From a virus: 35,952 nt of DNA. Every line of letters begins with the position of its first letter. Positions within the stretch are counted from its first letter, which is position 1. This document shows positions 1 through 35,952 of the stretch, in pieces. Location of the stretch: positions 1 through 35,952 of the IMG/VR virus record IMGVR_UViG_3300045421_000168. The stretch is one strand, 5' to 3'. The notes below the pieces were generated by a model, which was given only the letters and a program-made list of their open reading frames with translations, was not told the DNA's origin and did no database searches. Both the position numbers and the translations under genes were made by a program.

Positions 1-260
1 CGGTCCGCACCCGCTTCAGGCAATCCATCTTCGAGGCCTGGGAGCATCGCTGCGCCTATTGCGGCAATCTGGCCGATAGCCTCGATCACATCGTCCCCAA
101 GGTGAAAGGCGGCCAGACCGTGCGCGGTAATCTGGCGCCCGCATGTCTCACATGCAATCGCCGCAAGTCGCACCACGAGGTGATCAGCTGGTGGCGGCAG
201 CAGCCCTACTGGACCGAGGTTGGTCAAGAGCGGCTGATCGATTGGGTGCTTGGCTCGTAG
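1..260 (+). CDS. HNH endonuclease, 5' end missing
   Basis: The reading frame is open from base 3 to the TAG at 258-260, giving the last 85 residues of a protein that begins before the window. It shows a zinc-binding HNH nuclease: CAYCG, then DHIVPKVKGG with the catalytic DH pair, NLAPAC, and CNRRKS, so two CxxC-type metal pairs flank the HNH core. Proteins of this family cut or nick DNA; in cos phages some assist terminase, while others are homing or solitary nucleases. This one faces rightward and converges on the leftward SSB operon, far from the terminase genes, so a packaging role is not supported by position. It resembles small HNH proteins I associate with cyanobacteria and their phages, a weak clue to the host. 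The class is well supported; the role is unknown. Confidence 0.85.
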   Translation, partial: VRTRFRQSIFEAWEHRCAYCGNLADSLDHIVPKVKGGQTVRGNLAPACLTCNRRKSHHEVISWWRQQPYWTEVGQERLIDWVLGS

Positions 261-450
261 AAGCTGCAGTCAGCTGCAAAGGCGGGGCTCTCTTCTGAGG
301 AAGAAGGGCCGGGCCTCCGATACCGCATCTCGGCAGCCACACCCCAGGGCGACTGCAGCGGCGCTTGCCCTTACGGGTGAAGCCGACCCGGTGATGTGAG
401 GTTAGGAGTTCACTTTACCGGTCGGCGCCAGGAACTCAGGAGCGATCACC
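261..450. other. Intergenic region between convergent genes
   Basis: This 190-bp gap lies between the stop of the HNH gene and the stop of the leftward SSB gene. No convincing gene is seen. Short inverted stretches exist (for example CTTC-TGAG-GAAG near 290-305 and two CCGGT words near 390-422), but none has the long stem plus T-run of a clear intrinsic terminator. It probably holds the transcription ends of both flanking units. Confidence 0.4.
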
Positions 451-903
451 TCAGAACGGGATGCCGTCGTCGTCAGGCGGCGACACCAGGTCCTGCTGAC
501 TTGCAGCCACAGTGCCGCGCGATGAGTCGGGCTGCCACTGTTGCTGGGCCGGTGGGGCAGCGGCAGGAGCTTGCTGGCTTTGCTGCTGCTGGCCGCCATC
601 GTTCCACTTCTCGATGTTGTCGGCGGTGAACACCTCGGCGAGCCCCTGGCTGCCATCTCGGCGCGTGAACAGCTCGGGCGGCTCCACCCGGCCGAAACAC
701 ACCACCTTGTCGCCCTTGCGCACGTAGTTGCCTACATACTCTGCAGGCTTGCCCCACAATGCCACCTTCACCCACCTTGCGGGCGCATCTTTCTTGTTTT
801 GCCGCACCGCAATGGTGAAATTGGCGACGGTCTTGCCGCTGTCCAGATACTTCAGCTCAGGGTCTCGGCCGAGGTTTCCGGTGAGTTGTCCGTAGAAAGC
901 CAT
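451..903 (-). CDS. ssb: Single-stranded DNA-binding protein (SSB)
   Basis: The 150-residue protein has an N-terminal OB-fold of SSB type (residues 1-105; starts MAFYGQLTGNLGRDPELKYL, with WVKVALWGKPAEYVGNYVRKGD in the middle). A Gln/Ala/Pro-rich flexible linker follows, and it ends in the acidic tip PPDDDGIPF, the classic SSB peptide that docks replication and repair proteins. It would coat ssDNA during phage replication and recombination. It is the last gene of the leftward recombination operon. Its start lies inside the preceding helix-turn-helix gene (52-nt overlap) and no strong ribosome site is seen, so it may depend on coupled translation. Length is slightly below the usual 160-180 residues of bacterial SSB because the linker is short. 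Identification is firm. Confidence 0.95.
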   Translation of the reverse strand: MAFYGQLTGNLGRDPELKYLDSGKTVANFTIAVRQNKKDAPARWVKVALWGKPAEYVGNYVRKGDKVVCFGRVEPPELFTRRDGSQGLAEVFTADNIEKWNDGGQQQQSQQAPAAAPPAQQQWQPDSSRGTVAASQQDLVSPPDDDGIPF

Positions 904-1082
904 GATGTTGAAAGTTTCTCGAATGCGTGGATCCCCTCGACGGGGTAAAGGACTCTGGTGCCAACCCGAATGAACGGCGGGCCCTTGCCCGCACTTCTCC
1001 AGTTCGCCAGCGTCTGATCACTCAACCGCCAGCGATCTGCCACCTCTTTAGATGTCAAAAACGCTGGAACTGCACTTGCCAT
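852..1082 (-). CDS. Helix-turn-helix (MerR/excisionase-like) DNA-binding protein
   Basis: This 76-residue protein carries a winged helix-turn-helix of the HTH_17/AlpA-excisionase kind: LTSKEVADRWRLSDQTLANW is the helix-turn-helix and PPFIRVGTRVLYPVEGIHAFE the wing. Such proteins act as excisionases, small regulators or accessory DNA-bending factors. I choose the ATG at 1080-1082 because GAGGAG (1091-1096) lies 8 nt upstream; an upstream in-frame GTG at 1091 has no such support. The ribosome site overlaps the stop codon of the RecT-like gene. Its 3' end overlaps the SSB start by 52 nt. No integrase is present here, so excisionase versus regulator cannot be decided. Confidence 0.75.
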   Translation of the reverse strand: MASAVPAFLTSKEVADRWRLSDQTLANWRSAGKGPPFIRVGTRVLYPVEGIHAFEKLSTSWLSTDNSPETSAETLS

Positions 1083-1094
1083 AAGCTGCACTCC

Positions 1095-1853
1095 TCAAAA
1101 CGGATCGTCCTCATCGACGACCTCTACCTCATTGATTGGATTCTGATTTATTTCTGCCGTTTGAATAGGCACCTTCTCGCCAGAATCAGAGATTGTTACC
1201 GCACCGGTTTGGCTTGCTGCTGCGATCTGGAGGTTCAAGTCCGCCACCACTGATGCACTCTCTTGGACCACAGGCGCGGCTTTGCGCACCGTCACCTGCT
1301 CGATCTCCTCCTTCACGCCTAAGCCGAACAGCACCTCAGGCATGTAGAGGTTGATCAGCCGAGTGGCCGAACGCCAGCGCAGCATCTGGCCAGGGATCGA
1401 CTTGTACTTCGGGTTGCGCGTCCAGCCGTCGGCCGCGGCTTCCTTCATGCTGACCGTCGTCTGGATCACCTCGCCGGTCTCGCGCAGCACCGCGCTCGCC
1501 GTCACCTCCAGCGCCTCGCCCTGGCCTTTCTCGGTCCAGCTGATAACGCCTTGAAGCAGGCCGGACTTGTTGGCCCGAGAGATGGCGAACCTGGCGCTGG
1601 TGCTGGGCCGGCCGTTAATGACGCCCGTTTCCTGGAACATCACCATCGGATGTTCGCCCAGCTGCTCGGCGTACATCAGCGCCACCATGCAGCTCTCGGG
1701 CTTGCCCTGGAAGTGCGCCGGCACCATCCCGCTGCGGCTGAATGCCTGAGCGACGCGCCACAGGTGCTCGAAAGCAGCCCCGTCGTGAAGAAAGGCCAGC
1801 GCGCCGGGGCTTTGCTGCTGGCTCGTGGTTGCGAGTGCTGTTGATTCAGTCAT
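1095..1853 (-). CDS. recT: RecT-like ssDNA-annealing recombinase
   Basis: The 252-residue protein resembles phage RecT-type annealing proteins: a helical N-terminus, then ALMYAEQLGEHPMVMFQETGVINGRPSTSA and the signature near residues 145-175 (KSIPGQMLRWRSATRLINLYMPEVLFGLGVKEE). These proteins load on ssDNA made by a partner exonuclease and anneal homologous strands. The partner is the RecE-like gene two genes upstream in the same operon, and SSB lies downstream. The start ATG shares four bases (ATGA) with the stop of the preceding small gene. The last 60 residues are low in complexity and end VVDEDDPF, strikingly like an SSB acidic tip. Family assignment rests on motif recall. Confidence 0.8.
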   Translation of the reverse strand: MTESTALATTSQQQSPGALAFLHDGAAFEHLWRVAQAFSRSGMVPAHFQGKPESCMVALMYAEQLGEHPMVMFQETGVINGRPSTSARFAISRANKSGLLQGVISWTEKGQGEALEVTASAVLRETGEVIQTTVSMKEAAADGWTRNPKYKSIPGQMLRWRSATRLINLYMPEVLFGLGVKEEIEQVTVRKAAPVVQESASVVADLNLQIAAASQTGAVTISDSGEKVPIQTAEINQNPINEVEVVDEDDPF

Positions 1854-2044
1854 TGGGTTCGTTCGTTCATGATGACCTCGATTTGATCAGCGATCTCATC
1901 GAGGGTTGGACATGGCGTCTTGGACGCGTCGTGCATCTCCGCGGTAGTGCGGAGCATCTGCAGAATGGTGCGCGCGCCTTCCTCAAACGCTTGCTGATGA
2001 AGGCGCTGCAGTTGACGGATGGTGAGCCACCGCCCGTCAATCAC
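1850..2044 (-). CDS. Small conserved-looking protein of the recombination operon
   Basis: I do not recognise this protein. The frame can start at an ATG at 2089, but that overlaps the exonuclease by 53 nt. A GTG at 2042-2044 (reading VIDGRWLTIRQLQRLHQQA) overlaps the exonuclease stop by only eight bases and is preferred, giving 64 residues. It is predicted to be mostly helical and charged and has no membrane segment or metal site. The stop shares ATGA with the RecT-like start, so it is translated as part of the recE-recT operon. A small accessory role in recombination is possible from position alone. Confidence 0.55.
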   Translation of the reverse strand: MIDGRWLTIRQLQRLHQQAFEEGARTILQMLRTTAEMHDASKTPCPTLDEIADQIEVIMNERTQ

Positions 2045-2846
2045 GACACCACCCCGGCAGCTCGATCGGCTCTGCCACCAGGTCGCCATAGCCAGGCCAC
2101 TTGCCTGATGCGTGGCACTCGGCCAGCAACGTCATTGCAGCCTCAATGCGCCGCATGCCGGCTGCGATCATCGCGCCGCTCGCGGGGTAAACCGCCACGG
2201 CAAACGGCCGCGTGGTCTCCACTGCAATGGTGAGGAACTGCTGCGCCTCCAGCGCGCCCTGGTTCCAGGCCGCCTGCACGTGATAGTCCAGGTTGGCGAT
2301 GCTTTTGGCGAACTCCACCCGGCTGGCGTCACGCGTCGTCTTGACGTCGACAACGATCCGACGATCCTCGCTGTGCCAGTCCGGCCTGGTTTTGCATTCC
2401 AGGCCCGTGGCTGGATCCTTCCAGGTGTAGCTGGCTTCCCGCCGGCCTGGGAGCTCCAGCAGAAAGCCAGCAGCCGGATGCAACCGGACCGCATCGGCCA
2501 TGCGCCGCACTTGGTCGGCGTCGTCAAGGGTGAGCACGATCTTGCCGGCGCTCTCGCGCTCAAACTCGGCTGCCAGCTCCTTGCCAGCCTTGGTGCGGCG
2601 ATCGAAACTGTGAGGCGGCACTGCAATGTTGCTATCCCACAGCTCTGGCTCTAGCACCGCTGTGTGCAAAGCGGTGCCGATGAGCATCGCTGGCGTCGGC
2701 TCACGCTTTTCGCGGTCCTCCGCCAGGAACTGGTCAAAGTAGTGCAGGGGGCTGCGGCCTAGCACCTTGATCTGGCTGGGGCTAACCGCCTTCAGCGCGT
2801 GGTAGGCCTCGTTGCTAAGGCCCTCGTGATGGATTAGCTCAGGCAT
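2037..2846 (-). CDS. recE: RecE-like PD-(D/E)XK exonuclease
   Basis: The 269-residue protein matches the exonuclease VIII/PDDEXK_12 group. It has an N-terminal SPSQIKVLGRSPLHYF segment and GTALHTAVLEP (about 57-67). The nuclease core has D156 in CKTRPDW and D167-x-K169 in VVDVKTT, followed by the FAKSIANLDYHVQAAW helix. Such enzymes degrade 5' ends of dsDNA processively, leaving 3' ssDNA for the RecT partner encoded downstream. Length fits the catalytic C-terminal domain of RecE without its long N-terminal part. It is the first large gene of the leftward operon and may be coupled to a 22-codon ORF whose stop lies 13 nt inside it. Confidence 0.85.
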   Translation of the reverse strand: MPELIHHEGLSNEAYHALKAVSPSQIKVLGRSPLHYFDQFLAEDREKREPTPAMLIGTALHTAVLEPELWDSNIAVPPHSFDRRTKAGKELAAEFERESAGKIVLTLDDADQVRRMADAVRLHPAAGFLLELPGRREASYTWKDPATGLECKTRPDWHSEDRRIVVDVKTTRDASRVEFAKSIANLDYHVQAAWNQGALEAQQFLTIAVETTRPFAVAVYPASGAMIAAGMRRIEAAMTLLAECHASGKWPGYGDLVAEPIELPGWCRD

Positions 2847-2902
2847 AGGGCATCCTGTGAATAGCGGGGGTCGAGCTCGACCTTAAACATCTCCCGGAAC
2901 AT
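2834..2902 (-). CDS. Possible 22-residue leader peptide upstream of recE
   Basis: A short frame starting MFREMFKVELDPRYSQ runs from ATG 2902-2900 to TAA 2836-2834. It has the best ribosome-binding site of the operon, GGAGG at 2910-2914, 7 nt before the ATG. The larger exonuclease gene, by contrast, has only a weak AGGA before its start, and the two frames overlap by 13 nt. This arrangement suggests translational coupling: ribosomes finishing the leader would re-initiate on the exonuclease. The peptide itself matches nothing I know. It could also be a chance ORF, with the strong site simply left over from another start. Confidence 0.4.
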   Translation of the reverse strand: MFREMFKVELDPRYSQDALCLS

Positions 2903-3007
2903 CACTGCGCCTCCCTGCGAATACCGTCGCATAACGTTACAAAGCATTGATTTCGCGGGATAATCTGCGATCGTTTTGTCACGGTCAACCCCCATACAGG
3001 CCTCTGC
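2903..3007. promoter_or_regulatory. Divergent control region between recombination and replication operons
   Basis: Leftward and rightward operons diverge from here, so both promoters are expected in about 100 bp. For the rightward unit a sigma70-like candidate is GTTACA (2936-2941), a 17-bp spacer and GATAAT (2959-2964). For the leftward unit no convincing -35/-10 pair stands out, although TTGTAA on the minus strand (2939-2944) is a possible -35. No clear repressor palindromes were found. Confidence 0.5.
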
Positions 3008-4405
3008 ATGGCTGTTTCGCTTCGACCCTTTCAAGCTGATGCCGTCGCCGAGATCCGCGGCGCATATATGGCCGGCCACCGCCGCGTGCTGTTTGTTCTG
3101 CCGACCGGCGGCGGCAAGACCTACACGTTCGTCTACATCGCTGAGCAGGCCGCCATCCGCGGCAACCGCGTCTGCATCCTCGTCCACCGCCAAGAACTCG
3201 TGGATCAGGCCAGCCGCTCCCTGCATGCCATCGGCTGCAATCACGGCATCATCGCCAGCGGCTACCGCCAGGACCTCTCCCAAGGCGTGCAGGTGGCCAG
3301 CGTCCAGACCCTAGCCCGGCGCCTTCACCAACTCCCCGCCGACTTCTTCCAGCTGCTGATCGTCGATGAGGCCCACCACGCCGTCGCCGGCACCTGGGCC
3401 AGGGTGCTGGCCGCCATGCCCCGCGCTCACGTCCTGGGCGTCACCGCAACGCCCGAGCGCCTGGACGGCCGCGGCCTTGGCGATCAGTTCGAGCTACTGA
3501 TCGAGGGCCCTGACGCCGCCTGGCTAACCGCGAACGACTTTCTCGTGTCGGCTCGCATATTTGCGCCCCCAGGCATCGACCTCTCGGGCATCAAGCGCTT
3601 CGACACCCGCAAGGGCCACGACGAGGCCGAGGCCCGACTGCGCCAGGGCCAGGCCATGGGCGATGCCGTCACGCACTATCGCCGCTCGATTAAGCCGCAC
3701 CACAACGGCACCGCTATCGCCTTCTGCGTTTCCGTCGCGCACGCCGACGCAATGGCCGAAACCTTCCGCACCCAGGGTATCGCCGCCGCCATGCTCGATG
3801 GCTCAATGGATCGCAACCAACGCCGCCGCCTCATCAACGACCTTAGCGCCGGTGTGCTCAAGGTGCTCACCTCCTGCGACATCGTTTCCGAAGGCACCGA
3901 CATTCCATCCGTCACCGGCGCAATCCTGCTGCGACCCACCGACAGCCTGGGCCTGCATCTGCAGCAGGTCGGCCGCGTGCTCAGGCCCTGTCCAGGCAAA
4001 ACCCACGCGATCGTTAACGACCACGTCGGCAACACGCTCCGCCACGGCCGCCCCACCGATCCCCGCGACTGGAGCCTTGAGGGACGCACCAAGCGCGGCA
4101 AGCGCTCAGCATCCAATGCCTTGCCGGTGAAAGTCTGCCCGCAGTGCTTCGCCGCCATGCTCTCCTCCGTCGCTATCTGCATCGATTGCGGCTTCAAGTT
4201 CCCGACCGTCCAGCGCCGTGAGCTCACCGTCGTCGATGGTGACCTGCAGGAGCTGCCAGCTTCCGTGATCGCACGCCGTCGCCGCGTCGAGGTGGGCCAG
4301 GCACGCACACGCGAAGAGCTCGAAGCCATCCGCTTGGAGCGTAACTACTCTCGCGGCTGGACCGATCACATCTTGAGGGCACGGAATGGCAGGGCGTTCA
4401 GATGA
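3008..4405 (+). CDS. DEAD/DEAH-box (SF2) helicase with zinc ribbon
   Basis: A 465-residue superfamily 2 helicase. RecA-like domain 1 has LRPFQADAV, Walker A LPTGGGKT (31-38), Walker B DEAH (120-123) and TAT (146-148). Domain 2 has FCVSVAHADAMAETF, a TSCDIVSEGTDIPS motif V and LQQVGRVLRP motif VI. A C-terminal CPQC...CIDCGF zinc ribbon (about 376-396) precedes a basic tail. Proteins of this Rad25/UvsW-like type remodel forks, recombination intermediates or R-loops. It leads the rightward replication operon and overlaps the following VRR-NUC gene by 20 nt, suggesting a helicase-nuclease pair. All core ATPase motifs are intact. Confidence 0.9.
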   Translation: MAVSLRPFQADAVAEIRGAYMAGHRRVLFVLPTGGGKTYTFVYIAEQAAIRGNRVCILVHRQELVDQASRSLHAIGCNHGIIASGYRQDLSQGVQVASVQTLARRLHQLPADFFQLLIVDEAHHAVAGTWARVLAAMPRAHVLGVTATPERLDGRGLGDQFELLIEGPDAAWLTANDFLVSARIFAPPGIDLSGIKRFDTRKGHDEAEARLRQGQAMGDAVTHYRRSIKPHHNGTAIAFCVSVAHADAMAETFRTQGIAAAMLDGSMDRNQRRRLINDLSAGVLKVLTSCDIVSEGTDIPSVTGAILLRPTDSLGLHLQQVGRVLRPCPGKTHAIVNDHVGNTLRHGRPTDPRDWSLEGRTKRGKRSASNALPVKVCPQCFAAMLSSVAICIDCGFKFPTVQRRELTVVDGDLQELPASVIARRRRVEVGQARTREELEAIRLERNYSRGWTDHILRARNGRAFR

Positions 4406-4736
4406 GCTGGCGGTCCAGAACGCCATCCGCCTCAAGTTCGGTTCTGGCCCCTCGCGCCTCTGGCGCAACAACACCGGCGCGCTCAAGGACGCATCCGGCC
4501 GCCTGGTGCGCTACGGCCTCTGCCCAGGCAGCTCAGACCTCATCGGTCTGCGAACTCGTGTCATCACCGAAATCGACCTCGGCCATCGCTTCGCGCAGTT
4601 CGTCGCCATCGAAGTCAAGGACCAGGGCCGCCTCACCGCCGAGCAGCGCGCTTTCCTCACCATGGTCACACAGGCCGGCGGCCTTGCTGGCGTCGCGCGC
4701 TCAACCGCTGAAGCCCGCTGCATCCTGGGACTGTAA
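4386..4736 (+). CDS. VRR-NUC domain nuclease
   Basis: The 116-residue protein is a minimal VRR-NUC domain of the PD-(D/E)XK superfamily. Visible motifs are an N-terminal Q/N-A-I helix, LWRNNTGAL, CPGSSDLIGL with the catalytic Asp, and FVAIEVKDQGRLTAEQRAFL with the E-x-K pair and trailing Gln. Stand-alone viral versions cut branched DNA such as Holliday junctions. It overlaps the helicase gene by 20 nt and probably works with it on replication or recombination intermediates. Length is typical of single-domain phage members. Confidence 0.88.
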   Translation: MAGRSDELAVQNAIRLKFGSGPSRLWRNNTGALKDASGRLVRYGLCPGSSDLIGLRTRVITEIDLGHRFAQFVAIEVKDQGRLTAEQRAFLTMVTQAGGLAGVARSTAEARCILGL

Positions 4737-4806
4737 CGATGCGTTACACCAGCCTCGCTTGTGCGCGCCAATGCCCGTAGCGTCCGGGAGCACCCTGGCA
4801 TCAGCC

Positions 4807-5052
4807 ATGACGATCAAACCCGAAACAGCCATCCACCAGCTCCGCAAGCTCTACCGCGACGCGCACCACTGCGAGCCCGCCACTGATCAGCACGCCATCG
4901 ACTGGGCCGCAAAACCCGAGAGATGGGCCGAGTACGAAATACGTTTTCACAACAAATCCTGGTACGTCTGCGAGGCCACCGTGCGTGAAGCGCGTCGTCT
5001 GCACAACCGCATCCAGGCCGCCAACCTGCCTCTGCAGCAGGAGGCTCAGTGA
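4807..5052 (+). CDS. Small unknown protein of the replication operon
   Basis: An 81-residue protein beginning MTIKPETAIHQLRKLYRDAH. It is soluble and helical, with an aromatic-rich middle (RWAEYEIRFHNKSWYVCEA) followed by a basic helix. I do not recognise a family. The start is uncertain: another in-frame ATG at 4771 would add 12 residues, and neither has a strong ribosome site. The stop overlaps the next gene's start region. Position between a nuclease and the primase suggests a replication accessory, nothing more. Confidence 0.55.
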   Translation: MTIKPETAIHQLRKLYRDAHHCEPATDQHAIDWAAKPERWAEYEIRFHNKSWYVCEATVREARRLHNRIQAANLPLQQEAQ

Positions 5053-5249
5053 TGTTCGGAACACGCCGCAAGCAGCCCCCGATGCTTCCCTTCACCGTCA
5101 CAGCTCGGCGTCAAGACAAACCGCCAATCCGCATAGGCATCATCGCCCCATCAGTTGTCGACGCCACCCTTATCGCTCAGGAGCTGTTCCCTAATCAAAT
5201 CATCAGCATCGCATCCATTGAGCCTAAATGGCAGGACGACCCAGCATGA
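5052..5249 (+). CDS. Small unknown protein
   Basis: A 65-residue protein starting at ATG 5052 behind a good ribosome site (GGAGG at 5040-5044, 7 nt upstream). The ATG shares its first base with the preceding TGA. The N-terminus is basic, followed by a hydrophobic beta-like stretch (IRIGIIAPSVVDATLIAQEL) resembling a small alpha/beta unit. No family is recognised. It overlaps the next gene by four bases if that starts at 5246. Confidence 0.55.
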   Translation: MFGTRRKQPPMLPFTVTARRQDKPPIRIGIIAPSVVDATLIAQELFPNQIISIASIEPKWQDDPA

Positions 5250-5449
5250 CCACCGACACTGAACTGCGCGTCCTTGAGCTGCGGGACTCCGTGGCTTGGG
5301 CTGCTGGCGTCGGCTACGAACGCCGCCGCATTGGCGAGGTGCTTAGGCAGCGTGCATTGCTTTTAGAACACATGCCGGGTTCCACACCGCGTGTGGTCGT
5401 TAAAGAGCTCCGCCGCTTGGCGGATGACATCGACCGGGAACCGACTTGA
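5246..5449 (+). CDS. Small unknown helical protein
   Basis: A 67-residue, highly charged, mostly helical protein (MTTDTELRVLELRDSVAWAA...). The ATG at 5246 shares ATGA with the stop of the previous gene and has AGGAC upstream, so it is preferred over the in-frame ATG at 5228. The stop is 3 nt before the primase start, placing it firmly in the operon. Function unknown; a small adaptor or regulator of the primase is possible only from its position. Confidence 0.55.
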   Translation: MTTDTELRVLELRDSVAWAAGVGYERRRIGEVLRQRALLLEHMPGSTPRVVVKELRRLADDIDREPT

Positions 5450-5452
5450 CGC

Positions 5453-7651
5453 ATGACGCTGCTCGATCAACTCCAGGCCTTGCCTGATGACTGGGCACTA
5501 GTCGCAGTGGGCAACAACAAGCGCCCCTACCAACTCAACTGGCAAAACAGCCCACTCACCAAAGATCAAGCCGCGGCCGAGATCCGATCAGGTCGAGCCA
5601 AGGGCATTGGTGTTCTCGCTGGCCCTGCATCCGGGGGCCTGCTGTTCGTCGATCACGACGGCATCAGCGCCACCGAGGTCCTAGAGCGCATCGGCGCGCC
5701 TTTGCGCGAGCTTCCTAAATCCATCGCAGTCACATCAGGCCGTGACGGCCGCTTTCAGATTGCCTACCGCGTTCCAGTCCAGTTTTGGCAGGCAATGGTC
5801 GGCCGACGCGTCATTAAGTCCGGCAAAGAGGACGCCGAAGGCAAGGCAGAGCAGTTGGAGCTTCGCTGGGTTGGCTGCCAGTCCGTGGTCATTGGCGCGC
5901 ACCCCACCACTTCCGGTTACCGCTGGCTCAAAAGCCGCGCGCCTTATGAGCAGGCCTTGGCCGACGCGCCCCTGGTGCTCATCGAGCAAATGCTCGACAC
6001 CCCCGACCCCAAGTTTGCACCGCTTCTGTCCCAGCAGGCGGCGGGGCCGCCTGCTGCACCCGCGATCGCCGGCGAGGTGCCCTTCCTCGACTTCATCACA
6101 CGCGACAGCCGCCAGCTGATCGAATCCGGCGGCGCACCCGGCCAGTGGAACGACGATCAGCTCCGCCTTGCGCTTGACCTCAAGGGCACCGAGACCTGGT
6201 TGCTAGCTCAAGGCGTCAGGCCCAACCTCAGCGCCTCCGGCGCCTTCGCCCTGCACGTCGCAGCAGCACGCAACAAGGCCCGCGACTTTGACGAGAAGAA
6301 GGCCTGGCATCGCTTTAACGGCGCCGACAAGCACAGCCCGCACCCGGCCACGCCGATCGAGAAGCTCCTGCAGCGCCTCGCTTTCCACACCCGCACCACC
6401 AGGCCGCTCCTGCCATCACCGGCGCCGCACCGCCAGCAGCCGGAGCAGCCCGAGCCCGTCGCCCCTGCAGCGCCAGCGTCGGAGCAGCCCTACGCACCCT
6501 CCTTCTCCAAGCCCAACAAGCTTGAAGCCGGTGAGCTGCTCGCCATGCTCCGCAATCAAGCCGCCGGCGGCCGCATACGCTTCAACCGCTACTCTCAGCA
6601 GGTCGAGCTCGACGGCAGCGTTCTCGAAGGCGCTGAGCGCTTTTACCTCACCCTCGCCGAGCAGGGCTTCAAGGTTTCGAAGGATCTCGCCCTCGATTGC
6701 CTTATTCAGGTCGCCCACGAGAACCCCTACGACCCCGTCCGCCTGTACCTTGAACACGTCGCAGCCACCGTCAGCCCCACCTACATCGGCGGCCTCGCAA
6801 CCGCTTACCTCCGCCCCGAAGACGCCGCAGCCAGCGAGCCCACGCTCTACGACCAAATGCTTCGCTGCACGCTGATCGGCGCCGTCCGGCGCATCTTCGA
6901 GCCCGGCTGCAAGCACGACACCGCCTGCGTGCTCATGGGTGACCAGGGCGCCCGCAAGTCCTCGTTCTGGTCGGCCCTCGGCGGCCCCTTCTTCTCCGAC
7001 GCCCTGGGCGATATCAGCTCAAAGGACGACCTGATGGTGCTCCACCGCTCTTGGATCATGGAATGGGCTGAGCTCGATCACATCACCGGCCGCAAGCACG
7101 CTGGCCACGTGAAAGCCTTCCTTAGCCAGTCGACCGACCTGTTCCGCGTCCCCTACGGTAAGGCCACCGAGGCCTTTCCCCGCCGCGGCATCATCGTCGG
7201 CTCGACCAACCGCTCCACCGGCTTCCTGGTGGACGACACCGGCAACCGCCGCTTCTGGGTCATCCCTACCACCCTCACCGAAGCCGACCCGATCGACACC
7301 GGCACCCTCATGGCCGAACGCGACGCCATTTGGTCCGCAGCCGTTTACGCCTACCGCGCTGGCGAGGCCAATTACCTCCCCGCGCACCTGGCCGACCAGG
7401 TCAACCAGGAGAACGAGGGCTACCGCGTCGACAACCCCTGGCTGCCGGCTGTGCAGCAGTGGCTCGACCAGCGCGTCTTTGGCGAGCAAGTCACCACCGA
7501 GCGCATCCTCATTGAGGCCATCCAAAAGCCCATCGAGCGGCAGACCCGCGCCGATCAAATGGCCGTCGCAGATCTGCTCAGCACCCTCGGCTACGCCCAG
7601 AAGCGCATCAGACAGGAGGGCGTCCGCGCGCGCGTCTGGGTCAAGCCCTGA
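5453..7651 (+). CDS. Primase-polymerase / VirE-type ATPase replication protein
   Basis: A 732-residue replication initiator-like protein. The N-terminus (about 1-190) is a bifunctional primase/polymerase (Prim-Pol) domain: KGIGVLAGPASGGLLFVDHDG carries the metal-binding acidic residues, followed by the SGRDGRFQIAYRV strand. A PriCT-like helical region (about 215-300) and a Pro/Ala-rich linker (about 320-350) follow. The C-terminal half is a VirE/VapE-type P-loop ATPase: GDQGARKSSFW (about 496-506), Walker B region HRSWIMEWAELDH, and GSTNRSTGFLVDDTGNRRFWVIP with the arginine-finger region. The usual Gly before Lys in Walker A is Arg (GARKS), which is odd. It probably primes and unwinds phage DNA. 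A 9-bp repeat array starts just after its stop, matching initiator-next-to-origin logic. Confidence 0.85.
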   Translation: MTLLDQLQALPDDWALVAVGNNKRPYQLNWQNSPLTKDQAAAEIRSGRAKGIGVLAGPASGGLLFVDHDGISATEVLERIGAPLRELPKSIAVTSGRDGRFQIAYRVPVQFWQAMVGRRVIKSGKEDAEGKAEQLELRWVGCQSVVIGAHPTTSGYRWLKSRAPYEQALADAPLVLIEQMLDTPDPKFAPLLSQQAAGPPAAPAIAGEVPFLDFITRDSRQLIESGGAPGQWNDDQLRLALDLKGTETWLLAQGVRPNLSASGAFALHVAAARNKARDFDEKKAWHRFNGADKHSPHPATPIEKLLQRLAFHTRTTRPLLPSPAPHRQQPEQPEPVAPAAPASEQPYAPSFSKPNKLEAGELLAMLRNQAAGGRIRFNRYSQQVELDGSVLEGAERFYLTLAEQGFKVSKDLALDCLIQVAHENPYDPVRLYLEHVAATVSPTYIGGLATAYLRPEDAAASEPTLYDQMLRCTLIGAVRRIFEPGCKHDTACVLMGDQGARKSSFWSALGGPFFSDALGDISSKDDLMVLHRSWIMEWAELDHITGRKHAGHVKAFLSQSTDLFRVPYGKATEAFPRRGIIVGSTNRSTGFLVDDTGNRRFWVIPTTLTEADPIDTGTLMAERDAIWSAAVYAYRAGEANYLPAHLADQVNQENEGYRVDNPWLPAVQQWLDQRVFGEQVTTERILIEAIQKPIERQTRADQMAVADLLSTLGYAQKRIRQEGVRARVWVKP

Positions 7652-7656
7652 AGCGT

Positions 7657-7933
7657 GTCCCAACCTGACGCCTTTTAAGGTTGGGACATGTCCCAACCTC
7701 TTTTTTTGCGCAAAAACCTTGCAGCCACTGCGTTTTGCGCTGCGTGTCCCAACCGGCCCGTGACCCAACCTATTCCCAAGACTTCCAAATCCCTATCCCC
7801 CCCTTCTTTCTACTATTTATTCCTTTTAGGTTGGGTAGGTTGGGACAGTAAGGGACAACTCAGGCCACGACTGGGGTTTAAGCGTCCCAACCTCCCCGCT
7901 AAGGTTGGGACAAGGTTGGGACAAGGTTGGGCC
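7657..7933. repeat. Iteron-like array of GGTTGGGAC / GTCCCAACC (candidate origin)
   Basis: Eleven 9-bp units lie in 277 bp. Exact GTCCCAACC at 7657, 7690, 7746 and 7884; exact GGTTGGGAC at 7679, 7838, 7903 and 7914; one-base to two-base variants at 7762 (GACCCAACC), 7829 (GGTTGGGTA) and 7925 (GGTTGGGCC). The last three form a direct tandem of an 11-bp unit with AAG spacers. The centre (about 7775-7830) is free of exact units and is pyrimidine-rich and AT-richer on the top strand, like an unwinding element. A separate inverted repeat GCGCAAAA/TTTTGCGC spans 7708-7740. Position directly after the primase-ATPase gene fits an iteron origin; an operator cluster for a repressor is the alternative. 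Confidence 0.75.
7678..7707 (+). terminator. Intrinsic terminator-like hairpin after the primase gene
   Basis: Repeat copies 2 and 3 form a perfect 22-bp palindrome (7678-7699) that is followed at once by C and seven T (7701-7707). A GC-rich stem plus T-run is the form of a rho-independent terminator for the replication operon. The stem is made of the iteron unit, so it may serve both as terminator and protein-binding site. Copy 1 (7657-7665) could pair with copy 2 instead and abolish the terminator stem. Confidence 0.65.
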
Positions 7934-7972
7934 ACCCTCATCACGACTACCCTGGCCCTAGGAGGCTCACCC

Positions 7973-8524
7973 ATGGCCGTCATCGACATCAGCGCCCGCG
8001 TCATCGGCGACACCGAGCTGGCTCAAACCCTCTCGCGCCTATCCGCCCACGACATCCCCAAGGCCATCCGCGCTGGCGTCCGCGACGCTGCACGAGCAGG
8101 GCGCACCACCATGGCTAAGTCGATCGGTCAGCGCTACTCGCTCAGCGCTGGCCGCATTAAGCAAGACGTCCCCAACGCACGCTTCATGGCAGGGGGGCAG
8201 ACCGCGATCATCACCACCAGCCGCAAGCCCATCACCGCCATGCAGTTCAAGCCCAGGGAAACACGGGCAGGCCTGGCCATGAGCATCTACCGGGGGGAAA
8301 GGACCGTGGTGAAGTCGGGCTTCATCGCCAAAGGCCTGCCCTTCAAGCGCCGCGGCAAAGAGCGCATGCCCCTTGACGTCATCCACGGCCCCTCCATCCA
8401 CGCCATCTACACGGGCGGCAAGTGGGCCCCAGCCCTCCAGGCACGCACTGAGGTGCGCATTGAGGAAGCCCTCCAATCAGGCGTCATCCGCAGCCTGCAA
8501 GGCATGGGCCGCGGTTTTGGCTAG
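7973..8524 (+). CDS. gpZ-like phage tail protein, displaced
   Basis: A 183-residue protein resembling lambda gpZ (Minor_tail_Z). It has an N-terminal helical region with IPKAIRAGVRDAARAGRTTMAKSI, a region with SLSAGRIKQDV, then basic beta segments (AGLAMSIYRGERTVVKSGFIAKGLPFKRRGKERMPLDVIHGPSI) and a C-terminal helix. The start ATG has a perfect AGGAGG at 7960-7965, 7 nt upstream; the frame is open further back across the repeat array but that part is not protein-like. gpZ acts in completing the head-proximal end of the tail and in lambda lies between FII and U. Here it lies upstream of the cos candidate, while no Z is present between the FII-like and U-like genes at 21319 and 21630. Confidence 0.7.
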   Translation: MAVIDISARVIGDTELAQTLSRLSAHDIPKAIRAGVRDAARAGRTTMAKSIGQRYSLSAGRIKQDVPNARFMAGGQTAIITTSRKPITAMQFKPRETRAGLAMSIYRGERTVVKSGFIAKGLPFKRRGKERMPLDVIHGPSIHAIYTGGKWAPALQARTEVRIEEALQSGVIRSLQGMGRGFG

Positions 8525-8548
8525 CTTAGTACGGCTGCCGAATCGCTG

Positions 8549-9424
8549 ATGGCGCAACCGCAAATCAAACTCTTGCGTCACAGCCCTGAACTTCTTGAAA
8601 TTCGCATCCCTTATAAACGAGCTGACCAGCACGAGTTTTTGCTTTGTTCAGACATCCACCTCGACAACCCTAAGTGTGAACGTGAGCTGCTACGCAAGCA
8701 CCTAAAGCAAGCCCAAGGCCGCGGCGGTCACGCTTTGTTCTTTGGCGACGTGCTTTGCCTGATGCAAGGCAAGCGCGATCGGCGCGCCAGCAAAGGCAGC
8801 ATCCGCCCTGAGCACCTCGGCTCCAATTACTTTGACCTGGTCTTTCGCGAGGCGGCCGACTTTCTGGCGCCATTCGCCTCAACCATCTTGATGATGAGCG
8901 ACGGCAACCACGAAACCGCTGTTCTCAACAACAACGAAGTCGACCCGCTCGGCAACGTAGTGCGGTTGATGCGTGATCGGCACAAAGCGCCGACTGAGCA
9001 CATGCGCTACCAGGGCTTCATTTGGTTCACTTTTTACCGCACCGGCAACAATCAACGAATACACAAAAGCAGACGCACCACTCTGTTTTTCCATCACGGC
9101 GTATGGGGCGGGATCATTACCAAAGGCACCATGGCTGGTGGTCGATATGCCTCAATCGCTCCTGATGCCGACCTGATCGTCAACGGCCACAACCACGAGC
9201 GCTCGATCGTTTCTCATCCCTGTTACCGTGTCGGCGCCAATGGCAAGCAGCGCATCGTGCAGCGCTGGCATCTGCAGACAGGCACCTACAAAGAAGAATT
9301 TGCAAATGGTGGCGGATGGGCTGTCGAGCGCATCGTCATGCCCAAGAGTCTTGGCGGCCTGTGGCTGCGCCTTAAGCCCACGCAGGACAACGGTGTGGAG
9401 ATCAGCTGCGAGCCGGCCACCTGA
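8549..9424 (+). CDS. Calcineurin-like metallophosphoesterase
   Basis: A 291-residue enzyme with the complete metal-binding series of the calcineurin-like family: SDIHLD (about 33-38), GDVL (about 65-68), DGNHET (about 117-122), FFHHGVWG (about 178-185) and NGHNHE (about 210-215). Two metal ions would be held to hydrolyse phosphomono- or diesters. Phage members have been proposed to act on nucleic-acid ends or nucleotides, but the substrate here is unknown. It is the last gene before the cos candidate and has a weak ribosome site. Codon choice looks less GC-biased than in its neighbours, consistent with separate acquisition. Confidence 0.85.
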   Translation: MAQPQIKLLRHSPELLEIRIPYKRADQHEFLLCSDIHLDNPKCERELLRKHLKQAQGRGGHALFFGDVLCLMQGKRDRRASKGSIRPEHLGSNYFDLVFREAADFLAPFASTILMMSDGNHETAVLNNNEVDPLGNVVRLMRDRHKAPTEHMRYQGFIWFTFYRTGNNQRIHKSRRTTLFFHHGVWGGIITKGTMAGGRYASIAPDADLIVNGHNHERSIVSHPCYRVGANGKQRIVQRWHLQTGTYKEEFANGGGWAVERIVMPKSLGGLWLRLKPTQDNGVEISCEPAT

Positions 9425-9451
9425 TCCCCCCCCTGGTCCCCCCCACCCCCT

Positions 9452-9505
9452 GGGTCCTACCTGGGAAAAAAGACTGCGGGCGCCTCGCTCGCCGTTTTTC
9501 GCTAG
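9452..9505 (+). other. Candidate lambda-type cos site (cosQ and cosN)
   Basis: Two words known from the phage lambda cohesive-end site occur in the right order. GGGTCCT (9452-9458) equals the core of lambda cosQ. TTTTTCGCTAG (9495-9505) equals the conserved stretch just right of the lambda nick region (GGGTTTTCGCTA). Between them, 9476-9490 is GC-rich and contains CGCCTCGC, comparable to the lambda overhang and its right flank. The distance from GGGTCCT to TTTTCGCTA is 44 nt here and 48 nt in lambda by my recall. The phage encodes lambda-type Nu1 and GpA terminase subunits, which cut such sites. The exact nick positions cannot be set by eye. Confidence 0.65.
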
Positions 9506-9541
9506 CTCCAGGCCGCCAACGGGGTTGCCCAGAACACGCAT

Positions 9542-9660
9542 GAATATTGGCTTTTTCAATAGGAGCGCTCTTATTGCGAACGGTTACGGCGGCGGTTTGG
9601 GCCGTTTCGGGCCGTTTCTTGATCGCAAAGGACCTTCAGGTAGTTGCGCAACCCGTTGCG
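9542..9660 (+). repeat. cosB-like region with repeated CGTTTC
   Basis: Downstream of the cosN candidate lies an AT-richer patch (9542-9575) followed by two direct copies of GGGCCGTTTC, with CGTTTC at 9603-9608 and 9613-9618. Lambda Nu1 binds R sites whose core is CGTTTCC, placed next to an IHF-bent stretch. This region is therefore a candidate terminase small-subunit binding site. The 10-bp spacing would put both copies on one face of the helix. Confidence 0.45.
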
Positions 9661-9720
9661 GAACCGTGACTATGGTGGCCTTATTGGCTGATGCGGATGA
9701 GATCTTCACCAGCGCTGGCG

Positions 9721-10236
9721 ATGGCCAAGCGCATCGAGCTGTGGCCGGTCGAGCGGCTCGTGCCCTACGAGCGCAACGCGCGGACGCACAGCCCGCAGCA
9801 GGTAGCGCAGATTGCGGCCTCAATCTCCGAGTTCGGATTTCTGAACCCAATCCTTGTCGACAGCAAGGACGGGATCATCGCGGGCCACGGCCGGCTGGCG
9901 GCGGCAAAGGACATGGGCCTGGTCGAGGTGCCGGTGGTAGTGCTCGATCACCTGACGCCGGCGCAACGAAAGGCCTACGTCCTTGCGGACAACCGCATCG
10001 CACTGAACGCCGGCTGGGACGTGAGCCTCCTTGCCGAGGAGCTTGCTGGCCTTCAGCTTCAGGAGTTCGACCTCGACCTCCTCGGCTTCGACGAGAAGGA
10101 GCTTCAAGGGCTCCTCGACCCCGAGCAGATCGACAGCGAAGGCCCGCCCGACGAGTTCAAGGAGGTCGACGACGACATTGAGACCGAGCACCGCTGCCCG
10201 AGCTGCGGCTACGAGTGGAGCGGGAAGACGAAATGA
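9721..10236 (+). CDS. ParB-like N-terminal domain protein
   Basis: A 171-residue protein with a ParB/Srx-type domain at residues 1-95: PVERLVPYERNARTHSPQQV, ISEFGFLNPILVDSKDGIIAGHGRLAAAKDMG and VEVPVVVLDHLTPAQRKAYVLADNRIALNAGWD. An acidic segment follows, and it ends with a possible half zinc site CPSCGYEW. ParB-like domains of this type commonly adjoin DNA methyltransferases and may bind DNA or nucleotides. Start is uncertain: ATG 9721 fits the usual domain start, but in-frame ATGs at 9691 and 9697 exist and none has a good ribosome site. Its stop shares ATGA with the methyltransferase start, so the two are coupled. Confidence 0.8.
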   Translation: MAKRIELWPVERLVPYERNARTHSPQQVAQIAASISEFGFLNPILVDSKDGIIAGHGRLAAAKDMGLVEVPVVVLDHLTPAQRKAYVLADNRIALNAGWDVSLLAEELAGLQLQEFDLDLLGFDEKELQGLLDPEQIDSEGPPDEFKEVDDDIETEHRCPSCGYEWSGKTK

Positions 10237-11294
10237 CGAAGCCTCCCTACCGGGTGCCGTCGATGAAGGAGATCGAGGCGCTGCCGTGGAACGGCTACCG
10301 CGTCGCCTCGACCTTCTCCGGCTGCGGCGGCTCGTGCCTTGGCTACCGGATGGCGGGCTACCGCGTTGTTTATGCGAACGAGTTCATCGAGGAGGCGCAG
10401 CGGACTTACAAGGCCAACCATCCGAAGAGCTTCCTCGACATCAGGGACATCCGCCAGGTCAAGTCAGAGGATGTACTAGAGAAAGCGGGCGTCGATCGCG
10501 GCGAGCTTGACCTCTTTGACGGCTCGCCGCCGTGCTCAGCGTTTTCGACAGCCGGGAAGCGCGAGGCCGGATGGGGCAAGGTCAAGGCCTACAGCGACAA
10601 GGCGCAGCGGGTTGACGACCTGTTCTTCGAGTATGTGCGGCTGATTGACGGGATCCGGCCGAAGGTCTTTGTCGCGGAGAACGTCAGCGGCCTGGTGAAG
10701 GGGACAGCGAAGGGCTACTTCAAGCGGATCCTCGCGGCGCTACGTGAGCCGGGCTACCGCGTGAGCTGCCGCGTGCTCGATGCGCAGTGGCTTGGCGTTC
10801 CGCAAATGCGGGCCCGAACGATCTTCGTCGGCGTGCGGGATGACCTCGGGCTCGATCCGGTTCACCCGGCGCCGTTGCCCTACCGCTACACGGTCGGCGA
10901 GGCCGTCGAGGGGCTAGCGGCCGATGGCGAGGCGAAGCGGCTCAAGCCTGGAACCGACACGCACCGCTACTGGCTGGCGACGCGCCCGGGTGACTCGCTG
11001 TCAGATGCGTGCAAGCAGCTGACCGGGAAGAACAGCTTCCTGACACACGTGAAGCAGTCGCCGCACCGTCAGGCGAACACGATTACCCAAGGCACGCAGC
11101 AGCTTTACCATTGGGCCGAGCCCCGGACACTGAGCCTGCAAGAGCTCCGGCGCGTCGGTGGCTTCCCCGACGACTTTGAGCTGACCGGCGACTTCACCCA
11201 GCGGTGGGAGCGGATCGGCCGGGCTGTTCCTCCCCTGATGATGGCCCGCATCGCCAAGCACGTTGAGGAGAACATCCTGCGATGTGTGGCTTAG
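10233..11294 (+). CDS. C5-cytosine DNA methyltransferase with Arg in motif X (possible carboxymethyltransferase)
   Basis: A 353-residue C5-cytosine methyltransferase. Motif I STFSGCGG (26-33) binds the SAM-type cofactor; motif IV SPPCSAFS has the catalytic Cys101; motif VI AENV is at 148-151; motif VIII QMRAR at 191-195; the target-recognition region is about 215-300; motif X is near 326-334. In motif X the nearly invariant Asn of GN(S/A)VPP is replaced: the protein reads GRAVPP with Arg330. From the literature as I recall it, changing this Asn to a basic residue in M.MpeI allows use of carboxy-SAM. A CmoA-like gene lies two genes downstream. The preferred ATG 10233 overlaps the ParB-like stop; the gene overlaps asnB by 13 nt. 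Methylation of cytosine is the default alternative. Confidence 0.9.
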   Translation: MTKPPYRVPSMKEIEALPWNGYRVASTFSGCGGSCLGYRMAGYRVVYANEFIEEAQRTYKANHPKSFLDIRDIRQVKSEDVLEKAGVDRGELDLFDGSPPCSAFSTAGKREAGWGKVKAYSDKAQRVDDLFFEYVRLIDGIRPKVFVAENVSGLVKGTAKGYFKRILAALREPGYRVSCRVLDAQWLGVPQMRARTIFVGVRDDLGLDPVHPAPLPYRYTVGEAVEGLAADGEAKRLKPGTDTHRYWLATRPGDSLSDACKQLTGKNSFLTHVKQSPHRQANTITQGTQQLYHWAEPRTLSLQELRRVGGFPDDFELTGDFTQRWERIGRAVPPLMMARIAKHVEENILRCVA

Positions 11295-12649
11295 CTGGCG
11301 CCATCAACGAGAGCCCACGGGTCGTTGCCGGGATGCTGGACCGCATCCAGCACCGTGGCCCTGATGGCCAGGGCATCAAGGAACATGATGCAGCTGTTCA
11401 TGGCCACGTGCGCCTAGCGCTGGTCGATCTGTCGGCTGCATCGAGCCAGCCTTTCATCCGCGCATCCAACACTCTGACCTTTAATGGGGAGATCTGGAAT
11501 CACAACGCATTGCGCGCTGAGCTGAAAGCTGCTGGCGTTGAGTTCGTGACGATCGGAGACACCGAGGTGCTGGCAGCAATGCTGGAGCGCTATGGCCTGG
11601 AGTGCCTTCAACGGCTCGATGGGATGTTCGCCTTCGCCTGGAGCGATGCCAGGAACAATCACTGGCTGGTGCGCGATGCGTTCGGGAAGATCCCTGTCTA
11701 TCTAGCTAAGACGAATAAGGGCTACTTGTGGGCCTCTGAGCGCAAGGCCTTCCCGTCAGGCGTCAAGCCGATCGCGGTGCCACCTGGCTATGCCTTCAAC
11801 CTTGTCACCGGCGAATGGCGCTACTGGTATCAGCTGCCAGGCGCAGCACCGATGGATGCAGCCGCCCTGCTGGGTCATTTGCGCGCTGGCGTTCGGAAGC
11901 GGCTCACGGCCGATGCTCCTGTCTGCTGCCTGATCTCTGGCGGCTTGGACAGCAGCATCGTCCTGGCGCTGGCCAAGGAGATGAGCCCTTATGTCACGGC
12001 CTACACCGCTGTCCATTCCAAGCGCTCTGCCGACCTGAAATCGGCGCGGCGCATTTGCTCTGACCTGGGCGTGAAGCTCGTCGAGGTCGATGTGGCGTTC
12101 TCCCGTGACGCGATTGAGGATGCGCTCTACTCGATCGAGATTTCGAGCAAGGCGCAGATAGAGATCGCTGCGCTCTGCATCCCTCTGGCGCGCCGGATCT
12201 ATGCCGATGGTTTCCGGGCTTGCCTGTCCGGCGAAGCTGCCGATGAGCTGTTCGGCGGTTACGGCAACTTCTGCATCAAGGCTTCCAAGGCGAACGATGC
12301 AGATATCGTTGCGCTGCGCCGAGCCCAGCTGAGCAAGATGGCGCGCGGCAACTTCGTCAGATGCAACAAGGCTTTCATGGCAGCTGGCGTCGAGTGTCGG
12401 CTGCCCTTCATGGAGCAGCCCCTAGTCGAGGCGGCGATCCAGCTGTCCAAAGCTGATTCACCGCCAGGCAAGGGCCTGCTCAAGGCAGCCGCCCGCTCGG
12501 TGCTCCCGTCCTGGGTGATCACTCGAAAAAAGGACACGTTCCAGGGCGGCAGCGGCATGTCTGACACCGTGGCCGGACAAGTGGCCAATCCCATCGTTTT
12601 CTACAACACCGAACTCCGCAAGGCGTTCGGCTACCTCCCTAAAGACTGA
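11282..12649 (+). CDS. AsnB-like glutamine-dependent amidotransferase
   Basis: A 455-residue class II amidotransferase of the asparagine synthase family. The glutaminase domain (1-185) has the N-terminal nucleophile Cys2 (MCGLAG), RGPDG, R44, FNGE (67-70) and GDTE (92-95), all expected for glutamine hydrolysis. The synthetase domain has the ATP pyrophosphatase loop SGGLDSS (219-225) and SGEAADELFGGYG (316-328). It would adenylate a carboxylate and convert it to an amide. The segment corresponding to the strongly conserved ETYDVTTIRASTP of true asparagine synthetases reads quite differently here (about 285-301), and the protein is about 100 residues shorter than E. coli AsnB. A substrate other than aspartate is thus likely; a carboxymethylated base is my suggestion from context. 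Confidence 0.88.
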   Translation: MCGLAGAINESPRVVAGMLDRIQHRGPDGQGIKEHDAAVHGHVRLALVDLSAASSQPFIRASNTLTFNGEIWNHNALRAELKAAGVEFVTIGDTEVLAAMLERYGLECLQRLDGMFAFAWSDARNNHWLVRDAFGKIPVYLAKTNKGYLWASERKAFPSGVKPIAVPPGYAFNLVTGEWRYWYQLPGAAPMDAAALLGHLRAGVRKRLTADAPVCCLISGGLDSSIVLALAKEMSPYVTAYTAVHSKRSADLKSARRICSDLGVKLVEVDVAFSRDAIEDALYSIEISSKAQIEIAALCIPLARRIYADGFRACLSGEAADELFGGYGNFCIKASKANDADIVALRRAQLSKMARGNFVRCNKAFMAAGVECRLPFMEQPLVEAAIQLSKADSPPGKGLLKAAARSVLPSWVITRKKDTFQGGSGMSDTVAGQVANPIVFYNTELRKAFGYLPKD

Positions 12650-13302
12650 TGGACATCCCCACTAACTGGACCTTCGAGACTGCTGGCGTCGCCGCTGGGT
12701 TCGATCGTCACGTCCGCGAGCAGCTGCCGTGGTACGACCTGGCCACAAATGCGGTCACGCACATTGCCCGGCACTACATCCCGGAAGGCGGGCTGGTCTA
12801 CGACCTCGGCGCCGCAACTGGGAACATCGGCCGGGCGATCGCGCCGGTCCTTGCGGATCGTCAGGCGCGGCTGATCGGGATCGAGCCATCGGCGGAGATG
12901 GTGAAGCGCTACGAGGCGCCTGGCGAGATCGTCTGCGCGAAGGCTGAGGACGTCGATTTCGAGGCCTTTGATCTCGCGGTCGTTTTCCTGACGCTGATGT
13001 TCATCGAGCCCAGGAAGCGCGTGCAACTGATGAACCGGCTACGGCACGCCTGCCGTCCTGGCGGAGCGATCGTCGTCTTTGACAAGCTTGAACCAGTCGG
13101 CGGCTACCTAAGCACGGTCTTCTACCGCCTGACCCTTGCGGGCAAGCGCGCGGCCGGCGTGCCGTCTGAAGAGATTGTCGAGAAGGAGCTCAGCCTTTCC
13201 GGGGTGCAACGGCCGATCGTCGAGAGCCAGCTTGGCGGCGAGTCCTACCTGTGGTTCAAGTTCGGCGACTTCGCCGGCTGGGTGATCGAGAGGCCCGCAT
13301 GA
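12649..13302 (+). CDS. CmoA-like SAM-dependent enzyme (candidate carboxy-SAM synthase)
   Basis: A 217-residue class I Rossmann methyltransferase-fold protein. It aligns by eye with E. coli CmoA along most of its length: WTFETAGVAAGFDRHV, QLPWYD (Tyr29 matching CmoA Tyr39), VYDLGAATGN (cofactor loop, 50-59), LTLMFIEPRKRVQLMNRL (114-131), RPGGAIVVFDK (136-146), and YLWFKFGDFAGWV at the C-terminus matching ELWFQCFNFGSLVA. CmoA makes Cx-SAM from SAM and prephenate for tRNA wobble-uridine modification. By gapless local alignment CmoA Arg199, which holds the carboxylate, falls on Glu180 here, and a helix of about 8 residues is missing. No CmoB partner is seen; a DNA methyltransferase is the neighbour. 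An ordinary small-molecule methyltransferase is the alternative. The start overlaps the asnB-like stop by one base. Confidence 0.75.
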   Translation: MDIPTNWTFETAGVAAGFDRHVREQLPWYDLATNAVTHIARHYIPEGGLVYDLGAATGNIGRAIAPVLADRQARLIGIEPSAEMVKRYEAPGEIVCAKAEDVDFEAFDLAVVFLTLMFIEPRKRVQLMNRLRHACRPGGAIVVFDKLEPVGGYLSTVFYRLTLAGKRAAGVPSEEIVEKELSLSGVQRPIVESQLGGESYLWFKFGDFAGWVIERPA

Positions 13303-13694
13303 CCCAGCGCGGGCCGACCATGCAGCTCACCTGGGCCGGCTTCGAAGCGGCCGTGGATCTGATCGCCGCGCAATGCCGGTGGCGTGATCGCGCTGGCGTC
13401 TATGGCGCCGATGATGCGGGGCAAATGCTGGCCTACGCCCTGGCCGTCCGGCTCGGCCTCAACACGCTGCCGCAGGCTGGCCCTGGCAGGATCGAGCTGC
13501 ATGGCCTCGCCACCCTGCCACCGGCAAGCAGCTGGGCCTGGCCCGATGTCGAGGTGTGGGCGTGGGTTGATGCGACCGAGGCACAGGCGGTGCAATCGGT
13601 CGTGAAGGTGACGCCGAGGACGGTGGTGCTGATGCCTTGGCAAGATGCCAGCGCGTCACAACGACGGAACTTCGTCGCTGGGTTCGATGATTGA
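13299..13694 (+). CDS. Small protein with phosphoribosyltransferase-like pattern
   Basis: A 131-residue protein starting at ATG 13299 (ATGA overlap with the previous stop). The pattern WAGFEAAVDLIAAQ, then AGVYGADDAGQMLAYALAVRLGL, then DVEVWAWVDATEAQ recalls small type I phosphoribosyltransferases, which have a VYG-type loop, a helix carrying LAxxLAxxLGL and a hydrophobic strand ending in acidic residues of the PRPP loop. The PRPP motif is degenerate, so activity is doubtful. Membership in the modification cassette rests on the tight overlaps. I hold the fold suggestion loosely. Confidence 0.5.
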   Translation: MTQRGPTMQLTWAGFEAAVDLIAAQCRWRDRAGVYGADDAGQMLAYALAVRLGLNTLPQAGPGRIELHGLATLPPASSWAWPDVEVWAWVDATEAQAVQSVVKVTPRTVVLMPWQDASASQRRNFVAGFDD

Positions 13695-13971
13695 AGTCGC
13701 GCGGATCGCCTACGGCTGCCAGTGGGATGACGACGGGCATATGAAGGCCTGGCCGATGCAAATCACCTTTGGGCCGAAGGGCCCCGAGGTGACGGTGGAC
13801 GGAATGCTCGAAGGCCGCGGCCACACGGTGATGCTGATCGACCAGCTCGTCGAGTTGGTAAGCCGGATCACGCCGCAGGAGACGCCGATCCAGCTAGTGC
13901 AGCCGGCGCCCTATGGTATTGCGCAAAAGCTAATTAGCCGAGGCTTCTTCGTCGAGCTGCTTTACGACTAA
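13687..13971 (+). CDS. Unknown small protein before the terminase genes
   Basis: A 94-residue protein (MIEVARIAYGCQWDDDGH...), starting at ATG 13687 and overlapping the previous stop by eight bases. It is acidic to neutral, with beta-like strands (MQITFGPKGPEVTVDGM) and a C-terminal helix, and no membrane segment. No family is recognised. Its stop shares one base with the terminase small-subunit start (TAATG), so it links the cassette to the packaging operon. Confidence 0.6.
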   Translation: MIEVARIAYGCQWDDDGHMKAWPMQITFGPKGPEVTVDGMLEGRGHTVMLIDQLVELVSRITPQETPIQLVQPAPYGIAQKLISRGFFVELLYD

Positions 13972-14519
13972 TGGCGCTGATCAAGGCGGCGGCGTTTGCG
14001 GCTCGGATGTGCGTCAGCCCCCAGGCTGTGCGCAAGGCGATCAGCGTGGGGCGGCTAAAGGAGTCAGTCACACGAGAGGGGCGTGGGTATCTGATCGACG
14101 ACGAGGCCGGTGTTGCGGAGTGGGATCGAAATACGGCGCCGCAGTTTCAGCGCGGGCGTATGGTAGCCAGGCAGCAGGCCGCCGCTGCAGCGGTGACGCC
14201 GCCGCCGGCAGGGCTGCAGAGCAAGATCCCGAGCCAGGCGCAGGCCGCATCGGTGCGCACCTGGTATCAGGCGAAGCTGCTAGAGCTCGATCTCAAGCAG
14301 CGCAACGAGGAGCTGGTGCCGTCTGCGGACATGCAGCGCGTGCGCTACGAATCGGGCCGGCGCGTGCGTGATGCGATCCTCCGTTTGGGCCCGCTGATGA
14401 TCGGCGAGATCGCGCGTGCTGCTGGTGGGCTGTCGCCAGAGCAGCGCTCGGAGGTGCTGCTCGTGATCGAGCGGCATCATGTGAAGGCGTTGGAGGCGCT
14501 CGCCGATGGCAACGGCTGA
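13971..14519 (+). CDS. Terminase small subunit, Nu1-like
   Basis: A 182-residue protein with the Nu1 layout. The N-terminal helix-turn-helix is FAARMCVSPQAVRKAISVGRL (8-28) with a wing GRGYLIDDEAGVAEW; a Gln/Ala/Pro linker follows. The helical C-terminal region WYQAKLLELDLKQRNEELVPSADMQRVRYESGRRVRD and LSPEQRSEVLLVIERHH would contact the large subunit. It should bind cosB-type sites to position cutting. Overlap with the large subunit is 14 nt. Unlike lambda, its gene is about 4.4 kb from the cos candidate. Confidence 0.9.
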   Translation: MALIKAAAFAARMCVSPQAVRKAISVGRLKESVTREGRGYLIDDEAGVAEWDRNTAPQFQRGRMVARQQAAAAAVTPPPAGLQSKIPSQAQAASVRTWYQAKLLELDLKQRNEELVPSADMQRVRYESGRRVRDAILRLGPLMIGEIARAAGGLSPEQRSEVLLVIERHHVKALEALADGNG

Positions 14520-16416
14520 GTGGATCGAGCGCTCGTTCTGGCAGGGGCTGCGCCCTGACCCGCTGCTGACGGTGAGCAAGTGGGCGGATCAGCGGCGCAT
14601 GCTGAGTCCGAAGGCCAGCAGTGAGCACGGGCAATGGCGCACCAGCCGGACGCCGTACCTGCGCAAGGCGATGGACGACCTGAGCGCGACGAGCAGCGTG
14701 CAGGAGGTTGTGCTGGTGTTCGGCGCCCAGATGGGCAAATCGGAAATGCTCAACAACTGGATGGGCTACGTGATGGACATCCAGCCGGGGCCGTCGTTGT
14801 TTGTGCAGCCGACGATCGATTTAGCAAAGCGCTACAGCCGGATGCGGATCGCGCCGATGATCGAGGCGACGCCGAGCCTGCAGGAGAAGGTGGCGGCGCC
14901 GCGCGAGCGCGACTCGGGCAACACGATGCTGATGAAGGAGTTTACCGGCGGCTTCCTCATCCTCGGGGGCGCGAACGCGGCGAGCGGCCTGGCGTCAATG
15001 CCGATCAGGTTTCTCGGCGGCGACGAGATTGACCGCTGGCCGTCGGATGTGGATGAGGAAGGCAGCCCGCTGGCGATTGTGACGGCGCGAACGCGGACCT
15101 TCGGCGTGCGCAAGAAGATGGCGTGGACCTCGACGCCGACGATCGCGGGCCGCAGCCAGATCTGGGCGAAGTGGGAGGAGAGCAACCAGCAGCGGCTGCT
15201 GCTGCCGTGCCCGCACTGCGGCCATCGCCAGCTGATCAGTTGGGACCGGATCCACTACAACCCAAAGGATCCAGGTCTGCCGAACACGCTTCACACGCCG
15301 CCGGTGATGTTCTGCGAAGAGTGCGGCGCTGCAATCGAGGAAGACACAAAGGCCTGGTGGTACGACCCGGATGTGTTCGACGACGACTGGTGGGAGGCTG
15401 ATCAACCCGATCGGTTGGTGCAGGGCTATCACTGCTCGGCGCTCTACAGCCCCCTCGGCTGGTTCAGCTGGACGGAAGCGGTCGTCGGCTACGAGAAGGC
15501 GAAGGACAACCCGGCCGATCTGAAACCGTGGACGAACACGGTGCTGGCCGAATGCTGGAACGAAGACGGCGAAGCGCCGGACTGGGAGGCGCTCTACAAC
15601 CGGCGCGAGGGCTACGAGCTGGGCACGGTGCCCGACGAGGTGGTGTTCATCACCTGCGGGGTTGACGTGCAGAAGGACCGCCTGGAGCTGGAGGTCGTCG
15701 GCTGGGGCCCGGGGCTGGAGAGCTGGAGCCTCGACTACCAGGTGCTCGCGGGCGACACGGCGGAGGCGGAGGTGTGGCGCGAGCTTTCAAAGTTTGTGCG
15801 CTCAGAGTTTGGCCTCGGCGATGGCCAGAGGCTGCCAATCAGGATGACGGCGATCGACACCGGCTTTCGCAGCGAGGAGGTGAAGCGCTGGGTGCGTAAG
15901 CAACCGGCAAACCGTGTGATCGCGGTCAAGGGCGTCGAGAGTCAGATCAACGTGATCGGTACTCCGGCGCGTCAGGACGTGACGCAACGAGGCAAGCTGA
16001 TGAAGGGCGGCGTTAAGGTGTGGCCGGTAGGCGTCAGCACCGCGAAGAGCGAGCTTTACGGCTGGCTTCGCCGCCGGCTGCCGGAGGAAGAAAGTGAGCC
16101 GCTGCCGCATGGCTGGTGCCACTTCCCGCAGCATGGCGAAGAGTATTTCAGGCAGCTCTGCGCCGAGCGGCTGACGAACACGATTGACCGCCGGGGCTAC
16201 ACGAAGTTTGAGTGGGTGAAGACGCGGCCGCGCAACGAAGCGCTCGACTGCCGGGTCTATGCCCGCGCCGCGTGCGCGCTGGTGGGCGCTGATCGCTGGA
16301 GCGACGATCGCTGGGAGCAGGAGCATCAGGGCGCCGGTAGCGTGCGACCTCACCCAGCGCCAGCGGCCGTTGAGCAATCTCAGCCGCGGAAGCGGCGCGA
16401 GTCTTCAATCTGGTGA
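14506..16416 (+). CDS. Terminase large subunit, GpA-like
   Basis: A 636-residue GpA-family packaging motor and nuclease. The N-terminal ATPase has a Walker A-like FGAQMGKSE (72-80) and Walker B FLGGDEID (169-176). A coupling TSTPT motif follows at about 209-213. Then a zinc-type pair CPHCGH and CEECGA sits in the middle, and the nuclease domain starts at TCGVDVQKDRLE with an acidic metal ligand. A C-terminal stretch of Pro/Arg-rich residues may contact the portal. Length is near that of lambda gpA (641). It cuts cos and drives DNA into the head using ATP. Confidence 0.95.
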   Translation: MATAEWIERSFWQGLRPDPLLTVSKWADQRRMLSPKASSEHGQWRTSRTPYLRKAMDDLSATSSVQEVVLVFGAQMGKSEMLNNWMGYVMDIQPGPSLFVQPTIDLAKRYSRMRIAPMIEATPSLQEKVAAPRERDSGNTMLMKEFTGGFLILGGANAASGLASMPIRFLGGDEIDRWPSDVDEEGSPLAIVTARTRTFGVRKKMAWTSTPTIAGRSQIWAKWEESNQQRLLLPCPHCGHRQLISWDRIHYNPKDPGLPNTLHTPPVMFCEECGAAIEEDTKAWWYDPDVFDDDWWEADQPDRLVQGYHCSALYSPLGWFSWTEAVVGYEKAKDNPADLKPWTNTVLAECWNEDGEAPDWEALYNRREGYELGTVPDEVVFITCGVDVQKDRLELEVVGWGPGLESWSLDYQVLAGDTAEAEVWRELSKFVRSEFGLGDGQRLPIRMTAIDTGFRSEEVKRWVRKQPANRVIAVKGVESQINVIGTPARQDVTQRGKLMKGGVKVWPVGVSTAKSELYGWLRRRLPEEESEPLPHGWCHFPQHGEEYFRQLCAERLTNTIDRRGYTKFEWVKTRPRNEALDCRVYARAACALVGADRWSDDRWEQEHQGAGSVRPHPAPAAVEQSQPRKRRESSIW

Positions 16417-16448
16417 AGCAGATAGCATGAAGCGAGGAGGTGGCGTCG

Positions 16449-16649
16449 ATGTCGCTGTTCACTGAGGCTAGCTTGCTGGCAGTCGAAGAGGCCATTGCCG
16501 GCGGCTACCTAAAGGTCCGTTACGACGACAAGGAAGTCACCTACCGCAGCATTGACGAGCTGCTTAAGGTGCGCGACCTGATCCGCTCAAAACTGGGGCA
16601 GGGCACGCAGAGCCGCCGCTACTTCGCCTTTCAGAGGGACACCCAATGA
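16449..16649 (+). CDS. gpW-like head-tail joining protein
   Basis: A 66-residue protein with the gpW pattern: an N-terminal helix (LLAVEEAIAGG), a beta hairpin (YLKVRYDDKEVTYRS) and a second helix (IDELLKVRDLIRSKL). gpW plugs the portal after packaging. ATG 16449 is chosen because GAGGAGG (16434-16440) lies 8 nt upstream; an in-frame GTG at 16440 lies within that site. Position between terminase and portal is that of lambda W. It overlaps the portal start by four bases. Confidence 0.9.
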   Translation: MSLFTEASLLAVEEAIAGGYLKVRYDDKEVTYRSIDELLKVRDLIRSKLGQGTQSRRYFAFQRDTQ

Positions 16650-18139
16650 GCGCCTTCGAAAATCTGATTGCTGCGGTGAGCCCTGCTGCTGCGCTGAATC
16701 GCGAGGCGGCCCGCGTGCGACTTGAAGCGCTGCGCCGGTATGAGGGCGCGAGCCGCGGCCGCCGCACGGATGGCTGGCGCACGAGCGGCACGAGCGCCGA
16801 CGCTGCAGCGGCGCCGGGGCTAAAGATGCTGCGCGATCGCTCGCGTGATCTCGTGCGCAACAACCCCTACGCCTCTAAGGCGGTGCAGGTGATCGTCTCC
16901 AACACCATCGGCACCGGCATCGTGGCCCAGGCGCGCGCGCAACGCAGCCGGCGCCGCAGCCAGCAGTTCACGGATCTGTGGCTCAACTGGGCGCTCGATT
17001 CGCGCCAGTGCGACTACGACGGCCGGGCCGACTTCTACGGCCTGCAGGCCTTGGCGATGCGCTGCATCGTCGAAAGCGGCGAAGTGCTGATCCGGCGCCG
17101 GACGTCGTCAGGCCAGCGCGTGCCGCTGCAGCTGCAGATCATGGAGCCCGACTTCATTGACACGACGAAGGACGTGGCGCTCGCCGATGGCGGGCTGATC
17201 AAGCAAGGCATCGAGTACGACGGCAGCGGCCGCCGCGTCGCCTACTGGCTCTACGCCGAGCACCCGGGCGAGCAGCATCTGCGCATGACCGACTTCCTCA
17301 GCAGCCGCGTGCCGGCCGAGGAGATCATCCACGTCTACCGTCAGGATCGCCCGCATCAGACGCGCGGAGTTCCCTGGGCATCCCCGATCATCATCCGGCT
17401 GCGCGACTTCGACGATTACAGCGATGCGCAGCTCCTGAAGCAGAAGATCAGCGCTTGCTTCACGGCCTTCGCTGTGGATACTGAGTCGCCGGAAGGCGGC
17501 GCCGACATGCCGTTCGACAAGCTCGAACCCGGCGCCGTCGAGATCTTGCCGCCCGGCAAGGACATCCGCTTCGCCAACCCTCCGACCGTCGGCGAGTTCG
17601 ACAAGATTAGCCGCCAGTATCTCCTCCAAATCGCAGCCGGCTTCGGCGTCACCTATGAGGCGCTGACCGGCGACCTAACTAACACCAATTTCAGCAGCGG
17701 TCGGATGGGCTGGCTGGAGTTCCAGCGCAACATCGAAGCCTGGCGCTGGCAGATGCTGGTGCCGCAGATGCTCAACCCGGTCTGGCAGTGGTTCAGCAAT
17801 GCGGCGACGGTGAACGGCGCGCGGATGGAAGGCATCACGGCGCAGTGGACGCCGCCGCGTCGTGAGCTGATCGACCCGAGCAAGGAGATAGCCGCGACTA
17901 TTAAGGCGGTACGCGGCGGCCTGATCACGCTGAGCGAGGCGATCCGCGAATACGGATACGACCCAGAGGAGGTCATGCTGGAAATGCAGCAGGACAACGA
18001 GCGGCTTGACGCCCTGGGCCTGGTGCTTGATAGCGACCCGCGGAAAATGAGCGGCGCCGGCAACTTGCAGCAGCAGGGCGCGGATCAGGCGACTGAGGCT
18101 GCGCTTCGCGCGCTGACCGATGACCTCCAGCGCCGCTAA
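16646..18139 (+). CDS. Phage portal protein, lambda family
   Basis: A 497-residue lambda-family portal. Features are an N-terminal basic region ([23 protein letters not shown]), the [31 protein letters not shown] segment typical of gpB, and [13 protein letters not shown]-type loop [20 protein letters not shown], and [20 protein letters not shown] near the tunnel helix. Twelve copies would form the DNA gate at one head vertex and hold terminase. The C-terminal Gln-rich part overlaps the collagen-like gene by 20 nt. Confidence 0.95.
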
Positions 18140-19046
18140 CGCGATCGCGCTGGCGGCCTTCGTCAAGGGCCGCCGCGCGCTGGAATGGCGAGGCGCCTGG
18201 CAGCCGACGCTGCGCTACGCCGCCGGCGATGTGGTGACGCACCTCAACGCCTGCTGGGTGGCAATGGAAGCAAGTCGCAATGTCGAGCCGGGCAGCTCGG
18301 CGGCGTGGGAGATCATGGCCGGCACAATCGCTTGGGATGGCGGCACCGGCGAGGGCAACGTCGGGCCGCAGGGCCCGGCAGGCCCCCAGGGCGAGCAAGG
18401 CCTGCAGGGTGAGCAGGGGATCCCTGGACCAGCTGGCCCTGCCGGCCCGCAAGGCGAGATGGGCCCAGCCGGTCCTGCTGGGCCCCAGGGCGCAATCGGC
18501 CCAATGGGTCTGCAGGGGCCCCAGGGCAACACCGGACCGGCTGGCCCACAAGGCCCCCCAGGCCCGACCGGCCCGGCCGGCGCGACGGGACCGCAAGGCG
18601 CAACCGGGCCGGCAGGCCCCGCTGGACCGCAAGGCCAGCAAGGCGACTCTGGTCCCCAAGGTCCGGCTGGCGCAACAGGCCCGCAAGGTCCGCAGGGCAT
18701 TCAGGGCCCCCAAGGCGCGCCTGGGATGGTGCCCTACTACACGGCGGCCGGGATCATCACCGGTCAGATGCTCAAGCGCTGGGTCGGCTCGGTCGTCACG
18801 ACCGGCGCGTGGAGCTTTGACATCACCTCGGCCGGCTTCGGCACGGTGCTGTCGGTATCGGCTACGGCTGTTTCCGCAGCACAGGCGACGCCCGACGAGC
18901 TGGTGGCGACGGTTGGCAGCGTCTCGACGAGCGCCGTCAGCGGCAAGGTGCTCAAGACGGCGAGCGAGCAACCGTGGACCGGCCAGGATCCGCTGGTGCT
19001 CGTGGGCTCGAACGCGCGCGTCTACCTCACCGTCGACGGTTACTGA
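18120..19046 (+). CDS. Collagen-like protein in the head operon
   Basis: A 308-residue protein. Residues 22-66 ([27 protein letters not shown]...) look like a small chitinase-type carbohydrate-binding or assembly domain. Residues 82 to about 204 are about 41 uninterrupted Gly-X-Y triplets rich in GPQ, GPA and GAT, a collagen triple helix. A C-terminal beta-rich domain of about 100 residues follows and may trimerise. Such proteins are usually fibres. Here the gene lies between portal and capsid genes, overlapping the portal by 20 nt, so a head fibre or decoration is more likely than a tail fibre. The coding repeat is also a DNA repeat prone to length change. Confidence 0.85.
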
Positions 19047-19103
19047 GCCGCGAGAATTGTTAACCTCTAACCTGATTAGAATCGAAATGCCGGTGCTATC
19101 GCC

Positions 19104-20972
19104 ATGAGCGACCAGCTACTGCAAACCCGGGCGATGTTCGCACCCGAAACCGTGAACGCGGAAGCGCGCACGGTCGAGGTGGTGTGGACCACTGGCACCA
19201 GGGTTCAGCGCTACGGTATGGACGGCTCCTTCATCGAGGAGCTGTCGATGGACGCGAAGGCGATCCGCATGGACCGCCTGAACGCCGGAGCTCCGCTGCT
19301 CAACAGCCACAGCGCCGCCCAACTCTCCGACGTCGTCGGTGTGGTCGAGCGCGCCTGGCTGCATGGCAACGAGGGCCGCGCCGTGGTGCGCTTCTCCAGC
19401 CGGGACGACGTGACGCCCATCTTCAACGATGTGCGCGACGGAATTATCCGCAACATCAGCGTCGGCTACCGCGTCTGGAAGTACGAACGCGCGGAAGAGG
19501 GGGGAACCCCGCTGATGCGTGCTGTGGACTGGGAGCCGCACGAGCTGTCCCTGGTTCCGATCCCGGCCGACGCCGGGGCGCAGGTGCGCTCAGATGAACC
19601 GCCTACACTTAACACCAAGCCTGAAAAGGACAGCCCAATGGACGAAATCCGCGAACTGGAAGGCGTCACGACTCCCGAGCCCCCTGTGGCTGAGGTGCGT
19701 GCCGCTTCCCCCGAGGACATCCAGGCTGCCATCGCCGCTGAGCGTCGTCGGGTGGCGGAGATCCGCCGCTCCGTTCGCGCCGCTGGGTTGGACATGGCCC
19801 TGGCAGATCAAATGGAGCAGGACGGCACTTTGATCGAAGCTGCCCGTGCTGCCGTCATCGACAAGATGGCCGAGCGCGAAGCCGCTGCCCCCACTCGCAC
19901 TCATGTGCAGGTGATGGCGGACGAAGGCGAGAAGCGCAGCGCCTGTATGAACGCCACCCTGGAAGCCCGCTGCGGCCTGCGCCAGTGGGATGATCAAGCC
20001 CGCGCCTATGGCCACAGCTCGCTGATGGACATGGCGAAGGACGCCTTGATGCGTTTCGGCGTGTCCCTGGTAGGCATGAGCAAAAGCGAGATTGCCGGCC
20101 GTGCGATGCACAGCACCAGCGACTTCCCGCTGCTGCTCTCCAACATCGCCAACAAGAGCCTGCGCGGCGCCTACGAGGCCGAGGTGCAAACCTTCCGCCC
20201 GCTGGCCCGTCAGCGCAACCTGCCCGACTTCAAGCCCGTCTACGAGCTGGAGATCGCCGGCCAAATCACCCCTGAGCCCCTGCTCGAAGGCGGTGAGTAC
20301 AAGGCCGCGACCGTGCAGGAGCAGCAGAGTTCCTGGCGGATCTACACCTACGGCAAGAAGATCGCCGTCACCCGCCAGCTCATCATCAACGACGACCTGG
20401 ACGCCCTGAGCCGCATCCCTCAGATGATCGGCCGCGGCATGAGCCTGTTCGAGTCCAACGAGGTGTGGAAGCTCATCACTTCCAACGCCGCGATGAGCTA
20501 CGACAACAAGGCCCTGTTCCACAACGATCACAAGAACCAGGGCACTGGCGTGATCGGCGTGACCGCCATCAGCGACGCGCGCAAGAAGCTGCGGAACCAG
20601 ACCGACATTGCTGGCAACCGGATCAACCTGCGCCCCACCTACCTGGTGGTGCCGACCGCTCTAGAAACTGCCGCCGAGCAGTTCCTGAGCCCGATCCAGC
20701 CCACCCAGACCAGCAACGTCAACATCTTCACCCAGAAGCTGCAGCTCATCGCTGAGCCCCGCCTGGATGATGCGAGCGAGGCTGTCTACTACGTGACCGC
20801 CAGCCCTGAGCAGATCGACATGATCTCCTTCGGCTACCTCGATGGTGAGGCCGGCCCGCAAGTCGAGACCGTGAACGAGCGCGATCCCGACGGGACCGTG
20901 ATCTACGCACGCCTCGACTTCGGTTGCACCGTGACCAACCACCGGGGCTTATACAAGTCCACCGGCGTCTGA
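19104..20972 (+). CDS. Prohead protease / major capsid protein fusion
   Basis: A 622-residue fusion. Residues 1-165 are an HK97-type serine protease: LNSHSAAQLSDVVGVV with His69, then IRNISVGYRV with Ser119, then WEPHELSLVPIPAD. Residues about 180-300 are a charged helical scaffold-like part. Residues about 330-622 form the major capsid protein (DFPLLLSNIANKSLRGAYE, TFRPLARQRNLPDF, LIINDDLDAL, GRGMSLFESNEVWKLI). Proteolysis would remove the front parts during maturation. Because capsids need hundreds of shell subunits but few protease copies, the likely internal start at 19638 is important. No gap exists to a separate capsid gene, so this gene must supply all shell protein. Confidence 0.92.
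   Translation: MSDQLLQTRAMFAPETVNAEARTVEVVWTTGTRVQRYGMDGSFIEELSMDAKAIRMDRLNAGAPLLNSHSAAQLSDVVGVVERAWLHGNEGRAVVRFSSRDDVTPIFNDVRDGIIRNISVGYRVWKYERAEEGGTPLMRAVDWEPHELSLVPIPADAGAQVRSDEPPTLNTKPEKDSPMDEIRELEGVTTPEPPVAEVRAASPEDIQAAIAAERRRVAEIRRSVRAAGLDMALADQMEQDGTLIEAARAAVIDKMAEREAAAPTRTHVQVMADEGEKRSACMNATLEARCGLRQWDDQARAYGHSSLMDMAKDALMRFGVSLVGMSKSEIAGRAMHSTSDFPLLLSNIANKSLRGAYEAEVQTFRPLARQRNLPDFKPVYELEIAGQITPEPLLEGGEYKAATVQEQQSSWRIYTYGKKIAVTRQLIINDDLDALSRIPQMIGRGMSLFESNEVWKLITSNAAMSYDNKALFHNDHKNQGTGVIGVTAISDARKKLRNQTDIAGNRINLRPTYLVVPTALETAAEQFLSPIQPTQTSNVNIFTQKLQLIAEPRLDDASEAVYYVTASPEQIDMISFGYLDGEAGPQVETVNERDPDGTVIYARLDFGCTVTNHRGLYKSTGV
19626..19640 (+). promoter_or_regulatory. Internal ribosome site and start inside the protease-capsid gene
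   Basis: AAGGA (19626-19630) lies 7 nt before an in-frame ATG (19638-19640, Met179 of the fusion). Starting here would yield a 444-residue scaffold-capsid protein without protease. Lambda makes its scaffold Nu3 from an internal start in the protease gene in a similar way. The site would solve the subunit-ratio problem of a protease-capsid fusion. Confidence 0.55.
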
Positions 20973-20983
20973 GGACCTGACCC

Positions 20984-21319
20984 ATGAAAAATTACGTTCA
21001 ACACGGCAAAACGGTCGACATCACCGCTCCTTATGCGGTGAGTAGCGGCGGCGGCGTGCTGGTTGGCTCCCTCTTTGGTGTGGCTGTGATCGACATCGCC
21101 AATGGCGATGTCGGCTCCATCAGCACCGAGGGCGTCTACACCCTGGCCAAGGCCGCCGGCGCTGGAACCGACGGCGCTCAGGGCGCGAAAGCCTACTGGG
21201 ACAACAGCGCCAAGAAGGTCACTGGTGTCGCCTCTGGCAACACTCTGATCGGGTGCTTCCTGGCTGCTGCCGCCACCGGCGACGCCACTGCTGTGGTGCG
21301 CCTAAACGGCACCGTCTGA
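20984..21319 (+). CDS. Head decoration / capsid cement protein (DUF2190-like)
   Basis: A 111-residue all-beta protein with the DUF2190 pattern: N-terminal KNYVQHGKTVDITAPYAVSSGGGVLVGSLFGVAV, middle EGVYTLAKAAGA, then AYWDNSAKKVTG and a C-terminal IGCFLAAAATGDATAVVRLNG. Such proteins bind capsid trimers from outside and stabilise the shell. A good AGGAC ribosome site precedes it. It directly follows the capsid gene, as expected. Confidence 0.9.
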   Translation: MKNYVQHGKTVDITAPYAVSSGGGVLVGSLFGVAVIDIANGDVGSISTEGVYTLAKAAGAGTDGAQGAKAYWDNSAKKVTGVASGNTLIGCFLAAAATGDATAVVRLNGTV

Positions 21320-21633
21320 TGCTGAACGACCTGGCCAACCGTGCTATTACGGCGGTGGTGCGCACCATGGGGGAACCCGTGGTCTACCACCGAGGCCAGG
21401 CCCAGCATCAAATCAAAGGCGTGTTCCAGGCCAGCCACGTTGGCCTTGATCCCGATACCGGGATGCAGGTGCGCTCCACCCAGCCGATCATTCTGGTCGA
21501 TGGGTGGAGCCTTCCCTTTTCACCCAAGCAGGGCGACACCGTCAAAGTGCGCGGCTCGTCCTATCGCGTGCGCGACGCCCAGCCTGACGGTCACACCGGC
21601 TGGACGCTAATGCTGCACCGAGCTCAGCCATGA
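21319..21633 (+). CDS. Head-tail joining protein, FII-like
   Basis: A 104-residue protein starting at ATG 21319, which overlaps the previous TGA by one base. Its pattern, IKGVFQASHVGLDPDTGMQV...PIILVDGWSLPFSPKQGDTVKVRGSSYRVRDAQPDGHTGWTLML, follows the lambda gpFII/stopper fold (a small beta barrel). It would bind below gpW to form the site where the tail docks. Assignment rests on pattern and position. Confidence 0.7.
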   Translation: MLNDLANRAITAVVRTMGEPVVYHRGQAQHQIKGVFQASHVGLDPDTGMQVRSTQPIILVDGWSLPFSPKQGDTVKVRGSSYRVRDAQPDGHTGWTLMLHRAQP

Positions 21634-22262
21634 CCCACCCCCGCACGCAGATCCGGGCCGCAATCGTCGCCCGGCTGAGCCAGAACCTCACCCCGCCGCC
21701 GGCCCAGGGCCAGCAGCCGGGGCCCGCCACCTATCCCACTGTCGCTGGCCCGCGCGTCTACAGCGGCCGGCTGATGCCGATCGAAGAGCCGGAGCTGCCC
21801 GCGATTGTCGTCCACACGCGCGAACCCGAGGAGATCGCCTCGCGCTCGACGTCAAAGTGGAACGGCTTTGAGCGGCGCCGCTGCCTTGTCACCGTGGTCT
21901 GCATTGCGCAGAGCTTCGACGACATCGACGAAGACCTTGACAACATGGCCGGCCAAGTCGAGGCGGCCCTGCAAGGCTTGACTATCTTGGGCTTTGAGTC
22001 CTCAGAGCTGGACCTAGCCGACACCCGCAGCGACGACCCGGAGTTTGACGGCAGTCTGACGACCGGCGCCACGCGGCTGCGCTACGAGTGCGTCTACATG
22101 ACCTCCTATCGCGACGACCCGAACCCCTACGTCATCGAGGGCGGCGATCCCCTGGAGCGCAGTGGCGCCTATCCTGGGGGCCAAGTCACGCCTGACGGTC
22201 AAACCGGGGCGGCCTGCCCGGTTGGCAACGCCACCATCTACGCAAACCAGGAGCAGCTCTAA
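21630..22262 (+). CDS. Tail terminator / minor tail protein, gpU-like
   Basis: A 210-residue protein. The N-terminus TQIRAAIVARLSQNL, then RVYSGRLMPIEEPELPAIVVHTREPEEIA, then the strand RRCLVTVVCIAQ and EDLDNMAGQVEAAL fit the gpU-type alpha/beta fold that caps the tail tube. A C-terminal extension of about 45 residues (Gly/Pro-rich, from about 165) is unusual. It lies right after the FII-like gene, without a gpZ gene in between. It overlaps its neighbours by 4 and 1 bases. Confidence 0.65.
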   Translation: MTHPRTQIRAAIVARLSQNLTPPPAQGQQPGPATYPTVAGPRVYSGRLMPIEEPELPAIVVHTREPEEIASRSTSKWNGFERRRCLVTVVCIAQSFDDIDEDLDNMAGQVEAALQGLTILGFESSELDLADTRSDDPEFDGSLTTGATRLRYECVYMTSYRDDPNPYVIEGGDPLERSGAYPGGQVTPDGQTGAACPVGNATIYANQEQL

Positions 22263-22573
22263 TGGCCACCACCCGCAAGCGCGCCAGCCAGCCAGCGCCC
22301 ACGCCCGAGCAAGCGGTCAGCATCGATAGCCTGGCGGCTTTTATGGAGATTGAGCAGCCGGACCGCGAGCGCCTCGGTCTGGCCCTGGAGCTTGCCAAGG
22401 AGGCTGCGCTCGCCGTCACTGGCAAGCCCGTGGGAGACGTTGCCTGCCATGGCGTCCGCCACGGCGTTCACATGCTCGCCTCGCAGCTGCTGCTGAAAAA
22501 TCAGCTCGACGCCTCCTCCTCTGGCGCCGAAATCCCCGGCGTTGTCCGTTACCTCTGGAAGACGGCGGTCTAA
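22262..22573 (+). CDS. Small helical connector-like protein
   Basis: A 103-residue helical protein: a basic N-terminal tail, SIDSLAAFMEIEQPDRERLGLALELAKEAALAVTG, a middle helix with HGVRHGVHMLASQLLLKNQ, and a short C-terminal EIPGVVRYLWKTA. The layout resembles gp6-type head-tail connectors of HK97, although gpW is already present as adaptor. A tail or head completion role is likely from position, but the exact family is unsure. Confidence 0.5.
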   Translation: MATTRKRASQPAPTPEQAVSIDSLAAFMEIEQPDRERLGLALELAKEAALAVTGKPVGDVACHGVRHGVHMLASQLLLKNQLDASSSGAEIPGVVRYLWKTAV

Positions 22574-23097
22574 TGCTGGGCGTCAACCGCTCCGATCAGC
22601 TCACCGCTGGCGTCGGCTCCTCCGAGAGCACTGATTACGCCCGCCGGCTGAGCAACGTGGCGCGCTACGGCATCATCGCTGAGGCCGACTATACCGGCGC
22701 CAGTGCTGGCTTTCCCGCGATCCGCGTGCAGCTCCAGGACGGCGAAATCCTCAGCGATTGGGTGCCGTGGTTTACGCCGCGCGCCGGCAAAGATCGCGTA
22801 TGGGATCCGCCCGAGGTTGGCGAGGTCGTCATGCTGCTGGCCCCGTCGGGTGAGCTGGCAAACGGCGTCGCTATCCCTGGCCTGTTCTCCAACGGCAACG
22901 CAAACGGCGACCGCGCCGGCCTGCAGCGTCGCACCTTCGACGACGGCACGGTGGTTGAATACGACCGCCAGGCGCACAAGCTGACGATCGATGCGACCGA
23001 ATCTAACGGCCAGGTGGTCGTGAAGGGTCAGACGGTGAAAGTCGAGGCCAGCGGCGAAGTGACGGTCAAGGGCAGCCCCATCCACCTAAACCCGTAG
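22573..23097 (+). CDS. Baseplate spike protein, gpV-like
   Basis: A 174-residue protein of the P2 gpV / Mu gp45 type. The N-terminal OB-like domain has the recognisable IRVQLQDGEILSDWVPWFTPRAGKDRVWDPPEVGEVVMLLAPSGE; the C-terminal part is a beta-helix repeat (VVVKGQTVKVEASGEVTVKGSPIHLN). A trimer forms the membrane-piercing spike at the tail tip. Normal family length is near 200. It overlaps the upstream gene by one base and is followed 3 nt later by a PAAR tip gene, which would cap this spike. Confidence 0.92.
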   Translation: MLGVNRSDQLTAGVGSSESTDYARRLSNVARYGIIAEADYTGASAGFPAIRVQLQDGEILSDWVPWFTPRAGKDRVWDPPEVGEVVMLLAPSGELANGVAIPGLFSNGNANGDRAGLQRRTFDDGTVVEYDRQAHKLTIDATESNGQVVVKGQTVKVEASGEVTVKGSPIHLNP

Positions 23098-23100
23098 GTC

Positions 23101-23358
23101 ATGGCCAAGATCATCCGCATCGGCGATCCTGGCAGCCACGGCGGAAGCGTCACGACCGGCAGTCTCGACGTCTTTGCCAATGGCAAGAAGGTGGCGCGCG
23201 TCGGCGATACCTACAGCTGCCCCATCCACGGCGCCAACCCGATCGTCACCGGCAGTGCTAACACCTTCGCCAATGGCCAGGCTGTTGCCAGAGTGGGAGA
23301 CACCACCGCCTGTGGCGCAACACTGCAAGGCGGCAGCTTAAACACGGAGGCAAATTGA
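23101..23358 (+). CDS. PAAR spike-tip protein
   Basis: An 85-residue PAAR-type protein. It has GDPGSHGGSVTTGS, a middle CPIHG with Cys and His, and ARVGDTTACGATLQGGS; the two repeats VFANGKKVARVGDTYSC and TFANGQAVARVGDTTAC give the pseudo-threefold cone. His and Cys residues can hold the tip metal. It sharpens the gpV spike. Size is typical. Confidence 0.93.
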   Translation: MAKIIRIGDPGSHGGSVTTGSLDVFANGKKVARVGDTYSCPIHGANPIVTGSANTFANGQAVARVGDTTACGATLQGGSLNTEAN

Positions 23359-23696
23359 TGGCTGGCATGAGCCGCACGACTGGCAAAGCGCTTGGCGGCT
23401 TTGATCACCTTCGCCAGTCCATTCAGGACATCCTCACTACGCCGATCGGTACGCGCGTCCATCGCCGCAACTATGGCAGCCGCATTCCCCGCCTGGTAGA
23501 TCGCCCGATCAACAACAGCCTCGTCGCCGAGCTGGTGGCTGCCACGGCTGAGGCATTGGATCGCTGGGAGCCTCGCCTGAGGCTTGAGCAGGTCAAGATC
23601 GACACCGTTTCGGCCAATGGCCAGATCAGTCTTAGCCTTGTTGGGTACTACCTGCTCAACGGGCAGAAAATCGAAATCGAGGGGCTGGTGGTCTGA
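23358..23696 (+). CDS. Baseplate wedge protein, gpW/gp25-like
   Basis: A 112-residue P2 gpW / T4 gp25 family protein: LRQSIQDILTTPIGTRVHRRNYGSRIPRLVD is the family signature, ending in the EPR motif region WEPRLRLEQVKI. It initiates sheath polymerisation on the baseplate. ATG 23358 overlaps the PAAR stop by one base; an in-frame TTG at 23355 is less likely. The next gene (gpJ) overlaps by one base. Confidence 0.93.
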   Translation: MAGMSRTTGKALGGFDHLRQSIQDILTTPIGTRVHRRNYGSRIPRLVDRPINNSLVAELVAATAEALDRWEPRLRLEQVKIDTVSANGQISLSLVGYYLLNGQKIEIEGLVV

Positions 23697-24535
23697 TGGC
23701 GATGATCGACTTCAGCAGCATTCCCGATCCGACGATCATCGAGACGCTCGATTATGAGACGATCCTCGCCGCGATGATCGCCGATCTGCAGGCGCGCGAT
23801 CCGTCCTACACCGAGATCCTCGAGAGCGACCCGGGCATCAAGATCCTGGAGGTGGCCGCGGCGCGCGAGCTGATCCTGCGGCAGCGGATCAACGATGCGC
23901 TTCAGGCCACTTTGCTGCGCTACGCCATCGGGGCCGACCTCGACAACCTGTCGACCTTCTACGCCGTCACGCGCCTGGAGGGTGAAAACGACGAGAGCCT
24001 GCGCGCGCGCGTGATCGAGCGCGTCATGGGCAGCAGCACGGCCGGCGGCGCCGCGTGGTATCGCTACCAAGCGCTGACCGCCAGCGAGCTGGTGAAGGAT
24101 GCAGCGGTGAGCTCTCCGGCGCCCGGTGAGGTGCTGGTCAACATCCTCTCAACCCAGGGCAACGGCACGGCGAGCAATCAGCTCTTGCAGACGGTGAACA
24201 CGGTGCTGCAGAGCGACAGCGTGCGCGTGATCACCGACGTGGTCACCGTCGCCAGCGCGACGATCAACACGGTGCCTGTCACCGCGCAGGTCTATCTCTA
24301 CCCGGACACGCCGATTGAGGTCTTCAACGGGCTCCAGGCGACTCTCCAGGCCGCCTTCACTGCTTCGGCCGGCCTCGGCTGGGACGTCACTCGATCCTGG
24401 CTGATCGCGCAGCTGCACCCGGCCGGCGTGCAGCGTGTCATCTTGACGGCGCCCGCAGCTGATGTAGTCTGCGGCCCCAGTCAGGCTCCGGCTCTAGGCG
24501 CGATCACGCTCACACTGGCGGGGCGTGACCGATGA
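23696..24535 (+). CDS. Baseplate protein, gpJ-like
   Basis: A 279-residue P2 gpJ-family protein. N-terminal LDYETILAAMIADLQARDPSY and KILEVAAARELILRQRINDALQATLLRYAIGADLDNLSTFYAVTRLEGENDESLRARV are typical, with the PGEVLVNILSTQGNGTAS domain and NTVPVTAQVYLYPD following. It forms baseplate wedges with gpI. Usual length is about 300. It overlaps the gpI-like start by four bases. Confidence 0.94.
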   Translation: MAMIDFSSIPDPTIIETLDYETILAAMIADLQARDPSYTEILESDPGIKILEVAAARELILRQRINDALQATLLRYAIGADLDNLSTFYAVTRLEGENDESLRARVIERVMGSSTAGGAAWYRYQALTASELVKDAAVSSPAPGEVLVNILSTQGNGTASNQLLQTVNTVLQSDSVRVITDVVTVASATINTVPVTAQVYLYPDTPIEVFNGLQATLQAAFTASAGLGWDVTRSWLIAQLHPAGVQRVILTAPAADVVCGPSQAPALGAITLTLAGRDR

Positions 24536-25377
24536 GCCGCTTCGATCTTCTCCCCCCCAATGCGACCACCTTGGAGCGGGATTTTTCCCGCTCCACTTCC
24601 AGCCTGCAACGCGCCGGCGGCCCAGTGCCGATCATCCGCACGGCAAAGCGCGTCAACATCCCCGACTCGGTGGTGCCGTGGCTGATCTACGAATACGGCC
24701 TTGGCGAAATCCTGCAGTATCTCGGCAACAACCAACGCCGCGCGATCGCCGAGGGCGTGCTGTGGCAGCGAATCCGGGGCACCCCCGAGGCGGTCCGCAT
24801 CGCCTTGGGCTGGATCAACGTCACCGGCCTGATCGACGAATCGGAACGCAGATCCGCACGCTGGGCCGAATACCAGCTGGGCTTGTCTAAGGCCACCACC
24901 GGCGAGCAGATCATCGACAACATCGTCGGGGTCACTCGCATCAGTTCTCCGGTGCGCTCGCGTCTGCAGCGCATCTACGCGGTCTACGACTTCCGCCGCT
25001 TCGTGCTCGACAGCAGCCTGCTGTCGGATGGCGGGATGCTCAGCGATCACAGCGGCGTGCGGCCGCGGCCCGATTGGCCGCAGATTAGCTACGGCCAGAT
25101 CCTCTCCAGTTTTGTGCAGGTGAACGCCACGGTCGCCAGCACGCACACCGATGTGATCGGCGTGCTCGTGCGGAACTTTGATCGGTTCCTGCTCGATCAC
25201 AGCCTGATGGATGAGGAGTGGCACACCCTCAACAACCCAGGGATGCTCACCAATCAAGAAGGCGTGAGCGGCAGATACGAAGGGCAGACGTGGACTTCAA
25301 TCACCTGGCAACCAACAACTACCTGGCTCGACACGAACGCAGTCGCGTCGAGCTCCGTCACAACGCAGACCGCGTAG
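24532..25377 (+). CDS. Tail protein I-like baseplate protein
   Basis: A 281-residue protein of the P2 gpI family. The N-terminal two thirds have LLPPNATTLERDFS, VPWLIYEYGLGE and RRAIAEGVLWQRIRGTPEAVRIALGWI, as usual. After about residue 140, gpI ends in most phages are short; here about 100 extra residues rich in beta and Asp/Ser (SSLLSDGGMLSDHSGVRPRPDWPQISYGQ) suggest fibre attachment. The baseplate wedge role is well supported. Confidence 0.9.
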   Translation: MSRFDLLPPNATTLERDFSRSTSSLQRAGGPVPIIRTAKRVNIPDSVVPWLIYEYGLGEILQYLGNNQRRAIAEGVLWQRIRGTPEAVRIALGWINVTGLIDESERRSARWAEYQLGLSKATTGEQIIDNIVGVTRISSPVRSRLQRIYAVYDFRRFVLDSSLLSDGGMLSDHSGVRPRPDWPQISYGQILSSFVQVNATVASTHTDVIGVLVRNFDRFLLDHSLMDEEWHTLNNPGMLTNQEGVSGRYEGQTWTSITWQPTTTWLDTNAVASSSVTTQTA

Positions 25378-25402
25378 CATGAGGGGCGACTAAGAAGCGA
25401 GC

Positions 25403-25888
25403 ATGGCGGCAGTCCTAACGACAAGCGGGCGAATTGCCATCGCCACGGCGATCAAGGCGCGCACCGCGCATCTGGCCTGGGGTTCCGGCGATGCAGCCTG
25501 GGGCAACACGCCTCCGGCGCCTGCCGCCAACAGCACCGCGCTGCTGGCGGAAGTCGCTCGCCGCAAGGCCACCCTGGTGAATTACTGCGCACCGGCCGTC
25601 AACGGCGCGATCAGCGTGCCTGAGGGCAAGTTCGACATCAGCGCCACACCGACCAACAGCCTTTACTTCAAGTTTCACTTCGAGTTTGAAGAGGCGGTTG
25701 GCTCGACCATCCGCGAGCAGGCGATCTTCCTCGATACCGTCGCCGCCAACGGCGTCCCGGCCGGCCAGTTCTATTTGACACCGGCTCAAGTCGCGCAACC
25801 TGGCACGCTACTGGTGATCGAGCGGCGTGCGCCTATCGTGCGCGAGATTACAACCCGTCAGCTGTTCGAGTTCGTGGTGACCTTCTGA
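25403..25888 (+). CDS. Tail fibre N-terminal-like baseplate protein
   Basis: A 161-residue protein resembling the N-terminal baseplate-binding part of P2 gpH-type fibres: LTTSGRIAIATAIKARTAHLAWGSGDAAWGNTPPAP, then RRKATLVNYC, FHFEFEEAVGSTIREQAIFLDT and QLFEFVVTF. There is no long fibre shaft, so it is a stand-alone adaptor for the next fibre genes. It is separated from gpI by 25 nt and overlaps the DUF4815-like gene by one base. Confidence 0.65.
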   Translation: MAAVLTTSGRIAIATAIKARTAHLAWGSGDAAWGNTPPAPAANSTALLAEVARRKATLVNYCAPAVNGAISVPEGKFDISATPTNSLYFKFHFEFEEAVGSTIREQAIFLDTVAANGVPAGQFYLTPAQVAQPGTLLVIERRAPIVREITTRQLFEFVVTF

Positions 25889-27840
25889 TGACGCTGCAGG
25901 GCTATTACAACCGCTTCAACGCGGCGGACCGCTACGACGAGCTGCTCTTCCGCGCTGGCAAGGGCCTCCAGTCGGCTGAGCTCAACGAGGTGCAGAGCAC
26001 GGTCATCGACCGGCTCAAGCGCATCGCCGACGCCGTCTTCAAGGATGGCGCCGTCATCAGCGGCACGCCGCCGACGATCAGCGGCAGCAATGTGACCTGC
26101 CCGCTGAGCCTGATCTACCTACGCGGCGCCGTGCGTGAAGTGGCGGCCCGCAGCTTCACGATCCCGACGACCGGCCTCGTGCGGATTGGCGTCTACCTCC
26201 TCGACGAGGAGATCACCGAGCTGCAGGACGCGACGCTGCGCGATCCTGCCGTCGGCACTCGCAACTACAACGAACCTGGCGCTGGCCGCCTGCGCATCAC
26301 CGCCACCTGGGGCCGCGAGGGCGACGGCGGCACGGGAGTCTTCTACCCGGTCTACACCGTCATCGACGGCGTGCTGCTGAACCCAGGCGGGGGCAATGTC
26401 GGCGAAGCCTTTTCCGAAGCGCTTGCCCGCTACGACCGGGAGAGCAACGGCAACTACATCGTCACCGGCCTAAGCGTCACTGCTATGGGCCTGGCCGCTG
26501 GCGTCAACGCCTTCTCGGTGAAGGACGGCACCGGCAACATCTTCGGCTACAAGATTGACAAGCTGGCCTCGACGCGGCTCAACTACGCCGAAGACCCCGA
26601 CCTGGAAGTAGTCGACGCCGAGCCCGACACCTTCACCGGCAGCACCGGCGGCAGCGCGACCATCCAGCTCAACCGGGTTCCGGTCGAGAGCATCCTGGAG
26701 GTAGTGATCACCCGCGAGAAGACCGTCAGCATCACCCGCGGCGGCTTCAGCGGCGGCCAGGACACGCTGCCCGACGTGTCGGTGCTGTCGATCCAGACCA
26801 TCACCCAGGGCGGCACGACCTACCACTCGCCGCAGGATTACTTCTTGAACGGCGACAAGGTGGACTGGTCGCCTGCCGGTGGTGGCGCCACTGAGCCCGC
26901 TCCTGGCTCCACCTACACGGTTAACTACCGCTACCTAGGCAACGTCACCCCGTCGGCCGTCAATCTCCAGGCCGGCACCTTCACGGTCACCGGCGCCGTC
27001 AACCAAACGCTGGTGCTGACTGATTACCGCTGGAAGCTGCCCCGTTACGACCGCCTTTGCATTGACCGCGCAGGCAACTTCGCGCGCATCAAAGGCATCA
27101 GCTCGCGCTTCACTGCGCTCCCGCCAGCTGTGCCTGCAAACCTGCTGAACTTGGCGACGATTCGCCAGAAGTGGGGCGAGACGCCGGAGGTGGTCAACGA
27201 CGGCATCCGCGCAATCCCCTTTGACCAGCTGGAGCGCATGCGCTCGCTCATCGTTGATCTCTTTGACCTGGTGGCGCTGGAGCGCCTAAAGAGCGATATC
27301 AGCAGCCGCGAGCCCAGCAGCAAGCGCGGCGTCTTCGTCGATCCGTTCCTAGATGACGACCTGCGCGATCAGGGCCTCACGCAGACGGCCGCCATCGTTA
27401 ACGGCGTTCTGCAACTGCCGATCGCTGCAACGGTCTACCAGGCGCCGGACAACAACGCCCAAGACTGGATGCTCCCCTATACCGAGGAGATCATCCTGGA
27501 GCAGACGCGGCAGACCGGCAGCAGCAAGATCAATCCCTATCAGGCGTTTGATCCGATCCCTGCAGCTGTGGTGCTGACCCCTGCAGTCGATCGCTTTACG
27601 GCTGTCGAAACCGTTTGGGCATCAGGCGTCACTCAGCGGATCAGCACTTGGCTCGGCGAGACAGGACGCTTTGCGATCGACAGCGTGATCACCACCACCC
27701 GCACCGAGCTGCTCAGCGAGACTGAGCGGCCCGCCGAGTTCCTCCGCCAGATCCAGGTCAACTTCACCCTCGCGGGCTTCGATACCGGTGAAACGCTCAC
27801 CGAGGTCAAGTTCGACGGAATCGACGTCACCCCCGCCTGA
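25888..27840 (+). CDS. DUF4815-like tail/baseplate protein
   Basis: A 650-residue protein with the start MTLQGYYNRFNAADRYDELLFRAGKGLQSAELNEVQSTVIDRLKRIADAVFKDGAVISG, which I recognise as DUF4815, found next to baseplate and fibre genes of myophages. The middle is beta-rich with Gly/Thr loops, and near 560-650 it turns to fibre-like sequence (RISTWLGETGRF). Probably a large baseplate-peripheral or fibre-anchor protein. Exact function is unknown in the family. Confidence 0.75.
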   Translation: MTLQGYYNRFNAADRYDELLFRAGKGLQSAELNEVQSTVIDRLKRIADAVFKDGAVISGTPPTISGSNVTCPLSLIYLRGAVREVAARSFTIPTTGLVRIGVYLLDEEITELQDATLRDPAVGTRNYNEPGAGRLRITATWGREGDGGTGVFYPVYTVIDGVLLNPGGGNVGEAFSEALARYDRESNGNYIVTGLSVTAMGLAAGVNAFSVKDGTGNIFGYKIDKLASTRLNYAEDPDLEVVDAEPDTFTGSTGGSATIQLNRVPVESILEVVITREKTVSITRGGFSGGQDTLPDVSVLSIQTITQGGTTYHSPQDYFLNGDKVDWSPAGGGATEPAPGSTYTVNYRYLGNVTPSAVNLQAGTFTVTGAVNQTLVLTDYRWKLPRYDRLCIDRAGNFARIKGISSRFTALPPAVPANLLNLATIRQKWGETPEVVNDGIRAIPFDQLERMRSLIVDLFDLVALERLKSDISSREPSSKRGVFVDPFLDDDLRDQGLTQTAAIVNGVLQLPIAATVYQAPDNNAQDWMLPYTEEIILEQTRQTGSSKINPYQAFDPIPAAVVLTPAVDRFTAVETVWASGVTQRISTWLGETGRFAIDSVITTTRTELLSETERPAEFLRQIQVNFTLAGFDTGETLTEVKFDGIDVTPA

Positions 27841-27845
27841 TAACC

Positions 27846-29273
27846 ATGCCCCTCACCGCAAATGCTGCCGGGCAGATTTCCGGCTCCTTCACGATCCCGG
27901 CGAAAGTGCCAGTCGGCACGAAGCGCGTCACCTTCCTGGGCAACCAGGGCAGCTTCGGCGCCGCGCGCTTCATCGGCTCCGGCACAATCCTGACCCGCAC
28001 CCAGCGGCAACTCACCACGATCGAGACCCGGTTTTTTGATCCGCTGGCGCAGACCTTCCGGCTGGATCAGTCGCGGCACCTCACCAGCGTTGAGTTCAAA
28101 TTCACCGCGCGCGGCAACACAGCCAACAAGGTCTACCTGGAGATCCGCGAGACTGAGGTCGGCCTTCCCAACTCCACAACCCTGGCCGAGGGCGTGATCC
28201 AGGGCACGGCGATCACGGTGGGGCAGTGGAACAAGATCAGCCTCACCAGGCCCGTCTACCTGCAGGCTGGCGTCGAATACGCCATGGTGCTGCTGACTGA
28301 CGACGCCGAGCACGCGGTCGGCCTTGCTGAGCTCGGCAAATTCGACAGCGCCGCCCAGCAATTCGTTACCTCGCAGCCCTACACAATCGGCACGCTGCTT
28401 AAATCGAGCAACGCTTCGACCTGGACGCCGGTGCAGGAGTCGGACCTCACCTTCAAAATGTACGGGGCCCGCTTCACCAGCACCACCCGGACGATCACCC
28501 TGGGCCAGCTGCGCGGCGCTGCGGTGTCGAGCCTCACCCGCTCCGGCGGCACCGCAACGCTCACCACCAGCACGCCGCATGGCTTCGCCACCGACCAGAA
28601 GGTTGTGATCAGCGGCGCGACCCAGACTGACTACAACGGCGCTTTCACGGTCACCGTCATCACCCCAACCAGGTTCACTTACACGGTGGCAAATAGCCCG
28701 GCGACGCCCGCGACCGGAACGATCCTTATCTCCGCCGGCGACATAACCGACCTGGTGGCGCTGGCCGGCGTCGAGCGCATCAGCTCCGAAACCGATGCCG
28801 AGTTCGTCTTCACTCGGCCCGACGGCTCTCAGATACGCGGCGCCGACAACGCCCGCATCCAGCTGGCCGAGGACGTCAACGTGCCGCTTACCCTTTCTGC
28901 GGTGCTGCGCGGCACGACGACCACCAGCCCCTACCTTTTCGCTGGCAGCCAGGCGGTCTACGGCAACCTTGGCGAGACCGGCACCTATGTAAGCCGCGCG
29001 GTGCCCTGCGCGGCTGGCGCGAAGGTGAGCTGCACTTTCGAGGCGCTGCTGCCCGGCGCGGCAAGCGTGCTGGTCGAGTTCGAGAAGAGCGACGGCACCT
29101 TGCAGACGGTGAGCTTGACCAGCAGCTCGCCGGTGGGCGATGGCTGGGTCGAGCAGATCTACACCGTCGCCAACTTTGCCGCCGGTGGCACGACCACTCG
29201 CGTGCACCTTACCCTCACTGGAACGGCTGCCGTCCGTCCGCAGCTGCGCCAGCTCCGCCTCGTGGTGATCTGA
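27846..29273 (+). CDS. Tail/fibre-associated beta-rich protein
   Basis: A 475-residue protein. Residues 1-30 begin with AGQISGSFTIPAKVPVGTKRVTF, a pattern that occurs after DUF4815 in some phages as part of the same long protein. A carbohydrate-binding-like beta sandwich (about 60-210) is followed by a short GFATDQKVVISGATQTDYNGAFTVTVI module typical of phage surface Ig-like domains. The start is 5 nt after the preceding stop. It may be a split-off second half of a larger anchor protein. Role in adsorption is inferred. Confidence 0.55.
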   Translation: MPLTANAAGQISGSFTIPAKVPVGTKRVTFLGNQGSFGAARFIGSGTILTRTQRQLTTIETRFFDPLAQTFRLDQSRHLTSVEFKFTARGNTANKVYLEIRETEVGLPNSTTLAEGVIQGTAITVGQWNKISLTRPVYLQAGVEYAMVLLTDDAEHAVGLAELGKFDSAAQQFVTSQPYTIGTLLKSSNASTWTPVQESDLTFKMYGARFTSTTRTITLGQLRGAAVSSLTRSGGTATLTTSTPHGFATDQKVVISGATQTDYNGAFTVTVITPTRFTYTVANSPATPATGTILISAGDITDLVALAGVERISSETDAEFVFTRPDGSQIRGADNARIQLAEDVNVPLTLSAVLRGTTTTSPYLFAGSQAVYGNLGETGTYVSRAVPCAAGAKVSCTFEALLPGAASVLVEFEKSDGTLQTVSLTSSSPVGDGWVEQIYTVANFAAGGTTTRVHLTLTGTAAVRPQLRQLRLVVI

Positions 29274-29277
29274 TCCT

Positions 29278-31905
29278 ATGTCCTACGACGTTTTCCTCCT
29301 CGCCGGTCAGTCGAACGCTGTTGGTCGCGGGCAGACGTTAAACGCTGCTCAGGATGCTGTTGTCGTTGAAGGGGTGAAGCAATGGGATACCACCACGCAA
29401 AGCGTAATTGACGCAGTCAACCCGCTCCGCAACTTTGACCCGACAACCACGGTTGGTTTCGCATATCGCTTCGCCGTGCTTTACAAGCAAGCAACGGGTC
29501 GCGATGTGCTCATCGTGCCACGCGCCAAAGGCGGTTCTGGTTTCGCGAACAATGGATGGGGTACCGGCAAGGTCTATCACGAGGGAGCGATCACCCAAGC
29601 GAACGCCGCACTCGCCGCCACTGGCGGGAAGCTGAAAGGAATCCTTTGGCACCAGGGCGAGAGCGACGCGAATGTGAGCAATTCGGCGGCGACGTACCAA
29701 GCAAATCTGTCGGCGTTGGTACAAGACTTCCGCACGCGCATTACCGGAGCCGGGTCAGCGCTGTTCATTTGCGGCGGCATGACGCCGTTGATTGTTGCTG
29801 GAAGTGCATCGCATCAGGCTATTCAAGGCGTCCTGGCATCGGTAGCGACATTCATTGATCGCTCTGCGTTCGTTACTTCCGATGGACTTGGCAGCAACAG
29901 CACTTCAGACGCAGTGCACTTTTCGGCCGCTGCTCAAAGAGAGTTCGCCGAACGCTATCTCGATGTCTATCAGGACCTTAAATACGCCTTAGCTTTTGGC
30001 AACGACGACCGCACTGGCGCGCGAGGCTATCAAAAACCGTCACCGATTAACCTTCTGTCCACCGACGTCCTGCGGCTCCGGGAAGCCCTAGAGTCGATTG
30101 ATCTGGACATCACAAAGCTCTTTGAACTCACAGCCATGAAAAACTATCCAGACATTCGCCCGTCACTACTGCTTGACTTTGCCAACAGCGGTTACCTTGA
30201 CCCTCGGCTAAGCATCACGCGGGCGACCCCAGGCGCCTACGTGACCGTCGACGGCCGCATTGCGTTAGCTGCTGCCAATGAGCCGCGCTTCGAGCTGGAC
30301 TTTGCAATCGGAGAGAGCCGTGGCCTTCGTATTCAGCCATCACGCACAAATCTGGCACTCTATTCGGAGGAGTTCGACAACGCCTACTGGACAAAGCAAG
30401 ACGTAACAATAACTGCAAATGCTGACACTGCGCCAGATGGCACACTCACTGCAGACAAGATTGTTGAGTCTTCTGCGTCGGCTAACCGTTACGTCGCAAG
30501 AACTTTTAGTTTATCACTTGGCGTTCGCTACAGCTTTTCGGTTTACCTCAAGAGCGCTGGCCGTAACATTGCTCGTGTCTATACCGGCACGGCTGCCGGC
30601 GGTGTTTGGGCAAACGTCAATCTTGCGATTGGAGAGATTATCGCCACAAGCGCCGCGAGCGGCGCCAACTTGCAAGCAGCAGCACAGAAGCTCGGCAACG
30701 GCTGGGTGCGCGTAAGCATTTCGATGACTGCTGTCAGCAGCGGAGCGTCTGACATGCGCGTGACGCCGCTTGATGCAGACTACAGCGCTGCAGTCACCAA
30801 CGGAACTCCTTACCTAGGCGACGGCAGCTCCGGGGTTTTCGCCTGGGGTATGCAGTTTGAGGTCGGCGCAGCGCCAAGCTCCTACATCAAAACGACGACC
30901 GCTTCGGCAACACGCGCGGCTGACGTCGTGACTTCATCGAACCTAAGTTGGTTCAACTCGCTCGAAGGCTCGTTCTTTATTGACGGCGCTGCTGAAAACA
31001 GCTTGCTTAATGAAACAGGTAACGATCTAGTAAGCAACGGCAGCGCCTTCGACAATGCCGCATGGACAAAGACTAATACTACCGTCACCGCCAATAACAC
31101 GACAGCTCCAGACAGCACGCTGACAGCAGATAAAGTCGTCGAAACGACAGCATTGAGCGGCCACGACGTAAGGCAAACGCTTACCTTTGTCTCAAGCATA
31201 ACCTACAGCTTAAGTGTGTATGCAAAGGCGGCCGAACGTAGTCGCTTTTCAATGATTGTTGGCGGCGCTGCTTCTGGCGGTGGGTTCTTTAACCTTCAAG
31301 CTGCTACGGCCACCGATCTGACTGGAAGCGCGCCGGGACGTTCGGCGACGATCACGTCTGTCGGAGACGGCTGGTATCTCTGCACAGTACTAGTTGATGT
31401 CAGCACGTTGCTTCCTAGTACATTCCGTATCTATCTTGCTTCAAGCGTTACGGCGGTGGTTGCTCCTTCATATACGGGTGATGGCACATCTGGCATGTTC
31501 TTTTGGGGTGCGGAAGTTCGCCCAGTGCTGGCTAGTCTTGAGGACGGCATCTTGCTATCCCTCGACTCCGGTGCGCAGCAAAATCTGATCGAAGTAGGCA
31601 TCAATAGCTACCGGGTTCTAGCACCTGGTACGACGACAGCTGCAAGCATGGGACCCGATTCTCCTGCGTATGTTGCGGGTACAGCGCGCAAACTTGCTGC
31701 TGCTTACAAACAGGACGACTTCGTGTTCCGCGCAAGCGACGGAAACTCGGCATCTGATACATCAGGCGCTGTGCTAACCGCTATCCCGACGACTATGCGC
31801 ATCGGCGGCAGTCAAGCCGGCCGTTTTATGAATGGGTATATCCGCCGGATTGCCTACTATCCGAAGCGCATCCCCAACCTCGAACTTGATTCTCTGCTGA
31901 GCTGA
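29278..31905 (+). CDS. Tail fibre/spike with SGNH sialate-esterase domain and duplicated binding modules
   Basis: An 875-residue receptor-binding protein. Residues 1-235 are an SGNH/SASA esterase: GQSN with nucleophile Ser12, GGSGF (85-89), WHQGESD (124-130) and DAVH with Asp211 and His214. It would remove acetyl groups from host surface sugars. Two related beta modules follow: one with EEFDNAYWTK, TAPDGTLTADKIVE, and one 225 residues later with SAFDNAAWTK, TAPDSTLTADKVVE, so the region arose by duplication. A laminin-like terminal part contains MNGYIRRIAYYPKRI. Base use is more AT-rich than in neighbours, a sign of recent exchange for host range. No strong ribosome site is visible. Confidence 0.85.
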   Translation: MSYDVFLLAGQSNAVGRGQTLNAAQDAVVVEGVKQWDTTTQSVIDAVNPLRNFDPTTTVGFAYRFAVLYKQATGRDVLIVPRAKGGSGFANNGWGTGKVYHEGAITQANAALAATGGKLKGILWHQGESDANVSNSAATYQANLSALVQDFRTRITGAGSALFICGGMTPLIVAGSASHQAIQGVLASVATFIDRSAFVTSDGLGSNSTSDAVHFSAAAQREFAERYLDVYQDLKYALAFGNDDRTGARGYQKPSPINLLSTDVLRLREALESIDLDITKLFELTAMKNYPDIRPSLLLDFANSGYLDPRLSITRATPGAYVTVDGRIALAAANEPRFELDFAIGESRGLRIQPSRTNLALYSEEFDNAYWTKQDVTITANADTAPDGTLTADKIVESSASANRYVARTFSLSLGVRYSFSVYLKSAGRNIARVYTGTAAGGVWANVNLAIGEIIATSAASGANLQAAAQKLGNGWVRVSISMTAVSSGASDMRVTPLDADYSAAVTNGTPYLGDGSSGVFAWGMQFEVGAAPSSYIKTTTASATRAADVVTSSNLSWFNSLEGSFFIDGAAENSLLNETGNDLVSNGSAFDNAAWTKTNTTVTANNTTAPDSTLTADKVVETTALSGHDVRQTLTFVSSITYSLSVYAKAAERSRFSMIVGGAASGGGFFNLQAATATDLTGSAPGRSATITSVGDGWYLCTVLVDVSTLLPSTFRIYLASSVTAVVAPSYTGDGTSGMFFWGAEVRPVLASLEDGILLSLDSGAQQNLIEVGINSYRVLAPGTTTAASMGPDSPAYVAGTARKLAAAYKQDDFVFRASDGNSASDTSGAVLTAIPTTMRIGGSQAGRFMNGYIRRIAYYPKRIPNLELDSLLS

Positions 31906-31908
31906 CCA

Positions 31909-32160
31909 ATGATCGACCTTTATCTCCGCGCCACTGACGAAGACACCATGCTTACCGCCTTGCAAGAGGCTGAGCTGGCAAGTGAAGCAAGTGCGCATCA
32001 CGCCTTAGATCTGATCGGCGTTCTCTATAACGACGATGGCGAGGAGCTTCCTGGCTTCCACTCCAACCTTCGTCTGTTGGAGCGCATCGAGCTGCCAGAA
32101 GCGCTTGCCGTGCTGATCATCGACCCGCCCAACACCCCACACAGGGTGTGGGCATCCTGA
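31909..32160 (+). CDS. Small unknown protein between fibre genes
   Basis: An 83-residue acidic protein starting MIDLYLRATDEDTMLTAL with a C-terminal LPEALAVLIIDPPNTP segment. It lies 3 nt after the esterase fibre, in the position of small fibre chaperones or short fibre-associated proteins. The family is not recognised. Confidence 0.55.
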   Translation: MIDLYLRATDEDTMLTALQEAELASEASAHHALDLIGVLYNDDGEELPGFHSNLRLLERIELPEALAVLIIDPPNTPHRVWAS

Positions 32161-32175
32161 TTCCGAGACAAAACC

Positions 32176-32997
32176 ATGGGAACACGGCCGAACGAGATCC
32201 CCCACTCTGGTGAGCTGGGCGAGCTTGCGTTCCTTAATCGGGATGCGGTGCCGTCGCTGACTGATGGATACACCAAGGCGGAAGCGGACGACAAGTTTCT
32301 TACGGATGAAGTAATCGGCACTGAGCCGGATCAGGTGCCGCTCGTCGGGATGCTGGCCCGCCGTGCGTTCACCGACGGCCCTATCGGCACCGCTGACATC
32401 GCCAATGCTGCGATCACAACTGAAAAGATTGCACCGAGTGCTGTCGTTACTGAGGATTTGGCAGATGCCGCTGTCACGACGGCAAAGATCGCTGACAGTG
32501 CTGTCACTAGCACGAAGGTTGGCGAGTCGCTGATCCGCCTCGGCACCCAACAGGCAACCACCAGCGGCGTCTTCAAGGAGTTCAGCGGCATCCCCTCCTG
32601 GGCCCGCCGGATCACCCTCAACCTCTGGTACGTCTCCACCAACGGCGCCGCCAACATCCTCGTGCAGCTCGGCACCGGCGGCGCGCCGACGACATCGGGC
32701 TACGCCGGCTATAGCGTCTTTTCCTGGGCCAGCGGGGTCGTGCCGGTCTCATCTACCGCCGGCATCCCGATCTTCAACAACGCCGCTTCCTATTCCCACT
32801 TTGGTCAGCTGAACTTCGACAACATCGGCGGCAACGCCTGGGTTGCATCCGGCCACGTCGTCACCGGTGGCACGCAGGGCTCGACGATCTCTGGCGGCTT
32901 CGTCGAACTGGCTGGTGTCCTCAACTACCTCCGCATCGTCACCGCCAACGGCACCGACGCCTTTGACGCTGGCGCCGTCAACATCTCCTGGAACTGA
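32176..32997 (+). CDS. Tail fibre-like protein
   Basis: A 273-residue protein. The N-terminal 120 residues contain coiled, repeating TADIANAAIT-TEKIAPSAV-TEDLADAAVT-TAKIADSAVT units, a known trimeric shaft pattern of phage fibres. The C-terminal 150 residues form a Ser/Gly-rich beta head domain. It may be a second, smaller receptor fibre or a fibre extension. It is followed with one-base overlap by a short basic ORF. Confidence 0.7.
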   Translation: MGTRPNEIPHSGELGELAFLNRDAVPSLTDGYTKAEADDKFLTDEVIGTEPDQVPLVGMLARRAFTDGPIGTADIANAAITTEKIAPSAVVTEDLADAAVTTAKIADSAVTSTKVGESLIRLGTQQATTSGVFKEFSGIPSWARRITLNLWYVSTNGAANILVQLGTGGAPTTSGYAGYSVFSWASGVVPVSSTAGIPIFNNAASYSHFGQLNFDNIGGNAWVASGHVVTGGTQGSTISGGFVELAGVLNYLRIVTANGTDAFDAGAVNISWN

Positions 32998-33134
32998 TGG
33001 AAGTTCGATCTAAGATCGGCGTCGCCCGCATCGACCACCAGCCCGGCCCGCCAAAAACCACTTCCCAAGGCCAAGGCCAAAATTCTCGCCCCCGTCGCCG
33101 CGGCCGCAAGAAGCTGCGGGGTCAGAGTCGTTGA
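32997..33134 (+). CDS. Small basic protein upstream of the sheath gene
   Basis: A 45-residue frame (MEVRSKIGVARIDHQPGPPK, then a Gln-rich and Arg/Lys-rich tail ending KKLRGQSR). The ATG shares its A with the preceding stop (TGATG), typical of real genes in this operon. Composition suggests nucleic-acid or partner binding by a disordered tail. No family is recognised, and it may be a spurious frame. Confidence 0.45.
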   Translation: MEVRSKIGVARIDHQPGPPKTTSQGQGQNSRPRRRGRKKLRGQSR

Positions 33135-33156
33135 GCACCCCTAGAATCATCAAGAC

Positions 33157-33170
33157 AGGAGGATCCTCCT
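33157..33170 (+). promoter_or_regulatory. Self-complementary ribosome-binding site of the sheath gene
   Basis: The sheath ribosome site AGGAGG is the left half of a perfect 14-bp palindrome, AGGAGGATCCTCCT, ending 4 nt before the ATG at 33175. In RNA, AGGAG can pair with CTCCT around a GATC loop and hide the site. It could tune sheath yield or respond to a binding protein. The short stem may be too weak to matter. Confidence 0.45.
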
Positions 33171-33174
33171 ACCC

Positions 33175-34587
33175 ATGACAACAACCTTTTTGCACGGCCT
33201 AGAGGTTCTCCAGATCGACACTGGGGCCCGGCCGATCCAGACCGTCCGATCCTCGGTAATCGGCCTCATCGGCACCGCGCCCGACGCGGACGCTGAGAAA
33301 TTCCCCCTCAACACTCCAGTGCTCGTCTCTCGTCGCAGCGACATGGCGGGCCTCGGAACCACCGGCACCCTGCAGTCGGCCCTCAACCTGATCTACGACC
33401 AGGCCGGCGCCGTCGTCGTCGTCGTATGCGTGGAGGAGGGCCTCGACGAAGCCGCCACCATTAACAACGTGCGCGGCGGCATCAACAACGCCACCCACGC
33501 CTACGAAGGCGTCCACGCCTTCCTCGCTGCTGAAAACGAAGTCGGCTTCAGCCCTCGCATCCTGCTGGCCCCTGGCTTTACCCACCAGCGCACCAGCAAC
33601 GGCATCCTTTCGATCGCCGTGCAGACCCAGGGCTCTGGCTACACGACCGCGCCGGCCGTGACCATCAGCGGCGGCGGCGGCTCCGGCGCCACTGCGGTGG
33701 CCGTGCTCGGCACCGGCGCTAACGCCGGCAAGGTCGTGAGCATCACGATCACCAACCCCGGCAAGGGCTACACCACCAATCCGACCGTCGCCATCGCTGC
33801 GCCTCCTGCAGGCGGCGTGCAGGCCGTCGCCGGGACCGTCAACCGCGGCATCGTTCGCTCCGAAGTGCTGACCGAGCTGCTCGGCATTGCCAACCGCCTC
33901 CGCGCGGTGATCATTGCCGACGGCCCAAACACCACCGACGCCGCCGCGATCCAGATCGCTGACGACTTCGGCTCCGATCGCATCTACGTGATCGACCCCT
34001 GGGTGCTGCGCGACGGCGAGAGCGTGCCCGCTTCCGCTGCTGTGGCCGGCCTGATCAACAAGGTCGACAACGAGCGCGGCTTCTGGTGGAGCCCCTCAAA
34101 CAACATAATCGCCGGCATCGAAGGCACCTCGCGCGCCATCGACTTCACCCTCGGCGACTACACCAGCCGGGCCAACCTCTTGAACGAAGCCAAGATCGCC
34201 ACCATCGTGCGCGAGCAGGGCTTCCGCCTGTGGGGCAACCGCACCCTGGCAAGCGATCCGCTCTATGCCTTCCTCTCGGTGCGTCGTACCGCGGACATGG
34301 TCAACGAGAGCATCCTCCGCGGCCACCTGTGGGCTGTCGATCGCTGCATCACTGCCACCTACCTTGAGGAGGTGATGGAGAGCGTGCGCGGCTACCTGCG
34401 CAGCCTTAAGGCCCGGGGCGCCATCCTCGGCGGCGACGTCTGGGTGGATCCTGAACTCAACAGCCCCACCAGCATCGCCAACGGCCAGGTCTTCTTCGAC
34501 TTTGAGTTCACGCCTCCCTATCCCGCGGAGCGCGTGACCTTCCGCAGCCACCTGGTCAACAGCTACGTCATCGATCTTTTCGCCTGA
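33175..34587 (+). CDS. Contractile tail sheath protein with inserted beta domain
   Basis: A 470-residue P2 gpFI-type sheath protein. The N-terminal LHGLEVLQIDTGARPIQTVRSSVIGLIGTAP and later RIYVIDPWVL, WWSPSNNIIAGIEGTSR, RTADMVNESILRGHLW, VMESVRGYLRSLKARGAI and FDFEFTPPYPAERVTFR are family marks. Between about 140 and 228 there is an insertion with two copies of a short motif (GSGYTTAPAVTIS and GKGYTTNPTVAIA) flanking Gly-rich loops. It would project from the sheath surface as a beta bead. P2 FI is about 396 residues, matching the size excess. The sheath contracts during injection. Confidence 0.93.
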   Translation: MTTTFLHGLEVLQIDTGARPIQTVRSSVIGLIGTAPDADAEKFPLNTPVLVSRRSDMAGLGTTGTLQSALNLIYDQAGAVVVVVCVEEGLDEAATINNVRGGINNATHAYEGVHAFLAAENEVGFSPRILLAPGFTHQRTSNGILSIAVQTQGSGYTTAPAVTISGGGGSGATAVAVLGTGANAGKVVSITITNPGKGYTTNPTVAIAAPPAGGVQAVAGTVNRGIVRSEVLTELLGIANRLRAVIIADGPNTTDAAAIQIADDFGSDRIYVIDPWVLRDGESVPASAAVAGLINKVDNERGFWWSPSNNIIAGIEGTSRAIDFTLGDYTSRANLLNEAKIATIVREQGFRLWGNRTLASDPLYAFLSVRRTADMVNESILRGHLWAVDRCITATYLEEVMESVRGYLRSLKARGAILGGDVWVDPELNSPTSIANGQVFFDFEFTPPYPAERVTFRSHLVNSYVIDLFA

Positions 34588-34597
34588 GGACTGACCC

Positions 34598-35104
34598 ATG
34601 GCCCAAATCCCCCGCGTTCTGAAAAACTTCAGCCTCTTCGTTGATGGCCGCGGCCTCGCCGGCACCATCCAGACGCTGACCCTGCCTACCCTCACCACCA
34701 AGATGGAGGAGTTCCGCGGCGGCGGCATGGACGCCCCCGTCGAACTCGACATGGGCATGGAGAAGCTGGAAGGCAGCTTCGAGCTGGCCGAGTACAACCC
34801 GGACATCATTGCCCTGTTCGGCCTTGCTTCTGCCGATGCACAGTTGACCGCTCGCGGCGCTATGCGTCGTGATGGCGAGGTTGCCGTGCCGGTGGTGGTC
34901 AACATGACCGGCAACATCAAGGAGCTGGATCCGGGCGATTGGACCGCCGGCGACATGAGCACCGGCACGTTCGCCTACACCCTCCGCTACTTCAAGCTCA
35001 CCGTCGGCGGCCGCCAGCTGATCGAGATCGACAAGGTGAACATGATCCGTCGCATCAGCGGCGTCGATCAGCTGGAAACTATCCGCACCGCCATCGGGGT
35101 CTAA
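34598..35104 (+). CDS. Tail tube protein, FII (P2)-like
   Basis: A 168-residue P2 gpFII-family tube protein: N-terminal IPRVLKNFSLFVDGRGLAGTIQTLTLPTLTTKMEEFRGGGMDAPVELDMGMEKLEGSFEL is characteristic, with RYFKLTVGGRQLIEIDKVNMIRRISGVDQL at the end. It stacks in rings to form the channel inside the sheath. AGGAC lies before the ATG. Length matches P2 (172). Confidence 0.95.
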   Translation: MAQIPRVLKNFSLFVDGRGLAGTIQTLTLPTLTTKMEEFRGGGMDAPVELDMGMEKLEGSFELAEYNPDIIALFGLASADAQLTARGAMRRDGEVAVPVVVNMTGNIKELDPGDWTAGDMSTGTFAYTLRYFKLTVGGRQLIEIDKVNMIRRISGVDQLETIRTAIGV

Positions 35105-35109
35105 TCTGA

Positions 35110-35394
35110 ATGACGAAGAACCTGCATCCGAACACCGCGAAGATCGAGCTCGACTTCCCGATTGAGATCAGCGGCGTTGAAGTGAAGCACCTGGTCATGC
35201 GCCGCCCCAAGGTGCGCGACCTGATGGCGGCGCAAAAAGCCGGCGGCAGCGAGGCGGAGATGGGCGTTAACCTTGTCGCGAACCTTTGCGAGATCACCCC
35301 CGACGACGTGCTCGAACTCGACAGCGCCGACTGGGACAAGTGTGAGGCGCAGGTCGCGGCTTTCAAGTTGGCCAGATCTCAGAAGAGCGGTTGA
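35110..35394 (+). CDS. Tail assembly chaperone, gpE-like
   Basis: A 94-residue protein between tube and tape-measure genes, the place of P2 gpE: FPIEISGVEVKHLVMRRPKVRDLMAAQKAGG is typical of gp41/gpE-like chaperones. It coats the tape measure during tail assembly. Like P2, the downstream frame (E') may be reached by a -1 ribosomal frameshift near the end of this gene. Confidence 0.88.
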   Translation: MTKNLHPNTAKIELDFPIEISGVEVKHLVMRRPKVRDLMAAQKAGGSEAEMGVNLVANLCEITPDDVLELDSADWDKCEAQVAAFKLARSQKSG

Positions 35395-35537
35395 GGCAGG
35401 CGATCATCGTCCTGTCAAAGCTGACTGGCTGGGGTCTGGCCGAAGTGTTGGAACTGGAAGTGGACGACTTCTGGGCCTGGTTCAAGCAGGCCCAGATCGT
35501 TGAGACTGAAATTGCCAAACAGCTGGGATCCAAATGA
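35346..35537 (+). CDS. E'-like chaperone domain in the -1 frame
   Basis: The frame one base back from gpE is open from 35346 to the TGA at 35535-35537. It reads QISEERLRQAIIVLSKLTGW, then GLAEVLELEVDDFWAWFKQAQIVETEIAKQ. The tGW-x-x-x-EV-...-W-x-x-A pattern is that of P2 E' domains. Protein-like sequence starts before the only non-ATG restart (TTG 35391, overlapping the gpE stop), so a -1 shift within 35346-35391 is favoured. No canonical X XXY YYZ slip site is seen; TTTCAAG (35361-35367) is the nearest. Its stop shares ATGA with the tape measure start. Confidence 0.75.
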   Translation, partial: GAGRGFQVGQISEERLRQAIIVLSKLTGWGLAEVLELEVDDFWAWFKQAQIVETEIAKQLGSK

Positions 35538-35952
35538 TCGGCGGCGGCCCCCAGAAGATCACGATCGAGATCGGCGGCAAGATCGGCGCCAGTCTCGGAT
35601 CGGCTCTGCGTGGCGCGCAGACGCAAGTGTCGTCGTTCGGGCGGAACGTCTCCCGCACGATGAACGATGCGGCGACGGCAGGCCGCAAAGGCTTCAAGGG
35701 GATGCTCGATGGCGCGCTGTGGCAGCAGGCTGCAGCCGGCGCTGCGGCGATCGGCGTTGGCCTGATGGCCAGTGTGCGCACCGCCGCGCAATTCGAGCAG
35801 GTGCTGAGCGAGATCGGTAAGACGGCGAACGCCTCCGGCGCTGATCTCAAAGGCATCAGCAAGGACCTGCTGGCCCTGTCGGGCCGCAACCGCACCAACC
35901 TCGGCCCAAAGATCCTGGCCGAGGGCGTGCAGGATCTCGTCGCCCAGGGCCT
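35534..35952 (+). CDS. Tape measure protein, N-terminal part
   Basis: The frame starts at ATG 35534 (ATGA overlap with E') and runs off the window after 139 codons. It begins MIGGGPQKITIEIGGKIGAS and continues with the helical SFGRNVSRTMNDAATAGRKGFKGML, a hydrophobic AAAGAAAIGVGLMASV stretch and QFEQVLSEIGKTANASGADL, which is the typical start of P2 T-type tape measures. These fix tail length and help DNA entry. Confidence 0.9.
   Translation, partial: MIGGGPQKITIEIGGKIGASLGSALRGAQTQVSSFGRNVSRTMNDAATAGRKGFKGMLDGALWQQAAAGAAAIGVGLMASVRTAAQFEQVLSEIGKTANASGADLKGISKDLLALSGRNRTNLGPKILAEGVQDLVAQG

Follow-up and report, generated by a model that had tools for sequence, protein, structure and literature searches.

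The Locus and Its Genes

The window analyzed here is the whole virus record IMGVR_UViG_3300045421_000168, 35,952 nucleotides long and 63.5% GC. Genes for terminase, portal, head, sheath, tube, and baseplate are present, so the record was assigned to a contractile-tailed phage. For its replication initiator, the best named relative is S-LBS1, a siphovirus of freshwater Synechococcus, and the sole bacterial genome match of this protein is a Cyanobium bin, which points to a cyanobacterial host. On the minus strand, positions 1095-2846 encode a RecT-like annealing protein and an exonuclease VIII-like nuclease, divergent from the replication genes. A ParB_N gene is located at 9691-10236, about 1.7 kb downstream of the array described below, and the region between its product and the terminase (10215-13302) holds genes for a C5 cytosine methylase, an asparagine-synthase-like amidotransferase, and a small methyltransferase, a run with a possible role in DNA or surface modification.

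Between the stop codon of the initiator gene and the start codon of the following one lies a noncoding gap of 321 bp (Table 1). The open reading frame 7688-8524, which runs through the array, was rejected as a start; the ATG at 7973 is preceded by AGGAGG and the relatives begin at the equivalent codon. Searching the window with Rfam and for tRNAs gave no matches.

Table 1: Position of the initiator gene, the repeats, and the associated elements in the window.
Feature	Position	Strand	Evidence or remarks
Initiator gene: Prim-Pol, VapE-like helicase, and C-terminal winged helix	5453-7651	+	Pfam, Foldseek
Coding sequence of residues 661-732, a predicted winged helix for origin binding	7433-7648	+	AF2 model; covariation with the iteron; 7pds_B, Z 5.7
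Candidate replication origin	7652-7972		Entire noncoding gap, primase stop to next ATG
Iteron 1	7657-7665	-	Exact
Iteron 2	7679-7687	+	Exact
Iteron 3	7690-7698	-	Exact
Intrinsic terminator of the primase gene	7678-7707	+	Perfect 22-bp palindrome made by iterons 2 and 3, then a T run
Iteron 4	7746-7754	-	Exact; left set of the core
Iteron 5	7762-7770	-	One mismatch; left set of the core
Core, probable unwinding element	7771-7828		58 bp, AT-rich, pyrimidine-rich (purine-rich on -); kept in relatives in either orientation
Iteron 6	7829-7837	+	Two mismatches; right set of the core; 9-bp tandem with iteron 7
Iteron 7	7838-7846	+	Exact
Iteron 8	7884-7892	-	Exact
Iteron 9	7903-7911	+	Exact; 11-bp tandem
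Iteron 10	7914-7922	+	Exact
Iteron 11	7925-7933	+	One mismatch
Ribosome-binding site AGGAGG of the next gene (tail completion/neck protein)	7960-7965	+	ATG at 7973

The Repeat Array

The initial annotation had described in this gap eleven copies of a 9-bp repeat in both orientations, eight exact and three near, with a tandem of three 11-bp units at the right end and an AT-richer centre. All of this was reproduced. The word GGTTGGGAC occurs eleven times within 7657-7933, six times on the plus strand and five on the minus strand, and the near copies (GGTTGGGTC, GGTTGGGTA, and GGTTGGGCC for iterons 5, 6, and 11) carry one or two changes each. The last three copies follow one another with a period of 11 bp and the pair at the right edge of the core with a period of 9 bp, and the central 60 bp rank about 10th in AT-richness among 35,892 start positions. 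The first copy starts only 6 bases past the stop codon of the initiator.

By eye, the repeat had not been seen in the rest of the window, and the count over the whole record bears this out, with all eight exact copies inside the array. When one mismatch was allowed there were 15 matches against 7.4 expected, a number that none of 100 shuffles reached; of the 15, ten belong to the array, and the remaining five are no more than chance would place outside it. Within 400 bp downstream of the primase stop codon the 8-mer AGGTTGGG appears 10 times (shuffle mean 2.0; none of 200 shuffles got to 10), while the commonest 8-mer of the other 400-bp tiles of the window never exceeded four copies. A scan for sigma-70-like promoters in 7500-8100 found none. 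Considering that copies are lacking elsewhere and that no such promoter was found, the possibility of repeats scattered at promoters is excluded at the level of the sequence.

Two aspects go beyond the initial annotation: the hairpin that terminates the primase gene (7678-7699) is built from iterons 2 and 3, and among relatives the core can face either way. A second hairpin, GCGCAAAA...TTTTGCGC, is situated between terminator and core (7708-7740); similar ones were seen by eye beside the core in relatives, and it is a possible priming or loading signal. The GC skew has a local minimum near 9-10 kb and its lowest value near 34-35 kb, which is not decisive as evidence of an origin.

The Initiator Protein

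Residues 11-173 of the initiator correspond to an archaeo-eukaryotic-type primase (Prim-Pol; Pfam PF09250, 2.6e-15), with a fold match to 1rni, the pRN1 ORF904 protein (Foldseek 5.1e-5), and residues 459-657 to a VapE-like helicase (PF05272, 1e-62). The protein also matched PriRep1 (7pds) with a Foldseek E of 1.3e-11 and a profile E of 1.6e-34. In the AF2 model, which is poor in part of the helicase (pLDDT under 50 at 538-598), the C-terminus adopts a helix-helix-helix-strand-strand arrangement, that is, a predicted winged helix; its structural matches reach a Z of 7 at most, are spread over many winged helices, and tell nothing about family apart from the fold itself.

Arrays in Related Loci

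Relatives of the initiator comprised 80 viral proteins (52-100% identity), the Cyanobium locus, and S-LBS1; truncated ones were left out, which gave 80 loci, the window included. An array was accepted when the commonest 8-mer in the 400 bp after the stop exceeded what all but 1% of shuffles give. By this test 43 of the 80 loci had a significant array de novo, near-identical loci being counted (L010 is a second contig of the same virus), and about half of the relatives had weak arrays. The words in the gap of the related phages are lineage-specific: GGTAGGGCA, GGTTGGAAG, GGTTGGCAA, GGTTGGTAA, GGTGGGGTA, GGTTAGGCA, GGTCGGATC, and others, mostly of the form GGT-N-R-G-NNN. The words of loci L060 and L069 were set by eye and those of L019, L049, and L078 are uncertain; the results were unchanged without these five.

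Most loci share a common plan: two sets of iterons in opposite orientation face inward across a core of about 50-80 bp. In 25 loci delimited by script the core gap had a median of 71 bp and an AT fraction of 0.54, against 0.38 for the locus, and it was strongly purine-rich on one strand. The matches of a profile built from nine cores, some in one orientation and some in the other, all fell immediately 3' of the initiator gene. The coding strand carries the pyrimidines in the window, L016, and L021, and the purines in S-LBS1, L030, L039, L058, and L090; the core of the window aligns with that of L062 inverted, with 75% identity (window 7791-7893). The same layout precedes different downstream genes.

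In S-LBS1 (MG271909, 34242-34641) the iteron block comes a second time, shifted by 254 bp and running to the record's end, which could be either a true duplication of the origin or an assembly overlap of a circular or permuted genome. The text of the paper on this phage (PMC6157547) was searched and does not mention repeats, iterons, or an origin of replication.

Coupling between the Repeat Word and the C-Terminus

The distance between iteron words correlated with the distance between the last 72 residues of the initiators (rho 0.48, p 0.0005), also when the rest of the protein was taken into account (partial 0.44, p 0.0005). The correlation was weak with the helicase (0.27) and not significant with the primase domain (0.09, p 0.08). 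In sliding windows it peaked at residues 651-690 and 701-732, and 31 of the 60 best covarying residues were within 661-732, where about 7 were expected. Prediction of the word by nearest neighbor left 1.59 mismatches of 9 with the C-terminus, 2.32 with the helicase, 2.29 with the primase, and 2.90 at random.

Proximity alone was rejected as the cause of this covariation, given that the downstream gene, which is also adjacent, shows none. For the 16 loci sharing the tail-completion gene the word correlated at 0.71 with the C-terminus and at 0.06 with the downstream gene (p 0.29), and for the 13 loci with a second downstream-gene family the values were 0.63 and -0.15. Co-inheritance could nevertheless contribute: C-terminus and array adjoin, so they would correlate even without contact if they moved as one unit, and part of the covariation may reflect inheritance of one cassette rather than contact. 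The covariation strongly supports a C-terminal domain that would set the specificity for the iteron.

The pair L021 and L048 illustrates an apparent exchange of this unit. Their DNA is 83% identical until 229 bp before the stop, falls to about 40-60% across the winged helix and the array, where almost nothing can be aligned except one 57-bp piece, and is 84% identical again from 296 bp after the stop. The word is GGTAGGGCA in L021 and GGTTGGCAA in L048 and the cores are oppositely oriented. The window and L062 repeat the pattern less sharply (helicase 89% identical, C-terminus 43%), and L014 and L052, which have one common word, show no dip in identity. From these alignments, C-terminus and origin have apparently been exchanged as one cassette.

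Arrays beyond the Relatives of This Initiator

The Microcystis plasmid p2-NIES88 (NZ_AP024567) has 3117 bp and, besides a VapE gene, a single further annotated gene. Directly after the VapE gene there are nine AGGTAGGG words (a GGTAGGG array) around a very AT-rich stretch, and the C-terminus of its VapE protein is nearest, at low identity, to that of the GGTAGGGCA-type phages. Arrays with quite different words were found after the VapE genes of Paenibacillus, Enterococcus, Streptococcus, Corynebacterium, and Rhodobacter phages, of a streptococcal satellite, and of the Gluconobacter plasmid pGO128. The same test found no significant array downstream of VapE in Bacteroides BK687P6, Gardnerella AB1, Xanthomonas KPhi1, Streptococcus Taco, and Leuconostoc LN34, nor in Blautia, C. 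aponinum, Nostoc, and Phormidium, and the region downstream in BIP-1 had no repeat family like an iteron array.

Comparison with Known Systems

In SaPIs, the C-terminus of Rep recognizes iterons directly downstream of its own gene (PMC7581432, PMC6092414), and PICI origins have an AT-rich region between two iteron sets (PMC6092414). The locus agrees with them in the position of the array directly 3' of an initiator-helicase gene, in the two iteron sets around an AT-rich region, and in a helicase homologous to PriRep1. It differs in that it belongs to a full contractile-tailed phage and not to a satellite dependent on a helper for virion proteins, these genes being present in the window, and in its fused archaeal-type Prim-Pol like that of pRN1 ORF904, its other iteron words, and a core that may lie either way round. 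Judged from these sequence comparisons, the locus is a predicted iteron origin of SaPI/PICI type, P4-like, in a tailed phage.

The initial annotation had likened the array to the origin of satellite P4, whose alpha protein unites primase, helicase, and a repeat-binding C-terminal winged helix (PMC4234260). As a functional analogy this is good, the same three parts being present here in one protein, the winged helix by structure prediction; P4 is not the closest relative, however, since its primase is of the TOPRIM type and the one described here is PF09250, the helicase is VapE/SaPI-like, and the SaPI/PICI layout fits better. Another parallel is the Vibrio cholerae satellite PLE, where the DNA-binding domain and the ori also covary and are swapped together (PMC8263062), although PLE has an unrelated RepA_N initiator, iterons of about 30 bp, and an N-terminal binding domain.

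With pRN1 the initiator shares the Prim-Pol fold, the helicase and C-terminal winged helix in the same protein, and an essential element directly 3' of the gene, with inverted arms around an AT-rich 58 bp. In pRN1 (5084-5183) these are a 21-nt stem and a 58-nt loop, and each arm contains two TGTCCA words spaced by 9 bp, like the tandem iterons of the phages. For replicons with archaeal-type primases, recognition of a stem-loop has been proposed and pRN1 is said to have no iteron structure (PMC4234260). We hypothesize from the words in the arms that these could be inverted initiator sites; that reading is weakened because a stem mutant was rescued once symmetry was restored and because gel shifts and footprints were reported without specific binding (PMC4234260); the negative gel shifts and footprints also count against an explanation by iteron binding.

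Interpretation of the Locus

Taking into account that the layout is kept after the same gene while the word changes and covaries with the winged helix, recognition of the origin by the primase-helicase itself is supported. The proposal of a candidate origin after the primase gene gains from the comparison of loci, in which position, core, and inverted arrangement persist, and we consider it very probable that 7652-7972 is the iteron-type replication origin of the phage, bound by its own primase-helicase via the C-terminal winged helix.

Recognition of a real origin as a stem-loop or cruciform, with the repeats acting by pairing and not as words bound by a protein, would agree with the perfect 10-bp pairing of 7763-7772 with 7827-7836 around a 54-nt loop, with the DNA fold (z -5.6), and with the rescued stem mutant of pRN1. 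Iterons are present alongside these arms, though, and many copies, repeated on one strand every 9 or 11 bp, are outside any such stem; an identical word in all copies is more than pairing by itself would need, and the word covaries with the winged helix, so this explanation appears unlikely. Two iterons do form an intrinsic terminator, as would suit a cluster of operators or terminators serving the surrounding genes instead of an origin. Such a role is very improbable in view of the lack of promoter-like sites and of excess copies elsewhere, the same layout before different downstream genes, the AT-rich core of conserved sequence, and the same array in the tiny Microcystis plasmid. The neighboring ParB-like gene might suggest a parS-like partition site, or else a packaging site could be imagined. 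That gene, however, lies ahead of the C5 cytosine methylase and has a further match to a family of DNA methyltransferases, S-LBS1 has the array and no annotated ParB, and the repeat tracks the winged helix of the initiator, all of which leaves this idea with hardly any credit.

For the iteron origin that we favor, we infer that the initiator binds the repeats, that the core is melted and the helicase loaded, that priming takes place there, and that the locus acts as an origin; the steps would be as follows. The initiator encoded upstream would bind the GGTTGGGAC iterons by its winged helix (residues about 661-732), and the inward-facing sets 7746-7770 and 7829-7846 would hold it on either side of the 58-bp AT-rich, strand-asymmetric core. 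Rings of the VapE-like helicase would then load at the core, melt it, and unwind outward, with the fused Prim-Pol domain making the first primers. The outer copies (7657-7698 and 7884-7933) may strengthen or regulate binding, and the iteron 2/3 pair may double as a terminator, shielding the core from transcription of the primase gene.

A broader reading, possible though doubtful, is that winged helix and array are a swappable replication-type cassette common to siphoviruses, myoviruses, and small cyanobacterial plasmids, giving rise to compatibility types, and that the stem-loop origin of pRN1 is the same thing, with two inverted pairs of 9-bp-spaced TGGACA initiator sites around an AT-rich core.

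Complete tailed phages of cyanobacterial type, other VapE phages, and a 3.1-kb plasmid would all carry origins of this kind. The origin can be tested in the cultured phage S-LBS1, and p2-NIES88, as a very small replicon, suits tests of the mechanism; more than 10 iteron words with matching winged helices would provide a ready code for testing how a winged helix reads DNA. The exchange of the cassette predicts replication types able to block or parasitize each other.

Follow-up and report, generated by a model that had tools for sequence, protein, structure and literature searches.

The window, by which we mean the whole 35,952-nucleotide stretch of virus DNA analysed here, contains a cassette of four genes. 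The cassette very probably specifies cytosine hypermodification of phage DNA of the CmoA-CmoX-CmoY kind, with 5-carbamoylmethylcytosine as the predicted end product. Pathways of this kind have been known since December 2025. The cassette is real and well conserved, and the chemistry proposed for it in a first-pass annotation is probably right. The present analysis adds a Lys/Glu pair in the ligase, a missing Lys-Lys block, a tree requiring 14 changes in the last step, the replacement of Arg199 by Glu in the CmoA-like protein, and a conserved CxxC tail on the ParB-domain partner.

The published pathway and its closest relatives

The CmoA-CmoX-CmoY trio of Synechococcus phage S-B43 is reported to make 5cxmC and its glycine amide (Yang et al., Nat Commun, Dec 2025, PMC12783734), which answers the question, left open by the first-pass annotation, of whether such a trio had already been described. 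In that report, SpCmoA makes Cx-SAM, wild-type SpCmoX makes 5cxmC at GC and accepts Cx-SAM exclusively, and SpCmoY adds glycine. In SpCmoX, Arg350 stands where M.HhaI has Asn304 and is in contact with the carboxymethyl group; SpCmoX also blocked HhaI in vitro (PMC12783734). The authors counted 5,615 CmoX candidates. Members of their second-largest ligase cluster carry a domain that hydrolyses glutamine; ammonia was suggested as the substrate of these enzymes, and none was obtained in soluble form (PMC12783734).

By its domains, the window fits this glutaminase-type branch; the cluster's named member, A0A7T0Q3R0, likewise belongs to proteins with a glutamine-hydrolysing domain in a CmoX/CmoA context (PMC12783734). 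The S-B43 system resembles the window in clustering the same three functions, in the Arg and PPC Cys of CmoX, in the Glu at the Arg199 position of CmoA, and in the Lys/Glu pair of the ligase. It differs in gene order (A-Y-X) and in its CmoY, a protein of 271 aa that lacks a glutaminase domain and is reported to add glycine; no ParB homologue was found within the 12.6 kb fetched from S-B43. Genes 122-125 of Streptomyces phage TurkishDelight (NC_073473.1) share the window's order, ParB-X-Y(glutaminase)-A, with 50.3% identity in X and 36.7% in Y, but this is a 93.6-kb Streptomyces phage and its CmoA is just 31.2% identical to that of the window. The engineered enzyme M.MpeI N374K is a further parallel, in that exchanging the motif X Asn for a positively charged residue enables a C5-methyltransferase to use Cx-SAM (PMC12783734), although it is laboratory-made and carries Lys rather than the Arg of the window CmoX.

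Organisation of the cassette

The first-pass annotation had described four overlapping genes at 9721-13302, and all four open reading frames are present on the plus strand, overlap one another and have Pfam matches in agreement with that description (Table 1). The open frame of the ParB-domain gene extends back to an ATG at 9691. CmoX probably starts at the ATG at 10233, which overlaps the end of the ParB-domain gene at 10236; a GTG start at 10215, giving 359 aa, is possible. The cassette sits 5' of the terminase genes of the virus record.

Table 1. Genes of the cassette and of its surroundings in the window
Feature	Position	Strand	Details
RecT-like and exonuclease VIII-like genes	1095-2846	-	
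Helicase	3008-4405		
Primase/helicase	5453-7651		
Tail-completion/neck protein	7688-8524		
ParB-N-domain protein	9721..10236	+	171 aa from ATG 9721; Pfam ParB_N 4.8e-07; PHROG 620 2.8e-61
CmoX, predicted Cx-SAM-dependent DNA cytosine-5 carboxymethyltransferase	10233..11294	+	353 aa; Pfam DNA_methylase 5.1e-56
Glutaminase-type CmoY, class II amidotransferase and synthetase	11282..12649	+	455 aa; GATase_6 7.3e-34; Asn_synthase 1.3e-40
CmoA-like protein, predicted Cx-SAM synthase	12649..13302	+	217 aa; Pfam Methyltransf_25 3.1e-10
Small and large terminase	13971-16416		
Portal	16646-18139		
Capsid/protease	19104-20972		
Tail sheath	33175-34587		

Dinucleotide frequencies in the window were uninformative as to a target site, with no trace of depletion (observed/expected GC 1.22, CG 1.10). 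A pattern-based contig scan for bacterial relatives of the amidotransferase, which can miss relatives, returned 24 loci with a best segment identity of 23-40% and indicated no host.

CmoX is linked to CmoA and to a ParB-domain gene

Linkage was assessed in the fairest available sample, viral loci found through CmoX alone, of which 80 were retained out of 161 confirmed. CmoA adjoined CmoX in 79 of these, and the contig of the eightieth ends inside CmoX. The gene orders were ParB-X-A (29 loci), ParB-Y-X-A (25), ParB-X-Y-A (21), Y-X-A (4) and ParB-Y-X (1). Thus, the pairing of CmoX with CmoA is not due to chance, and the co-occurrence of the families in other phage genomes, for which the first-pass annotation had proposed a search, is borne out. 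A wider set, in which loci retrieved by way of the amidotransferase or CmoA, control phages and some duplicated contigs were also counted, gave CmoA in 165 of 168 CmoX loci. Where a glutaminase-type gene is present, it sits between CmoX and CmoA, as in the window, in 63 of 65 CmoX loci; the exceptions are L047 (ParB-A-X-Y) and L054 (ParB-Y-X-A).

Among GenBank phages, 18 of the best 23 CmoX matches were also among the CmoA matches listed, and another two (PaBG) carry an annotated CmoA next to CmoX; the last three, Erwinia phages SNUABM_1 (two records) and phB78, were not among the CmoA matches listed. Isolated phages carry the cassette as ParB-X-Y(glutaminase)-A (TurkishDelight), as ParB-X-A (Mcat8), and as ParB-X-A together with a short Y (PaBG).

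The ParB-domain gene is the usual neighbour of CmoX, being found in 76 of the 80 loci, and in the other four the contig or locus begins within about 0.8 kb of CmoX. ParBc neighbours of CmoX were also seen by Yang et al. (PMC12783734). Of 124 distinct ParB neighbours, 121 carry a CxxC motif among their final 45 residues, the tail of the window protein reading CPSCGYEW, which suggests that this tail binds metal.

The amidotransferase is predicted to use ammonia on a shared acid substrate

The best PDB match of the window amidotransferase was E. coli asparagine synthetase B (1CT9, 7.8e-53), with which it shares domain order and the residues of the glutaminase and ATP sites. Cys2 is the nucleophile, and the ATP motif SGGLDS lies at 219-224. 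With Cys2 and the other glutaminase positions kept, and matches to both GATase_6 and Asn_synthase, the earlier description of this protein as an intact class II amidotransferase of the AsnB family holds. The two enzymes part at AsnB Val320/Arg324, which are replaced by Lys290/Glu294 in the window, and the AsnB segment TTIR, presumably the aspartate-binding segment, reads AQIE.

Conservation was examined in 56 distinct glutaminase-type sequences, the window included. From the two ligase types together, 20 duplicates, 7 sequences in CmoX-lacking loci, 5 short rows of the short type, and 2 short and 2 broken glutaminase-type sequences had been dropped. The residues equivalent to AsnB Cys1, Arg30, Gly31, Arg49, Gly75, Glu76 and Asp98 were kept in 56/56 and Asn74 in 54/56, so the glutaminase domain is under selection. 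SGG(L/V)DS, Glu348, Asp351 and Lys449 were likewise kept in 56/56, and Val320/Arg324 were replaced by Lys/Glu in every sequence. The same pair was found in all 25 rows compared, of 41, of the short glycine-type ligases, including the proven SpCmoY. Control loci with AsnB-like proteins numbered 29 and yielded 20 usable ORFs (L205 was unaligned at the pair and L131 partly aligned); one of the 20, L055, has both Lys and Glu, and a CmoX homologue lies elsewhere on the same contig. In two other controls the residue at the Arg324 position is acidic but the Lys is missing (Gln/Glu in L204, His/Asp in L217), so Glu at this position alone is not special. Because the Lys/Glu pair is common to the glutaminase-type and glycine-type ligases, they may have one acid substrate in common, and the pair would recognise that substrate, 5cxmC in DNA.

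The two ligase types differ at a second site. A SKKA block is present in 25/25 of the short-ligase rows compared and is missing from the glutaminase type, which has YGNF there (14 to 16 of 16 rows per position). The SKKA block is a candidate site for the carboxylate of glycine, and its absence together with the intact glutaminase domain argues for ammonia, not glycine, as the amine. Alternatively, glycine or some other amine could be joined in the last step to yield 5gcxmC or a related base, the glutaminase domain being either a relic or put to a different use. The sole characterised CmoY does add glycine (PMC12783734), and the Lys/Glu pair is common to both ligase types; however, a glutaminase domain under selection and the absence of a block found in every glycine-type row compared make this alternative unlikely.

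Still less likely is a conventional asparagine synthetase, or an enzyme for some other metabolite, which would leave DNA carrying 5cxmC alone. In its favour, the window protein passed the cut-off of the NCBIfam asparagine synthase equivalog TIGR01536 (279 bits against 267.1), and near relatives of the cassette lack the gene. Against this stand the replacement of Val320/Arg324 by Lys/Glu throughout the family, with the pair common to SpCmoY, a proven DNA ligase, and the position of the gene between CmoX and CmoA in nearly all CmoX loci that carry it. The NCBIfam name was set aside on the grounds of this replacement and linkage. The best PHROG match of the protein (16728) has no function given. 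Ammonia amidation thus remains the preferred last step, with 5-carbamoylmethylcytosine as the predicted product.

CmoX carries the arginine of a Cx-SAM-dependent enzyme

The best PDB match of the window CmoX was SpCmoX with Cx-SAM (8YF3, 6.8e-69), with M.HaeIII behind at 1.9e-25. In alignment, the catalytic Cys of the SPPC motif (C98 in SpCmoX) is Cys107 of the window protein when numbered from the GTG start. The motif X Asn is replaced by Arg336 (GTG start) or R330 (ATG start), which aligns with R350 of SpCmoX; the protein is, as first annotated, a C5-cytosine methyltransferase with Arg in motif X.

The first-pass annotation had named homologous cassettes lacking the motif X change as evidence that would count against its proposal. 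The 124 CmoX ORFs collected, window excluded, comprised 108 distinct sequences, and Arg was present at the R350 position in 107; the remaining one (L126) ends before the position. For comparison, 13 phage methyltransferases were picked among the 100 matches listed, 10 of which have no CmoA in the fetched flanks. Arg was found in 0/10 of these (8 Asn, 2 Met). It was present in the PaBG methyltransferase, which CmoA adjoins, and in that of Erwinia phage pEa_SNUABM_17, where CmoA lies elsewhere in the genome. The one Arg-less exception is the Staphylococcus phage SPbeta-like locus, in which CmoA adjoins a C5-methyltransferase with Gly. The outcome of this check favours the proposal, and the comparisons suggest that the window CmoX is a Cx-SAM-dependent, 5cxmC-forming DNA enzyme.

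Arg199 does not mark the phage CmoA proteins

The identification of the fourth gene as CmoA-like was supported by PDB, NCBIfam and PHROG matches. The top PDB matches were 4GEK (2.5e-14), 4IWN and 1IM8; the top NCBIfam match was TIGR00740 (1.8e-18), at 67.1 bits under the cut-off of 193.3, and the proven SpCmoA is also under that cut-off, at 115.6 bits. PHROG 4752, named tRNA methyltransferase, matched at 4.8e-50.

In E. coli CmoA, Arg199 is described as forming a salt bridge with the carboxylate of Cx-SAM and is taken as a mark of Cx-SAM binding (PMC3663124). This feature is absent from the window protein, which has Glu180 at the Arg199 position and Lys179 at the invariant Lys198; SpCmoA also has Glu at the Arg199 position. 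An alignment of 140 rows, consisting of 139 phage or viral sequences and E. coli CmoA, gave Glu in 120 of the 139, Arg in 14, Lys in 3, Ala in 1 and Ser in 1 at this position, while Tyr39, Asp62, Gly64, Phe137 and Lys198 were invariant. Further E. coli cofactor contacts differ in the window, for example Asp117 (Lys) and Asn132 (Phe). Because the proven SpCmoA also lacks Arg199, its absence was not used to reject the CmoA identity: it counts against filing the protein as CmoA by that criterion, not against CmoA function. Judged from these alignments, Arg199 is not a defining feature of phage CmoA. Since SpCmoA works with Glu, phage CmoAs must hold the carboxylate of Cx-SAM otherwise, and the invariant Lys198 is a candidate for this role.

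That the methyltransferase uses plain SAM to make 5-methylcytosine, the CmoA-like protein being a plain methyltransferase with another job, for instance on tRNA, is very improbable: the missing Arg199, the sub-threshold family score and the SPbeta-like pairing of CmoA with an Arg-less methyltransferase speak for it, but SpCmoA without Arg199 is a Cx-SAM synthase, wild-type SpCmoX with the same Arg takes nothing but Cx-SAM (both PMC12783734), and CmoA was present in 79/80 CmoX loci.

Probable repeated exchange of the last step

To map the distribution of the last step, a quick maximum-likelihood tree was built from 125 distinct CmoX sequences, 50 with a glutaminase-type ligase, 44 with a short ligase and 31 with neither. 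Beyond duplicates, 12 loci were left out of the tree (5 with short CmoX, 4 scored as having no ligase and lacking ParB, 2 without CmoA nearby and 1 cut), and L103, whose ligase copy is broken, was scored as glutaminase type. The state of the last step (amidotransferase, short ligase or none) needs 14 changes on this tree, compared with 57.7 on average for shuffled labels. Fewer changes are forced by well-supported branches alone, namely 4, 5 and 8 when each of the three labels is treated on its own; support is SH-aLRT only, and several rows lie on long branches.

The window and two amidotransferase-bearing relatives (support 95) are nested in an 11-row clade (support 99), the other 8 rows of which have no ligase; a neighbouring 16-row clade (support 100) holds 12 rows with a short ligase and 4 with none. 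For 11 of the larger contigs or genomes that lack a ligase near CmoX, searches of the whole sequence matched neither ligase type (0/11), and the same searches recovered the ligase in positive controls (4/4 and 4/4). The one Asn_synthase match, in L099, lies in an ORF with a QueC-like SGGQDS motif. Two of the 11, L062 and L074, are relatives in the window's own clade, where the other rows without a ligase are mostly short contigs in which a ligase elsewhere could be hidden. In five loci (L060, L062, L063, L068 and L074), ParB-X-A precedes homologues of both terminase genes of the window, small and large, which is the arrangement of the window minus the amidotransferase.

Phages thus appear likely to retain CmoA and CmoX as a core while exchanging the capping enzyme (ammonia, glycine-type or none) again and again among close relatives, with the predicted 5-carbamoylmethylcytosine-making cassette of the window as one setting. 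Each swap would alter the outermost layer of the base, as though to evade host enzymes that recognise the version before it.

Proposed pathway

In the proposed pathway, CmoA would convert SAM and prephenate to Cx-SAM. The PPC cysteine of CmoX would attack C6 of the target cytosine in phage DNA, and the carboxymethyl group would pass to C5, with the Arg holding the carboxylate of Cx-SAM. The amidotransferase would use ATP to activate the carboxylate, and its class II glutaminase domain would channel ammonia from glutamine to the activated group. The product would be 5-carbamoylmethylcytosine, a neutral amide that would remove the negative charge of 5cxmC. By analogy, the window enzymes are expected to act like their S-B43 homologues in the first two steps. 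The supply of Cx-SAM, carboxymethyl transfer and amide formation, all put forward in the first-pass annotation, have been reported from biochemical work on the homologous S-B43 trio, where the amine is glycine (PMC12783734).

The predicted product is the DNA counterpart of 5-carbamoylmethyluridine of tRNA. The name carbamoylmethylcytosine did not occur among the matches listed in a literature search that excluded bioRxiv preprints and most subscription journals. By analogy, the modification plausibly hides phage DNA from host nucleases and restriction.

Significance

The window and its relatives widen the choice of natural variants of an enzyme that was reported to be insoluble in the first representative tested, and the glutaminase-type branch to which they belong is the part of the pathway where the product is predicted rather than demonstrated. 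A residue signature now separates the two ligase types. Pairs of near relatives with and without the capping gene offer a setting in which to measure how the cap affects restriction. If the last step is indeed swapped time and again, this would point to an outermost layer of phage DNA chemistry that changes more quickly than the modification at its core.

Residue variation in the CmoA-like and ParB-domain proteins

Arg199 (E. coli CmoA numbering) is regarded as diagnostic of CmoA (PMC3663124). Alignment of the phage proteins placed Glu at this position in the CmoA-like protein of the window, in SpCmoA, the proven Cx-SAM synthase of Synechococcus phage S-B43, and in 120 of the 139 phage CmoA rows. 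Lys198, which is invariant in the aligned CmoA rows, may act as a stand-in for Arg199.

The ParB-domain partner encoded in the window ends in a C-terminal CxxC tail, CPSCGYEW. Among 124 distinct ParB neighbours, 121 have a CxxC motif no further than 45 residues from the C-terminus. This tail is a possible zinc site.

Location of the features examined
Feature	Locus	Positions	Remark
ParB-domain protein	window	9721-10236
CmoA-like gene	window	12649-13302
CmoA and C5-MTase pair	L141	3294-4993	Staphylococcus phage SPbeta-like
AsnB-like gene	L131	5001-6281	Achromobacter phage Motura
QueE-, QueD- and QueC-like genes	L099	4961-7162	named by eye from opening residues

Variant cassettes and putative 7-deazaguanine genes

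Two comparison loci (L047 and L054) retained the glutaminase-type gene, CmoX and CmoA in an order differing from that of the window. The amidotransferase was apparently split over two frames in L053 and L103, as was CmoA in L053; the two-frame amidotransferase copies reflect either sequencing error or decay. In SPbeta-like, the C5-MTase adjoining CmoA has Gly instead of Arg at the motif X position, indicating either an alternative route to Cx-SAM use or a chance pairing.

In phage Motura, the AsnB-like gene is flanked by annotated QueC and tRNA-guanine transglycosylase genes. The Lys/Glu pair of CmoY-type ligases (at the positions of E. coli AsnB Val320/Arg324) was not seen in its product, for which the alignment was only partial. 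This gene is a possible candidate for an amide step in a 7-deazaguanine pathway. The L099 phage contig, which carries ParB, CmoX and CmoA, additionally has the three Que-like genes; the one family searched there, PF00733, gave a weak match. From its gene content, this single phage may make both 7-deazaguanine and 5-carboxymethylcytosine-type DNA.
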